Origin: a virus
IMG/VR virus record: IMGVR_UViG_3300027747_002444
Span: 1 to 64,000 of that record
DNA: 64,000 bases
Direction: 5' to 3' (one strand)
Part shown: piece by piece, positions 1-64,000 of the stretch
Layout: each line of letters starts with the position of its first letter
How positions within the stretch are numbered: the first letter of the stretch is position 1
Translations under genes and position numbers: made by a program
Notes under the pieces: generated by a model
Told to the model about the DNA's origin: nothing
The model's input: the letters and a program-made list of their open reading frames with translations, nothing else
Database searches by the model: none

Positions 1-22
1 GAGGTTGTGCCTCACGAGTTAG

Positions 23-114
23 AAGGTAGTGAAAGACGATGGAGGATGCAACAAGAATCGTGGGAATCTTTGCGTAAGACGCTGATATTTGTCAGGGGTA
101 TTAGCGTCTTACGC
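23..114 (-). promoter_or_regulatory. Box-type early promoter for a gene left of the window
   Basis: Two GCGTAAGACG boxes face each other at 72-81 and 105-114. Leftward from them is a sigma70-like promoter: -35 TTGCAT (complement of 46-51) and -10 TACCTT (23-28) with a 17-bp spacer. The gap from box to -35 is 20 bp (21-nt step). The gene it drives starts beyond the left edge. The inverted-box spacing here is 33 bp, shorter than the 37-39 bp seen at most other members. Confidence 0.6.
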
Positions 115-150
115 AGCAGTCTGGGGATGACGGATTTGTTGTCGAGGCAC

Positions 151-187
151 AAAAAAACCCCTACCACTCCGAAGAGCAGTAGGGGTT
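151..187 (-). terminator. Rho-independent terminator
   Basis: Read leftward, a stem CCCCTAC/GTAGGGG is followed by a run of seven T. It sits directly downstream of the stop codon of the 113-residue gene at 206-547. Confidence 0.85.
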
Positions 188-205
188 CCCCCTCTACTAA
201 AAGTT

Positions 206-547
206 TTAGGCGACTCCGAGGAGGTATTCCAGTTGAGCCATATACTTGTATGGGACGATGAATGCCCATCCTCCCTCGTGATGAGCATACCCGACTACTC
301 GCACACCCGAAGCCTTGAAGAGGTTCGTGACGCAGACAAAGGAGTTATTGTCCATAGGGCAGATAACTCGCTTGTTGTTTCCCTGTTGAAGGGTGATGTA
401 TGCAGTTCCCAGTTCGCTCACGCCTGTCTTGGCAGTGACGATGATTCGTGCGTTTGGATCTCCGAAGAGATTGTAGTTCCTTCGCTTGCCACCCATGTTC
501 CAGTTGAGGATGGAATCATTGATGGTGTTGTTGTTGTATTGGTTCAT
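206..547 (-). CDS. Small hypothetical early protein (113 aa)
   Basis: I do not recognise this family. The start at 547 (MNQYNNNTIN) is chosen because the longer frame runs back through the promoter and its boxes. The protein is Asn-rich at the N-terminus, then predicted mixed alpha/beta, with a Trp/Tyr-rich C-terminus (EGGWAFIVPYKYMAQLEYLL). No membrane segment or signal peptide is visible. It forms a monocistronic unit with its own box-type promoter at 585-751 and terminator at 151-187. The leader is CACCTCC-rich and has no Shine-Dalgarno. Probably a host-takeover early protein by position; function unknown. Confidence 0.7.
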   Translation of the reverse strand: MNQYNNNTINDSILNWNMGGKRRNYNLFGDPNARIIVTAKTGVSELGTAYITLQQGNNKRVICPMDNNSFVCVTNLFKASGVRVVGYAHHEGGWAFIVPYKYMAQLEYLLGVA

Positions 548-584
548 TTTAGTGGAGGTGAGAGGGTTGTTTCTCACGAATTGG

Positions 585-751
585 ACTATGCAGGAAAGTG
601 TGAGGCAGGGCAAGAAAAAAGTTTGGGATCTTTTGCGTAAGACGCTGATAGCTCCAAGGATTTTCAATGCGTAAGACGCTGAATCATAACCAGAAATCTT
701 TTGCGTAAGACGTTGATATCCAAAACATTACTGGGTATTAGCGTCTTACGC
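585..751 (-). promoter_or_regulatory. Box-type early promoter with three direct boxes and one inverted box
   Basis: GCGTAAGACG lies at 635-644, 669-678 and 703-712, an exact 34-bp period, and an inverted copy at 742-751 closes the array. The promoter read leftward is -35 TTGCCC (608-613), 17-bp spacer, -10 CATAGT (585-590). It drives the 113-residue gene starting at 547. The predicted leader is about 30 nt. Confidence 0.65.
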
Positions 752-788
752 AGCAGTCTGGGGGGTCGCCTAACATCCGAAAAAGACA

Positions 789-818
789 CAAAAAAACCCC
801 CACCTTTCGGTGAGGGTT
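789..818 (-). terminator. Rho-independent terminator
   Basis: Hairpin ACCCTCACC-GAAA-GGTGGGGGT followed by seven T when read leftward. It ends the 82-residue gene at 841-1089. Nearly the same hairpin is used at 3069-3098 and 3802-3834. Confidence 0.85.
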
Positions 819-840
819 TCTTGGAAGTTAGTTGGTGATG

Positions 841-1089
841 TTAGTTAAGTGACTCGACCAGATCCTTGACCAGATCGACCCATGTGACTTCCGACTCGGT
901 CTCCCAAGGAAGGGGCGCACCATGTTGATCCCAATACATCTGGAGGTAATGCTCCTTGGTCAGGTTGGGGTTTTGTCCGTCTCCGTTGCACCAATCTTCG
1001 ATCTCATTGTAGACCTTGGTTTCCAGTTCTGGCGACATCTGGCAGATGTTGCGACAGGCGATGTGGAACAGGATGGTTTGCTTTGTCAT
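841..1089 (-). CDS. Small hypothetical early protein (82 aa)
   Basis: Unrecognised acidic protein with no membrane segment. It contains Trp-rich patches (EIEDWCNGDG, MYWDQHG, LPWETESEVTWVDLV) that suggest a small folded helical domain. It starts at 1089 (MTKQTILFHI). The leader is AC-rich (CACCACCCACTACC) with no Shine-Dalgarno. The gene is a monocistronic unit between a box-type promoter at 1128-1243 and a terminator at 789-818. Function unknown. Confidence 0.65.
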   Translation of the reverse strand: MTKQTILFHIACRNICQMSPELETKVYNEIEDWCNGDGQNPNLTKEHYLQMYWDQHGAPLPWETESEVTWVDLVKDLVESLN

Positions 1090-1127
1090 GGTAGTGGGTG
1101 GTGAGGAGGTTGTGCCTCACAGACATC

Positions 1128-1243
1128 AATCTAGCAGGGTCTCTGGGCAGGGCAAGAACTTTCTGAAGAATCTTTGCGTAAGACGCTAAAACCTTTTTGG
1201 GCAAGAGGTTGCGTAAGACGCTGTAAGTGTTATCGTCTTACGC
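1128..1243 (-). promoter_or_regulatory. Box-type early promoter
   Basis: Boxes lie at 1176-1185 and 1211-1220 (35-bp step) with an inverted copy at 1234-1243, only 23 bp further on. The promoter read leftward is -35 TTGCCC (1150-1155), 16-bp spacer, -10 TAGATT (1128-1133). It drives the gene starting at 1089. Confidence 0.65.
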
Positions 1244-1246
1244 ATC

Positions 1247-1263
1247 GTAATGCGACACCATGT
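1247..1263. repeat. 17-bp intergenic element GTAATGCSACACCATGT, copy 1
   Basis: The 17-bp element recurs at 1771-1787, 5238-5254 and 15528-15544 with one or two changes. Read leftward it is ACATGGTGTSGCATTAC, preceded by a TA-rich stretch (TTACAATAAC here). It lies upstream of the box array of the gene at 841-1089. Confidence 0.7.
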
Positions 1264-1286
1264 GTTATTGTAACACGCTGTTGTGG

Positions 1287-1320
1287 GGAAACCCTCACCC
1301 TATTTCTAGGATGAGGGTTC
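1287..1320 (-). terminator. Terminator-like hairpin
   Basis: Stem AACCCTCATCCTAG/CTAG-AATAGGGTGAGGGTT read leftward. It has only a three-T tail, so it is weaker than the other terminators. It lies just downstream of the 86-residue gene at 1346-1606. Confidence 0.55.
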
Positions 1321-1345
1321 TTGCTATCACCCCACTACGAGTAAA

Positions 1346-1606
1346 TTAGTAAAGGTGTGCTGTGGTCTCTGTCACCTTGTTGTTATTGATCTTGTGTTCA
1401 AACATGATCTCCTTTGCAAACCCCCTCATGATGCAACGAGGTTGGCGTTTCTGTGCGTGAGTTTCAATATCCACTCCATGAGTCTTGACATGGTGGACGA
1501 TATGACAGACCTTCTCCCAGTGCATGGTAAGGACATTGCGACCTTGCTTGACGGACTCTGCCTTGTAGTAGTGGAAGAAGAAGCGTTTTGGTTTGAGTGT
1601 TTTCAT
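1346..1606 (-). CDS. Small basic hypothetical early protein (86 aa)
   Basis: Unrecognised, strongly basic and His-rich (VCHIVHHVKTHGVDIETHAQKR), with an N-terminal KTLKPKRFFFHYYK patch. It could bind nucleic acid, but no named fold is visible. It starts at 1606. The leader from the predicted transcription start is about 17 nt and has no Shine-Dalgarno. The gene is a single unit with the box promoter at 1630-1735 and a hairpin at 1287-1320. Confidence 0.6.
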   Translation of the reverse strand: MKTLKPKRFFFHYYKAESVKQGRNVLTMHWEKVCHIVHHVKTHGVDIETHAQKRQPRCIMRGFAKEIMFEHKINNNKVTETTAHLY

Positions 1607-1629
1607 AGTGGTTGTTGATTACGATTAAG

Positions 1630-1735
1630 AGAATACAACAAGCCTGTTGAAGTGCAAGAGAAATCTTCAGAAATCTTTTCAATCTTTGCGTAAGACGTTG
1701 ATAGTAAATAATTTGCTAATAACAGCGTCTTACGC
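1630..1735 (-). promoter_or_regulatory. Box-type early promoter (31-bp phasing variant)
   Basis: One box at 1688-1697 and its inverted partner at 1726-1735 (38-bp step). The -35 TTGCAC (1652-1657) and -10 TATTCT (1630-1635) have a 16-bp spacer. The box-to-(-35) step is 31 bp, ten more than most members, so the face of the helix is preserved. Confidence 0.7.
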
Positions 1736-1770
1736 ACGTGGCAGCACCCCGCTGCGGGTGGACACTCGTG

Positions 1771-1787
1771 GTAATGCGACACCATGT
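1771..1787. repeat. 17-bp intergenic element, copy 2
   Basis: Same 17-bp sequence as at 1247-1263. Read leftward it follows AAAAAACAAA and precedes the box array of the gene at 1346-1606. It may mark a second promoter for the same unit. Confidence 0.7.
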
Positions 1788-1810
1788 TTTGTTTTTTCAA
1801 AGTGTGCTAT

Positions 1811-1849
1811 AAAAACAAAAGCCTCCCACCCCGAAGGATGGAAGGCTCT
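1811..1849 (-). terminator. Rho-independent terminator
   Basis: Stem AGCCTTCCA/TGGGAGGCT with a CCTTCGG-type loop and a T-rich tail (TTTTGTTTTT) read leftward. It ends the DUF932 gene at 1872-2861. Confidence 0.8.
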
Positions 1850-1871
1850 TGCTGAAGGGTTGGAGGTTAGT

Positions 1872-2861
1872 CTATGCCACTAGAAGAATCTGTTCACCCC
1901 TTGCTTTGACTCTGTTGGTTTCCTTGTCATCGGTGAGAATGGAGAACCAATCCCTCTTGCTCTCACTAGCAGAACCGAACTCACTGGAAACATATTGCTT
2001 CCAAGGATTCTTGTCTCCCCCAGAGGATTCATGGGAGAAGTAATCGGTTGCTCCACTGAAGAGATCAGCCATAGTCTTTCCCCTGTTGCCTTTGCCTGTC
2101 TTATAGAGATCCACTACCCTGTCCACCATGTTGATAGTGCGAGTTGAAACCTTTGTATCTGCTTCAAAGGTTGGAGGAGTGAGGATACCGAAGGTGATTT
2201 TCCTTGCTGTCTCCTCTTCACAATCCATGCTTTCCATAGAGTCCATTGCCATTTGGAACTCTCTTGTCACTCCATAGTGCCTGTCGATTGCCTCACTCAT
2301 GCCATCCAATCTGTTTGCGGCATTCTTTGTGTGCTTGATTCTCATGTTGAACTCTCCTTTACGAGAGAGTGCAAGGGTGAGGGTGTTCTGACACACGATG
2401 CAGGTGAGACCAGAGTTGGCAATCAGAGCAGAGATACCACCATGACCCCAAGTAATGTTGAGCATATTCTCATGCTCTCTGTTCCCTGCAACAATGTTGT
2501 CGGAGAGTTTGATGGAAACAAATACCTTTGAACGAGAGCAGACGCTTCCCAAGGAAACTACCTTGTTCTGGGTTCCAATGAGTGCATCCTTGATCATGGA
2601 TAGAACCTGTTCGTTGGTGATGAGACAATACTTGTCACTCACTGGATTGCCAATGGGCAGACCATTATCTAGAGAGACAATCTGTTTGAAGGGAGTCTCC
2701 ACTTCATTCTCTCCGACCTTATAGGTGAGAGGGAGGGTGATCATGGGATAGGAGATTTCGCAATCCTCGTCGAGTTTGATTTCGGGCTTGACCTTGGTGA
2801 GTCCGTGCCATGCTTGTTCGATTCCTACCTGTATGTCTGTGTCTTCAATCATGTGTGCCAT
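1872..2861 (-). CDS. DUF932 (phage/plasmid-like, TIGR03299-type) protein
   Basis: A 329-residue protein starting at 2861 (MAHMIEDTDI). A longer frame to 3068 exists but reads back through the promoter and boxes, so it is rejected. It resembles the DUF932 family common on phages and plasmids: an N-terminal AWHGLTK motif, a central LVSLDNGLPIG-like stretch (VSLDNGLPIGNPVSDKY), then GSVCSRSKVFVSIKL and the ITWGHGGISALIANSGLTCIVCQNTL region. The biochemical role of this family is not established; it often neighbours early or anti-restriction genes. It is a single unit with the promoter at 2906-3013 and terminator at 1811-1849. Confidence 0.8.
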   Translation of the reverse strand: MAHMIEDTDIQVGIEQAWHGLTKVKPEIKLDEDCEISYPMITLPLTYKVGENEVETPFKQIVSLDNGLPIGNPVSDKYCLITNEQVLSMIKDALIGTQNKVVSLGSVCSRSKVFVSIKLSDNIVAGNREHENMLNITWGHGGISALIANSGLTCIVCQNTLTLALSRKGEFNMRIKHTKNAANRLDGMSEAIDRHYGVTREFQMAMDSMESMDCEEETARKITFGILTPPTFEADTKVSTRTINMVDRVVDLYKTGKGNRGKTMADLFSGATDYFSHESSGGDKNPWKQYVSSEFGSASESKRDWFSILTDDKETNRVKARGEQILLVA

Positions 2862-2905
2862 CGTTGTGGGTGTCGGTTTGGTCAGTTGACTCTTCTGTAT
2901 TGCTG

Positions 2906-3013
2906 ATAATAGGGAAAACAAATCCATCTGCAAGAAAAATCTTTCAGCTAGGAATAGATTCTTTGCGTAAGACGTTGAAAGTAAATAGATGTCCAGATAA
3001 CAGCGTCTTACGC
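2906..3013 (-). promoter_or_regulatory. Box-type early promoter (32-bp phasing variant)
   Basis: Box 2965-2974, inverted box 3004-3013 (39-bp step), -35 TTGCAG (2928-2933), 16-bp spacer, -10 TATTAT (2906-2911). This is the best -10 of the family. The box-to-(-35) step of 32 bp is one helical turn longer than the 21-22 bp majority. Confidence 0.75.
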
Positions 3014-3068
3014 AGCCATCGAGGGCGGACGGGTTTGGGTGTCGAGTCATCGAGTTTGATCGAGACAC

Positions 3069-3098
3069 AAAAAAAAACCCCCACCTTTCGGTGAGGGT
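3069..3098 (-). terminator. Rho-independent terminator with an adjacent 3' box
   Basis: Hairpin ACCCTCACC-GAAA-GGTGGGGGT and nine T read leftward. A single GCGTAAGACG box at 3103-3112 lies between the stop codon of the gene at 3123 and this hairpin. Confidence 0.85.
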
Positions 3099-3122
3099 CT
3101 TTGCGTAAGACGCTAGTAGGGT

Positions 3123-3572
3123 CTAGCCTATGGAGATGATGTTATCCATCTGAACCACGAAACAAGGTTTCGGGTTGGGTTTCTTGTTGCTCTCGGTGAG
3201 CATCCCCTGATACTCCTCCTTGGCAACCTCCTTGCCATCCACAAGGTATGTCACCTTGGGTGCTTGGATCACGCCCCCTGTTGCTGGGTAGAGGCGAAGG
3301 TAATCCTTCTCCTTGTGCGTGATGTGGAAAGGGAACTTTGCCCATGTTCCCCAAGGAAGAGGCTCAACTTCCCCCCTCTCCCCACGAGCGATTGCCTCCT
3401 TCACTTCAGAGAGATTGGCATAATCAATCCCTGCACGAAACGCCCCAGAGGTGATCTTCTCAAGGGTATGCCCCTTGAACTCTTTGGCTGGCTTGCTCTC
3501 CGACTTGAACTCAACATGAACATGCTGTCCAGTGAGTGAACCGACTACCGACATGACTGCTTCTGATTTCAT
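3123..3572 (-). CDS. Hypothetical early protein (149 aa)
   Basis: The start at 3572 (MKSEAVMSVV) is preferred. The longer frame to 3662 would begin upstream of the predicted transcription start near 3641. No domain is recognised. Features are a beta-rich start (SLTGQHVHVEFK), a central PLPWGTWAKFPFHITHKEKDYLRLYP region and a C-terminal beta pair (VTYLVDGKEV). The protein is soluble with no signal. It is monocistronic, with a box promoter at 3648-3745 and a terminator at 3069-3098. Confidence 0.7.
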   Translation of the reverse strand: MKSEAVMSVVGSLTGQHVHVEFKSESKPAKEFKGHTLEKITSGAFRAGIDYANLSEVKEAIARGERGEVEPLPWGTWAKFPFHITHKEKDYLRLYPATGGVIQAPKVTYLVDGKEVAKEEYQGMLTESNKKPNPKPCFVVQMDNIISIG

Positions 3573-3647
3573 CGTAGGTGATGTCTCCAGTTGTTCGATT
3601 GCTCCTGCCCCTCGTAGGTGATGGGTTGAGTCGCTTTCGATATAGTG

Positions 3648-3745
3648 AATGTAGTGGATCAATTCCCAAGGTGCAAGAAAAACCTTCGGAATCTTTGCGT
3701 AAGACGTTGAAAGTAAAAAGATGTCCGAATAACAGCGTCTTACGC
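3648..3745 (-). promoter_or_regulatory. Box-type early promoter
   Basis: Box 3697-3706, inverted box 3736-3745 (39 bp), -35 TTGCAC (3671-3676), 17-bp spacer, -10 TACATT (3648-3653). The sequence between box and -35 contains GATTCCGAAGG and TTTTTC, shared with the unit at 4563. Confidence 0.7.
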
Positions 3746-3801
3746 AGTTTCAGGAGGCACGGACGGGTTCAGGGTTAGGTTTCAGGATTGGATGAAGGCA
3801 C

Positions 3802-3834
3802 AAAAAAACCCCCACCGATTTCTCGGTGAGGGTT
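3802..3834 (-). terminator. Rho-independent terminator with an adjacent 3' box
   Basis: Stem ACCCTCACCGAGA/TCGGTGGGGGT and a T7 tail read leftward. A GCGTAAGACG box at 3835-3844 sits immediately before it, between the hairpin and the stop codon of the gene at 3853. Confidence 0.85.
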
Positions 3835-3852
3835 GCGTAAGACGCTGGGAGT

Positions 3853-4506
3853 CTAGTGTTGCTTGTAATTCACTAGGTAGACATTCTTATCCCAACAGGC
3901 TCGACATGATCCGCAGACATTCCCTTGTGAGGGTGCAGGGCAGGTATAACCAACAGCAGAGGAAACGCCCGACACTTGAACGCCTAGTCTTTTTGCGATT
4001 GCATCGGGTGTCTTTCCGTCAATCATAAGAGCAGAGAGACGAATGCAGAGATTTTCTGGGATAGTGTTTCCCTCTTTCTCTATGTAGTCGCTGACGATGG
4101 AGTATTCCCTAGTAGGAAGCCAGAACTTGATAAAGGGAAGATTCTTTGCCACTTGGCAAATCTTTTCCAAGTGCCAAGTGCCTTGCAAGTCTCCGCTATC
4201 GTGCCAGCGAAAGAATCCGCTTTTCTCTTTCTTGGAAATCAGAAAGGTGATTGCCTCCGTCCACCTAGGATCTAAAAGGGAGGCAAAACGCTTTTCCATA
4301 GCTTCAATGACATTCTGGAATATGTAACGCCCCTTGCAAGCATAACACTTCTCGCAAACCGAACCGACGATTTTGCGTAGGATGCTTCCGATCTTGCAAC
4401 GAAAAGCAGGGGTGTTGTATGAGTAGCCTGGCATTTTTGAAGGTGCCGACAGGGTGTGAACGATTGCCTCCGCTTGCTTGGCAGTTTTTAAGGTAGTGGT
4501 TGTCAT
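3853..4506 (-). CDS. Gp88-like phage protein with Cys clusters
   Basis: A 217-residue protein resembling the Gp88 family of actinophages and other phages. An N-terminal Cys cluster reads C51-EKC-YAC57-KGRY. A central FRWHDSGDLQ motif (about 99-108) and the following FWLPTREYSI strand are hallmark positions. A second cluster near the C-terminus reads CPAPSQGNVCGSCRACW. The arrangement recalls metal or Fe-S binding, possibly radical-SAM-like, but the reaction is unknown. The start at 4506 is only 8 nt from the predicted -10, so the mRNA may be leaderless. It is a single unit with its own terminator. Confidence 0.7.
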   Translation of the reverse strand: MTTTTLKTAKQAEAIVHTLSAPSKMPGYSYNTPAFRCKIGSILRKIVGSVCEKCYACKGRYIFQNVIEAMEKRFASLLDPRWTEAITFLISKKEKSGFFRWHDSGDLQGTWHLEKICQVAKNLPFIKFWLPTREYSIVSDYIEKEGNTIPENLCIRLSALMIDGKTPDAIAKRLGVQVSGVSSAVGYTCPAPSQGNVCGSCRACWDKNVYLVNYKQH

Positions 4507-4514
4507 AGGGCATC

Positions 4515-4678
4515 AACATAGCAAAGTCGTTGGAGGGTGCAAGAAAAATCTTCGGAATCTTTGCGTAAGACGCTAATACTCCAATCCTAGAATCCCCCAG
4601 AAGGATTCCCCCTACGGGGGAATCCTTTATGCGTAAGACGTTGATAGTAGGATATTTATAAATAACAACGTCTTACGC
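4515..4678 (-). promoter_or_regulatory. Box-type early promoter with an interposed hairpin
   Basis: Proximal box 4563-4572, a second direct box at 4631-4640 (68 bp = twice the 34-bp period), and an inverted box at 4669-4678 (38 bp). The -35 TTGCAC (4537-4542) and -10 TATGTT (4515-4520) have a 16-bp spacer. A perfect 12-bp hairpin at 4601-4627 occupies the place where a middle box would be. Confidence 0.7.
4601..4627. repeat. Perfect 12-bp inverted repeat (3-nt loop)
   Basis: AAGGATTCCCCC-TAC-GGGGGAATCCTT. It has no T-run on either strand, so it is not a standard terminator. It lies inside the box array upstream of the Gp88-like gene. Confidence 0.8.
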
Positions 4679-4728
4679 ACAGGTCTGGGGTTGCCCGTAG
4701 TAAGACGAATTCTTACTCATAAGGCAAA

Positions 4729-4794
4729 GAAAAACCCCTTGAATAGGGAATATGTATTCAAGGGGTAAGGCAAACTCCTACCGACTAGGAGTTT
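4729..4794 (-). terminator. Double terminator hairpin
   Basis: Read leftward, first a stem AAACTCCTA/TAGGAGTTT (4772-4794), then a stem CCCCTTGAATA/TATTCAAGGGG followed by five T (4729-4765). It ends the small-gene operon that begins at 5203. Confidence 0.8.
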
Positions 4795-4808
4795 ATGTTG
4801 TTTTTCTT

Positions 4809-4997
4809 CTATGCATTTTCGTCTTCTGGATGTTTTTCCCTGCAATAAGTTGCTACTCCTGCATCATAACCCCACTTGTATTGAATGTGGGAGATGGCAT
4901 TCTTTTCTCCATCGTAAGGATTATTCTCTACTCCTTGGATATACCCATCGTTGAAACCACGGACATATGATTTGGTATTTGGGTTTGGGTGTGTCAT
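4809..4997 (-). CDS. Hypothetical protein (62 aa)
   Basis: Unrecognised small soluble protein rich in Tyr/Gly/Asn (SYVRGFNDGYIQGVENNPY). The N-terminal half looks like a helical SxxxGxxDGY repeat. Its ATG overlaps the stop of the upstream 69-residue gene (ATGA, 4994-4997), so the two are probably translationally coupled. A double terminator follows. Confidence 0.65.
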   Translation of the reverse strand: MTHPNPNTKSYVRGFNDGYIQGVENNPYDGEKNAISHIQYKWGYDAGVATYCREKHPEDENA

Positions 4998-5203
4998 AAT
5001 CCGTGGATCTTGATGTGGTGTTGGATTGCCTCTACCAATTCCTTTAGTTTATTATTTGGAACTGATAGTGCGTGTTCAAACCTTTCATCATCATGCCTAA
5101 TGTTGAAGTTTGTATATTCATCAAATTCTTCGGAGATTTCGATGACAAGATCTTTTTTTTCTTGGTATCCTATATCCATAATGATACTGGTTTTGATTTT
5201 CAT
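4994..5203 (-). CDS. Hypothetical protein (69 aa)
   Basis: Unrecognised acidic alpha/beta protein: a beta strand (MKIKTSIIMDIGY), then helices ending in KLKELVEAIQHHIKIHGL. First gene of a two-gene operon with the 62-residue gene. The 17-bp element at 5238-5254 lies about 35 bp upstream and is the only promoter-like signature seen. No Shine-Dalgarno; the leader is AC-rich. Confidence 0.65.
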   Translation of the reverse strand: MKIKTSIIMDIGYQEKKDLVIEISEEFDEYTNFNIRHDDERFEHALSVPNNKLKELVEAIQHHIKIHGL

Positions 5204-5237
5204 TTAGTGTATTATTGGTTGGGTTTGTTTTTTTGTG

Positions 5238-5254
5238 GTAATGCCGCACCATGT
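5238..5254 (-). promoter_or_regulatory. 17-bp element upstream of a small-gene operon, copy 3
   Basis: Read leftward it is ACATGGTGCGGCATTAC preceded by TTTTAATAGA, identical in that flank to the copy at 15528-15544. Position and the TA-rich flank suggest a promoter -10 with a conserved start region or 5'-UTR element. It lies upstream of the gene starting at 5203. Confidence 0.5.
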
Positions 5255-5283
5255 TCTATTAAAACACACTTTGCATTTGAACT

Positions 5284-5436
5284 TTAGTTTGTATTGAGAG
5301 CTTTGATATCTTTACCCACAGAGAAGGAGATGAGTAAAGAACCCAATACTACAAGCATTGGATACTTTGACCAGTTCTCTTCTTCATGGAGGGCATCCAA
5401 TAGATTCTTGATCTTCTGGGTTTGTTGTTTTGTCAT
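5284..5436 (-). CDS. Small single-pass membrane protein (50 aa)
   Basis: A 50-residue frame starting MTKQQTQKIKNLLDALHEEE. A hydrophobic stretch YPMLVVLGSLLISFSVG follows (about residues 26-42) and could span a membrane. Its ATG overlaps the TGA of the upstream 65-residue gene (ATGA at 5433-5436), which supports real translation. The amphipathic N-terminal helix plus one TM is typical of phage inhibitor or accessory peptides. No specific function can be assigned. Confidence 0.6.
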   Translation of the reverse strand: MTKQQTQKIKNLLDALHEEENWSKYPMLVVLGSLLISFSVGKDIKALNTN

Positions 5437-5630
5437 ATCTTTGTATTGTCCACAACATTGTCAAACTTGTCAAGCAACTCCTGTAGATCAGGATCGTTGA
5501 CGTAAACTCTCTCAATGTATTCATAGAGTTCATTTGCTGTATCGATTATATTTATTGTTTTTGTTTGTAGATGAAAGTATTCACGAATCATTGCTTTCCT
5601 CGTGAGATCTTTGTATTGGAGTTCTGTCAT
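5433..5630 (-). CDS. Hypothetical helical protein (65 aa)
   Basis: Unrecognised, all-helical by appearance (TINIIDTANELYEYIERVY, DLQELLDKFDNVVDNTK). It lies between the DUF1281-like gene upstream (1-nt overlap at 5630) and the 50-residue membrane peptide downstream (ATGA overlap), so it is part of one polycistronic unit running left from about 6856. No metal or catalytic motif. Confidence 0.65.
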   Translation of the reverse strand: MTELQYKDLTRKAMIREYFHLQTKTINIIDTANELYEYIERVYVNDPDLQELLDKFDNVVDNTKI

Positions 5631-6241
5631 TATTCATCATCCTCGTTTTCCTCTTGGCAGTCAAGGAAATACTGGACATCCAACTCCTCCTTCAAATGTT
5701 CTGGGCAATCATCAATATCATCATAGCAGTTGTCACTCTCTGATCCATCTGCATTGACAAAGTATTCTCCTCCGAACATCCAACCCTCATCGTAGTAACT
5801 CATACGAAGGGACTCACCCGTAAGCTTTGCAAGTTCTCTGATGACATTAATCGGAGGACTCCATGCCGTTTGAAATCCAACGTCTGAAAGATCATCAATC
5901 TCGTTGAAACCATCTTCCAAGGTATAACAAGAGTATGCATTCCATTTGGTGTCCCAGTTGGCAACACTCCAATCATACCAAGATTTGAATCCATAATCCT
6001 TTTCATTCTGCTCTTGTAAAAGATCATGTGCTTTCTGTCTTGCTTCTACTTCTTCTGGTGTCCTTTCCTTGGTGATCTCTTCAACGGAAGATGAGTAACA
6101 AGTCTTTAGGATTCCTTCTGGCATGGGGAGGATCTTGTTGAAGTCAATACTCTTGCCATCATCTGTAAGATAAGGTTTGATGATTGATCCGATGGTCTTT
6201 CCACTAGTGCAGGAAAGGAGGTTGGTGCAATGGTTAGGCAT
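5630..6241 (-). CDS. DUF1281 / YubB ferredoxin-like (Api92-type) protein
   Basis: A 203-residue protein with the signature of the DUF1281/YubB family seen on plasmids and phages. It has an N-terminal MPNHCTNLLSC (family: MPNWC-N), the FNKILPMPEGI motif, KSWYDWSVANWDTKWNAY, FQTAWSPPINVIREL and DEGWMFGGEY, and an acidic C-terminal tail. Family members carry ferredoxin-like alpha/beta folds of unknown biochemical function. Full length for the family. Middle gene of the tight cluster 5284-6856. Confidence 0.85.
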   Translation of the reverse strand: MPNHCTNLLSCTSGKTIGSIIKPYLTDDGKSIDFNKILPMPEGILKTCYSSSVEEITKERTPEEVEARQKAHDLLQEQNEKDYGFKSWYDWSVANWDTKWNAYSCYTLEDGFNEIDDLSDVGFQTAWSPPINVIRELAKLTGESLRMSYYDEGWMFGGEYFVNADGSESDNCYDDIDDCPEHLKEELDVQYFLDCQEENEDDE

Positions 6242-6245
6242 AGTG

Positions 6246-6572
6246 TTATTGGGTTGGTTGTTTTGGAGTATTGAATGGTATGATTAAAGGTTGGTCATTG
6301 GCAAGAAGAAAATCTGTAATCATCTGGATTATTTTATTCTTGACTTTATCTTTGCAATGCTCTGGACGAAACTGGATAGTTCTTCTACCTTGGAAATAAT
6401 GATTGATTCCGAACTTACCAATATGTTGGTGAACTTCGGTTCTTTTAAATCTTTCCAATTCCTTGGAAGGAAGTTCACCATCTTCAAAGATGATTGTCCA
6501 ATGAACAGATCTTTGTTCATGCAAAGGATCATCAATAAATTCGTGGGAGATTCTTCTGCTATGTATTCTCAT
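6246..6572 (-). CDS. Hypothetical protein (108 aa)
   Basis: Unrecognised basic protein with many His residues (HEFIDDPLHEQRSVHW, EVHQHIGKFGINHYF) and an antiparallel-looking beta region (GRRTIQFRPEH). It overlaps the upstream 95-residue gene by 4 nt (ATGA) and resembles it in size and in the WTIIFEDG / WTRIIKR pattern; the two could be divergent paralogues, but that is weak. No signal peptide. Confidence 0.65.
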   Translation of the reverse strand: MRIHSRRISHEFIDDPLHEQRSVHWTIIFEDGELPSKELERFKRTEVHQHIGKFGINHYFQGRRTIQFRPEHCKDKVKNKIIQMITDFLLANDQPLIIPFNTPKQPTQ

Positions 6573-6856
6573 TCTGTTGGTATTGGGTAGGTTTGATTGA
6601 TAAAGATCTCCACTTCACGATCAAAGGGAGTCATTTGGTTTTTCTTTGCGAAATTGATTCTCACCATATCTCTCTTGATAATGCGAGTCCACTTGTTATT
6701 GTTCTTCCAACTCTTTCTAGAGTCAATAATCTGATACCATTCCTCGTTAAGATTAGATGTAACAGACGGAGAGATGTTCACATTAAACCATCTGTTCTCC
6801 TCGCTAAAATGTTTAGCAAGGTTTCCTTGTGCTGGTTTGCTGGTGAAGGTTATCAT
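6569..6856 (-). CDS. Hypothetical protein (95 aa)
   Basis: Unrecognised basic protein. Trp-rich centre (WYQIIDSRKSWKNNNKWTRIIKRDMVRINF) and a short C-terminal motif EVEIFINQTYPIPTE. Its stop overlaps the start of the next gene (ATGA), so it is co-translated with the 108-residue gene. It starts at 6856 with an AC-rich leader and no Shine-Dalgarno. Confidence 0.65.
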   Translation of the reverse strand: MITFTSKPAQGNLAKHFSEENRWFNVNISPSVTSNLNEEWYQIIDSRKSWKNNNKWTRIIKRDMVRINFAKKNQMTPFDREVEIFINQTYPIPTE

Positions 6857-6875
6857 GATAGTCTCGTATTGTCTT

Positions 6876-7136
6876 TCATTTGTTGTTGGGTAGGGTGTCG
6901 ATTGATTTGAAGGATTGCTCTACTAGTTCATAGAAGTAATACCTGCTGTGCATCAGATCAGTTGTATAGAGATCCTTCATCAAGTCAAGTGCTTTCTTTT
7001 TGTCCTTGGGAATATCTCCTGTCGAGTATAAGTGCTGAAGCATTTCCTTATCACTATACACATGGATAAGGTAATGCGTTGAGTCTCTAGAAACTTTCTT
7101 GGGTTTCTTTGGTTTGGTGGGTTTGGGTTCTTTCAT
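6876..7136 (-). CDS. Lys/Pro-rich hypothetical protein (86 aa)
   Basis: Start at 7136 (MKEPKPTKPK) is chosen because it overlaps the stop of the upstream 20-residue peptide (ATGA at 7133-7136). An in-frame ATG at 7163 also exists. A disordered KPTKPKKPKK tail is followed by a helical domain (HYLIHVYSDKEMLQHLY, KKALDLMKDLY). No known family. Basic N-terminus suggests nucleic acid or protein binding. Confidence 0.65.
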   Translation of the reverse strand: MKEPKPTKPKKPKKVSRDSTHYLIHVYSDKEMLQHLYSTGDIPKDKKKALDLMKDLYTTDLMHSRYYFYELVEQSFKSIDTLPNNK

Positions 7137-7195
7137 AGTGATCCGTATTTGTTGTAATAGCAACCTACTACAAACAACAGCAATAGGACAAGCAT
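7133..7195 (-). CDS. 20-residue hydrophobic, lipobox-like peptide
   Basis: The frame encodes MLVLLLLFVVGCYYNKYGSL, a hydrophobic stretch followed by a VVGC lipobox-like motif. Its start overlaps the previous gene's stop (TAATG at 7193-7197) and its stop overlaps the next gene's start (ATGA at 7133-7136). That chain of couplings is the main reason to believe it is translated. It could be a tiny lipoprotein (Rz1-like in scale only) or a leader peptide that couples its neighbours. Confidence 0.45.
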   Translation of the reverse strand: MLVLLLLFVVGCYYNKYGSL

Positions 7196-7383
7196 TATCT
7201 GTTCTCGATTTCGGGTAAGACGAGGAAAGTCTTCAAGTGTTTGAAGGCACTTCCAAGGCAGGAATCCAAAGAAAGGAAACCATACTCGGTTTGCGTAAGA
7301 CCTTGAACATCATCGTATTCGTATCCATAAAGATTGTGTTCTGTGAAGAAAAGGATGGTAAGAGTTGGAATATGTTTTTGCAT
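7195..7383 (-). CDS. Hypothetical protein (62 aa)
   Basis: Unrecognised. The start MQKHIPTLTILFFTEHNLYGY looks like a beta strand and not a membrane helix. A degenerate box (GCGTAAGACC at 7293) falls inside the coding frame (GLTQTEY region). The gene is coupled by TAATG to the 20-residue peptide. Two hairpins at 7418-7484 occupy its leader. Confidence 0.55.
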   Translation of the reverse strand: MQKHIPTLTILFFTEHNLYGYEYDDVQGLTQTEYGFLSLDSCLGSAFKHLKTFLVLPEIENR

Positions 7384-7417
7384 TTGTTTTTTTGTTGAGA
7401 TGGTTTCTAGGTTGCCC

Positions 7418-7484
7418 CCCTCTCTTGAACCACTAAGAGAGGGAGGACTTCCCTATGAACTCTATTGAGCCACTACTCTCAATA
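7418..7484 (-). other. Pair of hairpins with similar loops in a gene leader
   Basis: Read leftward, CTATTGAG/CTCAATAG (7462-7484) and then CCCTCTCTT/AAGAGAGGG (7418-7443). Both loops contain AGTGGYTC-type sequence. Neither has a clean T-run. They lie between the 53-residue gene and the gene at 7195-7383 and could be an mRNA processing or protein-binding element. Confidence 0.45.
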
Positions 7485-7540
7485 GATACCACCAAATTTA
7501 TATTATAGGTTTTTAATGATTTGTCAAGAATCTTTGACTA

Positions 7541-7702
7541 TTAGTAAAGATTGTATTTGTAATTTCCGATCTGGTTATTGTTAAACAAACGAGTGTGCCA
7601 GTTGCTGTGAGTCGTCTCCATGATATGCATGAAGATGAGAGAATTCTTTGGGTTGACTTCCTTTCCGAAGAAACGAAGTAGTAGTGTGATTGGATCTTTC
7701 AT
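7541..7702 (-). CDS. Hypothetical protein (53 aa)
   Basis: A 53-residue frame starting MKDPITLLLRFFGKEVNPKN, with LIFMHIMETTHSNWHTRLFNN in the middle. Basic, no clear membrane segment. It starts at 7702. A sigma70-like promoter (-35 TTGACA at 7735-7740, -10 CATACT at 7712-7717) lies immediately upstream, leaving a predicted leader of only a few nucleotides. Unknown function. Confidence 0.55.
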   Translation of the reverse strand: MKDPITLLLRFFGKEVNPKNSLIFMHIMETTHSNWHTRLFNNNQIGNYKYNLY

Positions 7703-7711
7703 TGGACTTAT

Positions 7712-7740
7712 AGTATGATTGTTTTTGGGTTTGGTGTCAA
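7712..7740 (-). promoter_or_regulatory. Sigma70-like promoter without box
   Basis: Consensus -35 TTGACA (7735-7740), 17-bp spacer, -10 CATACT (7712-7717) read leftward. It drives the gene starting at 7702 and would give a nearly leaderless transcript. Confidence 0.5.
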
Positions 7741-7742
7741 TA

Positions 7743-8324
7743 TCAATCTTTGGATTTCTTTGTAGCGTAAGACTTCCAGATCGTCAAATCCAAATCGGCA
7801 GGAGTCATCTGGTGAATAATTGCTTCTTGCAAGAACAACTTCTCAATCTCTGCGTATTTCTTTTTCGGAGGAGTTGCTTTAGGAATACTCTTATATCCCT
7901 TCTCACTCATCCACTTCAAGATGTGTGTATCAAGCACAGCAACATTGGCATCTGGTCGAGAGTGAAGGATAAAGAAACGAGCAGTCTTTGATCCGATACC
8001 TTTGATGCTCTCCAGTTGTTCGATGGTGACCTTGGACAAACGACCTTTGAACTTGAGGATCTCCTTGAATGCATGACCGATCCTTTTGTATTGACCTAGC
8101 TTAAACTCCTTCATCTGGATCTCAAGCCACCCCATGCTAGACAGACGAGAAATAAGAGCAAAGGGTTTGCCTTTCTCCTTATGCATACAATGTTTGAGGA
8201 AAGCATCTAGCTTCCTTGCCTGTTGCTCTGCTCCTTTGCCAGCAACGAGGATTGCGAACATAAGGAACTCTTCCAGTTCAGCTTCGGTGCGATTATAGTT
8301 GGTGATGGTGGTTGGTGTGATCAT
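7743..8324 (-). CDS. HhH-GPD DNA glycosylase / AP-lyase (Ogg2- or endonuclease III-like)
   Basis: A 193-residue protein with the helix-hairpin-helix GPD signature: IKGIGSKTA with catalytic-type Lys113, followed by the Asp in VLDTHILKW (Asp132). It should excise oxidised bases and nick the strand, or act as a mono-functional glycosylase. The short size, the SIKGIGSKTARFFIL loop and absence of a C-terminal Fe-S Cys cluster favour the Ogg2 8-oxoguanine glycosylase type over endonuclease III. Role: base excision on phage or host DNA. Last gene of a pair with the papain-like gene upstream (5-nt gap). Confidence 0.8.
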   Translation of the reverse strand: MITPTTITNYNRTEAELEEFLMFAILVAGKGAEQQARKLDAFLKHCMHKEKGKPFALISRLSSMGWLEIQMKEFKLGQYKRIGHAFKEILKFKGRLSKVTIEQLESIKGIGSKTARFFILHSRPDANVAVLDTHILKWMSEKGYKSIPKATPPKKKYAEIEKLFLQEAIIHQMTPADLDLTIWKSYATKKSKD

Positions 8325-8329
8325 AGGTA

Positions 8330-8743
8330 TTAGAAACTAGCGATTGCTTTGATTGTGTCAAGTCTTTTTGATTCGACTTTCCAACTATCTGTAATTCTCT
8401 GGAGAGGAGTATTTGTCAGATGGTCGTATATGATGCCATCAATGATAGCAAAGGCATGACCACGACGACGAACCAAGTAGCGACCAGTTGGGTATCTTTC
8501 AAGGAATTTTTGGATGGTTATAGGTTTGTGTTTCATCTTGCGAAGACTGATACCATGCTTCTTTGCTGTCAAGGCTAATTTTTCGGTATGAAATCCACGA
8601 CCAGTTTTTCTTCCTGCGGCTTTTCCTATTTCAAAAGCTTCATTATAGGGAATGCCAGCAGATGTGGACAATGCACAGATGGTGCAGTTGTTGTTGTCTT
8701 TGATACCAGAATCTTTCTCTGGTGTAACTCTGATGTGTTTCAT
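8330..8743 (-). CDS. Papain/C39-like cysteine peptidase fold protein
   Basis: A 137-residue protein starting at 8743 (MKHIRVTPEK). NNNC20-TICALSTSAGIPYNEAF has the Cys at the start of a helix. H96 in RRRGHAFAIIDG is followed by an Asp (107), forming a candidate Cys-His-Asp triad of the papain/C39 fold. Phage proteins of this type may be proteases or transglutaminase-like enzymes; substrate unknown. The longer frame to 8977 crosses the promoter and the terminator and is rejected. Unit order: box promoter, this gene, glycosylase. Confidence 0.6.
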   Translation of the reverse strand: MKHIRVTPEKDSGIKDNNNCTICALSTSAGIPYNEAFEIGKAAGRKTGRGFHTEKLALTAKKHGISLRKMKHKPITIQKFLERYPTGRYLVRRRGHAFAIIDGIIYDHLTNTPLQRITDSWKVESKRLDTIKAIASF

Positions 8744-8750
8744 TGGTAGT

Positions 8751-8847
8751 AGTTTGGTTTGGTTTGGAAATATGCCAAGAACTTTCTGCACCAACCTTTG
8801 CGTAAGACGTTGAAAGTAAAATATATTTAAATAACAACGTCTTACGC
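8751..8847 (-). promoter_or_regulatory. Box-type early promoter with weak -10
   Basis: Box 8800-8809 and inverted box 8838-8847 (38 bp). The -35 TTGGCA (8773-8778) is at the family-typical 22-bp step. The -10 position (CAAACT, 8751-8756) is poor. The spacer between boxes includes TAAAATATATTTAAATAAC. It drives the gene starting at 8743. Confidence 0.55.
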
Positions 8848-8884
8848 AGTTTACGGGCTGCGGCTGCGGGAACCTTTCGAGGCA

Positions 8885-8912
8885 CAAAAAAACCCGTCGA
8901 AATCGACGGGTT
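8885..8912 (-). terminator. Rho-independent terminator
   Basis: Stem AACCCGTCGA/TCGACGGGTT with a TT loop and a T7 tail read leftward. It lies immediately 3' of the tRNA-Lys gene and separates it from the next box promoter. Confidence 0.9.
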
Positions 8913-8919
8913 AAAATTG

Positions 8920-8991
8920 TGGGATCGTCGAGACTCGAACTCGAAACCAATTCGTTAAAAGCGAACTGCTCTACCATTGAGCTACGATCCC
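8920..8991 (-). tRNA. tRNA-Lys (UUU)
   Basis: Full cloverleaf on the minus strand: acceptor GGGATCG/CGATCCC, D-stem GCTC/GAGC, anticodon stem GTTCG/CGAAT with loop CTTTTAA (anticodon TTT), T-arm TCGAG-TTCGAGT-CTCGA, discriminator A. The CCA is not encoded. Reads AAA, which is frequent in the AT-rich structural genes. Confidence 0.95.
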
Positions 8992-9001
8992 ATCGGTATC
9001 C

Positions 9002-9199
9002 TTATATCTTTGGATAAATTGTATTTTTAAGCAATGCCAAAATATCCTCGTTCAATACCTGAAGGAGTATAGGCGCATCAAAAAAAGCAAAAAGGTGTTC
9101 ACCAACCAGAAAAACCCTATACTTACCTTTGTATTCATTTTTAAGTTCGACAACGAACTCCTGAGACATTTGACTAGAGATATGTCTTGCAGTATTCAT
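9002..9199 (-). CDS. Hypothetical protein (65 aa)
   Basis: Unrecognised. N-terminal helix (MNTARHISSQMSQEFVVELK), beta hairpin (KYRVFLVGEHLFAFF), C-terminal helix (LLQVLNEDILALLKN). Positioned between tRNA-Arg and tRNA-Lys. No Shine-Dalgarno seen. Small phage gene of unknown role. Confidence 0.6.
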   Translation of the reverse strand: MNTARHISSQMSQEFVVELKNEYKGKYRVFLVGEHLFAFFDAPILLQVLNEDILALLKNTIYPKI

Positions 9200-9234
9200 T
9201 TGTCTATTGTAAAGATTTTTTAATTTATTGTCAA

Positions 9235-9309
9235 TGGTGCTTTCAGTAGGAATCGAACCTACATTTGATCTTTAGAAGAGATCAGTCCTATCCGTTGAAC
9301 GATGAAAGC
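9235..9309 (-). tRNA. tRNA-Arg (UCU) with encoded CCA
   Basis: Acceptor GCTTTCA/TGAAAGC, anticodon stem GATCT/AGATC with loop CTTCTAA (anticodon TCT), T-arm GTAGG-TTCGATT-CCTAC, discriminator A, then genomic CCA. Decodes AGA, common in this genome and often rare in GC-richer hosts. Confidence 0.93.
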
Positions 9310-9317
9310 ATATTGAC

Positions 9318-9390
9318 TGCCCTCGGAGGGATTCGAACCCCCAACCAATCAGTTATGAGCCGACTGCTCTGACCATTGAGCTACAAGGGC
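9318..9390 (-). tRNA. tRNA-Met (CAU)
   Basis: Acceptor GCCCTTG/CGAGGGC, D-stem GCTC/GAGC, anticodon stem GTCGG/CTGAT with loop CTCATAA (anticodon CAT), T-arm GGGGG-TTCGAAT-CCCTC, discriminator A. CCA not encoded. Could be elongator Met or the CAU-type tRNA-Ile that is modified to lysidine; the sequence alone does not settle it. Confidence 0.93.
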
Positions 9391-9397
9391 GAAGGTT

Positions 9398-9610
9398 CTA
9401 AAGTTCTATTGGAATGTCATGGAGTTCTGAACCAATAGGAATGTTTTTATTGTCTGTTCCATTGTTTCCGAACAAGTCATCTGTTGGTTCAAAGATCCCC
9501 CTTTTTGGAGAATAGTAATCATCCTTTGAAGTGATTAGAGATTCAACCCAACTCTCATCTTCCGCCCAAGGGTTGCTCTTTGGAAGATGAACCCTGTATG
9601 CGTAAGACAT
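9398..9610 (-). CDS. Hypothetical acidic protein (70 aa)
   Basis: Unrecognised, acidic and Ser/Asp-rich (AEDESWVESLITSKDDYYSPKRGIF). The first codons (MSYAYR) coincide with a degenerate copy of the 10-mer box (9600-9609). It follows the 98-residue gene with a 2-nt gap, so it is probably co-transcribed with rIIB. Confidence 0.6.
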   Translation of the reverse strand: MSYAYRVHLPKSNPWAEDESWVESLITSKDDYYSPKRGIFEPTDDLFGNNGTDNKNIPIGSELHDIPIEL

Positions 9611-9612
9611 AG

Positions 9613-9909
9613 TTAGGAGAGTAGGAACTCATAAAGGTTTCCAACAATCAGGCGATTGTCATTGGTGATTAGTGCATTCTCCAACTCATCGTAGAAAATG
9701 ACTGCTTTGTTTCCACCGATAACAATGTCTGGTAGACCTTCATCGTAGGTTGCATCTCCGTTCCAGTAATCGACTTCAATATCGAAAACTTTGTTTCCTG
9801 CTTCATCGAGAGTATAACCTTGGATGTTTTTTGCTTCCTTGATCTTCTTGACAATCATCTGGGTGTTTGTCAGAAGTTGCTCTCCATCTTCATCAATTAT
9901 TGTTGACAT
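9613..9909 (-). CDS. Hypothetical acidic protein (98 aa)
   Basis: Start at 9909 (MSTIIDEDGE) preferred over 9945, which overlaps rIIB. Acidic, with beta-rich segments (GNKVFDIEVDYW, PDIVIGGNKAVIFYDELENAL). No known family. It lies 4 nt downstream of rIIB and is probably translated from the same mRNA. Confidence 0.65.
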   Translation of the reverse strand: MSTIIDEDGEQLLTNTQMIVKKIKEAKNIQGYTLDEAGNKVFDIEVDYWNGDATYDEGLPDIVIGGNKAVIFYDELENALITNDNRLIVGNLYEFLLS

Positions 9910-9913
9910 TGTA

Positions 9914-11005
9914 TTAGTTCTTCTTTGTGAATTTACCAAGGGCATCCCTCAAGTTGTGGAAGAGAGATCCATCTGGCTTCTTGCCATACTGGTTGTCATC
10001 AGAGTGACAAGATCCACCACAACAAGTTGTCTCCTCGGTTTGAGTGTATCCACACTTCTTGTCAAGGTAATCATTGAAGGTTGGCTCATCACAAAGACCA
10101 GCATCTTCAACATCCCTGCATGACCCACAACGAGATTTCTCGTAGTCATCATAAGTGTTAGTGAGATCAGTTCCACAGATAGTGCAGAGTGCTGGCTCAT
10201 CGTTGTCCTTGTCCTCGTAGTCTCCACCATCGGAGGAGTAGAGATCGGAGTCGAATCCGTTCTCTCCACGACCCAACTTCTCCCTCCAATTCTCGGTGTA
10301 TTCAGCGATCACCTCATACTTGCAAGTGCGACCCTTGGTGTTGTTGTAGTCAGCAGGGATAGCAACTACATCCTTGGGATTGATCTTGACGATCATGGTC
10401 TTGCCTCCGTTGCTGTCAGAGAAGTGAGGGAGATACTTGATGGAGCAGAAGTGCAAACCATAAGAGCAAGTGCGATCCTTGTCCTCATCCACCTTGTAGC
10501 GAGGCATCTCACACACCTTGCCAACAGAGTTGTCAAATGATCCAGAGTGAATGTCCTTGTAGTCAGCACGAACATTCTTGAAGGCGAGGAAGAATCCATC
10601 CTCGGTGATAGGCAACTCTCCAACATCAAGGAAGTCATACAACTCATTGACTGCACGATAGGAGGAGTTCTCCATCAAGTTGTAGAGGAAATTGAGCAAA
10701 GGCTTGAATGGCAAGTCCTGTTGCATGAAGGAGATCACCCTCTTGGTGAGAGTATTGTGAACTGGTTCTCCCTTATAGACGATGATGCCATCAAGGATCT
10801 GGACATCGGTGTTGAGAACGAAGTCCCTCACCTTACGAGACAGATCGACTGCATCAAGGAAAGCATCCCAATTCTGTGCTTTGACAGCATCAAGAGCTTT
10901 GGTGTAGTTTGGGTGAGTTTGGTCAATCGTGTAGATTGCCCCGTTGATACAAGCAGAGATTTTTCCCTGTCCTGTAATGGTGACTGCATTGTTGGTGTTA
11001 TTCAT
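9914..11005 (-). CDS. rIIB: rIIB-like protein
   Basis: A 363-residue homologue of phage T4 rIIB, recognised from the conserved central block: YRAVNELYDFL, PITEDGFFLAFKNVR, FDNSVGKVCEMPR, CSYGLHFCS and the following VVAIPADYNNTKGRTCKYEV segment. T4 rIIB acts with rIIA in lysis inhibition and in overcoming the lambda RexAB exclusion; the molecular mechanism is not fully known. The C-terminal 100 residues differ: an acidic linker then CTICGTDL and CGSCRD, a zinc-ribbon-like Cys pair, and CCGGSC. It lies 38 nt downstream of rIIA, as in T4, but has its own consensus promoter. Confidence 0.93.
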   Translation of the reverse strand: MNNTNNAVTITGQGKISACINGAIYTIDQTHPNYTKALDAVKAQNWDAFLDAVDLSRKVRDFVLNTDVQILDGIIVYKGEPVHNTLTKRVISFMQQDLPFKPLLNFLYNLMENSSYRAVNELYDFLDVGELPITEDGFFLAFKNVRADYKDIHSGSFDNSVGKVCEMPRYKVDEDKDRTCSYGLHFCSIKYLPHFSDSNGGKTMIVKINPKDVVAIPADYNNTKGRTCKYEVIAEYTENWREKLGRGENGFDSDLYSSDGGDYEDKDNDEPALCTICGTDLTNTYDDYEKSRCGSCRDVEDAGLCDEPTFNDYLDKKCGYTQTEETTCCGGSCHSDDNQYGKKPDGSLFHNLRDALGKFTKKN

Positions 11006-11011
11006 ATAGTG

Positions 11012-11040
11012 ATACTACTTTGTTTTGTTTGGGTTGTCAA
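11012..11040 (-). promoter_or_regulatory. Sigma70 promoter of rIIB (near-leaderless)
   Basis: -35 TTGACA (11035-11040), 17-bp spacer, -10 TAGTAT (11012-11017), all read leftward in the rIIA-rIIB gap. Only 6 nt separate the -10 from the rIIB ATG, so transcription would start at or beside the start codon. There is no box upstream. Confidence 0.6.
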
Positions 11041-11043
11041 TAC

Positions 11044-13026
11044 TTATTTTTCTAGTTTCTTTGCGAGGAGAAGATACATCTGTTGATCGTCTCCATAAGA
11101 ACCTAACAGATTAGAGAGAAGGAAGTCAAGTGCTTTATCTGCCATCTTGAAAGTATCTCCCATAACCTTTTGATCCAAGAAGGGAAGAACATTCTGGACT
11201 TTCTCATACTTATTACCAAGTGACTTGAGCTTGACAAGCATCTGCTTAATGAGGTTGGAGTCATCAAGGTCTTTATACTCTTTATGAGCAACAATGTCAT
11301 TGATCCTGTGCCTTGCGTAAGACGATATAACCCCTACCTCCTCCATGTCAACCCAAGTAAGGTCATGCTCCCTGTTGAACCATTCAATGAAGTCTTGACT
11401 TCCCCTTGCCTTGAGCTTCTTTGCCTCCTTCTCGGTGACAAGAACAACCTCATTGATATTGATAGTAAATGCTTGACAATAGGTGCGAAGGCGATCCTTG
11501 TCTTGGATCAGGCGAAGATTATTGAGCTTGACATTCAACTCCCATGTCTTTCCCTTGAGAATATAATACTTGGGGATATTTGTGCATGATGGTTCGATTG
11601 TCCTTGACTCCCAAGAGACATTGTAGGTAGCCCCAATCTCGTAGCAAGTGATGTCCTCTTTAGCCTTGATAACGATTGTTCCGTTCTTGAGCTTCCTCTT
11701 GGCAGTAGGAGAAGGCAAAGAGGAAGCAGATTTGAATACATCGGGGAAACCAACCTCCAACATGGACTGCTTCTGTTCTTGGGTGAACAAGATAGCACAG
11801 GTATCACTTGTATCACGAATGAGCATCTTGATACGAGCAAATGGATTCTTACATCCTCCATCATCGTAATACCATTCAAACTTCTTATCGAAGCTGAAGG
11901 ATGTGCTGGTGTTCACCTGCTTCCTGTATGAGTAGCGAGAGAAGGACTGAATAGAAGTCTTGAGAATATCCTTGACAAACTTGTGGGGTTCACTGATGTC
12001 GTAACCTTTATACACGACATCCTTCATCTCAAATGCTTGGTTGCCATAGAAGGAGAACCTCTCTTGGAAAGCTCCTAATGCCCTGATGCTGTCAAGGATA
12101 TTATCCTTGGATACGATCTGATCCTTTGCCTTGTGTTTGATCTCTGTCAAGACTTTTTCCATCTTGTCATTGATAGCCTTGATAGTGGCATCGTCATAGG
12201 AGAGATGCTCACGACTTGGAGCAAAGTCCAACTCACCCATAGCAAACTTGAGAACCACACCCTTGCGAACAATCTGGTTATACTTGTCAGCAACCTTGTA
12301 GTGGTCGATAGGATAGGTGACTCCACCCATGATTGCAAATGCCTCCCATTGTGTAGAGGAATCCAAGAACATCCAATCCTCACCAGAGAACATAGGTTTC
12401 TCCTCTGACCAATAGCACACTCCACCAGAGGTAGTTGGCTTGACATCGAAGAAACGAAATGCTTTCTGGACTGATTTGATAAACTCATTGAAGTCTTTCT
12501 CCTTGACAGGGATCTGGACAGCAACTCCGTTTGACTCGCTAGTGTTCTCCTGACTCATCAGAGCAATCGTAGGGTTGCCATCTTGAGCAAAGTAGGCATT
12601 GTAGATTCTCTTGACTCCATCATGGATAGAGGTGACAGAGAAGTTGTCCGTATAACAGAAGGGAGACTTTGACCCAAGACCCAAGCATCCAATCTGATCG
12701 TTGGTGTTGGTCTTTGTGGACTCAAAGTAGGTGGAGTAAATGTCGTAGATGTTCTGGTGAGAGATCCCTGTTCCAAAGTCTTGAATGGTGATCCAAGGCT
12801 CAAGAGAGTTGGGAAGGTGAATATGGAAAGGTTGATCCTTCTTACCAGAGGCAACCATTGAGTCATTAGCGTTGCATCCCAACTCCCTAACGATTGCCAG
12901 AGGCTTATCGGAGTAGAGGTCAGAGAGGATCTGGAAGGCTTTACGAGAGGACTTCATCTTGAAGGAGGAAGTCTCGGTGATGTTTCCGATCTGTTCGATT
13001 TGATTAGGTGTGTCGAGTAGTTTCAT
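11044..13026 (-). CDS. rIIA: rIIA-like protein, GHKL ATPase-type N-terminus
   Basis: A 660-residue homologue of T4 rIIA (T4: about 725). The N-terminal GHKL/HATPase region is clear: N-box VRELGCNANDS (46-56), G1 box DFGTGIS (83-89), then GCLGLGSKSPF. This fold binds ATP in gyrase B, Hsp90 and MutL. Start at 13026 (MKLLDTPNQI) fits the predicted transcription start near 13046; the longer frame to 13083 reaches into the promoter. With rIIB it is expected at the membrane, acting in lysis timing and exclusion resistance. An exact GCGTAAGACG box (11315-11324) occurs inside the gene. Confidence 0.92.
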   Translation of the reverse strand: MKLLDTPNQIEQIGNITETSSFKMKSSRKAFQILSDLYSDKPLAIVRELGCNANDSMVASGKKDQPFHIHLPNSLEPWITIQDFGTGISHQNIYDIYSTYFESTKTNTNDQIGCLGLGSKSPFCYTDNFSVTSIHDGVKRIYNAYFAQDGNPTIALMSQENTSESNGVAVQIPVKEKDFNEFIKSVQKAFRFFDVKPTTSGGVCYWSEEKPMFSGEDWMFLDSSTQWEAFAIMGGVTYPIDHYKVADKYNQIVRKGVVLKFAMGELDFAPSREHLSYDDATIKAINDKMEKVLTEIKHKAKDQIVSKDNILDSIRALGAFQERFSFYGNQAFEMKDVVYKGYDISEPHKFVKDILKTSIQSFSRYSYRKQVNTSTSFSFDKKFEWYYDDGGCKNPFARIKMLIRDTSDTCAILFTQEQKQSMLEVGFPDVFKSASSLPSPTAKRKLKNGTIVIKAKEDITCYEIGATYNVSWESRTIEPSCTNIPKYYILKGKTWELNVKLNNLRLIQDKDRLRTYCQAFTININEVVLVTEKEAKKLKARGSQDFIEWFNREHDLTWVDMEEVGVISSYARHRINDIVAHKEYKDLDDSNLIKQMLVKLKSLGNKYEKVQNVLPFLDQKVMGDTFKMADKALDFLLSNLLGSYGDDQQMYLLLAKKLEK

Positions 13027-13052
13027 GGGTTGTTTGGTTGGTGTTGAAGATG

Positions 13053-13183
13053 ACAATATACAAAACCATTCCCCATGCAACAAAAATTTTCACCAACTTT
13101 TGCGTAAGACGCTGTTATTAGATGTCCAGTTACCTTGCGTAAGACCTTGAAAGTAGTCATATAATACTAACAACGTCTTACGC
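13053..13183 (-). promoter_or_regulatory. Box-type early promoter of rIIA
   Basis: Proximal box 13102-13111, a one-base variant (GCGTAAGACC) at 13137-13146 (35 bp), inverted box 13174-13183 (37 bp). The -35 TTGCAT (13075-13080) and -10 TATTGT (13053-13058) have a 16-bp spacer. The box-to-(-35) step is 22 bp and the predicted leader is about 20 nt. Confidence 0.75.
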
Positions 13184-13261
13184 AGCGGCGGATAGAACGC
13201 AAATGTTTAGAATTTTTGTTGGTTTGGTTTCTTACATTGTTTTTGAAAGTAATGTAAAAAA

Positions 13262-13300
13262 CAAAAAAAACCCCAACCACCGAGCGAGGTGATTGGGGTT
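13262..13300 (-). terminator. Rho-independent terminator
   Basis: Stem AACCCCAATCACCTC/GGTGGTTGGGGTT with a T8 tail read leftward. It ends the 73-residue gene at 13324-13545 and insulates the rIIA promoter. Confidence 0.9.
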
Positions 13301-13323
13301 TGCTCTTGCAACCGAATTGTTGC

Positions 13324-13545
13324 TTATTTCTTCTTCCTATTACAAGTCCACTTACCGAGGCTGTCACGACGATTGTGATAGCGGCACATGAGCTTCATCT
13401 TGCCAAACTGATTGACTGCTCCAAGAAGGCTATACCGAGAAGTATTGATCTCCTCCATGACTACTGCCTTCTTCACATCAGTTGGAAGAGTATTGAATCC
13501 CCCGATATACGAGAAATCTTTAACTACGATTGTGTTATTGGTCAT
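13324..13545 (-). CDS. Small basic protein with a strong Shine-Dalgarno (73 aa)
   Basis: Unrecognised. Basic C-terminus (CRYHNRRDSLGKWTCNRKKK). It is one of the few genes here with a perfect ribosome-binding site: AAAGGAGGTGAAAT, 7 nt from the ATG at 13545. So the host ribosome does use the canonical anti-SD, which makes the absence of SD elsewhere noteworthy. The Cys/His pattern (C-x-Y-H-...-C) is too short to call a zinc finger. Confidence 0.7.
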   Translation of the reverse strand: MTNNTIVVKDFSYIGGFNTLPTDVKKAVVMEEINTSRYSLLGAVNQFGKMKLMCRYHNRRDSLGKWTCNRKKK

Positions 13546-13579
13546 TATTATTTCACCTCCTTTTGTTTGTATTGAAAAA

Positions 13580-13750
13580 TTATCCTACAAAAGAACCATC
13601 CTTGTTCATGGATATGCCCCTTGCCTTTGCTCTCTTGTCAAGTCTCTTGGCACGACAGGTTGCAATCTCTTCCCTCTCCTTTTGTGAAAGGTTAAGAAGA
13701 TCATACTTGGTTTCCTTGTCTAGCTTGTGCCAGACGGATTCCGTTTTCAT
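13580..13750 (-). CDS. Small basic helical protein (56 aa)
   Basis: Start at 13750 (MKTESVWHKL) chosen because GGAGAG lies 11 nt upstream. An in-frame ATG at 13774 would add eight residues but begins on a TATAAATG late-promoter-like box (13772-13779). The sequence KYDLLNLSQKEREEIATCRAKRLDKRAKARG is a long basic helix, suggestive of nucleic acid binding. Unknown family. Confidence 0.6.
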   Translation of the reverse strand: MKTESVWHKLDKETKYDLLNLSQKEREEIATCRAKRLDKRAKARGISMNKDGSFVG

Positions 13751-13868
13751 TACATTTTTAGCTCTCCAGATCATTTATATATTATGCACTAGGTGCGTTA
13801 GAATGTCAATAGTATTGTTTTTATTGTTTTAGGGATGGAAGTCCTCTGGAAGTCCATTAGGTAACTGC

Positions 13869-14057
13869 TCATGCCTCGTCCTCCTCTACTTCTTCCAAGG
13901 TTTCAACCTCGTATTCAGCATTGCCAGATCCCCATAGTGCCTCCATAGCGATTTCAATGGCATTATCGTATGCCTCCTCTTCGTTGTTTGCCTCCACATC
14001 AAAAGACATGGAATCATAGGTTGTGCGAGTGACTTCGACTTTGTATGTTTTCTTCAT
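13869..14057 (-). CDS. DpnD/PcfM-like small protein
   Basis: A 62-residue protein matching the DpnD/PcfM pattern by eye: an N-terminal strand KKTYKVEVTRTTYDSMSFDVEA followed by EEEAYDNAIEIAMEA, then an acidic tail. Members are short proteins on phages and mobile elements with no established function. It lies 4 nt downstream of the gene at 14062 in the same operon. Confidence 0.6.
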   Translation of the reverse strand: MKKTYKVEVTRTTYDSMSFDVEANNEEEAYDNAIEIAMEALWGSGNAEYEVETLEEVEEDEA

Positions 14058-14061
14058 AGGT

Positions 14062-14373
14062 TTAGGGTTCTAGGTTGATGTAGATTTGCTCTTTGTTGAG
14101 ATCCCACAGCATATCGACAAATGCTTTCCATTCCTCCTTGGTGCAAGTATCTATTTCCTCCCCATCCTCATCGTTAATACCAGAAGAGAACCACTCATAA
14201 GCATCGTCAATGAAACGAGCGAATCTCTCCCCTGCTATCAGAGTCAGATTGTTATCCCCATAGGAGAAATCTGGATTTGCACTCCCTAGCATATCCCAGA
14301 ACCAATCCCATTCCGCAGGGACTAGATCGGTTAGGTCTACTACTTTTACTTCTCTTGGTGTTGGTGTTGTCAT
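14062..14373 (-). CDS. Hypothetical acidic Trp-rich protein (103 aa)
   Basis: Start at 14373 (MTTPTPREVK) is taken, 12 nt after the upstream stop. An in-frame ATG at 14403 would overlap the upstream gene by 19 nt. Acidic with Trp pairs (AEWDWFWDML, AYEWFSSG, EEWKAFVDMLWDL), consistent with a compact helical protein. No family recognised. Confidence 0.6.
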   Translation of the reverse strand: MTTPTPREVKVVDLTDLVPAEWDWFWDMLGSANPDFSYGDNNLTLIAGERFARFIDDAYEWFSSGINDEDGEEIDTCTKEEWKAFVDMLWDLNKEQIYINLEP

Positions 14374-14384
14374 GTGTCTAGCTT

Positions 14385-14573
14385 TTAGTTGTTCTTCAGC
14401 CATTGGCGAAGAGGTTTGACTCCCAAATCCCCCCTGTGGAAGAGATGGAATGGTTTGGTTGGATCGGAAGGGAACAAGGAGAACTTGTTACCCTTACGGA
14501 CTATTCTGATCCCCCTACTGATAGCAAGATCAATAAGGGAATCAAACTCTTTGGAGTGGTGTTTGCGGCTCAT
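14385..14573 (-). CDS. Small basic protein, HicA-like pattern (62 aa)
   Basis: Start at 14573 (MSRKHHSKEF) because the longer frame to 14615 crosses the -10 and -35. The layout helix, strand GIRIVRKGNKFSLF, P-rich loop, LFHRGD, then LRQWLKNN resembles the HicA/dsRBD-like small fold that is common in phage genomes, but the match is weak. First gene of the leftward early block beside the non-coding hub. Predicted leader only a few nt. Confidence 0.55.
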   Translation of the reverse strand: MSRKHHSKEFDSLIDLAISRGIRIVRKGNKFSLFPSDPTKPFHLFHRGDLGVKPLRQWLKNN

Positions 14574-14583
14574 AGCGACTCTC

Positions 14584-14813
14584 ACAATATAGAAAACATT
14601 CCACAGGTCAAACATTTTTCTGACCTATTTTTGCGTAAGACGTTATTACTAGTGCCGCCAGAAGTTTGCGTAAGACGTTGTTACCCAGACAAAGGATTTT
14701 ACAAAGTCTTTTAACATCTTACAATTACTTGCAATGTCTTCAGATGTCTTCAGAAGTCTTTCGCCTCGGAGCGAATCATTTCTGAAATATCCACTATATT
14801 TATCGTCTTACGC
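14584..14813 (-). promoter_or_regulatory. Box-type early promoter at the divergence hub
   Basis: Boxes 14633-14642 and 14668-14677 (35 bp); the inverted copy lies far away at 14804-14813. The -35 TTGACC (14606-14611) and -10 TATTGT (14584-14589) have a 16-bp spacer, and the box step is 22 bp. Short GTCTTCAGA repeats lie between the boxes (14734-14760). Confidence 0.65.
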
Positions 14814-15120
14814 AAATCTTCAGAAAGCCTTACAACAATTTACAAAATTTTGCCATGCAAGTTTTTGTAAGAATTTGTAGGTTAAACTAATTCTAATAAG
14901 TCGTTAGAAGTCGTTAGAAGTCGTTAGAAGTCGTTAGAAGTCGTTAGAAGTCGTTAAAAGTCGTTAGAAGTCGTTAGAAATTTAGATGTTAGTTCTTGTT
15001 AGATAATTCTTTGGAACAACTCGTCTGAAGTTTTTGGGGTTGCCAAAGATGCCAGAACACAACCAAAAAATCTTTTTTTTATTTTTTTAAACAAAATCAT
15101 TACTCTAAAGATAAGTTTGT
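14700..15120. other. Non-coding hub, candidate origin or control region
   Basis: No convincing gene is seen here. The stretch holds short GTCTTCAGA-type direct repeats, an AT-rich segment at about 14820-14895 and the 10-bp tandem array. It lies between the leftward early genes and the genes that run right from 15.6 kb. That position plus iteron-like repeats beside AT-rich DNA is what an origin looks like; the function is inferred. Confidence 0.4.
14899..14980. repeat. Eight tandem copies of a 10-bp unit (TCGTTAGAAG)
   Basis: Units begin at 14901, 14911, 14921, 14931, 14941, 14951, 14961 and 14971. All are identical except a G-to-A change in the sixth and a final-base change in the eighth. 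The 10-bp period equals about one helical turn. Confidence 0.95.
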
Positions 15121-15126
15121 ATTGTA

Positions 15127-15246
15127 ATGAAAAAGGTAAAGAAATTCTTCTTAGGGTTAATAGATAATAAGTTCTCTTGTTATTGCTATGTGAAGACCTT
15201 TGAGTTCTTCTTCTTAATGACACACATTCTTTATAGGTTTTATTAA
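15127..15246 (+). CDS. Possible 39-residue peptide
   Basis: A short frame starting MKKVKKFFLGLIDNKFSCYC, basic at the N-terminus and Phe-rich later. There is no Shine-Dalgarno and no overlap with a neighbour. It may be a chance frame in the hub; listed because nothing else occupies this stretch. Confidence 0.2.
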   Translation: MKKVKKFFLGLIDNKFSCYCYVKTFEFFFLMTHILYRFY

Positions 15247-15290
15247 TTGTTGTACTGTAACATGGTGTGTCAGTGTAACATGGTGTTCTA

Positions 15291-15476
15291 TTAAATCGCC
15301 CTAGGGTTTTTTACCCTATTGTATTGATCTACTAGGGTATGGATTTCTTCCTGTACAAGGATTAGTTTCTCCTTATTGATCTTTGATTTACTTGTACTTT
15401 CTTCTATGTCTTTTTTAATTGATATTTCCTGCGCCTGTAATATTAATATCTTGTTTCTTATTTCTTCTTCGTTCAT
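15291..15476 (-). CDS. Small coiled-coil protein (61 aa)
   Basis: Unrecognised. Heptad-like, charged helix over most of its length (EEEIRNKILILQAQEISIKK, KLILVQEEIHTLVDQYNRV), probably a dimeric coiled coil. The 17-bp element at 15528-15544 lies about 50 bp upstream. A hairpin TAGGGT/ACCCTA overlaps its 3' end. Confidence 0.6.
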   Translation of the reverse strand: MNEEEIRNKILILQAQEISIKKDIEESTSKSKINKEKLILVQEEIHTLVDQYNRVKNPRAI

Positions 15477-15527
15477 GTAATTTAATTACCTTGTATTGAA
15501 TTTTTTTAAAGTGTTTTTAAAACTGCG

Positions 15528-15544
15528 GTAATGCCACACCATGT
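15528..15544 (-). promoter_or_regulatory. 17-bp element upstream of the coiled-coil gene, copy 4
   Basis: Read leftward, ACATGGTGTGGCATTAC preceded by TTTTAATAGA. A TTGAAA hexamer lies about 17 bp before the TTAATA, so a promoter reading left into the gene at 15476 is plausible. Related partial copies (TGTAACATGGTGT twice) lie at 15256-15290. Confidence 0.5.
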
Positions 15545-15611
15545 TCTATTAAAACAGGGTGTTGTATTTTTTCAATTGACTTTTTTTCTTGGGTGATTTA
15601 GTCTTAAATAT

Positions 15612-15911
15612 ATGGAAAAACAAGATCTTAGTATTCCCCTTTTTAGTGTTAATATGGATGTGGTGGATGTACACGATGATGAATCGGGTATGGTTCGTTA
15701 CAAGGTATATCCTTCTGACATATTTGTGGATTATACTCGTGTGATGAGTGAGAATTCGTGTGCGACTATTCTGGCAATACTGGCTCAGGTTGTCATTGAT
15801 AAGAAGCCTGATAGCGAACAGGAGACATACAAGAGGAACGTTATTTCTATTTTCAACAATATGCTGGAAAATGTGGTTATGTATGATAAGGAAAATTTTG
15901 ATGAACTCTAA
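15612..15911 (+). CDS. Hypothetical protein (99 aa)
   Basis: First rightward gene after the hub. Starts at 15612 just after TTAAATATATGG, a late-promoter-like AT stretch. The sequence alternates strands (IPLFSVNMDVVDVHDDESGM) and helices (NSCATILAILAQVVIDKK, RNVISIFNNMLENVV). It could be a small dimeric alpha/beta protein; no family is recognised. Its 3' end overlaps the next gene by 11 nt. Confidence 0.7.
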   Translation: MEKQDLSIPLFSVNMDVVDVHDDESGMVRYKVYPSDIFVDYTRVMSENSCATILAILAQVVIDKKPDSEQETYKRNVISIFNNMLENVVMYDKENFDEL

Positions 15912-16023
15912 GCAAGATCTTGCATGGTATGTTAAACATCGCAAGGAATTTTTAAAACTCCCTGATGAAAAGCCTTTTTTTAAGAGAAGGAAAAAACTTC
16001 CCTTGACAAAAAAGCGCAAGTAA
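15901..16023 (+). CDS. Small very basic protein (40 aa)
   Basis: A 40-residue frame MNSKQDLAWYVKHRKEFLKL with a C-terminal tail of Lys/Arg and Phe (FFKRRKKLPLTKKRK). It overlaps the stop of the upstream gene, consistent with coupling. Charge and size suggest binding to nucleic acid or a membrane surface. Unknown family. Confidence 0.5.
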   Translation: MNSKQDLAWYVKHRKEFLKLPDEKPFFKRRKKLPLTKKRK

Positions 16024-16039
16024 TCTACTATCAGTATAT

Positions 16040-16498
16040 ATGAAAAACACAACAACAACCCTAATTGTGGCAGCAATGGCATGTGCTCTTGTTTCCACTT
16101 CTCGTGCAAATCCTTATGTTCACAACATGGGATCTACTGGTGCTAATGCCACTGTTTACAGAGGTGGAGGAACCACTATTAACAACAATGTTTATAGAAC
16201 CTCAACTACCTATTATTCTGGTGGGGGAAATAGAGGCTATGGGGGTTACTATGGTGGTGGTGGTTGTGGGGGTGGTTATTATGGTGGGGGTGGTTATTAT
16301 GGAGGATGTAACAATGGGGGTTGGTATGGTACTGGCATTCCCAATGGCTTGGGATGGACTCTCTTTGGTCTTGCTGCTGGTGGTGCGATCCTTGGTGGTG
16401 GAGGTTATTATGGGGGAGTACCTGCTGTGGTTTATGCTCCCTCTGCTCCTCCTCCGAGTGTACCTGCTGGTTATCAACTTGTGCCAATTACCCAGTAA
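16040..16498 (+). CDS. Secreted Gly/Tyr-rich protein
   Basis: A 152-residue protein with a Sec signal peptide: MKNTTTTLIVAAMACALVST then a likely cleavage after SRA. A GGYYGGGG-type repeat tract (about residues 60-95) follows, then a hydrophobic Gly/Ala stretch (WTLFGLAAGGAILGGGGYY) and a Pro-rich end. Gly/Tyr tracts resemble those of cell-surface or adhesive proteins. It would be exported from the infected cell or placed in its envelope; a role in envelope change or superinfection exclusion is only a guess. Confidence 0.7.
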   Translation: MKNTTTTLIVAAMACALVSTSRANPYVHNMGSTGANATVYRGGGTTINNNVYRTSTTYYSGGGNRGYGGYYGGGGCGGGYYGGGGYYGGCNNGGWYGTGIPNGLGWTLFGLAAGGAILGGGGYYGGVPAVVYAPSAPPPSVPAGYQLVPITQ

Positions 16499-16504
16499 AA
16501 TTTT

Positions 16505-16801
16505 ATGTACATTACAATATTCGATAAAAGCAATACGGTTTTCTTTGGGGAGTATCTCAATGAAAACGAGGACTATATAACAATTAATAATCCTTCGGTC
16601 ATTCTGGTTTCTCCAGAAGGGGATTCCTTGAACGTGGAGGTTTTTCCTGTCTGTCCTTTGGAGATTATCTCTCCCCAAGATCGTGAAAAGGGATCAGTAT
16701 GGCACTATAACAAGAGTAACCTTCGCTTCCACAGCAAAAGTGTTGTTATGGACGAAAGAATCATAGACAAATACAACGTAATTTTCAATGGAAAGAAGTA
16801 A
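16505..16801 (+). CDS. Hypothetical beta-rich protein (98 aa)
   Basis: Unrecognised. Beta-rich start (MYITIFDKSNTVFFGEYLNENEDYITI), a P-rich middle (EVFPVCPLEIISPQDREKG) and a basic end. It lies 6 nt after the secreted protein and just before the gene at 16803, so it is probably part of one operon. Confidence 0.65.
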   Translation: MYITIFDKSNTVFFGEYLNENEDYITINNPSVILVSPEGDSLNVEVFPVCPLEIISPQDREKGSVWHYNKSNLRFHSKSVVMDERIIDKYNVIFNGKK

Positions 16802-16802
16802 A

Positions 16803-17048
16803 ATGGTTGAGCTAATTGAGTGTCTCACCGAGGATGCTCTCACAATGGATGGTTATGATGATTGTATCTTGGGTGTTGTCGAGAGGTTTGGTCAGCAAAA
16901 CCATGTTTTATATGACCTTGGTGCGGTTTTAAATAAACTCATCGAGGGTGGTATGACCCGTGAAGAGGCTATGGAATGGTATGAGTTCAATATGTTGGGA
17001 GCATATGTCGGAGAGACTACCCCAAGCTTTCTCCATTGCTCTTTATGA
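16803..17048 (+). CDS. Hypothetical helical protein (81 aa)
   Basis: Start at 16803 (MVELIECLTE), preceded by the purine-rich GGAAAGAAG. An ATG at 16788 in the same frame overlaps the upstream gene. Features are a GMTREEAMEWYEFNMLGAYVGE motif that looks like a conserved phage small-protein ending, and TPSF. Function unknown. The next tiny gene overlaps its stop. Confidence 0.65.
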   Translation: MVELIECLTEDALTMDGYDDCILGVVERFGQQNHVLYDLGAVLNKLIEGGMTREEAMEWYEFNMLGAYVGETTPSFLHCSL

Positions 17049-17125
17049 TAGGCATAATGGGCATATTTCTAACCCTTGCAATTCTTTTGGTTCTTATTGT
17101 CTTTGTCAATAATTACTATAAATGA
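17045..17125 (+). CDS. 26-residue membrane peptide
   Basis: MIGIMGIFLTLAILLVLIVF then NNYYK: a nearly pure transmembrane helix with a short polar tail. Its ATG overlaps the upstream stop and its TGA overlaps the next ATG (ATGA at 17122-17125). This coupling, like that of the 20-residue peptide at 7133-7195, argues for real expression. Confidence 0.5.
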   Translation: MIGIMGIFLTLAILLVLIVFVNNYYK

Positions 17126-17280
17126 ACGACGAAAAGCAACCTCATGCTATGGTTAACGGTGAATGGATTGCCGTGTCAAAAACAAAATTCATAAACATAT
17201 CAGAAGACCTTTGGGGTCAGGATGTTTATGAATTTGAATATGAGGGGAAGATATATTCTTCCCATGTTATTTTAAAATAA
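17122..17280 (+). CDS. Small hypothetical protein (52 aa)
   Basis: MNDEKQPHAMVNGEWIAVSK followed by a beta hairpin (DVYEFEYEGKIYSSHVILK), perhaps a small SH3-like barrel. Last gene of the 15.6-17.3 kb rightward operon; its 3' end meets a leftward gene 6 nt away. No family recognised. Confidence 0.55.
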   Translation: MNDEKQPHAMVNGEWIAVSKTKFINISEDLWGQDVYEFEYEGKIYSSHVILK

Positions 17281-17286
17281 CTGTTC

Positions 17287-17628
17287 TTAGAAACCTAGTT
17301 CATCATCCATCGATGAACTATCACCATCAAAAAGATCATCGTGCTGTGCATCCTTGAATGCACTTTCTTCTTCGTCATTTTGTGGCTTTATCTTAACGCC
17401 TTTGTTTGTAAGATATTCAACAACATCATCAACATTTACGTCTTCTGGGATATCTAATTCATTCTGGAAGTGGTTAAGGAGTTCTTGTCTTGCGGAAGGA
17501 CTTTCCATTGCCTCACTTGAATCAAATTCATTGTGCTCTTCGCTGTCTGGTGAATTACCCATAGAATCTCCACCAAGTGAAAGGTTCTCGTAAAGGGCTT
17601 GAAGGTTTTTCTGATCGTTATTACTCAT
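17287..17628 (-). CDS. Acidic hypothetical protein (113 aa)
   Basis: Start at 17628 (MSNNDQKNLQ) preferred. The longer frame to 17721 begins in a poly-T/C repeat tract and has an unlike, basic N-terminus. Strongly acidic (DSEEHNEFDSS, DDLFDGDSSSMDDELGF), probably disordered at both ends with a helical middle. Could be a scaffold-like or DNA-mimic protein; no evidence for either beyond charge. Confidence 0.65.
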   Translation of the reverse strand: MSNNDQKNLQALYENLSLGGDSMGNSPDSEEHNEFDSSEAMESPSARQELLNHFQNELDIPEDVNVDDVVEYLTNKGVKIKPQNDEEESAFKDAQHDDLFDGDSSSMDDELGF

Positions 17629-17795
17629 CTTAATATTACTTACACCTAGAAATGTCCATATTAAAGATATTTTTTTTATTTTACTCTGTAATACGATATT
17701 TTTTTCCCCACTTTTTCCCATTTTCCCCCACTTTTTCCCACTTTTTTGGGTATTTTCGGATATCTTTTCGGGTATTTTTGCACTAAATATACAAA

Positions 17796-17960
17796 ATGAG
17801 TGGCATATTATTTGAATATTTTTATGAATATGTTCACAAAGAAGATGTAAAGATGCTAAGAATTGTCACCGAGCATAGTTCAATTGCCTATGAATTATTA
17901 CGTCAAGATTACCCTCACGGGGAATTAAAATTACTTGAGATTCGTCGTCTGGACACCTGA
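17796..17960 (+). CDS. Small hypothetical protein (54 aa)
   Basis: MSGILFEYFYEYVHKEDVKM and an alpha/beta remainder ending LKLLEIRRLDT. It starts just after CTAAATATAC (late-promoter-like). It is convergent with the ABC-GNAT gene and overlaps its 3' end by 30 nt, which lowers confidence. Confidence 0.45.
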   Translation: MSGILFEYFYEYVHKEDVKMLRIVTEHSSIAYELLRQDYPHGELKLLEIRRLDT

Positions 17961-19022
17961 TCCAACATATTCATGAGAAAAACAATTTCTCCTTGGATCA
18001 ATAATATAGTTATTGTAGGTAGGAATTCCCTGTGCTCTTCTCTTCTCATAATCCTTTCTCCTTACCTTGTTTTTACTTGTGGGTTTCCACAACGGAGACA
18101 ACATGCGATAAGATCCCATCCTTGGATGAGCAGTGCGAGAGAAATAACGATACCCGTTTTCAATAAACATCTGTGCAATTGCATCGCTGAACCTTACACC
18201 GATTCCTAGTCCTTGGTAGTCAGGTAGCACAACGGTTCTGTGACCTCTCCATGCATTCTTGAGTGATCCACTAGGCATAGTGATAGCTGCACCAAAGGCG
18301 ATTGGTTCATTGTTCCATGTACCAATAAAGCACCTTGATGCATTGTTTAGGTCTCCACTTAAATAATGATGCTTCTTGAAAATTTGCCAGTATTCTTTAG
18401 AGCAAGGCTGAATGTCGATTGTAATATTTGGTCTTGGACAAAGACACCCCCTTGGCATACAAGACTCGTTCAATGTATCATACACCCAATCAGGTTGCAA
18501 CCATTCGATTATATCTTTATGACATGTAGCAAATACCACACCCTTCATGCCCTGTTGTCGAATGTATCTTTGGATAGCATTGGATGCACTCTTGGCAACA
18601 GTTCGATCCACAACACTTGTAAACTCATCAAAGCTAGTGTTACTATTGAGCATACGAGCTATCCTTGCTCTGAACTGCTCCCCATTACTCAAGACATGAT
18701 AGGGTTTACACCAAGAAGGAACAGAGTTCAGTCCAATACTTGATAGCCTTTCTATTGCTTGCTCTCCCATTTGGGATACTATTGCCTTGTTGGGATTCCA
18801 TTCTAACTCTTCGGTAATATTGAAATGTTCTTTTAGTAGTTGAGTCTTACCACTTCCAGATGCTCCCACAATTAGTCCTATACCCCATGATCCATCTCTC
18901 TTTGGGGCATCAAACTTGGGTAGAATGAACTCACTTGTACCTGTGAAGTTGTAATCAAATGGTTTACATGCTTCAAGTAGTGCATTGTCCATGTCAACTT
19001 TAACCGATAAGACTTTCTGCAT
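17931..19022 (-). CDS. ABC-type ATPase fused to a GNAT acetyltransferase-like domain
   Basis: A 363-residue two-domain protein (COG2401-type architecture). N-terminal ABC ATPase: Walker A GASGSGKT (53-60), signature LSNGE (111-115, usual LSGGQ), Walker B/D-loop SFDEFTSVVD (130-139), H-loop ATCHKD (165-170). It has no membrane domain, so it is not a transporter subunit. C-terminal GNAT-like region (about 205-330): HHYLSGD, then acetyl-CoA loop DYQGLGIG (268-275), then RTAHPRMGSYR. A possible role is nucleotide-driven transfer of an acyl group, for example to nucleic acid, as in the Mom group of GNAT-fold enzymes; substrate unknown. Confidence 0.8.
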   Translation of the reverse strand: MQKVLSVKVDMDNALLEACKPFDYNFTGTSEFILPKFDAPKRDGSWGIGLIVGASGSGKTQLLKEHFNITEELEWNPNKAIVSQMGEQAIERLSSIGLNSVPSWCKPYHVLSNGEQFRARIARMLNSNTSFDEFTSVVDRTVAKSASNAIQRYIRQQGMKGVVFATCHKDIIEWLQPDWVYDTLNESCMPRGCLCPRPNITIDIQPCSKEYWQIFKKHHYLSGDLNNASRCFIGTWNNEPIAFGAAITMPSGSLKNAWRGHRTVVLPDYQGLGIGVRFSDAIAQMFIENGYRYFSRTAHPRMGSYRMLSPLWKPTSKNKVRRKDYEKRRAQGIPTYNNYIIDPRRNCFSHEYVGSGVQTTNLK

Positions 19023-19053
19023 TAAATTAATATATAGATTTAAATTGCTTGTG

Positions 19054-19329
19054 TCAATCTTTTTTATATTTGTAACAGAAATAAAGCATTAAAAGCATGT
19101 TAATAATACCACTGCAATAGTTTATGAATACCCACATGCTAAAATATGTTCCCAACAAATATACCATTCCAAATACATAACCAAGTAATGTCATGTAAAC
19201 CATGATAAGGGAAATATCTTGTGCTTTTTTTGTTTTATATGTTTTATAGATCTGGGGAAGATAACAAAGAAACCAGATGCTTGTCATCAAAAATCCACAT
19301 ATTTCTATTATTAATCTATGAAGTGGCAC
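19054..19329 (-). CDS. SemiSWEET / PQ-loop family membrane protein
   Basis: A 91-residue protein with three predicted TM helices (about 8-26, 41-60, 66-86) and the PQ-loop signature LPQIYKTYKTKKAQDIS (PQ at 25-26). An Asn (70) in TM3 matches the substrate-site Asn of bacterial SemiSWEETs, which are homodimeric sugar uniporters of just this length. Expected in the inner membrane; may move sugar, or another small molecule as in other PQ-loop carriers. Located between unrelated small genes, 31 nt downstream of the acidic protein's operon. Confidence 0.8.
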   Translation of the reverse strand: MPLHRLIIEICGFLMTSIWFLCYLPQIYKTYKTKKAQDISLIMVYMTLLGYVFGMVYLLGTYFSMWVFINYCSGIINMLLMLYFCYKYKKD

Positions 19330-19343
19330 ATAGATATTTAGTA

Positions 19344-19646
19344 TTATTCATAAAACAAATTCCATTTCTTTGCAGCAAGATAAAAGCCTTCTGCTTCAAG
19401 GTATCTGTTAAGTAATTTTAATTCCATCTGATAGGATTTCAAATTATTTTCTTCATCGGTTTTACTGATTGCACAAACCTTAAACTTATTATATGCCGTA
19501 TTTTCTATAATGATATCATATTCAATACCATTGAATTTCATTTCTATTTGATAAGGACCTTTTGGATTAGTAATGATTTTCTTTTTCTTTCCTTGTTTTT
19601 CTTTCCAAGACTCTTCATCAAAATCACTATCATAGTATTCATCCAT
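19344..19646 (-). CDS. Hypothetical protein (100 aa)
   Basis: Acidic N-terminus (MDEYYDSDFDEESWKEKQGK), Lys-rich linker (KKKK), then beta strands (PYQIEMKFNGIEYDIIIEN) and a C-terminal helix with the EAEGFYLAAKKWN motif. No family recognised. Same strand as the SemiSWEET gene, 14 nt upstream. Confidence 0.6.
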   Translation of the reverse strand: MDEYYDSDFDEESWKEKQGKKKKIITNPKGPYQIEMKFNGIEYDIIIENTAYNKFKVCAISKTDEENNLKSYQMELKLLNRYLEAEGFYLAAKKWNLFYE

Positions 19647-19669
19647 ACTAATATCTTAGTAGCATGTCA

Positions 19670-19909
19670 TTAAGATGTCAAATTCTTTGGTGTTTTGTAT
19701 ATATCTATCTTGTAAATGTTTCCATCATGAAACTTCGTGGTGAATGTAACCTTTGCACTAATTATTAAATGAGTTTGGCTAATCTTATCGGTTGCTTTCT
19801 TTAATGCTTTCTGTGCTTCCTCATCGTTTTTAAAAAATGCTGCCCATGTCTCGTGGTTATGATCAGGCTTTGGAGCGTGTTTGTGGTCTGGTGGAAGCAT
19901 CATACTCAT
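19670..19909 (-). CDS. Hypothetical protein with a His-rich N-terminus (79 aa)
   Basis: PPDHKHAPKPDHNHETWAAF near the start could bind metal. A helix (KNDEEAQKALKKATDKI) and a beta hairpin (HLIISAKVTFTTKF) follow. Unrecognised. It lies 23 nt upstream of the 100-residue gene in the same direction. Confidence 0.55.
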   Translation of the reverse strand: MSMMLPPDHKHAPKPDHNHETWAAFFKNDEEAQKALKKATDKISQTHLIISAKVTFTTKFHDGNIYKIDIYKTPKNLTS

Positions 19910-19917
19910 ACTAATAT

Positions 19918-20022
19918 TTAGGGTTCTTCGTTATCCCTTTTATACATGAAAATTAAAAATAATATAATAGTCAATGGGACAAACCACCTGATAAACTCTA
20001 TTAGTATCTGTTCATCACTCAT
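19918..20022 (-). CDS. 34-residue membrane peptide
   Basis: MSDEQILIEFIRWFVPLTII then LFLIFMYKRDNEEP: one hydrophobic segment flanked by an acidic N-terminus and a charged C-terminus. Its stop lies 8 nt before the next gene's start. Too short for certainty, but the TM-plus-charged-tail pattern matches other small phage membrane peptides. Confidence 0.4.
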   Translation of the reverse strand: MSDEQILIEFIRWFVPLTIILFLIFMYKRDNEEP

Positions 20023-20157
20023 CTGGAAACAACAATTGAATCATCTGAATGACTGCTATCTTTACATAAAGATATTCCATATAAACATATAGATATATAA
20101 TCTCAGGAAGATTCTTTATATAAAAAAATATAAGCCAAAAATAATATTTCATAATAT

Positions 20158-20538
20158 TTAAGTAAGTTGATCTTCATACTTTTTAACTGCCAATTCCATT
20201 TCTTCGTACACTGTTTTAGATAAACGATTTGAATCTATATCTGTGTAATCTTTATATTTTCTAATTTTCCAAAGTATGGAATATCCAGCATAGATAGAAG
20301 TCTTTCCAGTATTTGAAACTGTTTTAGAATATATGATATCAACTGGTTTAGACATATCATAATACCATTTAATTCCATATAAAGTTGTAACACCTTTAGG
20401 AATCTTACGAATTTCTTTGAAAAAAACTTTACATTTCCAATTCATGGCATCATCCATCTTGATAGGTATCATACAACCTTCAATGATATCAATATCAATC
20501 ACCTCGTCATTTGTCCAGTTGTCTCTCTTTAGGTTCAT
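20158..20538 (-). CDS. Hypothetical protein (126 aa)
   Basis: Start at 20538 (MNLKRDNWTN) because it overlaps the upstream stop (ATGA). Features: acidic strand DEVIDIDIIEG, a MNWKCKVFFKEIRKIPKG segment, KWYYDMSKP and a C-terminal helix. Beta-rich middle. No family recognised. About 135 bp of gene-free AT-rich DNA follow (20023-20157). Confidence 0.6.
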   Translation of the reverse strand: MNLKRDNWTNDEVIDIDIIEGCMIPIKMDDAMNWKCKVFFKEIRKIPKGVTTLYGIKWYYDMSKPVDIIYSKTVSNTGKTSIYAGYSILWKIRKYKDYTDIDSNRLSKTVYEEMELAVKKYEDQLT

Positions 20539-20744
20539 ACTATTACCATTCCTTCCCAATTAGTTTTTACAAATCTTTTAACAACTTTTTCTCTTTGTTT
20601 TGCCTCAACAATCTTGTATGGATATTCTTTTGTATAATGAAATGCATAGTCGTTAACGTGCTTCATAGCCTCGCTATAGGTTTTGTATGGTGAAAGCATA
20701 GAATCATACCATGATGATCCGTTCCATCTTTTAACTGTGTACAT
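20535..20744 (-). CDS. Hypothetical protein (69 aa)
   Basis: MYTVKRWNGSSWYDSMLSPY, then YKTYSEAMKHVNDYAFHYTK and a basic end. The layout strand-turn-helix-strand with YSEAMKHV resembles small phage proteins that use an A..H motif, but nothing firmer. Coupled to both neighbours (1-nt overlap upstream, ATGA downstream). Confidence 0.6.
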   Translation of the reverse strand: MYTVKRWNGSSWYDSMLSPYKTYSEAMKHVNDYAFHYTKEYPYKIVEAKQREKVVKRFVKTNWEGMVIV

Positions 20745-21385
20745 TATTGTTTAGGTTTGTTTATGAATTTCTTGAACTTTGGTGCTTTACCATCTGGAAC
20801 CCTGTTAAGATCTTTGATGGGGCATGTGCAATGTTTACTAAGTGTACATTCTGCACAACCCATGTCAAGATAAACATGAGGATTATTACAAGCAAAATAA
20901 GTGTGTTTCTTACATGCATCATGATCTTTCTTAAGATCGATAACTTCTCTGACTCTGTTGAAATCAACCTTTGGAATAGTTTCCCTGATCTTGTCGTATC
21001 TTGCTTCCCTCTCTTCTTGAGTCTCAACATGGATAATCCTTGTTTCCTTTTCCTTAACAACCTTTGGTACAAGAACTTCCTTACAATCCTTGCACAGAGA
21101 TTCTGTTAGAACTCTCTTGGCATCATTGTCGAAGTTCTTCATGGCATGTTTCATTGCAATACCCTTGAGGCTGACAAAGGCATTCTTACAATGAGAACAA
21201 TAGATTCTAATATGAGGAAACTTCTTATGTTCATTGTAATACTCCATCCACTTGGAAAGATTATTCAATTGATTGGAAGGAAACTTCAAAAGTTTTTCTT
21301 TTTTGGTTTTTTGCAGTTTGGTTTCCTTCCTAGGTTTTTTATTTTTGATTACCTTGGATGGCTTTACTTTCTTTTTCTTGGGCAT
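20744..21385 (-). CDS. Cys-rich, Lys-rich hypothetical protein (213 aa)
   Basis: A Lys-rich, probably disordered N-terminus (PKKKKVKPSKVIKNKKPRK) is followed by at least four Cys pairs: CSHCKNAF, CKDCKEV, CKKHTYFACNNP and CAECTLSKHCTCPI. These look like zinc-ribbon or knuckle sites. The long helix HVETQEEREARYDKIRETI lies between them. Probably binds nucleic acid; specific role unknown. TAATG coupling links it to the 46-residue gene upstream. Confidence 0.65.
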   Translation of the reverse strand: MPKKKKVKPSKVIKNKKPRKETKLQKTKKEKLLKFPSNQLNNLSKWMEYYNEHKKFPHIRIYCSHCKNAFVSLKGIAMKHAMKNFDNDAKRVLTESLCKDCKEVLVPKVVKEKETRIIHVETQEEREARYDKIRETIPKVDFNRVREVIDLKKDHDACKKHTYFACNNPHVYLDMGCAECTLSKHCTCPIKDLNRVPDGKAPKFKKFINKPKQ

Positions 21386-21525
21386 TATCTTGATAGGTTT
21401 TTAGCTATTGTCTCATAGTGCTCCTTGGATCTTTCCAAAGCAGCAATACGATTCAAAAGAATAGCTATATACTCTTTTAACTCATCAACACTCATTGTGT
21501 CAACATCTTTTTTTTCTTTGTTCAT
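21385..21525 (-). CDS. Small helical protein (46 aa)
   Basis: MNKEKKDVDTMSVDELKEYI and a LNRIAALERSKEHYETIAKN helix. The MSVDEL..YI..L..RI..LE pattern recalls DUF1192-type coiled-coil proteins. Its stop overlaps the next ATG (TAATG at 21383-21387). Likely a small coiled-coil partner of its neighbour. Confidence 0.55.
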   Translation of the reverse strand: MNKEKKDVDTMSVDELKEYIAILLNRIAALERSKEHYETIAKNLSR

Positions 21526-21567
21526 GGTATTTTTCTAATATATACCATTTGAAAGATTAATGCAAGA

Positions 21568-22800
21568 TTATTTTTTCTTCTTTGCTTTTGGGATTGGATT
21601 TGTTTTTGGTTTTGAATCACCAAATAGTGCATCCAATGCTGCTTGTGCTTTCTCTCTTCTTTCTTTTTCCTTCGAACCAATTTCTCTTGATTTCTTTAAA
21701 AGTTCAGCTTCGATCTCACCCTTTACCCATCCTTTTTTCTTGGCAACCTCATAATCATCAAATTTTATATTTGGATATGCTGATGGGTTTTTAAGAACCT
21801 TTTCAATTTCATAATGACCAATAGCTTTTAAGAAATCTTTCAATAAAACGCCACCTATTTGACTATATTTAACAGGAACAGCTTGCCCTTTGTCGTTATA
21901 AACAACCTTTCCATTTTCAAATCTAGCAGGAAGATTACCAGACACGTATTCGGGAGATAATGGTTTTTCGGTAATATACCCATTTGGTAAAGGAGTTATT
22001 TGCTTTAAATAACTATTATCCTTTTTCTTCATGATCCAGTATTCAATTTCGCCTTTTTTACCTTTTACTTTTCTTGTTAAAAGATCTAAGCAATAATAAT
22101 CTTTTGGTGGAAATGCCTGTTTACTTGTCATATAGGCATAATATCTATTATTTTCTGTGGCAATTTCTGTACCACCTTCTGTTGGCGGTGTTTCAATATT
22201 TGATAATTTTGTTCTTAAAACAAACCATTCGTTTTCAGTAACTCCTCCAAAAGTTTGGACGGATTCTTCAACCTGTTGTTCTTCATCATTCTTTGCAAAA
22301 CGATTTTTCTTTCTGTAAGCATGAATTTTAACCGAAACCATTTTATCAAGACGATCTAAAATATTTTTGGCAATTTCTGAACACGTAAGCTCAGGGTTTG
22401 AAGTAGGATCTTCAATTTCAAGAGGAATTTTATCATATTCTGGATATTTTTCTTGAATTGTTCTTAAAGGACCAAAAATTTGATTGGCTAATTGATAAAA
22501 TTTCTTAGGGTTTTTAGTAATTAAAAGTTGACTATATAAATTAATAATCAAAATTTTAGCATTAAACATTTCTTTTTGTGTAACAACTAATTTTTTTTCC
22601 CCTTGATTTTCTGGGTCGTTAAGCCAATCTTCATAAACTTCTTTTGATCTACCACCTGGCACATTAGCAGGTGTTGTATAAGATCCATATACATATCCAG
22701 TGTTGGCGTTTATATCTCTTGCTAATTTCTCATCAGCTTCTAACAAGATTAAGCTTTTTGCTTCTTGTATTAATTTTTTAACTTGATCACTAAAATTCAT
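21568..22800 (-). CDS. Hypothetical phage protein (410 aa)
   Basis: Unrecognised. Starts MNFSDQVKKLIQEAKSLILL, an N-terminal amphipathic helix. It is mixed alpha/beta with several conserved-looking blocks (GSYTTPANVPGGRSKEVYEDWL, YQLANQIFGPLRTI, ENEWFVLRTKL) and a Lys-rich, disordered C-terminus (NPIPKAKKKK). The size, the N-terminal helix and the neighbours suggest a virion-associated or assembly protein, but no motif identifies it. TAAATATATTTATATG precedes the start. Confidence 0.65.
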   Translation of the reverse strand: MNFSDQVKKLIQEAKSLILLEADEKLARDINANTGYVYGSYTTPANVPGGRSKEVYEDWLNDPENQGEKKLVVTQKEMFNAKILIINLYSQLLITKNPKKFYQLANQIFGPLRTIQEKYPEYDKIPLEIEDPTSNPELTCSEIAKNILDRLDKMVSVKIHAYRKKNRFAKNDEEQQVEESVQTFGGVTENEWFVLRTKLSNIETPPTEGGTEIATENNRYYAYMTSKQAFPPKDYYCLDLLTRKVKGKKGEIEYWIMKKKDNSYLKQITPLPNGYITEKPLSPEYVSGNLPARFENGKVVYNDKGQAVPVKYSQIGGVLLKDFLKAIGHYEIEKVLKNPSAYPNIKFDDYEVAKKKGWVKGEIEAELLKKSREIGSKEKERREKAQAALDALFGDSKPKTNPIPKAKKKK

Positions 22801-22844
22801 ATAAATATATTTACCTACATGAAAGGTAGTTTGCGATAAAAAAA

Positions 22845-23054
22845 CTAAACGCCTACCATTTTTCTTAAATTAAATGTAACAGAAGCGAACACATCACTTC
22901 TGTGACTAATCTCATGAGATTCTGTAATATAACCTCTTGCATTGAAAAGATCAATCTGTCTTTGAACTTCTTGATTAATTTGTCTTTCTCTTTGATTAAA
23001 GTTACGATCTTGGGTAAGGGGAATTTTTACAATTTCTTTAAATAATTTTGCCAT
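22845..23054 (-). CDS. Hypothetical protein (69 aa)
   Basis: MAKLFKEIVKIPLTQDRNFN, then a charged helix (QRERQINQEVQRQIDLFNARG) and a C-terminal beta strand pair (HEISHRSDVFASVTFNLRK). The layout resembles small two-layer phage proteins. No known family. Transcribed with its neighbours at 21568 and 23097. Confidence 0.6.
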   Translation of the reverse strand: MAKLFKEIVKIPLTQDRNFNQRERQINQEVQRQIDLFNARGYITESHEISHRSDVFASVTFNLRKMVGV

Positions 23055-23096
23055 ATAATATATCTTATCAACCTTTTCTAATAATGCAAGCTTTAT

Positions 23097-23954
23097 TTAC
23101 GGTAAGGGTGCAGATGGTGCGACAACTGTTTTGTTTAATGCATAAGGAATATATATCCAATCACCAAATCCTTTTCCACCCCATGTAGTTATTTTCATAT
23201 CAGGTTTACCTGTACTAGGATTTAGAACCAACTTGTTTGATGCTGCTAGGTTATTTGCTTCTTGTACGGATTTTACACTCCAGCCTGGTTTTGAGCTTCG
23301 ATCTGACATAATCTTAACAAATACATAACTTAAATCGGATCTAGGATTTTCTACTAATTTTACCTTTTTACCTTTTGTTATTACATCATCTGGAACATCT
23401 TGATAATCAACAAGTTGTACAATATAATTTTCTTTTGATGCTGCTATTTTTGTGATTACACCAGTTACATCTGGGTTGTTGACCATTTGAACAGGCGCAC
23501 CGACAACAGGTGGATTATCTTTTCCAATTGCTTTGCCTTCTTTATCTTTTTTTTCTTTTTGAAATCCCTTGACGTTTGAAACCAAATTATCCATTGATCC
23601 TGCACCACCAGCTTCGATACCACTTGCAAAACCACTGGCAGCACCGAGAACTTGGGTCAAAACCGATTCATCAAGATCAACAATATTTTCTTCTTCTTGT
23701 TTGTTTTCTATCTTATTTAAGAGATTTCTAATCTCATCGACTGCTTTTTGTAAAGGTGAATCACCCTCCATATCCTCATCATCCTTACTGCTTTGATTTC
23801 CTGCTTTCTCTGGAACATCCACATAAGCAGACCTAAGATCCTCTGTACCCATGACTGCTGTGCTAATAGGAGAGCTTGATCCGTATTGTGGATAGTCTGC
23901 TCCCGTTAAGTCTTCATAAATTAATCTTAACTTATGTGAATCCAAATCTTTCAT
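23097..23954 (-). CDS. Hypothetical phage protein (285 aa)
   Basis: N-terminal MKDLDSHKLRLIYEDLTGAD is the kind of helical start often seen on proteins of T4-like marine phages. An acidic, disordered stretch (SKDDEDMEGD) and a Glu-rich coiled coil follow. Next is a Gly/Ala-rich segment (LGAASGFASGIEAGGAG) and a C-terminal SH3-like region (VVGAPVQMVNNPDVTGVITKI) with a KOW-type look. Function unknown; perhaps virion-associated. Confidence 0.6.
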   Translation of the reverse strand: MKDLDSHKLRLIYEDLTGADYPQYGSSSPISTAVMGTEDLRSAYVDVPEKAGNQSSKDDEDMEGDSPLQKAVDEIRNLLNKIENKQEEENIVDLDESVLTQVLGAASGFASGIEAGGAGSMDNLVSNVKGFQKEKKDKEGKAIGKDNPPVVGAPVQMVNNPDVTGVITKIAASKENYIVQLVDYQDVPDDVITKGKKVKLVENPRSDLSYVFVKIMSDRSSKPGWSVKSVQEANNLAASNKLVLNPSTGKPDMKITTWGGKGFGDWIYIPYALNKTVVAPSAPLP

Positions 23955-23979
23955 TATTTAATACTTACACATGGAAGTA

Positions 23980-24615
23980 TCAAATCTCAGGAAACATAAA
24001 ATTATTAAGAAAATGTTTAGCATTCTCAACTCCTACATCAGCTGCCAAAGCCTTAAAAGTTTTTTCATTTTTCTTTTGTCCAATGCAATAGGCATTTTGT
24101 TTTTCTATATTTAATTTATATCTGTCCCTATAATCATTGGCATAGTTTAAGTATTCTCTGATAATTGTTATCGAATTAATAAAAAGAAGATCTAATTCTT
24201 CCTCATTGGGAGTTACGCATATAAAATTATCTCCAAAGAAATTTGCCCATTCTGGTAATTTTCTTTCTGGTGATGTTATGTAATTTTTAAATTTAAACAA
24301 ACTCTTTTGTACTATTTGATTGGCATTAATAGGCGTAACATCAAAGAAGAAACCTGTAATTTTATTTCCTATCTCTATAAAGTCTACTCCTAAAATGGGA
24401 AAATCTATTGTAGCATTGGGAAATATATTGGCATGAAATACTTTAATTTTTTTTGTTTCATAGTATTCTAAATGTATATGTCTAAAAATAGGACTCTTAT
24501 ATACATTATTATACCAATTACCATTTGGATTGTCTAATTCTGGACGATCTGGATAACCAAATGCACTTGTAAACTCTTGTGTTACAAGATCAAAATATTT
24601 TCTTAGTTTGTCCAT
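23980..24615 (-). CDS. Ferredoxin-dependent bilin reductase (PcyA/PcyX/PebS family)
   Basis: A 211-residue protein of the FDBR family, which reduces biliverdin IXalpha using ferredoxin electrons without metal or flavin. Hallmark positions can be matched to PcyA: Glu in HLEY (Glu50, PcyA Glu76), His in VFHANIFP (His61, PcyA His88) and Asp in PILGVD (Asp78, PcyA Asp105; His-to-Asp spacing 17 in both). The family C-terminal block (YCIGQKKNEKTFKALAADVG) is present. Shorter than PcyA (about 250). The PcyX or PebS product phycoerythrobilin is possible, but which double bonds are reduced cannot be told by eye. The heme oxygenase gene upstream overlaps it by 13 nt. Confidence 0.88.
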   Translation of the reverse strand: MDKLRKYFDLVTQEFTSAFGYPDRPELDNPNGNWYNNVYKSPIFRHIHLEYYETKKIKVFHANIFPNATIDFPILGVDFIEIGNKITGFFFDVTPINANQIVQKSLFKFKNYITSPERKLPEWANFFGDNFICVTPNEEELDLLFINSITIIREYLNYANDYRDRYKLNIEKQNAYCIGQKKNEKTFKALAADVGVENAKHFLNNFMFPEI

Positions 24616-25172
24616 ATTTCCTCAAACAAATCAATATGAAACTGAAAGAATTCTTTGGTAAGCAAAACGACATCATCATCACTAACCATATCAAAATCCT
24701 TCGTAAGGATGTGTCTCACTTGATTAATAACTTTTGCTGGGTCATTTGCTTCATATGTTGCATTGTATGGAGCCTGTGACCTTGATAAAATCCTACCACC
24801 ATAGAAGTCAGCAAGCCACCTTAAATATAAATCTGATCTCAGAGACCCAAGATGCTTTACCCACATGCTAGAAACATAGTTAATGGTGATATCTTTAAGA
24901 GATGATTTTCCATAACCAATATCCGTAATAAGCTTGTCAATATCTTTTTGAATATAAGTGCTTCTTTTAAGCTCTGGATTTTCAAGAATTTCTTTTGGTA
25001 TAAGTCTTTGCTCAACAGTTTGATAGATAGGAAGTAAATTAATCAAAAGATCAAGTAGATGCGCCTTGTTAAAGGTTCCTGTTACAAATGACTGCATAAG
25101 TGGATGTTGCTCTGATTTAGCATGAAGTTCGGCAGTTTCTTCTTTAAGTCTTGTTTGTAGATTTGTACTCAT
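24603..25172 (-). CDS. Heme oxygenase (biliverdin-forming)
   Basis: A 189-residue heme oxygenase. The proximal-ligand region LKEETAELHAKSEQHPLMQSF matches the HO-1 pattern, with His17 in the place of human His25. The distal-helix region WLADFYGGRIL (GG at 127-128) corresponds to YLGDLSGGQIL with Gln replaced by Arg. It should cleave heme to biliverdin, CO and iron using ferredoxin or another reductant, in the cytoplasm. First gene of the operon, followed by the bilin reductase, so the pair forms a heme-to-reduced-bilin route. No other pigment or phycobilisome gene is visible in the window. Confidence 0.9.
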   Translation of the reverse strand: MSTNLQTRLKEETAELHAKSEQHPLMQSFVTGTFNKAHLLDLLINLLPIYQTVEQRLIPKEILENPELKRSTYIQKDIDKLITDIGYGKSSLKDITINYVSSMWVKHLGSLRSDLYLRWLADFYGGRILSRSQAPYNATYEANDPAKVINQVRHILTKDFDMVSDDDVVLLTKEFFQFHIDLFEEIWTN

Positions 25173-25224
25173 ATTCTTTTATTGTATATTAAAAAATTGC
25201 TATGTCAAGTAAGTATTTGATAAA

Positions 25225-25377
25225 ATGGCTGATGACATAATAATTCTTACCTCTTATACAATAAAAGGAGTCGAAATTCAAGGAAATTTTCCAATCTACG
25301 TTAATGGCGTGTCACAATGCTGTATAGATGAAGATGGTAATCAGATTGTAACACCTGTTGAAATAATACAACAATAA
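25225..25377 (+). CDS. Small hypothetical protein (50 aa)
   Basis: MADDIIILTSYTIKGVEIQG, then beta strands (FPIYVNGVSQCCIDEDGNQIV). It ends one base before the ATG of the 1494-residue vWA protein (TAAcATG), so it opens this rightward operon. Beta-rich with adjacent Cys-Cys; unknown role. Confidence 0.55.
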   Translation: MADDIIILTSYTIKGVEIQGNFPIYVNGVSQCCIDEDGNQIVTPVEIIQQ

Positions 25378-25378
25378 C

Positions 25379-28300
25379 ATGGATACCCTACTAAACACCA
25401 CATCACCCTTATCATATCAAGATTGGTCAAATCAACAGGGTGCATATGCCGATTTATCTCAACAGAACTATTTAAATTATCTTAACTCTTGGTATTCTTT
25501 TAACAATAAACTAAAGTCAGCAGCAATTCCCTCAACCCGTGAACAGTATATACAATTGGTAAAGGATTTGATTTTTCTTTTTAATTCTGATGAAAGAGAT
25601 CAGTTTCTTTCGCAAATAGATTATGATAACAATGAGGATTTAATTTATGTAATTCCTTACTTGGCACACAAGTTAAAAGAGATAACACAGGTAATAAGCC
25701 AGAAAAGAGAAGAGATAAAGAAAGCAAAAACCAAGCACACTTTGATTGGTTCAAACATAGGATTGGAAAGTATACTCTATCAATATGTTTTAAGTAATTT
25801 TACAAACAAACAATATTCATATACAAGAATTCCAGTTTCTCCATTAGCAAATTACTATCCTCAGTTGTCTTCGGTTAACAGTGATTTCTTTGTTGAGATA
25901 GAAGAATTATACGATAGTAATAACTATTTTGATTCCGATCCATCAATCCCAATATCAGAATACGTTGATTTAAATGCTGCTGCTACGTCACAAGAGTTCT
26001 CGAATTTAACAACTGATGAACTCAATGCTATTGCGGCATGTAGAATGCTTGGTAGAGTTGCACCAACACCATTGTCAAAGGTTTTTAATCAGTATCTAAC
26101 AACAATTCCAATACTATCAACTACTTCCTTATCTGGGTTTTATACTTCACAAATAAATAATCTTGTTGCAGCTTCTCAAAAATATCTAGGTGAAAGCATT
26201 TATGCGTTAACCGCAATCAAAACAAATGATTTAAATGCTGCGGACTTTACATTGAATTTGAATTTCCAAACTGGTAACAATTGGTTTTATTGGCCCAGTG
26301 GAGACAAAATAATCAACGATCAACAGATTGGTAATATCTTTACTCCTATTAGTATTAACAATTCCAATCTTTTAATAAATAGAGCAACCTCTGGTACAAC
26401 CTATAAAGATTCAGATTTAATCTTTACTGAGAAAAATGGTATCATTCAGGGTGCGTGGTTACAAGGAACAAGAATTGAATACCAAACCGATAACCTTCAA
26501 GCAAAATTTAATAGCAAAGAAAATACATCATTCATATTCCCGTATGTTTGGTTTACTATAGATTCCAAAACATTAAACTTTAATGGTTATTCATTAAATG
26601 ATTCGGATAAACATTTATATGAGACCTTGGAGCCACAAGTTAGAAAGCATCTCTTAACCCAATATTATACATCAACACCACCAAACTCAGCATCATTTGA
26701 TTTGTATTTAAATCAAACTTCGCTTGTTGAAGGTGGAGCACATGCTGCAAAGTTTTCAGATGAAGCAGACACAATTGTAAAAAGAACCAACAACAGTTCA
26801 ATTAATTCAATGTATACGGATTATGTATTGTTGCCACAGGAAGAGGCATTCCTTTATAAATTCGATACCACTGATTTAGTAATCAATAACGGAAGCAATA
26901 ACATTATTTGGCCCTACACGGTTCTACCAAGCTTTTCAAGCTTACCGATAACCATTAAGCAAGATACCTGTTTACCTGTAAGGTTGTCAGAAATTGAACC
27001 AGAGGTTTCAATGATAGGTGCTGTTGCTGGTAATACATTTAACCTAGCAGATAAAATTTACAAATACTCAGACAAGACACAAAGTGTTGTGTTGGAAGCA
27101 GCATGGTTGGCATCAACCACAACAGACAGTTTAGATTTCATGGCGAATTCTATTCCTGTTTACTCGTCTCCTGCTGTGAATTGTTCGGAGTACTTGGTAG
27201 GTCCGCTTCAAACATCACTGTCATTCAATCTTGATGCGGGTTCATACGTTTCATTCATATGGATGGATGCTGACACACCAGCAGACAAAGTATTTAAGTA
27301 TCATGAACATGCAAGTAATTGCCCATACTTTAAATCTTTTCCACATAACTATTATACGGATCAGGATTATCAAAATCCAAATCCTTTAAATACAAATTTA
27401 AAGTTTCCATTGGAACAATATCCATGTACATGTAGATCAATTTATTATTCACCACTTGGTAACCAAGCATCAACAATTGATGGTTACAATGGTGTAGCTG
27501 ATTATCTCTTTGCAGATCCATTTGGTTTAGGTTCCAACTTCACACTTGGAAACTGGTATGATACAAGAAATCTTGATGTTTATAATAGTCCACAATTTTC
27601 ATTTTTCCGTTTAGATGGATCACATGATAAAGATATTGGTTATGGAACTGGATCATGGCAAACAGGTAATGGTAGTCAAATGATTTTAAAGACAGGAAGA
27701 CGATATACCTATTTTAGAAATCCATTAAAGAATACTATCAATGCAAATTCAACTGTTCCTTATCTATTATTAAACTATCCTTATAAAAACATAACACTAA
27801 CAAATTCATTAAGCTCTCCTAATGTTGTTGATCTTGTTGTATTAATTGATAGTAGTAGAAGTGAAACAATTGATCTTAATAAGGTTAAACAGGTTGTGCT
27901 GAATCTTTGTTCAGCAACTTTAAGTCAAGACATTAATACAAAAATATCCATAGTATCATTTGCTAAAGAAGCAAACGTTTTAACTTATTTAACAAGTGAT
28001 ATAAGTAGTATTACAAATGCAATAAATAGTATTTCAGTACCTCTAAACTATCCTGATTTTACAACAAATATTTATCAAGCATTATTGTTGGCGCAAAACA
28101 TCTTAACAACAACATATCCAGAGGGTAACAATTGTGATATTAACAATTCAATTGCACTATGTAGTAATCTTGAATTCAATCTTTTAAATGCTGCTCAGAT
28201 AGCAACACAAACAAACTGTCCAAGATCAATTTCAAATAAGAGTATATTAATTTTCAGTGATGGTTTGGAAAACGATGATGCTGGTATAGCTGTTCCCTAT

Positions 28301-29863
28301 GCAGAGTTATTAAAAAACCTAGGTTTCAAGATAATATCAATGGATGTTGGTGTTCATGCAGAAGAAAATAATAATATGGAACTATTAGCTTCCAATGGTC
28401 AGTACTTTAATCTGCAAAGATATTTAAGTAACAGTGATGGAAATTTAAATAATTTTGTTCAATATACTGCATCAAAATTAGTAAACAATTTTCCTAATAT
28501 TCCAAGATGGTGCAAAGCTGTTAAGATGAATGATGGTACTTGGATTGGTACTAATATACAATCTGATTTGGTATTATTGCCAAGTGATTATGTTTCATAC
28601 TATCATCAAGGTCAGGTTACATATACTGGTGCACAGAATGGAACATTCTCAATTCCTTCGTTATCCTTCCCTGTAAACATAAAACTAAATGGTTGGGATT
28701 ATAATACAAATACTTTTAGTTTAACATCGATTGGTAGTAACTGTGGTGCAAAACCATTCTGGGGTAAGGTTTATACAGATGAAGACATGCCGAATAATTT
28801 CTTTAAAGGTAATATGAGCTTCGGTGGACAGGTAAGAATAGTCTCTGATTATGTACCAGTGTTCCAACCTGAAATTTCTCAAATGGTATTAAAGAATTCT
28901 TCTTACATGGAATACATAAGTAGAGGTGATTCTGATGTGTTCTGGCATCAACCGCTATTGTTTGAAGTAACGTTAAACAATACGCAATGGAATAAGATAA
29001 CAATCAATAAAGAATTTTCCAATCTGGCATTTGCAATGAACGATGCAAACATAATGGATTTAGTTGTTGATAGTTCTTATGAACCAAGTGATATTGTTTT
29101 GGAAAGCTATAACAGTTTTAAACCTGCATTATATAACTATTATGCAAGATCTCCATTTACCTACATGGAAAACTTATATTATTTAAACTCATGTGCAACG
29201 ACATTAGTTTCTTTAATGACGGGAAAGGTTCTGGATGCAGTCAATCCATCATCTAATCTTACCAATGTTCATAACCCAACAATAGCAAATGTAGCCTTTG
29301 CCTCCGAGATGGTTTCGCAAAAACAAACTGGTGGGTTTATAACACCAGATAAATTTGGCGTGTCTTATTACAGAGGAAAGGGGTATGAGATTAATATCAC
29401 TGCTGATAGCCTGTCGTATTCAGATTCATTAAGTGCAGAAAGATTGTTTTTGGATTCTGCAAAGTACGGACCTAGAAATCGTGGTCTTACTAAAAAGGAT
29501 CAAATTAGTCCAGTTGAAATACAAAACATAAATAATACATGGTTAATGAATTCATATGGTTCTGGTAACTTGGCGGGTGTTATTTCAGATTCAGTTGATA
29601 ATCAAAAATTAGTTCCATATCAAACAAACTATGAGATTTACAATGAAAATAATCTTGGTGTTTCTTTACAATCTGATGACTTTCAATTCTGGAATCCAGA
29701 CAATTTAACATGGACTGATGAGGTCAACTATCCATTAACTCTTAGAAAGGAAGTGTTGATTAATTCTTATAACCAAAGAGTAAGTGCATTATTAACTGAT
29801 TCTGGTGACATGAATGCATGGAGAACTGATGTATTTGGTAATAATTACGGCTTATTCAAGTAA
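25379..29863 (+). CDS. Giant virion protein with a vWA domain (1494 aa)
   Basis: A 1494-residue structural-type protein, Asn/Ser/Tyr-rich like its neighbours. About 815-1060 is a von Willebrand factor A domain with an intact MIDAS: DSSRS (Asp824, Ser826, Ser828) and the later SDG (Asp961), so it can bind a divalent cation and a ligand. The N-terminal 800 residues hold helical (about 90-120) and beta-rich segments of no recognised family. The C-terminal third is beta-rich. Probable role: adhesin or baseplate/fibre protein. No signal peptide. It lies upstream of the sedolisin protein in the same operon. Confidence 0.8.
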   Translation: MDTLLNTTSPLSYQDWSNQQGAYADLSQQNYLNYLNSWYSFNNKLKSAAIPSTREQYIQLVKDLIFLFNSDERDQFLSQIDYDNNEDLIYVIPYLAHKLKEITQVISQKREEIKKAKTKHTLIGSNIGLESILYQYVLSNFTNKQYSYTRIPVSPLANYYPQLSSVNSDFFVEIEELYDSNNYFDSDPSIPISEYVDLNAAATSQEFSNLTTDELNAIAACRMLGRVAPTPLSKVFNQYLTTIPILSTTSLSGFYTSQINNLVAASQKYLGESIYALTAIKTNDLNAADFTLNLNFQTGNNWFYWPSGDKIINDQQIGNIFTPISINNSNLLINRATSGTTYKDSDLIFTEKNGIIQGAWLQGTRIEYQTDNLQAKFNSKENTSFIFPYVWFTIDSKTLNFNGYSLNDSDKHLYETLEPQVRKHLLTQYYTSTPPNSASFDLYLNQTSLVEGGAHAAKFSDEADTIVKRTNNSSINSMYTDYVLLPQEEAFLYKFDTTDLVINNGSNNIIWPYTVLPSFSSLPITIKQDTCLPVRLSEIEPEVSMIGAVAGNTFNLADKIYKYSDKTQSVVLEAAWLASTTTDSLDFMANSIPVYSSPAVNCSEYLVGPLQTSLSFNLDAGSYVSFIWMDADTPADKVFKYHEHASNCPYFKSFPHNYYTDQDYQNPNPLNTNLKFPLEQYPCTCRSIYYSPLGNQASTIDGYNGVADYLFADPFGLGSNFTLGNWYDTRNLDVYNSPQFSFFRLDGSHDKDIGYGTGSWQTGNGSQMILKTGRRYTYFRNPLKNTINANSTVPYLLLNYPYKNITLTNSLSSPNVVDLVVLIDSSRSETIDLNKVKQVVLNLCSATLSQDINTKISIVSFAKEANVLTYLTSDISSITNAINSISVPLNYPDFTTNIYQALLLAQNILTTTYPEGNNCDINNSIALCSNLEFNLLNAAQIATQTNCPRSISNKSILIFSDGLENDDAGIAVPYAELLKNLGFKIISMDVGVHAEENNNMELLASNGQYFNLQRYLSNSDGNLNNFVQYTASKLVNNFPNIPRWCKAVKMNDGTWIGTNIQSDLVLLPSDYVSYYHQGQVTYTGAQNGTFSIPSLSFPVNIKLNGWDYNTNTFSLTSIGSNCGAKPFWGKVYTDEDMPNNFFKGNMSFGGQVRIVSDYVPVFQPEISQMVLKNSSYMEYISRGDSDVFWHQPLLFEVTLNNTQWNKITINKEFSNLAFAMNDANIMDLVVDSSYEPSDIVLESYNSFKPALYNYYARSPFTYMENLYYLNSCATTLVSLMTGKVLDAVNPSSNLTNVHNPTIANVAFASEMVSQKQTGGFITPDKFGVSYYRGKGYEINITADSLSYSDSLSAERLFLDSAKYGPRNRGLTKKDQISPVEIQNINNTWLMNSYGSGNLAGVISDSVDNQKLVPYQTNYEIYNENNLGVSLQSDDFQFWNPDNLTWTDEVNYPLTLRKEVLINSYNQRVSALLTDSGDMNAWRTDVFGNNYGLFK

Positions 29864-29868
29864 TAATT

Positions 29869-29876
29869 TATAAATA
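29869..29876 (+). promoter_or_regulatory. TATAAATA late-promoter-like box
   Basis: Exact match to the T4 late promoter core TATAAATA, 6 nt before the ATG of the sedolisin gene. Similar exact cores lie before the starts at 38955 and 49127. The short distance to the ATG would make the transcripts nearly leaderless, so an AT-rich translation signal is the alternative. Confidence 0.4.
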
Positions 29877-29882
29877 TATAAG

Positions 29883-32800
29883 ATGGATGAAGATTTAAAC
29901 AAATTTGAAATAAAACCATGTCTTGGTTGGAATTATCCAGACGAAGATGGTAATTTGTCTGGTGAAGTAGGGTTTGCTAAAAACAATGATGCATTACCGC
30001 TTTTAAACAATTTACCAGTTGGTAATGGCTTTTTGATGCCAAAAAATCTTTCTGATTATTATGGATTTAGTACTATATCAAATCAATCCAGTGGAATCTT
30101 AAACAATGATGGTGGTGGACAAACCATTGCCATCATTGATGCTTATGGCAATCCTAATGTACAAAGTGACTTAGATGCATTCTGTGCATACGTGGGAATA
30201 CCGTCAACGCAAGTACAAGTGTATTATCCTTATGGCGCACCAACATCTTACGATGATCAATGGGCATTGGAAACTAATCTGGATGTACAATATGCTCATG
30301 CAATGGCATTATCAGCAAAAATTGCATTGATTGTATCACCAAATAATACAAATTTCAATACAACTTATGGTTGTATGAACTATGCTATTAATACTTTAAG
30401 CGCAAATGTTTTATCGATGAGTTTTATATTCAGGGGTTATGATGCAGTTGCTGGTTCTTATCCAGATACAGTTTTTGAAAACCTTAGTGCGCATTATGTT
30501 GCTGGTGCTGGGGATTGGTGGTCAGAATCTAGTTGGCCCGCATCATCTCCTTATGTTTTAGGTGTTGGTGGAAGTTATTTATACGGTGGTGATTCAAACA
30601 ATTATTCAGCATATATTGGTTCTTACAATGAACAAAATGCATGGGGTAATACTGGTGGTGGAATGAGTGTTGTTAACACAAGACCATATTACCAAAATGT
30701 TGCATCAAGTTATACTGGTAGAGGTGTGCCAGATGTGGGATATAATGCTGGAAGTGGTGTTGGTGTTTATATCACATATCCCGTTGCTGGTAGTTCTGGT
30801 TGGGCATCGGTTATGGGAACCAGTGCTGGTACTCCACAATGGGCAGCACTATTAGCAAGAATGAACAGTGCTGGTGTTGGATATCAGAAGAAACAATTAA
30901 TACATAAAACTCTTTATACTCTTGCTTCATCAAATTATTCCCATTATTTCAATGATGTGATTTATGGCAGTAATTCAAATCCCTTTTTAGGTATTACTGG
31001 ATACTCAGCTGGGATTGGTTATGATCTGCTCAATGGGTTGGGTTCACCAAAGGTTGCGAGTTTTTTACCAGTTTTAACATCTCATTCAATAACTCCTTCC
31101 CCCACACCAAGTCAAAAAAATACAGATATAATGTATAACATTAATTCCTATAGCATTTCTGATCTATATTGGAATCCAGTTTCATTTAATCCTATTGGTG
31201 AGAAGTATAATTTAAATAAGAACTATTATGTATTTGATAACGGAATGTCATTTAATGTATATGATGCATTGAGTGGTTTAAATGATTTATCATTCAATAA
31301 TAAAAATGGAATATTTTTAACAGGATTGCAACAGAACACTGATATAGTTTCTGATAAATCACAACCTGAAATTGTTAATACATTAAGTGTAATTGAAACT
31401 CCAATAGTATCAAACGATGGATACGTTCTTAATATTAATTCTTCTTTTGCCTTATCAAAAACAAATAGAACTACCTTTGACATTGATGATAAATTTGATT
31501 TTACTTTTGAAAATTCAAAGGTTTCGGTTAAACATACTCCAAGTAATAGTCTAAGCGCAAACAGTTTCTTTTTAACCTATGTAAACAATCAATTAAAATT
31601 TGCACCAGCAGTAACACCGCTTGGTAATTCTCAATTGTTTGAATACACTCTTGGTGAAAGATATATAGCATTGTTTTTAAATGGTACAAATTACACATAT
31701 CCTTTAAAAGTTGATACTGATTTAGTTCCAACTTATTTTGATCCCACTCAACAATCTTTACCTTCAACGTGCTTGTTGTATCTTCCTTCCTTTAACAATA
31801 AAGAAAGAGATTACTCAAGTGTTTCTGATAGTTTCTTGGTATCATACGATGCAAGTCCTTTAATAAGACAATCTGAATTATCTGTATCTAAAAAGGATAG
31901 TAATTATTCTCAAAATTATTTAGGCATTTTCCCAAATGAAAATTATACATTGGATGCTAACGGAAATGCGGTTTTTGATTTATACTTCCATGCATTAAAA
32001 AACTATCAGACAACCGAATACCATTACAATAGTAATGGGGTAAACAGAACCTATGATAAAATCTATTCTGGTACAAACCAAAGTAAAGGTTTGGATAAAA
32101 TTTATCTCGGTTATCAAACAAACACAGTTAAGTTAGAATTTAAACCTAGTGTTTTAAATAAATTTTTCTATAGTCCAACAAGTGAAACAGTAAATTTAAA
32201 TGATGCTGGGTTTATTACTGATGGAGCAACAGCAGGAAGTTTACCCATTATATCAGATCGTTTTTATACTGGTGCAAATGGAATACTTGGACAAACAACA
32301 AATGTAAACATTGATTCATCCAATCAGTCTGGGAATTCTTTCCTGTGCTCATGGTTATCAAATGTTGGAGGATCATTAAAATGGATGGATCGATATTATA
32401 ATTCTGCTTTCTATTCAAATGATCAAGCACTTTCCGCTACGTCACTAGTTTATAATGATAAACTTGATCCGAATAAACCTTATGTATATGACACACCAAC
32501 TAATGCTCGTTTAGATGCAGGTGTTCTATATCACTATTACCATGTTGGTAAAGAAGATAGTATAAATTTCTTACCTTATCTTAATTATAATTCTTTAACA
32601 AAAAAGTATTCAAATATTTTAACCATAACAAACTGGACATCATCTAAATTAGATGATATGTCAACATATAATAATAATGGTTTAGTTTATAATAATAATC
32701 CACTTAATTACAATGGAAACTATTTAAACTTTGATGGAACCAATTATGGTATATTTCCAGCAACCGATAGTCTTTTAGAGAATAAAAAGATCTCCGTTGG

Positions 32801-34586
32801 TATATGGTTAAACGTAAACGACTGGTCAAATATAAAAGGGTATCAAATATTTGGAAACTATTACAATAGTGGGTTTGGTTTAACATGTGACACTAATAAG
32901 TTTTGTCCAGTTTTAACTATTGTTAATAATGCCACAAATAAAATTTATAATTTAAATTATAGATTTGGTAATATATCTAGTAAAGCCATTATGGATTCTG
33001 ATTCAAATTCTGCTTTCAGTATAATTCAAAGATTACCAGATTATTCATATTGGGTTTTTGATACCTTTAACTTTAAGGGTGTTTACTATAGTCCTGATGA
33101 TGTAGTATTAAAAGATATAAAAATTCCAAAAGTTATTGATAAAATTGATCAGATTGAATTTAACTCTGTTGGCGTAATGTATTTTTATGATAACAGTTTG
33201 AAAACGTATATTTCTTTAAATTCTTTGGGAACTTATCTTGGATTGGTTAAGGTTAATTTTAAAACACAACGAATTGAAATTGATATAAATGACAAGGTTC
33301 TTGAAATTTATGGCAATGCATCCGTTGTAGATAATGATAATAATATATGGGAAATGATTGGATCTAATCTTTACAAGAATAGAAATATCTATGCAACAAT
33401 TGGTGCAGCAAGACAGATGACATGTGATAACTATAATAATCTTTGGATTCTGCTTTCCAATGATACATATACAAAAATAGATTCAAATGGTAATATCTTG
33501 TTTAATTATAGTTTTAATAACAATGTAGTAAGTGTAACAAATTGTCCATTACCACCACCTATAATAAAACCCAATGAATATGCTACAACAGAAGATATTC
33601 CCGTTTTAAGTGATAATTTGGAAAATTCAATATTTGCTGATAATGAGTATGAAATTGTTGTAGATCCTGTGTTGACCAACACTATATATCCAAAGAATCC
33701 TTCAAATGTAAAAATTAGAAATATCAATTTCATTAATTCTGCAATTGAATCTTATAATAAGAAATGTTCATCATCTTCACAAAATTCAGATCAAATGATA
33801 ATGGTTAACGAAACAGACGGCGAAGCTTACATTTTTGATCAATATGGAACTCCTTTAATAGGTATTAATTTTACGGGGTTAGTTGACAAAAACGAATCTT
33901 TAAATTTTCATGCAAAGGGTGATTTTACTGGTTATCAATATGTAAGAAAATATAAAAATTCCAATAAGAAACTATCTTGGAAATTTAAAGTTGCTGATAA
34001 GGATGGTAATAATTCTATATTACATTCTTTACCTTATGATGTTAGTAACTTGGTTAGTGGGTGGCATCATTTTGGATTTAGTTTTGATTCTGTCAATGGT
34101 ATTGCAAAATGTTTCGTGGATTCCATTCCCGTGGCATCTTCTAATTTTACAAAGAATTATGTTCTTCAATATGATTACAGAACCTCTTTGCTTTTGGGAA
34201 CAACTACTGTTAAGAATAATATCTTAAACAAGTTTTTAAATACTAATGATGGTTATAATTTTGTAGGAAAGGTTGCAGATTTAAGAGTTTACAATATATA
34301 TTTAGATGAACCAGAATTCCAACAATTATATAAAGCTTCTGAATTTTCACCAAATTCAACATCTTTAAATTGGAATATGAAAGTTGGATCAAGAAATTAT
34401 GTGGAAGAGATAACTCATTGGTTTAAGTTTCAACTAAAGGGTAATAAAAGTAAATATTACAATATTAATATACATAACTTAGATGTAAGCGATTCAATCA
34501 AATCAAATGTTGAAACAGCACTAAGAAATGTTATCAGTAAAACGGCACCTGCTTATGCAGAACTTCACAAAATAAATTGGATATAA
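29883..34586 (+). CDS. Virion-type protein with sedolisin (S53) protease domain and LamG-like domains (1567 aa)
   Basis: Residues about 50-400 match the sedolisin/kumamolisin peptidase fold with the full catalytic set: Glu130 and Asp134 in ALETNLDVQYAHA (E-x3-D), oxyanion Asp211 in GAGDWW and nucleophile Ser314 in GTSAGTPQWAAL. The Ca-site ending FNDVIYG and GYDLLNGLGSP is present. Sedolisins normally need a large pro-domain; only about 50 residues precede the domain here. The rest is beta-rich, with two LamG/ConA-like domains (about 915-1010 and 1390-1510). Likely digests or processes surface protein during infection. No signal peptide. Confidence 0.85.
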   Translation: MDEDLNKFEIKPCLGWNYPDEDGNLSGEVGFAKNNDALPLLNNLPVGNGFLMPKNLSDYYGFSTISNQSSGILNNDGGGQTIAIIDAYGNPNVQSDLDAFCAYVGIPSTQVQVYYPYGAPTSYDDQWALETNLDVQYAHAMALSAKIALIVSPNNTNFNTTYGCMNYAINTLSANVLSMSFIFRGYDAVAGSYPDTVFENLSAHYVAGAGDWWSESSWPASSPYVLGVGGSYLYGGDSNNYSAYIGSYNEQNAWGNTGGGMSVVNTRPYYQNVASSYTGRGVPDVGYNAGSGVGVYITYPVAGSSGWASVMGTSAGTPQWAALLARMNSAGVGYQKKQLIHKTLYTLASSNYSHYFNDVIYGSNSNPFLGITGYSAGIGYDLLNGLGSPKVASFLPVLTSHSITPSPTPSQKNTDIMYNINSYSISDLYWNPVSFNPIGEKYNLNKNYYVFDNGMSFNVYDALSGLNDLSFNNKNGIFLTGLQQNTDIVSDKSQPEIVNTLSVIETPIVSNDGYVLNINSSFALSKTNRTTFDIDDKFDFTFENSKVSVKHTPSNSLSANSFFLTYVNNQLKFAPAVTPLGNSQLFEYTLGERYIALFLNGTNYTYPLKVDTDLVPTYFDPTQQSLPSTCLLYLPSFNNKERDYSSVSDSFLVSYDASPLIRQSELSVSKKDSNYSQNYLGIFPNENYTLDANGNAVFDLYFHALKNYQTTEYHYNSNGVNRTYDKIYSGTNQSKGLDKIYLGYQTNTVKLEFKPSVLNKFFYSPTSETVNLNDAGFITDGATAGSLPIISDRFYTGANGILGQTTNVNIDSSNQSGNSFLCSWLSNVGGSLKWMDRYYNSAFYSNDQALSATSLVYNDKLDPNKPYVYDTPTNARLDAGVLYHYYHVGKEDSINFLPYLNYNSLTKKYSNILTITNWTSSKLDDMSTYNNNGLVYNNNPLNYNGNYLNFDGTNYGIFPATDSLLENKKISVGIWLNVNDWSNIKGYQIFGNYYNSGFGLTCDTNKFCPVLTIVNNATNKIYNLNYRFGNISSKAIMDSDSNSAFSIIQRLPDYSYWVFDTFNFKGVYYSPDDVVLKDIKIPKVIDKIDQIEFNSVGVMYFYDNSLKTYISLNSLGTYLGLVKVNFKTQRIEIDINDKVLEIYGNASVVDNDNNIWEMIGSNLYKNRNIYATIGAARQMTCDNYNNLWILLSNDTYTKIDSNGNILFNYSFNNNVVSVTNCPLPPPIIKPNEYATTEDIPVLSDNLENSIFADNEYEIVVDPVLTNTIYPKNPSNVKIRNINFINSAIESYNKKCSSSSQNSDQMIMVNETDGEAYIFDQYGTPLIGINFTGLVDKNESLNFHAKGDFTGYQYVRKYKNSNKKLSWKFKVADKDGNNSILHSLPYDVSNLVSGWHHFGFSFDSVNGIAKCFVDSIPVASSNFTKNYVLQYDYRTSLLLGTTTVKNNILNKFLNTNDGYNFVGKVADLRVYNIYLDEPEFQQLYKASEFSPNSTSLNWNMKVGSRNYVEEITHWFKFQLKGNKSKYYNINIHNLDVSDSIKSNVETALRNVISKTAPAYAELHKINWI

Positions 34587-34587
34587 C

Positions 34588-35454
34588 ATGATACCTTTAC
34601 AAAAAATAGATTCAACTTGTGGTAACATTAATTTAATTGATGAAAATACTTGTTTAGGTAATTCAATTAATGTTGTGAATAGCAATGTTGCTACGCTTAG
34701 TGCAAATCTACAAGACTTGACAAGAAATCTTGCATATTGGAAAAACATATATTCAATATATACACAGTTAAGTTCACATATAATTTCAACTGGTAACTCT
34801 TTAGAGAGTATAAAAAGCAAATATATTGATTATTCAACAACTGTTAACACTTTGAGTTCTTTTTGGCAAACTCCTATTTATTTGTTTTTTCCTACTATCT
34901 ATTCAAATAATTTGTTATTAAGTTCTGCCAATACGGAAGGATCAATTTTATATGATTTGGTAAATGGCGGAAACTCACGTATCCCAACCAGTAGTAATCC
35001 CCCAACTATATCAATATGCGATTGGTTAAAAAATAACTTTTCTCCTACTAAATTTAAAAATGGTCAAATCATCAATGTTTATGTAAATTTTTATAATGAG
35101 TATACATTTAAATATGATTTCAAAACAATTTATATAGAAGAGTGCAAACCAAACGGTAAACCAACTACTGTTACATGTAATGGGTGTCCTGGCGATCCTC
35201 TGGCTGGACAATTTCAGGCTTGTAACCAAGATTTGGCATCTGGTCACGTTTGTTCAAATGCTTATTCTCATTGTCCAGCACCAGTTTCCAATGGTTCACA
35301 GACAGTAAAATATAGTTGTGTAGGTAGTAAACCAGTAACTATGATTCTTTCTTATACTAGTGGAAAACTTGGTGACAAGTATATATGTGATACGTTAATT
35401 TTTAAATATCAAAACAACAACAATCAAAATAGTTGGACATCTTTAAATACATAA
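34588..35454 (+). CDS. Virion-type protein (288 aa), member of a local paralogue trio
   Basis: Starts 1 nt after the sedolisin gene. N-terminal region (NVVNSNVATLSANLQDL, then STTVNTLSSFWQTPI and LFFPTIYSNN) resembles the next two genes in layout. The C-terminal half is Cys-rich (CNGCPGDPLAGQFQACNQD, CSNAYSHCPAP), which suggests a metal-bound or disulphide-stabilised knob. Probably part of a fibre or neck structure. Confidence 0.7.
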   Translation: MIPLQKIDSTCGNINLIDENTCLGNSINVVNSNVATLSANLQDLTRNLAYWKNIYSIYTQLSSHIISTGNSLESIKSKYIDYSTTVNTLSSFWQTPIYLFFPTIYSNNLLLSSANTEGSILYDLVNGGNSRIPTSSNPPTISICDWLKNNFSPTKFKNGQIINVYVNFYNEYTFKYDFKTIYIEECKPNGKPTTVTCNGCPGDPLAGQFQACNQDLASGHVCSNAYSHCPAPVSNGSQTVKYSCVGSKPVTMILSYTSGKLGDKYICDTLIFKYQNNNNQNSWTSLNT

Positions 35455-35456
35455 AT

Positions 35457-36260
35457 ATGAGTTATACATTTTACAATATATTATCAAGCGATAGCATAGG
35501 TGATTCATTAACCTCTGTTAATACAAATTATTCTAATTTAAATAATTGGGTGCTTGAAGTACAGAATGATTACAATTCTTTTCTTTTTCCGTTAGTGGAA
35601 TTATATAAAAACAATTACGATCAGTTTTTGGGATTTGTAAATTTTGCACAACAATATCAAACCGATATAACTAATTTTATAACAACTGTGGATAGTAATA
35701 GTTCAATATGGTTACAACCTATTGTTACATTTTACCCAATATTACTAGAGTTTCCTTTCAAAACAAATAATTTAGATAATATTGTTAATTGGTTAAATGT
35801 TTATTATCCAATAGTTGATAATAATGGAAATAAAAATTTCATACAAAATCAACAAATTATAATTTATTGCTATACATTTATATTTAATCAACAATTAAAT
35901 TTAGAAGAAATAAAAACCATAACAACTACTTGTAAAACCGATAACCCTAAAATTTGTGCATCATGTAGTGAAACAATACCACCTGCATCAGTTGTATGTT
36001 CGCAGGGAACGTTTTATTGTGGGATAACATGGAGTTGTTTAACATGTGCTACCTCGGATTGTAATTTCTTAAACCCTCCATACTATGATATAACAAGACT
36101 CGCCAGTAATAGCGTTCAGGCTAAATCATCAATACAAGGCGTAATCAATGCTTCTTACAATGATAGAAGAGAAATTGATGACATAACAATGATAAGCTTT
36201 AAGGTTATTGACTGTAACTGGACTTTTGATAAGTTTATAACAGCAACATCTTCAACATGA
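35457..36260 (+). CDS. Virion-type protein (267 aa), second of the trio
   Basis: Start at 35457 (MSYTFYNILS), 2 nt after the previous stop; an upstream ATG at 35433 would overlap. The N-terminus has SIGDSLTSVNTNYSNLN, like the SVGDSAGKHNYNAL of the following gene. Later SSIWLQPIVTFYPIL parallels the FWQTPIYLFFP segment of the previous gene. The C-terminal Cys region (CASCSETIPP, CGITWSCLTCATSDC) is placed like that of the previous gene. The three were probably made by duplication. Confidence 0.7.
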   Translation: MSYTFYNILSSDSIGDSLTSVNTNYSNLNNWVLEVQNDYNSFLFPLVELYKNNYDQFLGFVNFAQQYQTDITNFITTVDSNSSIWLQPIVTFYPILLEFPFKTNNLDNIVNWLNVYYPIVDNNGNKNFIQNQQIIIYCYTFIFNQQLNLEEIKTITTTCKTDNPKICASCSETIPPASVVCSQGTFYCGITWSCLTCATSDCNFLNPPYYDITRLASNSVQAKSSIQGVINASYNDRREIDDITMISFKVIDCNWTFDKFITATSST

Positions 36261-37687
36261 ACTGCAATATACCAACATTAAATATTGACATAACCGATTC
36301 TGTTGGGGATTCGGCAGGAAAACACAACTATAATGCATTAGTTTTGGATACTGCAATTTGTAACTTATCAAGTGTTTTTTATAATAATAACAATTCTTCA
36401 CTTGAAACAATTTTTAATAATTTAAGTTCAATATCTAATTCTTATTTAAATGTTTCAAATTTTTATACAGACCGTAAACTTAATGAGATAAATCAGGTTT
36501 TAACAACTGTCAATGTATTAAGTTCTTTTTGGGATGTTAATGAAATATTTGTTCAATATCCAATAAATTCAATAAGAAACTTAGCTTTCAATTCTATTGT
36601 TCCAAGCGAAGTAGAAAATTTTATCAATACAAGACTTCTTCATGTTGGAAATGCTTATATAAATGAACAGTTTCCACCATTTTTAAACAACTATAGAAAT
36701 GGTAATATAATTAATCTTGTTTTTTTCTTATATAATATATCACCTATTAACGGGGTGGATTCTTTAATAAAAACAACAAAATCACCTTCTCAATTCACAT
36801 ATCTTAAGAGGAAAATGAATGTTAACATCTCAAGAGATAATGTTCATATTTTACAGGGAGTTATTATGAGATATGCTTATAATAATGGTAGGTGGCTGTT
36901 TTTAAATTCAGTTTATAATGGAGCAACTTATGCTAATCCAATTTCAAAAAATACAATTGTAACAATTGACAATGTAATTGTATCGTCAAATGTTGTAGTA
37001 TCCAATGAAAATGTTGATATTCGTAAAAATCATCGTTCTTATTTTACAAAGAGTGGTTCTTTTAAAATACCTTCCAGTATCAGTACAGATGTCGGGGTTT
37101 CTCTTGTTTCGGTAGCTGGAGGCGGTGGTGGTGGATCAGCCGAAGAACTTGGGGCAGGTGGAGCAGGTGGTGGGGGTGGTTCTGGTGGATTTAGTTATAC
37201 CACCATAACACTAAAAGCTGGTGATGTAATATCATATGTTGTTGGTGCTGGTGGTTTGGGTAGTCAGGCTTATGGTAGGGGTTCAGTTGCGAGTGGTGCT
37301 GGTGGTGGAACTACCATTGTTTATTTAAATGGTTCTGAAATCTTAAGGGCAGTAGGTGGTGGTGGTGGAAACGGTGGAGGTGCAGGAGGTGCAGGAGGTG
37401 CAGGAGGATATGGCGTTAAACCTACCAAAGGTGTTAATAGTGGTGCAGGAAAAGGATCTGGGGGAGCATATGGTGTGCAGGGTACAAATGATTATTCTAG
37501 TTGTTCAGGTGGTGTAGGCGGTGGTGGTGCTTGGCAGGGTAGTTATGGTGCTGGTGGTACAGGCGCATCATCATATGATAGAACCAATCCATTGTACTGG
37601 AATGGATCACCTGGCTTTACGGGTGTTGTTTTTATTAAATATCAAACCCATACTTTTTCCAATACTACTTTGGTTCAAACAAATTAA
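36257..37687 (+). CDS. Tail adhesin with poly-glycine C-terminal domain (476 aa)
   Basis: N-terminal half shares the SVGDS and LSSFW patterns with the two genes before it. After about residue 255 a linker (FTKSGSFKIPSSI) leads into a Gly-rich domain: AGGGGGGSAEELGAGGAGGG, GGGGGNGGGAGGAGGAGGYG, ending GFTGVVFIKYQ. Such domains form poly-glycine type II helix sandwiches in T-even-type gp38 adhesins, with loops that bind the receptor. The start overlaps the previous stop (ATGA). Confidence 0.8.
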   Translation: MNCNIPTLNIDITDSVGDSAGKHNYNALVLDTAICNLSSVFYNNNNSSLETIFNNLSSISNSYLNVSNFYTDRKLNEINQVLTTVNVLSSFWDVNEIFVQYPINSIRNLAFNSIVPSEVENFINTRLLHVGNAYINEQFPPFLNNYRNGNIINLVFFLYNISPINGVDSLIKTTKSPSQFTYLKRKMNVNISRDNVHILQGVIMRYAYNNGRWLFLNSVYNGATYANPISKNTIVTIDNVIVSSNVVVSNENVDIRKNHRSYFTKSGSFKIPSSISTDVGVSLVSVAGGGGGGSAEELGAGGAGGGGGSGGFSYTTITLKAGDVISYVVGAGGLGSQAYGRGSVASGAGGGTTIVYLNGSEILRAVGGGGGNGGGAGGAGGAGGYGVKPTKGVNSGAGKGSGGAYGVQGTNDYSSCSGGVGGGGAWQGSYGAGGTGASSYDRTNPLYWNGSPGFTGVVFIKYQTHTFSNTTLVQTN

Positions 37688-37693
37688 AAATTT

Positions 37694-38140
37694 ATGAAAA
37701 GTCCAGATTTAAAAATAAGATATGCAAAAGGATTAGGAGACATAATTGCTTGCATTTTACATTCCAAATCAATTGGTTGGTTAACACATTTAATAACAGG
37801 TAATGATAAACCTTGTACGTTGTGTTCACAAAGAAGACATGCTTGGAATTTTATCTTTCCAATTAAGGTTTGGAGATTGTTTTTTAAAAATGAAGAAGCT
37901 TATATTAAAAGTATAGCAGAAGAATATAAAAATGATGGTCATGAGGTTAACATATCAAAAGGTGGTGTATCTACATTTAAAGGTACTATTGAAAAAAATG
38001 GCGAACCACTCGTGCAAGATGAAAACGATTATAGACCAGATGATGATTCTATTGATGAAGAACAATACAATTTACTAAGTAATAGTAAAACAAAAGCTGA
38101 TGATATTTTAATAGTCGTGAGCGTTTATAAAAAGAAATAA
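37694..38140 (+). CDS. Phage protein with CxxC motif (148 aa)
   Basis: Begins with a basic helix and the motif KGLGDIIACILHSK, then CTLCSQRRHAWNFIFP (a Cys-x2-Cys zinc-like pair followed by RR-x-x-N), and an acidic C-terminus (VQDENDYRPDDDSIDEEQY). I have an impression of similar motifs in other large phages, but no function is known. It lies 6 nt downstream of the adhesin. Confidence 0.65.
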   Translation: MKSPDLKIRYAKGLGDIIACILHSKSIGWLTHLITGNDKPCTLCSQRRHAWNFIFPIKVWRLFFKNEEAYIKSIAEEYKNDGHEVNISKGGVSTFKGTIEKNGEPLVQDENDYRPDDDSIDEEQYNLLSNSKTKADDILIVVSVYKKK

Positions 38141-38141
38141 T

Positions 38142-38600
38142 ATGCAAATAGAAATAATAAAAGTTAACAGTTTAAATACATCAAATGATTCAACAAAAAT
38201 ATTTGGATTATATTTAAAAAAATTTCAATCTTATTTACACATGCTTCACTGGTATTCCCCTAATCATAATGTTCATGAGATACTAGGCGAAGTTTATGAA
38301 AGTATAGATGGTAGCTTTGATAAACTTCAGGAGGAAATCATCGGTACAACCAGACTAAACGGTGCAGTATTTCCTATGATTAATAATCATCTTGATGTTG
38401 ATGAACTGAGTCAATATGGTCGTGATGTATGTCAAATTATAGAGTTCTATAATAAAGCCTCCAGTGAATTGAAGACTATATTGTGTAGTATTGATTTCAA
38501 TCAATTTGTTACAACTGTTCAATCTGGTATTAACAATACAAAAGAAGACATTATTACAACACTAAACAAAGGAAGTTATTTACTTTCTATGGTTAATTAA
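38142..38600 (+). CDS. Ferritin/Dps-like protein (DUF5856-type, 152 aa)
   Basis: A helical protein with the Dps-like first-helix motif SYLHMLHWYSPNHNVHEILG followed by EVYESIDGSFDKLQEEIIG. Dps and ferritin-like proteins bind iron with His and acidic residues in this segment. The fold fits a four-helix bundle with some metal-ligand positions kept (HW, HE, E in EE). Phage members might limit DNA damage or bind iron. The function is inferred from the pattern only. Confidence 0.6.
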   Translation: MQIEIIKVNSLNTSNDSTKIFGLYLKKFQSYLHMLHWYSPNHNVHEILGEVYESIDGSFDKLQEEIIGTTRLNGAVFPMINNHLDVDELSQYGRDVCQIIEFYNKASSELKTILCSIDFNQFVTTVQSGINNTKEDIITTLNKGSYLLSMVN

Positions 38601-38955
38601 CTTCTACCCATGTTTGGGTTTCTTCATCCCAATTATAAAATTTATCATCTGATGGTTTGGGTGTTGGTGCTTGCCAGATATATGTAGTGTTGTCTAATGT
38701 CCAAGAAGGAAATGGTTGAGGTTCATAAAATCCTGTACCATCCCAATTATAACCAATTCCTGCATAGTTATAATTTATAGCAATGCCACCATCTGCTGAT
38801 AACGGATAGGTGTTTGGTGCATAATGAACACCTCCTCTGGTGTTATAAGAAGTTTGTATCCAATCTGATGAATCAAAAAATGTATTGATAATATCTTGTT
38901 CTGCAACAATTACCTGTTGGACTATATTATTTTTGACCTGTGCGAAATGACTCAT
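38593..38955 (-). CDS. MSHFAQ-type marine phage protein (120 aa)
   Basis: Starts MSHFAQVKNNIVQQVIVAEQ and continues WIQTSYNTRGGVHYAP, PLSADGG, YAGIGYNWDGTGFYEPQPFP, W and a C-terminal DEETQTWVEV. I recall this as a recurrent small protein of marine T4-like phages. It is probably a virion or fibre accessory and its function is not established. A TATAAATA box overlaps its start (38955-38962). Its 3' end overlaps the convergent Dps-like gene by 8 nt. Confidence 0.7.
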   Translation of the reverse strand: MSHFAQVKNNIVQQVIVAEQDIINTFFDSSDWIQTSYNTRGGVHYAPNTYPLSADGGIAINYNYAGIGYNWDGTGFYEPQPFPSWTLDNTTYIWQAPTPKPSDDKFYNWDEETQTWVEVN

Positions 38956-38962
38956 ATTTATA
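38955..38962 (-). promoter_or_regulatory. TATAAATA late-promoter-like box
   Basis: Exact TATAAATA read leftward, ending at the ATG of the 120-residue gene. A late promoter this close would give a leaderless mRNA or one that starts inside the gene, so this may be only an AT-rich initiation region. Confidence 0.3.
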
Positions 38963-38966
38963 TTTA

Positions 38967-40649
38967 TTATGCGGTATATGTTCCAGAAGAATTATAAGTT
39001 AAAATTGTGAATATACCGTATGTACTTATACTCGGAGAACCTGTAGTAATGCCTGAATAATTAGCTGTTGGTATTTTTAATATTACAATACCTTTACCAC
39101 CACTTCCTCCCCCATATCCACCTGCACCTGCTCCACCTCCTCCACCAGTATTGCTCGTGCCATTGTTTCTTGTGGCACCACCGCCCCCTAATCCACCTGC
39201 TGCTGTTACTCCTGCCCAATATGGATTAGCAGTACCGCTTGCACCACCACCAGCATAATATGTTGGGGTTCCTGATATATTAATTTGCAAACCATCGCCA
39301 CCCGTAACAGCAACATAGTCAATACCATCTTTACCGACTTGTCCAGCACCACCACCAGAACCACCAAAGGCGTTGACGCTAACAGCGGCAGCACCGCCAC
39401 TTAATCCTTGACCTATTGTACCAGCACCACCACCTTCTGATCCACCACCTCCACCGCCAGATCCACCACTACCACCATTTTGAGAAGGAGGTGAGTAACT
39501 ATTACCCCCACCGCCACCACCAAAAGCTGTTAATAAACCTACTATAGTTGTATCAGTACCTCTTTGTGAGATCGGATCACTATTGCCAACAGAACCACCT
39601 ACACCCCCCGCACCAACATTAATACTGTAAGTTACACCTTTTGTAAAATCAATAATAGGTTGAAATATTAATCCACCAGCACCACCACCACCTGCTAATC
39701 CACCACCTCCACCGCCACCAACTAATAAAGCGTATGGTCTTGCAAAATATTTATTTTGAAGATATTTAATAATGCCTTCTGAAACATTTTTAGGTAAATT
39801 TGTGTTAAATATTATTAATTCACTTAATTCAGTATTGAATGTTGATTCTGCATTATAACTACCAACACTAGCAAAAGGAGATATGCCAATGCACGTAGGT
39901 GAACGGCTTGATAAGTTAAAATTTAATGCGTATGTATCACGGGCAGCGTTTGCTATTTTTCTATTTATAAAAAAAGATCCAGTATTCACACTGTCAACAG
40001 TTGTACCAAAAAAATTACTAGTATTTAAAAGACTAACATTTTCACTATCAGATATGGTATTATGATCACCAAAATTGGAGGCATATGAGGGACCATCACT
40101 ACCATGATAATATTTCGCAGATATTGTTGTATTTGTAGTATTTGTATTTAATGCTAACTGAAGTTGTCTTCTATTAGGAGAACCTCCAGATTGAGATATA
40201 ATTGTCACGTTTGCAGTATCTTTAATAGTAGCCACATAAAAAATAGTTTTTTGAGATGATAAAGAATTTCCCCAAGTATAATCATAATTAATTAAAAATT
40301 TTGCATCTGGATCGAAGTATCCACCTAAAGCCTTATTAGAACTTAACAAAATTGAATTTGATTTTAAATAAGATTGTTCTGGAGGTATAAGAATAGGTGC
40401 ATTTTTTGACCTAAAGGCATAAAAATGTCTATTATTACCGCTTTTATCTAACCATGCAGATACTATTGGAAACCCCGTTTCATTAAGATAATATTTATTT
40501 GAACTTAATATAACCGTAGTAGTATCTGTTGCATCTAACCATAATGCCAAATTTTTAGCATAAGCTGATAAAATTGAGCTTTTTGTGGAGTTAACCCAAA
40601 CCGAAGATGGATAATTTGCTAGTATTCCGTAATTTAAAGTATTAAACAT
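38967..40649 (-). CDS. Tail adhesin: LamG-like domain plus poly-glycine domain (560 aa)
   Basis: After a short N-terminus, residues about 30-290 form a LamG/ConA-like domain (LWLDATDTTTV, VSAWLDKSGNNRHFY, LSELIIFN). The domain is followed by a Gly-rich region (about 310-520) with many GGGG runs (LLVGGGGGGGLAGGGGAGG). The end is a beta-rich tail (ILTYNSSGTYTA). This combines carbohydrate-type recognition with a poly-glycine receptor-binding fold. It is encoded beside the two YadA-like fibre genes. Confidence 0.78.
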   Translation of the reverse strand: MFNTLNYGILANYPSSVWVNSTKSSILSAYAKNLALWLDATDTTTVILSSNKYYLNETGFPIVSAWLDKSGNNRHFYAFRSKNAPILIPPEQSYLKSNSILLSSNKALGGYFDPDAKFLINYDYTWGNSLSSQKTIFYVATIKDTANVTIISQSGGSPNRRQLQLALNTNTTNTTISAKYYHGSDGPSYASNFGDHNTISDSENVSLLNTSNFFGTTVDSVNTGSFFINRKIANAARDTYALNFNLSSRSPTCIGISPFASVGSYNAESTFNTELSELIIFNTNLPKNVSEGIIKYLQNKYFARPYALLVGGGGGGGLAGGGGAGGLIFQPIIDFTKGVTYSINVGAGGVGGSVGNSDPISQRGTDTTIVGLLTAFGGGGGGNSYSPPSQNGGSGGSGGGGGGSEGGGAGTIGQGLSGGAAAVSVNAFGGSGGGAGQVGKDGIDYVAVTGGDGLQINISGTPTYYAGGGASGTANPYWAGVTAAGGLGGGGATRNNGTSNTGGGGGAGAGGYGGGSGGKGIVILKIPTANYSGITTGSPSISTYGIFTILTYNSSGTYTA

Positions 40650-40653
40650 TTTT

Positions 40654-43600
40654 TTAACTTGTTAAATCACCAAATACAACCCATTGAGATCCAGTATAAA
40701 GTAAAGTTGCCGCAGAATATGGTACGGCAGTTTTATTAAATCCATATGCATGATTAACTGTTGTGTTATAACCAGAAAGATAAATTTGACCACTACCAAG
40801 TTGTAAAAGTGTTGTTTGGAATCCTGATGGGTAGTTTGTCCCATTAACAATAGCAGTTAACATTGAACTATTTGTCGATGCAATTATACCACCTGTATCA
40901 CTATTTTTAATCTCATAACGAGTTCCGCTTTGGGTATTTATGGAATTTTGAATTATTAAAACTCCACTTACAACTAAGTTTTCAACAAAAGTTGTATTGT
41001 TTTGTGTAGCTGTAATACCAGAACCTAATATGTTTACATTTTTAAAACTATTATCTTTGTTATTACAACCGCCTAGGATAACTGAATAGTTTCCTGAAGC
41101 TGTATTACATTTGCCACCGCCAATAAAAGAATAACATCCAGAAACTGTGTTACGTGCACCACCTACTATAGAGTTTCCTACTACATAAGTACCAGTATAA
41201 CCTAAACAATTACAAAAACCTCCACCGATAAAATTACTATCAGTTCTGTAATAGTCGATAGTGTTACAGTATCCTCCAACAATAGCACTATTACAAGCTT
41301 TATTAGTGTTATTACAACCACCTACAATAATAGAATAACACGTTGATAAACCACCTCCCCCAATAATGTTATTATAGCCTGAACCAATAAAACTAAAAAA
41401 TGTATAACCGCTCATCGAATTAGCAGAACCTGAAACTACTGTTGTATTACATCCTTTTCCTATACTATTTGAAGATCCATTACCTATAAAAGCACAATTA
41501 TTTCCATATATTGCATTATTATACCCACCTGTAATAACAGCATATTGAGGCACACCAGCAGAGCCAGCAGCAATAACATTACAACCCAAAACGGGTGCTA
41601 TAGCACCTATATAAGCATCCGTATAAGCGCATACGTAACAATAAGGAGAGTTTGCTATAGGGCCGACAATATTATTAGCATAAATTGTACCGATTGTACT
41701 AAGATTATTAACATATGTAAAGTTAGCTTGAGAGGCGTTTAAGTTAGATCCTAAAATAAATGTATTAGCAAATCCTTTTGTATCATTACAACAACCACCA
41801 GCAATAAAATTATATTTACCAGAAATATTATTATTATATCCATTAATTACACTTGAGTAATCTGCTTGTTCATAAATACCATTAATAGTATTACAAGATC
41901 CGTTACCAATAAAAACTTTGTTACCATTGTTGGTAACGTTACGTTCACCACCAACAATAGTTGTATATGTGCTGTTACAAATAGCTGAATTACATTTTCC
42001 ATTACCGATAAATGAATTGTTTGAACCGTTACAAATGCAATTTAAGAAACCACCAGCTATAGTTGAACAAACTGATGCATCTATAAGATTGTTAGAACCC
42101 CCATTTATGTTACTATAATTAGTATTTATGGTATTTTGCTTTCCACCACTTATATTCGCATAACCAATATAGTTACAAATACAATTATTAGAACCACCTA
42201 ATATTGATGAATTGTAACCAGAAATTGTATTACTGTTTCCACCGCCTATAAAACTATAATGGTTAGTACCTACTGCATTTATTGCATTTGCACATCCTGT
42301 AACTATACCTGAACTACATGAAGCATTAGAAATGATATTATTGCACCCACCAAGAATAACCGAATAATTTGAAGCAGTATCTGTTATTGAATTTGAACCA
42401 CTTAAGAAAATAACAGATGCTGCTGTGTTTGGTGCATATCCATATATACTATTAGCTGCTACAACTGAACCTAATCCCGTGATACGAGAACCATCACCGT
42501 AAAATCCACCTGTTGCGCAGATTGTAGCACCACAAACAGAGGTTGTTCCGCAGATTTTTGGTGAACTAACCATTGTTGAACTACAAATATTATTTGATGC
42601 ACAAACATAACCCGTTGAACAAACTAATCCCGTACAAACAGAAGTTGTACCACAAATATTATTACCGCCTATATTGCCAGTTGCGCATACATTACCAGTT
42701 GAGCAAACTAATCCTGTACAAACTGAATTTAAAGCGCACAGATAATTTCCACACATGCTACCACCACAAACTGTTGGAGCACACACACAATTTCCACCAT
42801 AGACATTTGATCCACAAACGTTACCCTGTGAACAAATGTTATTTACATATGTATAATTTGCAGTTGGTGCAGTTATGTTGCAACCTAAAATAAAAGTGTA
42901 ATCCTTGTTGTTTGTATTATTAGCACTACCAGCTGCAATAAAAGAATAGCGACCAGATGAAGAATTATAACCACTTACTGGTTGAATGGAACTATTTGCT
43001 CCATATTTATATATACTGTTAGCAGCAATAATATTTCCTAATCCTGTTAACCCTGAACCGTTTCCATAAAAACCACCCGTTGCGCAAATTGTGTTACCAC
43101 ACACGGATGTTGATCCACAGATGGAAGGTGAGCAAACACTTGTTGAACCGCAGATGGAAGGTGAGCAAATTGTTGTTGCTCCACAAATATTATTACCACA
43201 AAGATTACTTGAGGCGCAAATATTTCCACCATAAACGGAATTTGATCCACAAATAGAAGGTGAACATACAGAGGATTGACCACAAATATTATATCCAAAT
43301 ATCGAACCTGTTGAGCAAACGTTACCAGAGCATACATTATTGGTTGCACATAAAAGTTGTGTGCATACGCTATTTGTTGCACATAAACTTATACCACAAA
43401 TTGCATTCTGTGAGGAAAGATTATTAACATATGTATAATTTGGAGTGGTTGCTGTTATGTTACAACCTAATATAAATGCATATGCTGCTCCGTTTACATT
43501 GTTTGCAGAACCACCAACTATAGTTGAATATAACCCAGAATTTGTATTAAATCCACTAATTGGTAAAATTGATCCAGTAACAGTACCTGTTTTATAAACT

Positions 43601-44382
43601 GAATTGGCAGCAACTATATTATTAAGACCAGTGATGTTTGAACCATCACCATATAAAACACCACAAACACTTTTTCCACAAATTGTAGAACCACAAACAT
43701 AACCTTGTGAACTAATATTGTTTACATAGGTATAGTTTGCAGCAGGTGATGTTATATTGCAACCTAAAATAAATGTATTATTATATGATGTATAGTTTGC
43801 ACTACCAGCAGCAATAAATGAATTAATACCAGTATTACAGTTTGAACAACCTCCTACTATTGTTGCTCCTGTATTACATGCTGAATTACGGGAACCACCC
43901 CCCACAAAAGATCCTGTACCATATGTACTATTTGAATTACCACCAACAATTGTTGATTGTTGACCACAATTGCAATTGCATTTACCACCACCAATAAACC
44001 CCTGAGAACATCTTGTTATGTTACAACAACCACCAACAATAGCACTACTTATACCGTTTACGTTATTACAATATCCTCCAGATATGGTTGTATAAACATT
44101 ATTTGCATTATTGCAACTTCCACCACCAACATGTGCACAACTTGCTAATGCGTTGTTACAAGTTCCACCACCCAGAGTGGCATAACTACCAGAAATAGTA
44201 TTGTTTCCACTTACTGCAACGATACCAGTTTGACCGTTTCCATCATATTTATATGGTGAAGTACCACCACCGCCACCTCCAGAGTTTGGTACATTTGTTA
44301 AATATGATGCATCTCCATATATAAAACCAACAGAACTGATTGTTCCTGTAACTGTTAAATTATCTAAAAGGTTAATTGACAT
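40654..44382 (-). CDS. Giant Cys-rich YadA-like beta-roll tail fibre (1242 aa)
   Basis: Starts MSINLLDNLTVTGTISSVGF, then IYGDASYLTNV, a phage-fibre style start. The bulk is repeats of the YadA-head left-handed beta-roll type (SFIGGGNSNTISGYNSS, VILGGCNN), but with Cys at many turn positions. A middle section (about 330-650) is built of a short repeat around ICGxxSVC (for example SICGSTSVCGNTICATGG). The C-terminus (GTRYEIKNSDTGGIIASTNS) is the intramolecular tail typical of marine fibres. Dozens of Cys may be disulphides in the extracellular virion or metal sites. Confidence 0.82.
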   Translation of the reverse strand: MSINLLDNLTVTGTISSVGFIYGDASYLTNVPNSGGGGGGTSPYKYDGNGQTGIVAVSGNNTISGSYATLGGGTCNNALASCAHVGGGSCNNANNVYTTISGGYCNNVNGISSAIVGGCCNITRCSQGFIGGGKCNCNCGQQSTIVGGNSNSTYGTGSFVGGGSRNSACNTGATIVGGCSNCNTGINSFIAAGSANYTSYNNTFILGCNITSPAANYTYVNNISSQGYVCGSTICGKSVCGVLYGDGSNITGLNNIVAANSVYKTGTVTGSILPISGFNTNSGLYSTIVGGSANNVNGAAYAFILGCNITATTPNYTYVNNLSSQNAICGISLCATNSVCTQLLCATNNVCSGNVCSTGSIFGYNICGQSSVCSPSICGSNSVYGGNICASSNLCGNNICGATTICSPSICGSTSVCSPSICGSTSVCGNTICATGGFYGNGSGLTGLGNIIAANSIYKYGANSSIQPVSGYNSSSGRYSFIAAGSANNTNNKDYTFILGCNITAPTANYTYVNNICSQGNVCGSNVYGGNCVCAPTVCGGSMCGNYLCALNSVCTGLVCSTGNVCATGNIGGNNICGTTSVCTGLVCSTGYVCASNNICSSTMVSSPKICGTTSVCGATICATGGFYGDGSRITGLGSVVAANSIYGYAPNTAASVIFLSGSNSITDTASNYSVILGGCNNIISNASCSSGIVTGCANAINAVGTNHYSFIGGGNSNTISGYNSSILGGSNNCICNYIGYANISGGKQNTINTNYSNINGGSNNLIDASVCSTIAGGFLNCICNGSNNSFIGNGKCNSAICNSTYTTIVGGERNVTNNGNKVFIGNGSCNTINGIYEQADYSSVINGYNNNISGKYNFIAGGCCNDTKGFANTFILGSNLNASQANFTYVNNLSTIGTIYANNIVGPIANSPYCYVCAYTDAYIGAIAPVLGCNVIAAGSAGVPQYAVITGGYNNAIYGNNCAFIGNGSSNSIGKGCNTTVVSGSANSMSGYTFFSFIGSGYNNIIGGGGLSTCYSIIVGGCNNTNKACNSAIVGGYCNTIDYYRTDSNFIGGGFCNCLGYTGTYVVGNSIVGGARNTVSGCYSFIGGGKCNTASGNYSVILGGCNNKDNSFKNVNILGSGITATQNNTTFVENLVVSGVLIIQNSINTQSGTRYEIKNSDTGGIIASTNSSMLTAIVNGTNYPSGFQTTLLQLGSGQIYLSGYNTTVNHAYGFNKTAVPYSAATLLYTGSQWVVFGDLTS

Positions 44383-44394
44383 ATTATTATATAT

Positions 44395-47016
44395 TTATCC
44401 CATTACAACAATTCTATAAGAGTTTGTACTTGGGGCTACATTGAAAGAAAGACTGACAGTTGTTGTGCTGATATTTGCTATTGTTGGCATCACTACCACA
44501 TAGCTTCCATTATTACTATAAACTTGTGTAATAACATCTTGAGTTCCTAAGTTATGTTGAAAGTTAAATACACTATTATAATTGTCACCAATTGATGTTA
44601 CTGCTTTTTTAACAGTTCCTGATCCACCATTAATGTTACCTCCACTAAATGCACTTGCAGCGAAGAAGACGTTTGCATAAACATTTCCAGTTGCGCTAAT
44701 GTCTCCAACAATTGTTAATGTTTTTATTGGTGTTTGTGTTCCGACACCAATATTACCACCAGAAGTAATAGATAAGATAGAATTATTACCGATACCGTTA
44801 TTATAAATACTAATCCCATCATTAGCACCAACGCTAATTCTTCCTTTACCTGTAACGTAATCTATTACAATGCCATCATTATATGTTGATGAATATGCAC
44901 TATTTGCTAAGAATCCAGTATTAGAATTTATTAAATTTCCATAAACCGAATTAGCAGAAACATTACCATAAAGATTTCCATAAATTGAATTAGCAGAAAC
45001 ATTACCATAAAAATTTCCGTAAATTGAATTAGCAGAAACATTACCATAAAGGTTACCATAAAGGTTACCATAAAGATTACCAAGAGAACTTAAATTATTT
45101 ACATAAGTTAAGTTTGTTTGACTTGCAATAATGTTACTTCCCAAAATAAACGTGTTATCAACCCCATTTATGTTATTGCCCGTACCAGCGGCAATAAATG
45201 AATATTGACCAGATCCAACATTTGATCCACTAACGGGAATTATACTTCCACTAAGACTTCCATATTTATAGGGAATGTTTCCTGCTAAAGTTGCAAACAA
45301 GTTTGTTAATCCTGAACCATCACCTGTAAATTTTGCACCAATAAAATTATTTGCATAAACACTATCTTGGGAACTTATGTTGTTAACATATGTGAAGTTT
45401 GACTGTGATGCTGACAAGTTAGACCCAAGAATAAATGTGTTTGGTAAAACCGTATAGTTTGAGCTACCTGCTGCAACATATGAATATAATCCACTTGATG
45501 TGTTATTGAATCCACCACCAACAACAGAAAAACTATTGCAAGCATTATTAAAGCAACCTCCACCAATTGTTGAAAAACAACCACTGCTGTTATTGCACGA
45601 TCCGCCATTTACAACGGAAAATTTTCCATAAGATGTATTGATACCACTTACTGGCATTATAGATGATGGAAGATTTCCAATTCTATATGGGCTTCCACTG
45701 ACCGTAGTTGTTAACCCTGTTAAGTTTGAAGCATCTCCGTAAAATATACCAGATATGTTTACTCCATAAATAGAACCTTGAGAACTTAAATTGTTTACGA
45801 TAGTAAAATTGTTAAGATTGGTAGTAATATTGGAACCAATCGCAAAGGTATTAGTTCCAGAAACCGAATTGTTTCTACCACCTAATATACCAGAATAATT
45901 AGAATATGTTAAGTTTCCAGTTCCTCCACCTATGACAGAATATTTTCCTTGTCCGTTATTACTCAATCCACCACCGACAACTGCGTATAATCCATTGGTT
46001 TCATTGTATTCACCTCCACCAATTGTTGAAAAGTTTGCAGAAGTTTGTGTAATATTACCAACACCACCATCAATGTTTGAGTATAATGCATTGGCAACGT
46101 TACTGTTACCACCACCAATATTTGCTCCTGCTGCACTTGCTAAATTTGAACCACTAACAGGAATAATTGATGCAACACCAACACCATATTTATAAACTAA
46201 ATAATTTGAATTTGTTCCACCCGTACTTTTTATGTTACCGTAAATATTTCCAGCATAAATGTCACCATTTGTGCTAAGGTTATTAACGTAAGTAAAATTA
46301 GCAGATAATGCATTGAGCTTTGAACCCAATATAAATACATTGTTATAGTTGCAGGTGTTATTGTTACATCCACCAGCAATAAAGGAACAGGCACTATTAA
46401 TGGTATTAGAATAACCACCACCTATAACCGAATAGCAATTTGAAAGGGTATTGTGACATCCACCAAGAATAGCTGATCTACACCCTAATACACAATTACT
46501 CATTCCACCCGCAATAGTGGAATCATAACCAGATAGATTTATGTAATTTGTATTACCTCCGTTAATTACTGAACCCGGACCGTAATTACAATTATTATGT
46601 CCACCTGTTATTGTAGCGTAAAAACCAGATGCCGTATTGCAAGTTCCACCAACAATTATATTAGTGGAATTGTAATTTTTGTTACAGCTACCCCCAAGTA
46701 TACTTGCATAATTAACGGTAGTATTATTACAACCTACATTTAAATTGTTAGCAACGTAAACTGTTCCATTTTGGATGTATAAATTATTAGAACCTGTTAC
46801 TGCTCTTGACGAAAGATAAGAAGTATTTGTTGCTAAGACAGGAAAATAATATGGTACGGTTGCCTGTGTTGTTGCAGTTCCAGTAGGATACCCCAAACTA
46901 GGTTCAACAGAGTCTAAACTTATAAAATTATATTGATAAGAGTTTCTCTGTAAATCTGTTGCAGTTAAAGATTTTAACTGAACTAAGTTACCTATTGTTT
47001 GATGGTAGGACTGCAT
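44395..47016 (-). CDS. YadA-like beta-roll tail fibre (873 aa)
   Basis: Related to the 1242-residue fibre. N-terminal region, then YadA-type repeats (TIGGGCFNNACNSFSVVGGG, ANIGGGNSNVANALYSN), then a run of near-identical GNLYGNVSANSIYGN repeats (about 645-690). A C-terminal part follows (ISVGANDGISIYNNG, then a GGSGTVKKAV-like linker and a beta-rich end VITQVYSNNGSYVVVMP). It contains fewer Cys than its neighbour. Probably a long trimeric tail fibre; beta-roll heads of this kind are trimeric in bacteria. Confidence 0.82.
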   Translation of the reverse strand: MQSYHQTIGNLVQLKSLTATDLQRNSYQYNFISLDSVEPSLGYPTGTATTQATVPYYFPVLATNTSYLSSRAVTGSNNLYIQNGTVYVANNLNVGCNNTTVNYASILGGSCNKNYNSTNIIVGGTCNTASGFYATITGGHNNCNYGPGSVINGGNTNYINLSGYDSTIAGGMSNCVLGCRSAILGGCHNTLSNCYSVIGGGYSNTINSACSFIAGGCNNNTCNYNNVFILGSKLNALSANFTYVNNLSTNGDIYAGNIYGNIKSTGGTNSNYLVYKYGVGVASIIPVSGSNLASAAGANIGGGNSNVANALYSNIDGGVGNITQTSANFSTIGGGEYNETNGLYAVVGGGLSNNGQGKYSVIGGGTGNLTYSNYSGILGGRNNSVSGTNTFAIGSNITTNLNNFTIVNNLSSQGSIYGVNISGIFYGDASNLTGLTTTVSGSPYRIGNLPSSIMPVSGINTSYGKFSVVNGGSCNNSSGCFSTIGGGCFNNACNSFSVVGGGFNNTSSGLYSYVAAGSSNYTVLPNTFILGSNLSASQSNFTYVNNISSQDSVYANNFIGAKFTGDGSGLTNLFATLAGNIPYKYGSLSGSIIPVSGSNVGSGQYSFIAAGTGNNINGVDNTFILGSNIIASQTNLTYVNNLSSLGNLYGNLYGNLYGNVSANSIYGNFYGNVSANSIYGNLYGNVSANSVYGNLINSNTGFLANSAYSSTYNDGIVIDYVTGKGRISVGANDGISIYNNGIGNNSILSITSGGNIGVGTQTPIKTLTIVGDISATGNVYANVFFAASAFSGGNINGGSGTVKKAVTSIGDNYNSVFNFQHNLGTQDVITQVYSNNGSYVVVMPTIANISTTTVSLSFNVAPSTNSYRIVVMG

Positions 47017-47024
47017 TGTTTATA

Positions 47025-47372
47025 TTATTGTATATTAACAGATTCTAATACTGATAATGTTATGTTGACAGCAGAATTGTTATTTGATGTTATAATAAAT
47101 GAATCGTTATATCCTAATACTAATTTATTTAAAACAACATTAGTTGTGTCATTAGGTGGTAATTGCAAATTCTTAACAATGTCAAAAAAACTACCCGCAG
47201 TTCCAACCGAAGACAATGAAATAGTTACAGTTTGTGCCGAATTTGTTAAATTTGATGCCAAAGCAGTAATAATAATTCCTGCCCTTTGGAAAGGTACTGT
47301 GTAAACAGTAGATGGTGTTGTTGTTACTGCTTGAGTTACTCTTCTAAAATAATTTAAGGGTATATTTGCCAT
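47025..47372 (-). CDS. Small virion-type beta protein (115 aa)
   Basis: MANIPLNYFRRVTQAVTTTP, then TVYTVPFQRAGIIITALASN and alternating strands (TVTISLSSVG, SFIITSNNNSAVNITLSVLE). An immunoglobulin-like all-beta protein. Small beta proteins of this kind cap or decorate phage tails and necks. It lies 8 nt upstream of the 873-residue fibre. Confidence 0.65.
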   Translation of the reverse strand: MANIPLNYFRRVTQAVTTTPSTVYTVPFQRAGIIITALASNLTNSAQTVTISLSSVGTAGSFFDIVKNLQLPPNDTTNVVLNKLVLGYNDSFIITSNNNSAVNITLSVLESVNIQ

Positions 47373-47387
47373 ATGTGTTTAATATAT

Positions 47388-49127
47388 TTACTCCAATGCA
47401 ATGGTTAATGGGGTGACCAATGTTAAGATTGATTTTTTAAAAGTATCTCCCTCGATAGTTCCAGTACTTTGAACAATTTCAAAGCTGGGTCCTACCTTAA
47501 AATTACCCTTTTCGTTTGAACTTGTGTAGTACACAATGCCTGGTGCATTGGAATCGAATAAGCCGTCAAATACCACCTCATTATCATTGTTAACCTGACC
47601 ACCAAACGCAGGTAAAGCAGATAGAATAACCGTTCCAGTTCCCATGTATTCAAATGTATGAGAACCTGTTGCAATAATACTTCTTGCATAAAATAAAACT
47701 TGTGAACCATAATAAGCAGAAAGATCATTTGGTAAATTTGCATCTAATGTTATCTGGTATTGTGAATTACTAATTTTTGTTACTGGTTGATTTACAAAGA
47801 AGTTATTTAAATCTGTTGAATTTGTTAATGGATTAACTTGATTTATTCTTAATCCCGCAATATTAAAACATGTACCCACATAAGGAACAGTACAAATATA
47901 CTGAACATCATTATTGTTGCCAACATTAACTGGTAGTGCTACTGGATTGTTTATTATGAATTTATTATCACCTGGCGTGAATGCTCCAAATGTACCGCTT
48001 AAAATTGGAACAGTTGATTTACCTCTAGCAACTAATCCCGAAAGACCAAACGTGCAGTTTGATGTACTGATGGAGCAAGTGGCTCCATTTTCAACCAAAA
48101 TTCCTTCGGTTGTGCATACAGTAAACGTACTAACAAACTGTGCATATGCATGATTTAAAAGATGTACACCTTTACCTCCTTGGTTAACCTGTGTGAAAGA
48201 GTCGATAACCATACTTTTAATTTTCCCATCCACTAAACTACCATCAATTCTCATTCCGCACCCTGCATCAAATGCACCATTTTGATTTGGAAAATCTGAT
48301 GACGTTGCGTAAGACGTACAACCTTGTGTGTATGGACTTACGATAATATTTGGACGAGCAGTTGGTGGGGTGATGGTACAATCTATAAAGTTTGATTGTG
48401 CATCAGTATAAGTGTAAGAATAAGCATTATCAAATGAGCCACTAGTTATATAACTGACATAGCCATTGTTTTTAGTATTAAGAGGAAATGCAACAGCTGC
48501 TGATGGACTTTTATGTCCTCTAAATGTTATACCCCAAATGTAACAAGCATTATTTACCCAAAATATATCCATTGTGGAATTAGCTGGTCTTATGGATACT
48601 CTTCTTAAATTGTCACCGATTACAGATGTATTAGGAGGAAGATATAATGGGTTAGCTTCGGTGTAATCTCCTGATTTTACAAAAATTGTATATTGTTTTT
48701 TAACTGCATTTGTATCATTTGCTTGCAACTGTGCAATCTTAGCACAAGCTTTTTTAATTGTTGCATAAGGCAGATCTTCGTTTCTACCTCTGCTTGGAAA
48801 GTTTGTAGGATCATCAAAATCAGAAGCATCTGTGTTTTGGGCAACGTACAGACAATAATTAATTGTTGTAGGATTTGTCTGTAAATAGTTTAATAAATTT
48901 GTAACAGTAATTTTACCCGTTTCTATACTGGGGTTATTTAACGTTAAAGGTAGGTATTGATTATTTGGATCATCTACCGAAGTAACATTAGGCAACAATG
49001 GAATACCCTCACTAATTAATTGTAGCGGAGCTATCTGTCTGGTTATATCTTGTTCTATTGGAAGTCGATCAGCATTAGGATCTACTGGTATAGAAAAAGG
49101 TAAATTTTTTATTTTGATATATGACAT
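47388..49127 (-). CDS. Right-handed beta-helix (pectate-lyase-like) tail protein (579 aa)
   Basis: After an N-terminal baseplate-type region (IKIKNLPFSIPVDPNADRL, YLQTNPTTINYCLYVAQNTD), the motif RNEDLPYATIKKACAKIAQ and KQYTIFVKSGDYTEANPLYL begin a parallel beta-helix (YVSYITSGSFDNAYSY, NGATCSISTSNCTF). Phage beta-helices carry depolymerase or adhesin functions; no catalytic residues can be named. An exact 10-mer box lies inside the gene (48307-48316). A TATAAATA late box precedes the ATG by 6 nt (49134-49141). Confidence 0.75.
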   Translation of the reverse strand: MSYIKIKNLPFSIPVDPNADRLPIEQDITRQIAPLQLISEGIPLLPNVTSVDDPNNQYLPLTLNNPSIETGKITVTNLLNYLQTNPTTINYCLYVAQNTDASDFDDPTNFPSRGRNEDLPYATIKKACAKIAQLQANDTNAVKKQYTIFVKSGDYTEANPLYLPPNTSVIGDNLRRVSIRPANSTMDIFWVNNACYIWGITFRGHKSPSAAVAFPLNTKNNGYVSYITSGSFDNAYSYTYTDAQSNFIDCTITPPTARPNIIVSPYTQGCTSYATSSDFPNQNGAFDAGCGMRIDGSLVDGKIKSMVIDSFTQVNQGGKGVHLLNHAYAQFVSTFTVCTTEGILVENGATCSISTSNCTFGLSGLVARGKSTVPILSGTFGAFTPGDNKFIINNPVALPVNVGNNNDVQYICTVPYVGTCFNIAGLRINQVNPLTNSTDLNNFFVNQPVTKISNSQYQITLDANLPNDLSAYYGSQVLFYARSIIATGSHTFEYMGTGTVILSALPAFGGQVNNDNEVVFDGLFDSNAPGIVYYTSSNEKGNFKVGPSFEIVQSTGTIEGDTFKKSILTLVTPLTIALE

Positions 49128-49133
49128 TTAAAA

Positions 49134-49141
49134 TATTTATA
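49134..49141 (-). promoter_or_regulatory. TATAAATA late-promoter-like box
   Basis: Exact TATAAATA read leftward, 6 nt before the start codon at 49127 of the beta-helix gene. Confidence 0.4.
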
Positions 49142-49159
49142 GGCAAAAGTTGCAATTTT

Positions 49160-49840
49160 CTAAGATATTGTTGATGATAGCGTATTAACTGTTGCAAAAG
49201 GAATAAATGTGTTTATCTCATCTATCTCATATTCGTTGAAATTGATGCTTATCAAACCTAAATTATTGAAATCATTTCTTATTATAAATGACATATTAAA
49301 TATGTTGGTATCGGAGTTATAAGTTAATTTTGGATCTTCTTTTTTACCATTTGTATTACTCCAACCAGATGGTGATATCAAATTAAGTGTTATTGTATTA
49401 TTTAAATAACTTGTTGTTTGTGAGGTTTTTATATCAAAAGAATTAAAATAAAATGAAAATATTATATTTGATGAATTTGTACCAGCAAGTTGATTGAACC
49501 CGCAATAATATACAAGTTTTTTACTTTCACTAAACCAATAATCTATGTTAAGATAAGTGTTTGGTACAAAAGAATTAAATTGAGTAAATGGTTGAATATC
49601 AGATCCATTTACCACAATTTTTTCAAATGCATAACCACTACTAGTTTGGATAAAAAAAGAATCATAAAAGGTATCAAACTTAATTATGTTATTTGAATTT
49701 AAATCATAAAAGAATTTTTTATTAGTATTCTTATATTTTATGAATACAGAGGATAATGCCAAATTAGCAGGAAGAACGGTGTTGGTTATATTTCTTAACC
49801 ATAAATTACCTGCTGAATGACTTTGATTATATGTATTCAT
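49160..49840 (-). CDS. Hypothetical virion protein (226 aa)
   Basis: Unrecognised beta-rich protein, Asn/Tyr/Phe-rich like the other virion genes, starting MNTYNQSHSAGNLWLRNITN. Sequence features are AFEKIVVNGSDIQPF, SESKKLVYYCGFNQL and alternating beta segments. It sits between the beta-helix gene and the 211-residue gene (1-nt gap at 49841), so it is probably part of the same structural operon. Confidence 0.6.
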   Translation of the reverse strand: MNTYNQSHSAGNLWLRNITNTVLPANLALSSVFIKYKNTNKKFFYDLNSNNIIKFDTFYDSFFIQTSSGYAFEKIVVNGSDIQPFTQFNSFVPNTYLNIDYWFSESKKLVYYCGFNQLAGTNSSNIIFSFYFNSFDIKTSQTTSYLNNTITLNLISPSGWSNTNGKKEDPKLTYNSDTNIFNMSFIIRNDFNNLGLISINFNEYEIDEINTFIPFATVNTLSSTIS

Positions 49841-49841
49841 A

Positions 49842-50477
49842 TTATGGATATGTTTGTGTTATATATGTACCAGAATCAGGGTTAACTGGATTTGGTTGAA
49901 AATCAATATTTTTGATATCAAGGTTTGTGTTATTGAATTTATTTGCAAATGGAGAAACAAGATTATAGGTCTTACTTAATTGACTTGCTGTGATTTGTTG
50001 TTTTGGTATTGGTTTCCATTTTACCAATGACATTAAAATATTGTTAGGATTTTGTGTTTCAAACGTATACAAAATTTGATTATCTGCTCCAAACATTCTT
50101 GTCTTTATTAGGTGAACTTCATTAAATAATTTATTAATACCTTGATCTAAAGAAGGGTTTTGTAAATTTAAATTTATAGTAAAACTAGATGGTTTACTTT
50201 CTCCAAATAAATATATATTAATTGTTATTATGTAAACTGAAAGCTTTGAATTTTTTGAAACAAAATTTTTTGTTTTTGGATAATTTTTAGGATCACCATT
50301 TATGTTTGGATCTGGTTTAAATGTTTGAGAGTCCATCGAACCATCACCCCAAATATAATCAATTTGTCTTATTTTTTTATTTAAAGACAAATTTAAAGGA
50401 TTAATTGTTAATGTATAAGGAGCAAAAGAATTAATTGTTTGATTTGCAATCGATACAGATGAACTATAAGGAGACAT
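49842..50477 (-). CDS. Hypothetical virion protein (211 aa)
   Basis: Starts MSPYSSSVSIANQTINSFAP. A short PKD-like element is visible (KIRQIDYIWGDGSMDSQTF), where WGDGS is the PKD turn, followed by ITINIYLFGESKPSSFTINL. Remainder beta-rich. Similar elements occur in the giant proteins at 53660 and 55693. Likely a tail accessory protein. Confidence 0.6.
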   Translation of the reverse strand: MSPYSSSVSIANQTINSFAPYTLTINPLNLSLNKKIRQIDYIWGDGSMDSQTFKPDPNINGDPKNYPKTKNFVSKNSKLSVYIITINIYLFGESKPSSFTINLNLQNPSLDQGINKLFNEVHLIKTRMFGADNQILYTFETQNPNNILMSLVKWKPIPKQQITASQLSKTYNLVSPFANKFNNTNLDIKNIDFQPNPVNPDSGTYITQTYP

Positions 50478-50498
50478 TATAATATAATTATCCTATTT

Positions 50499-53400
50499 TT
50501 AGATGTTATAAATGCGGGTTGGAAGATAATAATAACCATTAGTGTTACCAAGACCCAATTCTCCGTTTGCATTAGTTCCACAACCATAAACCTTTCCACT
50601 CTGGGTTATAATTACTAATGTATATTGATATTTATAACCTCTGCCATTATATGATATCCTTGCGGCTTTTTCATTATAAGGTAATCTAACCTTTGTAAAC
50701 GATGTAACATTAGCAACCGTACTTGATTGCGCACCTGCGCCTTGGTTGTCTGTATTATCACCAGCTGTCCAAACCGATCCGTCACTTAATAATAGTGCAG
50801 ATGAAGAACCACACATAATTATTTCAACAACTGTACAATCGTTTAATGGATTACCTGTCGTATAACCTTCCGTAACAGTAAAAATAACCGAAGATGGTGA
50901 AAATTGACCAGTTGTAGATGATGTACCATTACTTAGTTGACCTTGATCATTATACCCCCAACTATATAATTTATTACCTGAAGTATAGGCTATAGCTGAT
51001 CCCTTTAATCCCGCTGAATAACTTGCTTGAAATAATGTTACTGGATTTGTGTCTGGAATTGTTATTTTTGATGCATAATTAAGGCTTTTTACAGTAGTAC
51101 CCAATCCTAATTCGCCAGATGCTCCGTTTCCACTTGCCCAAAGACTTCCATCATTCAGTAGGAAGTATGTTGTTGCCAGTGGTGAACCGCCAAGATTTCC
51201 GTTATCAGCGACATATATTCTATTTATACCATATAACATTTTGTCATATAATCCTGATAATACTGGAGCAAATGTTGCTTGAGTGGTGCCACCAATTGTA
51301 ATGCCGTTTGCTAATGCACCATTGCCGTTCCACCCTGCTCCATATGCTGTACCATCATTTTTTAAAACAAAACTTATAATACTACCTGCATATACATCTT
51401 TAAACATTAATGAAGGAGTTGTTACGGTTCCAGAATTTGCTTTATAATTGAATGCTGGATATGCTGATATTGCTTTTGTGCTACCTGCACAATATTGTGG
51501 AGTATAATTTACAGCGGAAGGTGAATACACCACACTTAAATTATTAAGTCCACACTGTCCATTTGTATTAAATCCCCATGTGTATATTGTTCCATCAGTT
51601 GCTAAAGCAATACAATGAATTTTTTCGGAACTTGCATTTGTAGTTACATCAGTTGGTAATGGAGTAGATGCAAATTTTATAATTTGAGTACTAAGATTAG
51701 TTGTAAATGTTATTTTATCAAGTTTACTAGAATAAGTTAAAGAATCAAAAGCTTTACCCAATCCAAGTTGATTTACTGAATTAGATCCAGCTGCATGTAA
51801 ATTTCCTAAACTATCTAAAACATATGTGTTGTAGGAACTTCTCCACATTTCAACAGGTCTATATGACGGTAATGATAAACTACATGTTGTGGGGGTAAGA
51901 TAATTAATTGCAGTAGCGATTGAATATCCGTTTGGTACACTTCCTAAAGTACCATATCCCGACATGTATAAACTTCCATCATCATATAAAATTCCAATAT
52001 TATTAACGGATTCACGAGCTTTTGCGCTAAATGTTGCTCTGATATCTGCCATTCCGTAAGCATTATAACCAATATCTAAAACACCATTATTGTACACATA
52101 AACTCTTGGATGAGTAGTATAACCAAATCCTGCATCGGTTATTTTAATTGATAAAAGGTTACCCGAACCATCTACAACAGGAATTGCAGTTGCCTGACGA
52201 TTATTAGAACCTAATGGATATGTTGGTGCATCAATTATAACCGTTGGATTTATTAATGACACTGCACCTCTAGTACCAACAACAATGTTTCTAACCGAAC
52301 CACTAATTACTGGTAAAGGTGGTGTAGCAAATGCTGTTACCCTGTTAACATAGGTATAAGTTTGATTCCAATTTGAACTCAATGTTAAAACGTTAGAATA
52401 AACCGAATTCCAATTTGCACTTAATTTATTAACATTTAAATAAACCGAACTATTAGCAGGTGTATTGCCACCCCATGTACTAATAATGGTATATCCAGTA
52501 TAACCTTGTTGCCAACCACTACTTAAATTTGATACTGAAGTGTAAGCAGCAACACCTTCTAGTGCTGCTTCACCTGGATTCCAGCTTTGATAATTGTCAT
52601 GGACAAGTTTATTTATGTATAAATTATCGGCAGACTGTTGAGCAAACGTTGCATACACATTATTCCAATTTGCACTTAACTTATTAACGTTTGTGTAATT
52701 GGAATTCCATGCAATACTATTTCCCCCGTTTACAATAATATTGCCATATGAACTAATGTTTCCATTTATTGTTAGAATATTATTACTGGTTGGTGTTAAT
52801 CCCCCAATTACAACATTTCCACTGTTATCAATTATAAATGGAGATGAATCGTTAGCTTGATCATCGACTCGGAACGAGTCGCCAGTTCCCATTTGAGTTA
52901 TTCTCAGTGCTTCAAAATTAGTGTTTGCGTAAACTGATGCATTATTAGCAGATAGAATATTTGTTGAAATACTAACTTGTGAACTTAAATTGTTAACATA
53001 TGTAAAATTAGCTTTTGAAGCTGTAAGATTAGAACCAAATATAAAAGTATTAGGCTGTAAATTTGTATTATTGAGAATACCACCCCCAATAAATGAATGA
53101 TAACCAGATGCAATGTTTTCTCTTCCGTTTACTACAGTGGAATAAGCAGATAATGCTGAGTTAGCTCGTCCACCCAGTGTACTGGAATAATATCCATTTG
53201 CTATATTAGAATTTCCAATTGCTGTTGCATATTGACCACCTGCTAAATTATTAGCACCTATGATATTTGAAGTATTAATGCTTGAGTTATTAGGTCCTAT
53301 GGTAAGATTACCCATTGCACTTATTGAACCAATAACAGTTAAAGCAACATTTGGTGTTGCTGTTCCGATACCCACGTTGCCACCTATAAAGGCAGCTGCA

Positions 53401-53570
53401 TATGCACTGGTGGATGGGACAACTGCGCTTAATGCTCCTGTTAAGACGAAATCGCCTCTAAAGGGGTTATCATAACTAGCAATTGGATCGTGACCTGCAT
53501 CAGGATTTGATGCATTTGGATACGTGTGGTGGTTTGCTCTGTGGAATTTTGAATGGAATCTATTTGACAT
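50499..53570 (-). CDS. Tail protein: YadA-type repeats plus RCC1-like beta-propeller (1023 aa)
   Basis: Residues about 65-185 are YadA-type repeats (TAIGNSNIANGYYSSTLGGR). The middle (about 230-520) contains repeats with NVNKLSANWNNVYA and similar. The C-terminal half (about 530-1020) has RCC1-type propeller blades: SLGNLHAAGSNSVNQLGLG, TWGFNTNGQCGLNN, SWGYNDQGQLSNG, AAGDNTDNQGAG, YGCGTNANGELGLGNTNGY. RCC1 domains bind proteins or other ligands in eukaryotes and bacteria; on a tail they would be a receptor-binding head. The start at 53570 (MSNRFHSKFH) opens the fibre block. Confidence 0.82.
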   Translation of the reverse strand: MSNRFHSKFHRANHHTYPNASNPDAGHDPIASYDNPFRGDFVLTGALSAVVPSTSAYAAAFIGGNVGIGTATPNVALTVIGSISAMGNLTIGPNNSSINTSNIIGANNLAGGQYATAIGNSNIANGYYSSTLGGRANSALSAYSTVVNGRENIASGYHSFIGGGILNNTNLQPNTFIFGSNLTASKANFTYVNNLSSQVSISTNILSANNASVYANTNFEALRITQMGTGDSFRVDDQANDSSPFIIDNSGNVVIGGLTPTSNNILTINGNISSYGNIIVNGGNSIAWNSNYTNVNKLSANWNNVYATFAQQSADNLYINKLVHDNYQSWNPGEAALEGVAAYTSVSNLSSGWQQGYTGYTIISTWGGNTPANSSVYLNVNKLSANWNSVYSNVLTLSSNWNQTYTYVNRVTAFATPPLPVISGSVRNIVVGTRGAVSLINPTVIIDAPTYPLGSNNRQATAIPVVDGSGNLLSIKITDAGFGYTTHPRVYVYNNGVLDIGYNAYGMADIRATFSAKARESVNNIGILYDDGSLYMSGYGTLGSVPNGYSIATAINYLTPTTCSLSLPSYRPVEMWRSSYNTYVLDSLGNLHAAGSNSVNQLGLGKAFDSLTYSSKLDKITFTTNLSTQIIKFASTPLPTDVTTNASSEKIHCIALATDGTIYTWGFNTNGQCGLNNLSVVYSPSAVNYTPQYCAGSTKAISAYPAFNYKANSGTVTTPSLMFKDVYAGSIISFVLKNDGTAYGAGWNGNGALANGITIGGTTQATFAPVLSGLYDKMLYGINRIYVADNGNLGGSPLATTYFLLNDGSLWASGNGASGELGLGTTVKSLNYASKITIPDTNPVTLFQASYSAGLKGSAIAYTSGNKLYSWGYNDQGQLSNGTSSTTGQFSPSSVIFTVTEGYTTGNPLNDCTVVEIIMCGSSSALLLSDGSVWTAGDNTDNQGAGAQSSTVANVTSFTKVRLPYNEKAARISYNGRGYKYQYTLVIITQSGKVYGCGTNANGELGLGNTNGYYYLPTRIYNI

Positions 53571-53659
53571 AATCTTTTCTCAAGCCAATGGTTGTCCATA
53601 GAACCATTTCTGGTTACTATTGTTGAATTGATTACTAATATTTATCTTAAAACATTACA

Positions 53660-55714
53660 TTATGAACAACATTTTGAAATTGCTTTACCCCATGTAATAT
53701 TTGGTGCATATCCAGCATTTGGAAAGTCACTGGTAAGTTCCAAATATGTTATTGGATTAATTCCACAGGTTCTAATTACAGGTAAAGATACATTATATGA
53801 AGAAGTTGCCTTCCATGACCAACAGAACTGACCATCACAATCAGAATTATTGTTTCGGCTATCAATGTTAACGTTTTGAACTGCTAAAAACTGGTTTAAA
53901 ACTTCTAAAGAATCATATAGTTTCTTAAGTTCTTTATTAAAAACAGATGGAATATGCAATTCATTTACACCAACGCCCAATGTCTCATTTTCGACATCAT
54001 TATTGAGAACAGGAGCATTAGCAACATCTATTGGTAAAAATGAAAAATATTGAATAGTTCCGTTTGTTGTTTGTTCCGTAGCAAGGATAAATTGAGCATT
54101 TAATGTATCTCTGAATGTTTTTATGTTTTGAGCTATTCTTATTAATGATCGATTATAATTTAAGTCTGATGAAAATTCTTCGCTTGTTACTTTAAGTTGA
54201 TCACTAGACCAATATTCATATGATAACCCACCACCTATTTTAAATATATCTAAAACATCTTGGAATTTTAACAAACAGGAATTTGAACTTATTAATAGTG
54301 ATCGACTTACACTACTTCTAATACTATTATATATTGTTGATGATGTTTTTGGTATTTGAACATTTGTTATAAATGTATTTGAAGAAGAATACTTGTATAC
54401 GTTTTGACTTGTTAATACATAAAAGAAATCTCCATTTTCATCAAAGGATATTTTTATAGGATTAGTAGTAACTATATCCTTTATGGAAAAATTAACAAAA
54501 GGATTTGCTGCTCTATTATCATAAACATATATGTTTTTTGAAAGTGTCAATATATAAACAAGGGATGTTATGGGATGAACAGCAACACTTATTATCTGTT
54601 CTCCTTTGTAAGAATCTGAAAAATAAGTATAAATCCAATTTAAATCTTGGTTGTATTGTTTAACGCAATTGTTATTATAATCAACGACATATACGTTTTC
54701 ATTTGCATAGTTAACTTCAGTAGGGGAATTAAACTTATCATGATCATTAAGTAAACCAAATCCTCCAGTGTAAAGTTGTATGTTTATTGATGGTGAATAC
54801 AAACTACTTAAATCTATATTAAATTTATAAATTTTATTTGCACCCGTATCGGCAATAAATATATATTGACCTGTGCTGTCAATATCAAAAGACTGTGGAG
54901 CAATTAAAAGATCTTGTATGTCGTTTGCATTAGTAAAAATTGTTTCTTGGGGAATTGCAGAAGATGAAAAAGCTCTGAAACGTGTACCATCTAAAACATA
55001 AATTCCGTTTGAATTTTCTTTTGCATCCCTGATATCCGAAAAATAAGATTTACCATCGGAAACTGCTAATTCTGGGTTGTTTATATATTCAGAATTGTAT
55101 GTTTGCGTTGACCATGAAATACCAGCAGCTTTTGAATGGGATGGACTACCCAACCATCCAAAATATTCACTGGGTGATTCAGTATTCATTGTCTGTGTAT
55201 TGGATTTAAGATAATCCAAATTATCTTGTAATCTTGTGATTGCAGTATTAAAGATATCTTCCACGCCCCATTCGTTTGGTTGAATGTAAATTTGATCCAA
55301 TGTGTATGGCATCATCAAGTTTATTTCATTTATCAATCTTATATTTTCTTGATTGTAAACATCCCAACTATTTTTAACTATAAATGGAACAGGGGAAACA
55401 AAAGATTGTATTGTATTGTCTGAATATATGGCAGAATAAGATACATGATAAGTTCCCTTGGTTTTGTAAGTTTGGTGAATTTTATCCGTTGGATTTGAAT
55501 AAACCAAATTACTACCGTCTCCAAAATTTGTAACAAATTGTGTTATGTAATAATTTGATGTATAATAAACAGGTGCTTTATATTCTACATATAAATCTTT
55601 ACCAGTTAAACAATAAACAGTCGATAGAAACAATTGTGGATTTAACGAAGTTGTGTAGGCATTTATAGTTGTACCAGTATTATTAATTAAACTCATAGAC
55701 TTATTTGGTTCCAA
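53660..55714 (-). CDS. Baseplate-proximal protein with PKD-like and NHL-like repeats (684 aa)
   Basis: N-terminal PKD-type domain (FVTNFGDGSNLVY, TYKTKGTYHVSYS). A helical region (ALIRTLQDNLDYL-like, QNEWGVEDIFNTAI) and a PSEYFGWLG motif follow. About 210-450 is a beta-propeller of NHL type (DSTGQYIFIADTGANKIYKF, NYANENVYVVDYNNNCVKQ, DENGDFFYVLTSQNVYKYSS). Ends in a Cys-containing region (CDGQFCWSWKATSSYN). Its 3' end is at 53660. It overlaps the next gene upstream by 22 nt, showing a tight operon. Confidence 0.7.
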   Translation of the reverse strand: MEPNKSMSLINNTGTTINAYTTSLNPQLFLSTVYCLTGKDLYVEYKAPVYYTSNYYITQFVTNFGDGSNLVYSNPTDKIHQTYKTKGTYHVSYSAIYSDNTIQSFVSPVPFIVKNSWDVYNQENIRLINEINLMMPYTLDQIYIQPNEWGVEDIFNTAITRLQDNLDYLKSNTQTMNTESPSEYFGWLGSPSHSKAAGISWSTQTYNSEYINNPELAVSDGKSYFSDIRDAKENSNGIYVLDGTRFRAFSSSAIPQETIFTNANDIQDLLIAPQSFDIDSTGQYIFIADTGANKIYKFNIDLSSLYSPSINIQLYTGGFGLLNDHDKFNSPTEVNYANENVYVVDYNNNCVKQYNQDLNWIYTYFSDSYKGEQIISVAVHPITSLVYILTLSKNIYVYDNRAANPFVNFSIKDIVTTNPIKISFDENGDFFYVLTSQNVYKYSSSNTFITNVQIPKTSSTIYNSIRSSVSRSLLISSNSCLLKFQDVLDIFKIGGGLSYEYWSSDQLKVTSEEFSSDLNYNRSLIRIAQNIKTFRDTLNAQFILATEQTTNGTIQYFSFLPIDVANAPVLNNDVENETLGVGVNELHIPSVFNKELKKLYDSLEVLNQFLAVQNVNIDSRNNNSDCDGQFCWSWKATSSYNVSLPVIRTCGINPITYLELTSDFPNAGYAPNITWGKAISKCCS

Positions 55715-58700
55715 TTATTTATAACACTTGGTAGTTGTGATGATATTTTTGCAAAAACTGTAGATGGTATACCCTGAAATACCTTTGGGGTTGCATAAAC
55801 AAAAAAATCTTGAATTCCTAAACTTCCACTATAAAGAGGAACATAAGGATCTCCTATTTTTATTTTAAATATGGTAACTGGATTGTTGTTATTATATGCT
55901 ACCCCCGAACTAAGATCTTGGCAGACTGTCCAATAAACACCTGATAAACAATAATACACACTACCAGCCATAATATTAGTTGGTGAAGTTGGGGATGACA
56001 CATTAAAATTCTGTTGGATTACAACGTTTTTAGTATCATCCAAATTAATGGATGTATTTAAAACGCTGAAAGTAAATTCGACATCATCATATGGTAAAAT
56101 CAAAGGTGAACATTGGAATGGATTTGCACTTACTGAACAAATTGAATCATATGTTGTGAATGTATTATTAAATGAACGTTTTACAATACTATTATTTTCA
56201 CCAATAGCAGATAATGCATAATAACTAGTACCCATTGATTCGGGGAATGTTGTATCATTATAAGCAACTAATGATAATTTAAGACCATTATTCATTAATT
56301 GTATGTCATTTGGATTATATGGAATATCAGCAACAGCATAACTACTGTTTATTGTTGTTATTTCATATGTACTAAAATTTTGATATTCATAATAATTAAA
56401 ATCATTTCGGTTTGAAGATAACCACAATGATATAGTATCATTAGCAGTATTGTTATAACTTGATGGGTAATTGGTTAATGTATAATTTAAATAAGTTTTG
56501 CTGTCGGTAGCATCCACTGATGTTAAAAGATAAGCAAATCCATTATTGAACCCAACTTGAGGATATGTTAAAAATTCAATGGGATTTTCAAAAATAACAG
56601 AACTTAAAAAGTAAACATATGTTGATGCTTTGAAATCATGAGCACTCGTCCAGCCTGGTGCCACTACTGATGTCAACTGCATTGTAACTAATGCAGATAA
56701 TAGATTACTATCGTTTGTTGGTAAGGAACTGGTATAAAAATTGAAATATAGATTAGGAGATCCATCTTCAATATTGATATATGGTATTCCTTGAGAACTG
56801 TCCTTATTATTAACAAGTTGACCATTAATATACCAATTTATATTAGCATAATAATTTTGATTTTTTGTTAAAGGTGTAAACTGAAAAATTGAATAATTAA
56901 GTTCTGATCTTGTGATTGTATTTTGACCAATATTAGTATTTGATAATATTTTATTATCTGAATCTATATCATATGTAGATATAAAATCCGCATTTATAAT
57001 ATTAGAATCTGGTAAATCATCTACCGAAAAATTATATGATCCAGATAAGCATGGATAAATAATATCTGTATAGGCATTCACATAAATTTTATGTAACTCA
57101 GGATATGTGTTATTACTGTAAGGTGCTACTAAAATTTTAATTGTGCTTATTTCTTGAAAGGTTGATTGTGTTCCAAATTTATAACTAGAAATTATATTTC
57201 CATTTGAATCGATTTTATATGCACTGATTGGTTGATTTGTTGGATCAGTTTGTGCATCATAACTCCATGTCCAATACATTGGTACGCTTCCGTAATCTGG
57301 TGATAAATTATAAAGTTTACCATTAAAAGGAATATATGTTGATAATTCTATTTCTCTTGGTGATTGTAAATTATATAAAGGTGAACTAGGTGCTACACCA
57401 AGCTGCCCCGTTGAAAAATAATTAAATAAGCTAGGGTCAGTTATAATACTAGATGGTTTGATTTCTAAATTAGCAGAAAGATAGACTGTTATAGTGTCAG
57501 GACCAAACCCCGAAACATTTATAAGCCAAGTATTAGCATTAAATGCATATTGTGAATTTGGTTCTATTGGTTGTAAAATATTGCCATTTTGATCAACACC
57601 ATTAAAGTATAAATCGTTTCTAATGTTACCTTGTGAATCTTTCGCATACCATATTATATTTGAATATGTTAAATCAACATAGGGCCACCCATCAAGAGAA
57701 TTATTTGTACTTGCATCTATTGTTATTGAATTGCTGGTTTCATTAAAAATATCTAATTCAATACTCCAAGGATTAACTGGCTTCAAATATTTACCAAGTG
57801 TTATATTTGTTGCATTGAACGCATCGAGTTGACCTGCTACACTTGATGATAGACTTGCACGTATTGTAAAATTAAGCTCACCTAAATCAAGATTAGGATA
57901 ATTTATCAAAAGATCTTTACCAGAAATTACTGGTATCCAAGGACTTTTTACTATATCATAAAATTTACCAGTAAGAGATTGCGATAAATTTTCACCATAA
58001 CTAAAATTAACATAAGGTAGATATTGTGAGGATATATTTGTTTTAAATCTTATGTAATCATTTGGACAAGTTGAGTAAAGATCGTAAGATAAACAATTAT
58101 AATCAGAAGTTATGTAACTTGATAGTTTAACATAATTACTATTTAATTGATTTGTTGTTGGATCAACAATTTTAGAATAAAGATAAAAATTTAATGAATT
58201 ACTATCAACTATAGCAGAATTTGAATCTCTTAATGTTGTTTTATATGAATAATAATGGGGTGGATATTTTGTTTCATAAATTTTAGGTTGATCTATTATG
58301 TCTGTAAGTTTATATGGGACATTTAAATTCCATGTTGTTGTTGGGTTTACAGTGCCAAAAATTAATTCTTTTGTTTTTCTAATGTAAGGAGAATCTGCAA
58401 TATAGCTAACACCTATAAATGAACCTACTAATCCTTTTGCATAATAAGGAGAACCAGTATAATTGTTAAAATATGCAAAATTACAATTATTTGTAGATAA
58501 TGTTACATACATTACACAATTTTTAGGACTATGTAATGCAGAAGCGGGATCTATTGTTGTTTGTATTAATTGAAAATTTGGATTGTTAAACTTATTCGTA
58601 GTAGCATTTGGATAATATATAATATAACTAGAATTAAACAATGGAACATTGTTATAATATTTTGTTACATCTGGTAAGGTTTGAACAACTAATGCATTGG

Positions 58701-59547
58701 ATATGTTATAGGTTGGGTTGCTAACACAAGCACTATAAGTTACGAAAAGAGAATCTACATTTAAAGAATTAGAATAATTTGCTGATAAAGATGGTTCTAA
58801 ATTTAATGAAATATATGATGGGTTTTTGCTTGTAAAATCAACAACATTACGATCAACTCTAGTTGTTGATCCGCTTATGCCATATGTTAAGCTATAGTTA
58901 GCATAATTAGTAACTGGAATAAAATCCGAAAGATTAACAGTTGTGGGTAGTGCAGATAATCGATTATATAAATGATAAACCGTTGCATCATATTCTATTG
59001 TTGTTGACGCAAAATATTTAACGGAAGATAACATTACCTTAGTACTGGTAGTTAATTGCCACCCATATGGAATTTTTACTAAATCAGTTGGAATGGTAAT
59101 AAGTTTGTTTGGATATAAAACATACCCTATTGATGCATCACTTGTTGGGTTTGGTGTTATATAAAAAAAGTTAAATTCGGAAGGTATTTGAAATGTTTTT
59201 CTTATAGTGCTAGTATTATAAGTAAATCCTATTGGTTTTTGATTACTTACATCTGTACTATATATTGCTGGATATGCGCTGGAAAAATTTCCTGCTGGGT
59301 CAAGTGGTGATATAACCGAACCAGTTGAAGTATATGAACCCAAAGTAAAAAACTGATTGTATGTGTTGGTATTTAAATATGCATTAGCTATATCATTTGT
59401 TGGTCTTTTTTGATATCTAAGATAATTTCTATAAATGTAAGGACCTAAATTGGGATCTACAATTTGTGTGTCAGTTTCTGTTACATATGCCTCCGTATCA
59501 GGATATTTTCCTGTTGGATTAAAATTAAATGATTGTAAATTGCCCAT
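55693..59547 (-). CDS. Giant beta-rich virion protein (1284 aa)
   Basis: Starts MGNLQSFNFNPTGKYPDTEA. All-beta and Asn/Tyr/Ser-rich, with several PKD/Ig-like repeats (FNGKLYNLSPDYGSVPMYWT, NINWYINGQLVNNKDSS). No enzymatic motif found. Position after the 1332-residue gene and before the 684-residue gene suggests a baseplate or fibre-connecting protein. Confidence 0.65.
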   Translation of the reverse strand: MGNLQSFNFNPTGKYPDTEAYVTETDTQIVDPNLGPYIYRNYLRYQKRPTNDIANAYLNTNTYNQFFTLGSYTSTGSVISPLDPAGNFSSAYPAIYSTDVSNQKPIGFTYNTSTIRKTFQIPSEFNFFYITPNPTSDASIGYVLYPNKLITIPTDLVKIPYGWQLTTSTKVMLSSVKYFASTTIEYDATVYHLYNRLSALPTTVNLSDFIPVTNYANYSLTYGISGSTTRVDRNVVDFTSKNPSYISLNLEPSLSANYSNSLNVDSLFVTYSACVSNPTYNISNALVVQTLPDVTKYYNNVPLFNSSYIIYYPNATTNKFNNPNFQLIQTTIDPASALHSPKNCVMYVTLSTNNCNFAYFNNYTGSPYYAKGLVGSFIGVSYIADSPYIRKTKELIFGTVNPTTTWNLNVPYKLTDIIDQPKIYETKYPPHYYSYKTTLRDSNSAIVDSNSLNFYLYSKIVDPTTNQLNSNYVKLSSYITSDYNCLSYDLYSTCPNDYIRFKTNISSQYLPYVNFSYGENLSQSLTGKFYDIVKSPWIPVISGKDLLINYPNLDLGELNFTIRASLSSSVAGQLDAFNATNITLGKYLKPVNPWSIELDIFNETSNSITIDASTNNSLDGWPYVDLTYSNIIWYAKDSQGNIRNDLYFNGVDQNGNILQPIEPNSQYAFNANTWLINVSGFGPDTITVYLSANLEIKPSSIITDPSLFNYFSTGQLGVAPSSPLYNLQSPREIELSTYIPFNGKLYNLSPDYGSVPMYWTWSYDAQTDPTNQPISAYKIDSNGNIISSYKFGTQSTFQEISTIKILVAPYSNNTYPELHKIYVNAYTDIIYPCLSGSYNFSVDDLPDSNIINADFISTYDIDSDNKILSNTNIGQNTITRSELNYSIFQFTPLTKNQNYYANINWYINGQLVNNKDSSQGIPYINIEDGSPNLYFNFYTSSLPTNDSNLLSALVTMQLTSVVAPGWTSAHDFKASTYVYFLSSVIFENPIEFLTYPQVGFNNGFAYLLTSVDATDSKTYLNYTLTNYPSSYNNTANDTISLWLSSNRNDFNYYEYQNFSTYEITTINSSYAVADIPYNPNDIQLMNNGLKLSLVAYNDTTFPESMGTSYYALSAIGENNSIVKRSFNNTFTTYDSICSVSANPFQCSPLILPYDDVEFTFSVLNTSINLDDTKNVVIQQNFNVSSPTSPTNIMAGSVYYCLSGVYWTVCQDLSSGVAYNNNNPVTIFKIKIGDPYVPLYSGSLGIQDFFVYATPKVFQGIPSTVFAKISSQLPSVINNWNQISL

Positions 59548-59589
59548 CTTCTATAATATTTAGATTAAACTCTTTGTTTTTATAGTGGT

Positions 59590-62500
59590 TTATGATATTA
59601 ACCCTAATCCATTATAAAGCTTATATGAAAATAATTGATCAACTATCTGTTCATCTCCTAACCATTGATAAAATGATGAAAGGTTTTGATTTACTGTTGT
59701 TTGTGAATTATTCCAATCTATAACATTATCATAATATGTTGTACTAATTGTAGGTATAAAATGATAAAACTCATAATAAAAATTCCAAGTAATAACATCT
59801 AATCCTATAAAGTCGATTAATGTGCTTATTGGATATGAACTTAACCCTTTAATATTTCCAGTTTGTATTAAATTGTACTTATTTAATGATTTTGTTCGTA
59901 GAATAATAGGTGTTCCTGCTGAAACTATGTAATTATTTGATAATAGGGTTCCTCTGTTAAAAATACCGTCTTCAGATGCTTTGCTAAAATTATTTTGGTT
60001 TTTAGCAGGTGATCCCCATAATCTTGATTGATTAATGGATATTAAATCCATTAATCTTTGTATATCGGGTGGGTAACTTAATTGATAATCATCTGTTAGT
60101 TCATTAACCGAAGCAGCTAAACTGTAAAGTTCGTTTATACCACAAACATCAACGTCTGCAATATTTTTGGTAAAATTAGATATTTTTTCATATGACTTAA
60201 CACCTAAATCATCATGTTTAAATGGATACTCACCATATATGGAAGGTAAAAATTCATCAAACATGTATGTGCTATCTTGTAATGTTGGCATAAATGCCAA
60301 TGATTTCATTTGCGCCCCCAGATCTTTATTTTCGTTGACCTTGAATGCGTCTACGCTATCATTTATATAAAAATTAAGCGGAATGGATTGACCAGATAAA
60401 GAAATTTGATGCGGTGCAATGTCTATGTTATGATTATATTTGTTTATCCATTTAAATCCTGTCCAATCTCCATAAGCTTGAGCAGACTTTTGATATGGGT
60501 TATATTGAATGATTGTACCAGACTGATCAGTTGGTGAAAAAAACGTAAATCCTTTTGGGTTTACATAAAATTTATTTATGAATTTTTTTGTATTGCTATT
60601 AAAAACATAAACTTGATTTTCAACAGAATTTATAACGTATATAAATCCTCTTGCGTCTGATGCTATACCTTCCAATGCTGTCTCTGATGTATTATCGTCG
60701 GGAACAGTTAATCCTTTATCTGGATAGACATTATATTCTGAAACTGCTGATGAAGTAATGTTGCCATTTGCTACAAGAATATTCTTTATACATTTATTAA
60801 GATAATTGAACGTGTCAATTGTTTTGTTTTTGTGATCTGAAACCAAACTATCTGGTAATCTTGATGTACTACCATTCCAATAAGCTAATCCATATTCTAT
60901 TGATCTTGAATTCACACCCGTTAACAAATCGTTATATATTGCATCAACTATTAAACCTACATCTCTGTTGCAAATCTGAATTATACTAGAATTTGTGTTT
61001 ATTAAATATTGTTTTGCTGCAACATAATTAGAAACTTGATTTTGTAAAAGTGATCGGTTTGCTATTATGATATTGGCAATATTAATATCAGTTGCTGTTG
61101 CAGAACCAGCTGGAAAATATGAATTTAATGCACCGCTATTTTGAAGAGGATATACTATGTTAGCAACTCTTGCTGCTACATTTGCTTGTCTTGCGCTATC
61201 GGTAACAATATTATTATTTGTAACATATGTTGCAATCTGTAAAATAGCATTAATAGTTGGTTGTACTTCTTCTGTCGGTATAACTGGTATATTTATACCA
61301 TTTCCTGTGGTTAATGTTTTTAATACACCCTTAAAATATAAATTACCAACTTCAATACAGCGATGATTTGCATTATTTGCAATATCAGATGATAATGCAT
61401 CTACTATATACCCAGTATCTCTAAAGCATTTTGCTGTTAAAGTTGGGTTATTAGACATTGCATCTGGATAGTTAGTAATCGAATAATCAACAACTGCTTG
61501 TTGTATTTGAGACTTTGCTGTTAAAAGTTGTTGACTTGCTAACTGATATGAAGAGTTGGAAATAGCACCATATGGTTTACTTGCAGGAACATTATCAAGA
61601 CTTAAAATTATTTTATTAATGTTATTAATACTATTGGTTATCGTATCAGATTGAGGAGATGGTGTATAAATTAATTCTGTAGGGTTGTCACGAGTTGTTG
61701 TTAACGGCGTGTCGTCATAATTAGATATATCAATTGTTGCAACACTTCCAGAAAGATTATCAATTGTTGCTATTCTAGAATATGAATATGTAAACCATAT
61801 GTTTTGATTTATGTCAACAGTAAGGTTATTTAAGCCTCTTATATTACCAAATGAACTTAAAAGATTTCCATTAGTATCTCTTTTTTCAAGTGATCCAATT
61901 GAATTATAAATGTCATTGGAAAGAGCTACCCATACGTTATTATTACAATCAACTAAGACATCTTGTGGACAAGTTGATACAGGATAATTTATGGTTTTTA
62001 AAACGTTTCCATTTTCATCATATTTTATAAGATAACCGCTTGCATAATTTGAGTAAGTTACCCAAACGTTATTGAATGTATCAGTATCTAAATATGTTGG
62101 CTCAACAAAATTTTGAGTTTCAATGGCAATATTAATTGGTTCATTTGCTTTATACCAATCATTATTAATATTTGGTTTTAATGAAACTAATGGATTTACA
62201 GCAAATTTAAATTTTCCGTTATTATCAAATTTTAATATTGATGATGTATCATATAACGTCATCCAAATATTTTGTTTTCCATCGAGTGAAATTGATGCTG
62301 GAGAAACTTGATTTTCTACAAAGAATGTCAGATTATTATCTGTTGCAACTTGATTAATATCAATTGCACATAATATTGTGCCACTTGATGAAAATTTATA
62401 AAGATAATTTAAGTCACCATCACATGCCCATGCTTGATGTATCGGTGGTGGTAATACAGCAATACTATTTATATTATGAAATCCTGATGTGGAATAGTTG

Positions 62501-63588
62501 TCTTTTGTAAAATCGGGTGTTTGTATAATCGGAACATTAAAATTATAAAGCTGTATTGTTTGTAAATTTTGATTATTCTCCAATAAAAAATTTTGCGGAG
62601 CATGATATTCCACGAGTCCAATCACACCTGCATTTGGATTTGATATCCAAATTTTGTTTGAATAATCATTTCCTGACAATGTAGGAGACATAAATGTCGA
62701 AGAAGCTGTTAAGATGACATTTAAAGTTGTTTGATATGGAACGTTTAAAAATGTTTTGCAATATCCAGATGCAAGATATCCATTTTGATCTGTTTTTTTG
62801 ATTTCTAGGGGTGTGGTAAAGTATGAACTTAAATTTACGGTTCCTGCATGAATATTAATATTGGATGATGCATTGCATGGAAAGTAATGACAGAAATTTG
62901 ATTGTTCGTTAATTGGTGTAATTTCATTACCATCATTGAAAGTATCTTTATACTGTTTCCAATTGATATTAAAAATAACAGGGTGTTGAATTGCTGACCA
63001 TCTAGGATTTATAAAATCTCTTATTCCATTTTCGGATACTTTAATGTAATCTGGTTCTCTATAATAAAAAATGTGTGGTTGTAATGCAATTGCCTCACTG
63101 TTACTATATCCCAATGTTATGTATTCTCTGTTACCGTCTATTACATTTAATCCGCTCGTTTGTAATGTTGCTAAAATGGTTGTATAAGGTTGATTTGATA
63201 TAGCTAAATCAAAGTTATAAAGGTCATCAACAAAGTAAAACTCTGCTGTTCCACTAACACCAGCAAATGTACCACTAAGTGTATTTAAATTATTATTGCT
63301 ATCTAAAAATAAAGAGGTATCTTTGGTTTTTATGGAATAAATTTGTTTGCCGCTTAAATCATAGAATCTACATTCTGGTCTTAAGAATGACCATTTATAG
63401 GTGTTAGCTTGTGGTGTGTATGATCTTGAATACTTGCTATCCAATGTTACAATATGATCACCTTCATAAGAAGACGTTATGTTGATTTTAAATGGAAACC
63501 TATTAATGTGACCAGCATAAGTTGGTGGTGGTGTAAAATCAAAATATATTGATTCGTTTAATGGTAATGGAAATTCAACTATATACAT
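59590..63588 (-). CDS. Giant baseplate-type protein with NHL-type propeller (1332 aa), possible gp7 counterpart
   Basis: Encoded immediately after the gp6-like gene, the T4 place of gene 7 (T4 gp7 is 1032 aa). About 375-640 is a propeller of NHL/Vgb type (WACDGDLNYLYKFSSSG, LVDCNNNVWVALSNDI, LTVDINQNIWFTYSYS). About 660-920 holds two copies of a helical repeat with the RDxGxIVDAL/I motif (CFRDTGYIVDALSSDI, CNRDVGLIVDAIYNDL), a pattern I know from marine phage tail proteins. The C-terminal region includes FDEFLPSIYGEYPFK and QSRLWGSPAKN. The gp7 role rests on position only. Confidence 0.65.
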   Translation of the reverse strand: MYIVEFPLPLNESIYFDFTPPPTYAGHINRFPFKINITSSYEGDHIVTLDSKYSRSYTPQANTYKWSFLRPECRFYDLSGKQIYSIKTKDTSLFLDSNNNLNTLSGTFAGVSGTAEFYFVDDLYNFDLAISNQPYTTILATLQTSGLNVIDGNREYITLGYSNSEAIALQPHIFYYREPDYIKVSENGIRDFINPRWSAIQHPVIFNINWKQYKDTFNDGNEITPINEQSNFCHYFPCNASSNINIHAGTVNLSSYFTTPLEIKKTDQNGYLASGYCKTFLNVPYQTTLNVILTASSTFMSPTLSGNDYSNKIWISNPNAGVIGLVEYHAPQNFLLENNQNLQTIQLYNFNVPIIQTPDFTKDNYSTSGFHNINSIAVLPPPIHQAWACDGDLNYLYKFSSSGTILCAIDINQVATDNNLTFFVENQVSPASISLDGKQNIWMTLYDTSSILKFDNNGKFKFAVNPLVSLKPNINNDWYKANEPINIAIETQNFVEPTYLDTDTFNNVWVTYSNYASGYLIKYDENGNVLKTINYPVSTCPQDVLVDCNNNVWVALSNDIYNSIGSLEKRDTNGNLLSSFGNIRGLNNLTVDINQNIWFTYSYSRIATIDNLSGSVATIDISNYDDTPLTTTRDNPTELIYTPSPQSDTITNSINNINKIILSLDNVPASKPYGAISNSSYQLASQQLLTAKSQIQQAVVDYSITNYPDAMSNNPTLTAKCFRDTGYIVDALSSDIANNANHRCIEVGNLYFKGVLKTLTTGNGINIPVIPTEEVQPTINAILQIATYVTNNNIVTDSARQANVAARVANIVYPLQNSGALNSYFPAGSATATDINIANIIIANRSLLQNQVSNYVAAKQYLINTNSSIIQICNRDVGLIVDAIYNDLLTGVNSRSIEYGLAYWNGSTSRLPDSLVSDHKNKTIDTFNYLNKCIKNILVANGNITSSAVSEYNVYPDKGLTVPDDNTSETALEGIASDARGFIYVINSVENQVYVFNSNTKKFINKFYVNPKGFTFFSPTDQSGTIIQYNPYQKSAQAYGDWTGFKWINKYNHNIDIAPHQISLSGQSIPLNFYINDSVDAFKVNENKDLGAQMKSLAFMPTLQDSTYMFDEFLPSIYGEYPFKHDDLGVKSYEKISNFTKNIADVDVCGINELYSLAASVNELTDDYQLSYPPDIQRLMDLISINQSRLWGSPAKNQNNFSKASEDGIFNRGTLLSNNYIVSAGTPIILRTKSLNKYNLIQTGNIKGLSSYPISTLIDFIGLDVITWNFYYEFYHFIPTISTTYYDNVIDWNNSQTTVNQNLSSFYQWLGDEQIVDQLFSYKLYNGLGLIS

Positions 63589-63593
63589 AGTTT

Positions 63594-64000
63594 TTAATAG
63601 TCTGTTACTTGTATAACCCCAGAAGGTTCTATTATCTCAATTCTGGAAATTAAATTTGTAATATTGTTGAATTTTGGATATTGGAAATATTGCAATTGTA
63701 TATTTTGTGTAGTAACATTTGCGTCTAGGTTAGCATATGTTTCATTCCATATAATCAATGAAAGACCGTTAACATATGTATTTGTATCGCTTCTATAAGT
63801 TTGAAATGATTCAATGCCATCAACATTTGTAATGTCAGTTGATAGTTGATTAATATCAATCATCTGACCTAAAGTTGAAGTGGTATTATTAAAGTAAGAA
63901 TTTATAATTTTAATAACATCATTTAATATACCAGAAGATGCTCTTCTCGTGTTTGAACTTTTACGAATTAAAAGTTTACATTTAGAAATATCATTAATGT
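63594..64000 (-). CDS. Baseplate wedge gp6-like protein, C-terminal part (continues beyond the window)
   Basis: The frame is open to the right edge, so the start lies outside. The internal ATG at 63863 is not a likely start: in-frame residues upstream read ISKCKLLIRKSSNTRRASSG and NDVIKIINSYFNNTTSTLGQ. The pattern (helix with DVIKIINSYF, LGQ-x-IDI, DGIESFQTYR, GLSLIIWNE-Y) resembles the C-terminus of T4-type gp6 wedge proteins (baseplate-J superfamily). It ends 5 nt upstream of the 1332-residue gene. Partial. Confidence 0.55.
   Translation of the reverse strand, partial: INDISKCKLLIRKSSNTRRASSGILNDVIKIINSYFNNTTSTLGQMIDINQLSTDITNVDGIESFQTYRSDTNTYVNGLSLIIWNETYANLDANVTTQNIQLQYFQYPKFNNITNLISRIEIIEPSGVIQVTDY

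Follow-up and report, generated by a model that had tools for sequence, protein, structure and literature searches.

The 64,000 nucleotides of viral DNA analysed here (the window) carry two overlapping genes that encode a heme oxygenase (HO) and a ferredoxin-dependent bilin reductase (FDBR). We read them as an auxiliary metabolic cassette, made up of two genes of a T4-like phage, that probably leads from heme through biliverdin to a reduced bilin, most likely phycocyanobilin. Because hemO-FDBR pairs from marine and freshwater phages, including a PcyA-type phage enzyme behind an HO, have already been published (PMC11480375), the window cassette is a further case of a known arrangement. New here are a reductase lineage that appears to be separate and, at the residue believed to govern D-ring reduction, natural variation between Glu and Gln. 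The phage-type PcyX pathway to phycoerythrobilin, which the preliminary description of this DNA had put forward, was not supported.

Both genes have exactly the coordinates given in that description, and profile, fold and substitution data agree with their identification. The FDBR scored 71 bits against PF05996 (Fe_bilin_red; curated cut-off 31) and the HO 38.5 bits against PF01126 (curated cut-off 23). The best NCBIfam model for the FDBR was PcyA, with an E-value of 4e-26 that lies below the curated equivalog cut-off of that model, and the closest solved proteins by sequence were PcyA (2g18, 1e-17) and then PcyX (5owg, 2e-14). For the HO, the closest solved protein was HmuO of Corynebacterium (PDB, E 1e-4). 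AlphaFold (AF2) models, built from alignments that left out the row of Pelagibacter phage Mosig, had a mean pLDDT of 90.9 for the FDBR and likewise of 90.9 for the HO. When these models were compared with the PDB by Foldseek, the FDBR matched PcyA (2e-13), PebA (2.5e-10), PebS (9e-8) and PcyX (4e-6, to a structure with only 181 residues modelled), and the top matches of the HO were exclusively heme oxygenases (E ~2e-7). The reductase is thus an FDBR by profile and by fold; it is short, as had been remarked (211 aa vs 243-248 for PcyA), yet its fold is complete.

Single-sequence scans of IMG/VR yielded three independent close relatives (L002, L003 and L004/L005, the last two with identical proteins), whose FDBRs are 73% (L002, L003) or 80% (L004/L005) identical to that of the window. 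In all of them the HO gene lies upstream of the FDBR gene with the same 13-nt overlap. The FDBR start and a GAGGAA Shine-Dalgarno-like sequence are located within the 3′ end of the HO gene, and GAGGAA, GAAGAA or GAAGAG closely precedes the FDBR ATG in all four clade members (window, L002, L003 and L004); translation of the two genes, from HO to FDBR, is predicted to be coupled. Promoter and terminator scans around the cassette gave no signal above shuffles. In all computable comparisons within the close clade, dN/dS was 0.05-0.20 for both genes, which are under purifying selection.

Table 1. Coordinates of the two cassette genes and of their overlap in the window.
Feature	Position	Strand	Support
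Heme oxygenase (HO), 189 aa	24603-25172	-	PF01126 E 1.4e-9; fold E 2e-7
Ferredoxin-dependent bilin reductase (FDBR), 211 aa, PcyA-type active site	23980-24615	-	PF05996 E 1.4e-19; fold E 2e-13
HO/FDBR overlap, 13 nt	24603-24615	-	same length in L002, L003, L004

The source IMG/VR virus record has 68,928 bp, most of which is the window. Because a gp25-like baseplate protein and a gp44-like clamp loader are encoded in the record just outside the window, and a family B DNA polymerase, a T4-type terminase and a tail sheath are encoded in close relatives, we classify the virus by gene content as a T4-like myovirus, represented here by a fragment. The cassette directly follows the DNA polymerase gene in L003 and L004 and lies beside a VWA-domain protein and a tail-fibre module, syntenic in both, in the window and L002; it therefore occupies two positions in one phage group.

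The residues Glu50, His61 and Asp78 of the reductase, singled out in the preliminary description, align with PcyA Glu76, His88 and Asp105 and complete the PcyA triad. Among 69 FDBR rows, His61 and Asp78 are unchanged throughout, and the Glu50 column contains 53 Asp, 13 Glu and 3 Gln. An Asp at this site, the equivalent of PcyA Glu76, is the signature of PcyX (Asp55; PMC11480375), from which Glu76 is missing (PMC10151467). Position 86, which is Met in 45 of the 45 Asp-type rows used, is Val in the window FDBR and Val or Ile across its clade. The spacing between the Glu and the His is 11 residues in the window clade and 11-12 in cyanophage and cyanobacterial PcyA, compared with 14 in those phage rows of the Asp and Glu types that were inspected. 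All 13 Peb rows lack Glu76 and have Asn where PcyA has His88, and His61 and Glu50 therefore speak against an assignment to PebS or PebA. The same two residues speak against pre-PcyA, which is without both His88 and Glu76 (PMC10151467).

For the phylogeny, two maximum likelihood trees were inferred under a site-heterogeneous model, without the CB_2 vPcyA and without Bradyrhizobium-type PcyA. In both trees the four window-clade FDBRs group together (support 100/99-100) on a stem branch of ~3.2 changes per site, and the clade is placed outside PcyX plus the Glu-type phage clade as well as outside cyanobacterial and cyanophage PcyA. The tree program flagged long-branch effects. When the window clade was forced into union with other groups, AU tests gave p-values of 0.096 for PcyX, which is not formally rejected, 0.15 for the Glu-type phage group and 0.031 for cyanophage PcyA. 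Because the tests leave the unions with PcyX and with the Glu-type phage group, the exact attachment point of the clade is uncertain. A search for PcyA in 385 alphaproteobacterial genomes returned very divergent homologues only. The trees suggest a deep, separate PcyA-like branch, and the clustering with PcyX that had been anticipated was not recovered in either of them; phycoerythrobilin formation by a PcyX pathway is likewise not supported for a protein that is without the Asp, the Met86 and the 14-residue spacing.

Within the window clade, the position of Glu50 is occupied by Glu in the window and L003 and by Gln in L002 and L004; the more distant L083 likewise has Gln. The PcyA mutant E76Q, whose structure (3i95) was among the Foldseek matches, is impaired in D-ring reduction, and the Gln of the clade is, judged from the alignment, its natural counterpart. 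In PcyA, the proton for the first (D-ring) step is proposed to come from Glu76 (PMC9800206). With Gln here in half of the four clade members, the bilin product may vary within the clade, and D-ring reduction is perhaps not strictly selected there. It is conceivable, and we offer it as speculation that is rather unlikely to hold, that these enzymes form a class of their own among phage bilin reductases, belonging by descent to neither PcyX nor PcyA, whose D-ring proton donor switches naturally between Glu and Gln, so that closely related phages would produce different bilins or simply have to dispose of biliverdin.

In the HO, His17 corresponds in the alignment to the proximal His, as the preliminary description had led us to expect, and it does not vary across 60 HO rows. 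Heme binding and alpha-meso cleavage are plausible because the family alignment shows no change at Tyr116, Gly125 and Gly126 and almost none at Asp122; the equivalents of human HO-1 Gly143/144 are retained. The distal motif is LADFYGGR (residues 120-127) in place of the usual LGDxSGGQ. Of its two substitutions, the Arg for Gln (YGGR) had been recognised earlier and is confined to the window clade (4 of 60 rows), and the Ala at the position of human HO-1 Gly139 (Ala121; Ala in 8 of 60 rows) had been missed. The same Ala is found in four other phage HOs that adjoin intact FDBRs. Human HO-1 mutants at Gly139 lose oxygenase activity and gain peroxidase activity, and because the distal helix of the window protein bears both substitutions, its activity cannot be taken for granted.

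Among viral contigs the cassette is far commoner than the few published examples would suggest. A profile scan found FDBR relatives in at least 532 stretches, the best 80 of which were kept for analysis, and an HO relative lay near the FDBR, usually directly upstream, in 74 of the 84 loci analysed. In named phages outside the cyanophages, FDBR matches came from one record, that of Mosig, which also has an HO. A tblastn search of named phages, cyanophages included, with the window HO gave no relative even at E 0.1, the Mosig HO being too distant, and a plasmid search for Glu-type FDBRs found none. One 140-kb viral contig (L023, 5306-6654) has a single HO followed by tandem FDBRs, one Asp-type (PcyX-like) and one Glu-type (PcyA-like). 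Cassettes also occur in the very large viral contigs L048 (357 kb, with a 5-ALA synthase) and L066 (267 kb). HO and FDBR genes binned in Neomarinimicrobiota, Arcticimaribacter and Rickettsiales MAGs (L087, L088 and L090) probably belong to phage contigs within these bins, because L087 and L088, the two included in the tree, fall within the phage PcyX clade and the fragment L090 carries the Asp typical of PcyX.

Among characterized systems, the vHemO/vPcyA pair of the freshwater (peat bog) phage CB_2 was biochemically shown to make biliverdin and phycocyanobilin (PMC11480375). Compared by published description rather than by sequence, it resembles the window cassette in joining an HO to an FDBR without the PcyX Asp, and its host is proposed to be non-photosynthetic; it differs in having valaS. 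This 5-ALA synthase gene was not found in the record of the window or in the relatives G001-G004 and is present in 3 of 16 viral records (G005, G007 and G009), so that, as far as the fragments reach, the window does not carry a three-gene valaS cassette. Marine hemO-pcyX cassettes (PcyX_EBK42635, 5owg; Pelagibacter phage Mosig EXVC030M) share the upstream HO, the overlapping genes and the T4-like phage, but their PcyX has Asp at the Glu76 position, Met86 and the 14-residue spacing and falls in a separate clade, with Mosig only 30% (28-30%) identical to the window in the FDBR and 21% in the HO. Cyanobacterial and cyanophage PcyA have in common with the window FDBR the Glu76/His88/Asp105 triad, Ile/Val86, a spacing of 11-12 and the nearest solved fold, whereas identity is ~25-30%, the clade is another one, and the window FDBR is HO-coupled and ~30 residues shorter. 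PebS, PebA and PebB share the FDBR fold but have Asn at 88 and no Glu76 and form a distant clade. The locus thus adds a reductase lineage outside PcyX and breaks the rule by which an HO-linked phage FDBR is a PcyX and makes phycoerythrobilin.

In the proposed pathway, the HO would open host heme to biliverdin IX-alpha, iron and CO, and the translationally coupled FDBR would reduce the biliverdin with host ferredoxin by a PcyA-type proton-coupled mechanism, in which Glu50 would serve the D-ring vinyl and His61 and Asp78 the A-ring. The expected end product is a four-electron-reduced bilin, and we slightly favour phycocyanobilin over all other products together; both enzyme activities and the regiospecificity are predictions. 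Because no ferredoxin gene (PF00111) was found in the record of the window or in G001-G004 (only G008 among the records has one), the electron donor would come from the host.

The literature poses as an open question what heme-to-bilin enzymes are for in phages whose bacterial hosts are apparently non-photosynthetic (PMC11480375). Neither the 68.9 kb record nor 11 related viral records yielded a photosystem reaction-centre protein (PF00124), in line with the preliminary description, which had seen no photosynthesis genes, and no phytochrome PHY domain was found in 16 viral records. Because no phage gene for a photoreceptor, antenna or photosystem was found, we lean weakly towards heme and iron mobilisation together with biliverdin disposal, ahead of pigment supply, as the benefit to the phage; missing photosynthesis genes are weak evidence because all relevant records are fragments. 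Genes for 2OG-Fe(II) oxygenases lie close to the cassette in two sequence clusters (20 of 84 and 15 of 84 loci, counts that have no background rate), and a Dps/ferritin-like protein (phrog_858, E 7e-8) with homologues in G001 (53% identity) and G002 (a weaker match) is encoded beside the tail-fibre module at 38142-38600 (+). These neighbours fit an iron-centred role circumstantially. If producers of phycocyanobilin, phycoerythrobilin and dihydrobiliverdin all stand behind the same HO, selection probably does not act on which pigment is made, and the release of iron, CO or the clearance of biliverdin would be better hypotheses.

Several other explanations have to be weighed against this reading. 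That the reductase is a PcyX-type phycoerythrobilin synthase is quite unlikely: the HO-FDBR order is that of marine PcyX cassettes, there is weak similarity (28-30% to Mosig; PDB PcyX at 2e-14) and the AU test allows the union, but the protein has Glu rather than Asp at the PcyX-specific catalytic position, Val rather than Met at position 86 and a spacing of 11 rather than 14, and both trees place it outside the PcyX clade. A doubtful but possible alternative is relaxed or altered regiospecificity within the clade, with A-ring-only (phytochromobilin-like) reduction, two-electron reduction to dihydrobiliverdin or a mixture, so that removal of biliverdin would matter and not a defined pigment. 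The Gln in L002, L004 and L083 in place of Glu76, the residue proposed to donate the D-ring proton in PcyA (PMC9800206), speaks for it; the window protein retains Glu50, however, and the whole FDBR gene is under strong purifying selection.

A cyanobacterial host, in which the cassette would supply phycobilisomes as proposed for cyanophage pebS and pcyA, is also unlikely. Cyanophages do carry pcyA, and among named phages cyanophages supply many of the closest DNA polymerases, but at only 31-35% identity; moreover, reaction-centre genes were found neither in the record nor in its relatives (all incomplete), the FDBR falls outside cyanophage PcyA (AU p 0.031), and the tblastn search linked the window HO to no named phage, cyanophages included. 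Loss of biliverdin formation by the HO, which might then be a peroxidase-like heme protein in a pair that does something else, would be in keeping with the Gly139-to-Ala and Gln145-to-Arg equivalents in the distal helix and with the peroxidase gain of the human Gly139 mutants. We consider it very improbable, as the same Ala occurs in four other phage HOs beside intact FDBRs, dN/dS is low, and an intact FDBR would be left without phage-supplied substrate. An assembly artefact or host DNA contamination, to which the differing composition of window positions 1-16 kb might point, is practically negligible: the cassette belongs to the AT-rich part and is flanked by phage genes whose order is shared with L002, and its recurrence in three independent phage contigs refutes this explanation.

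Other features of the window were recorded alongside the cassette. The sequence TGCGTAAGACG occurs in 29 exact copies, 28 of them within positions 1-15000 and one at 48306 (0 expected in shuffles), and at least eight are arranged as inverted pairs that form long hairpins; the sequence was absent from all 146 loci fetched. The region of positions 1-15000 has a higher G+C content than most of the window, and at 14888-14980 the 10-mer AAGTCGTTAG is repeated in tandem about nine times. Positions 17931-19022 (-) encode a fusion of an ABC-ATPase and a GNAT acetyltransferase (phrog_11143, E 1e-104) with relatives at 40-45% in phages of Aeromonas, Thomasclavelia, Vibrio and Tenacibaculum. A 1567-aa protein (29883-34586, +) that adjoins a 1494-aa VWA-domain protein has a C-terminal pentraxin-like domain, and its N-terminus resembles a sedolisin (S53) protease, judged by eye from the motif GTSAGTPQWAA.
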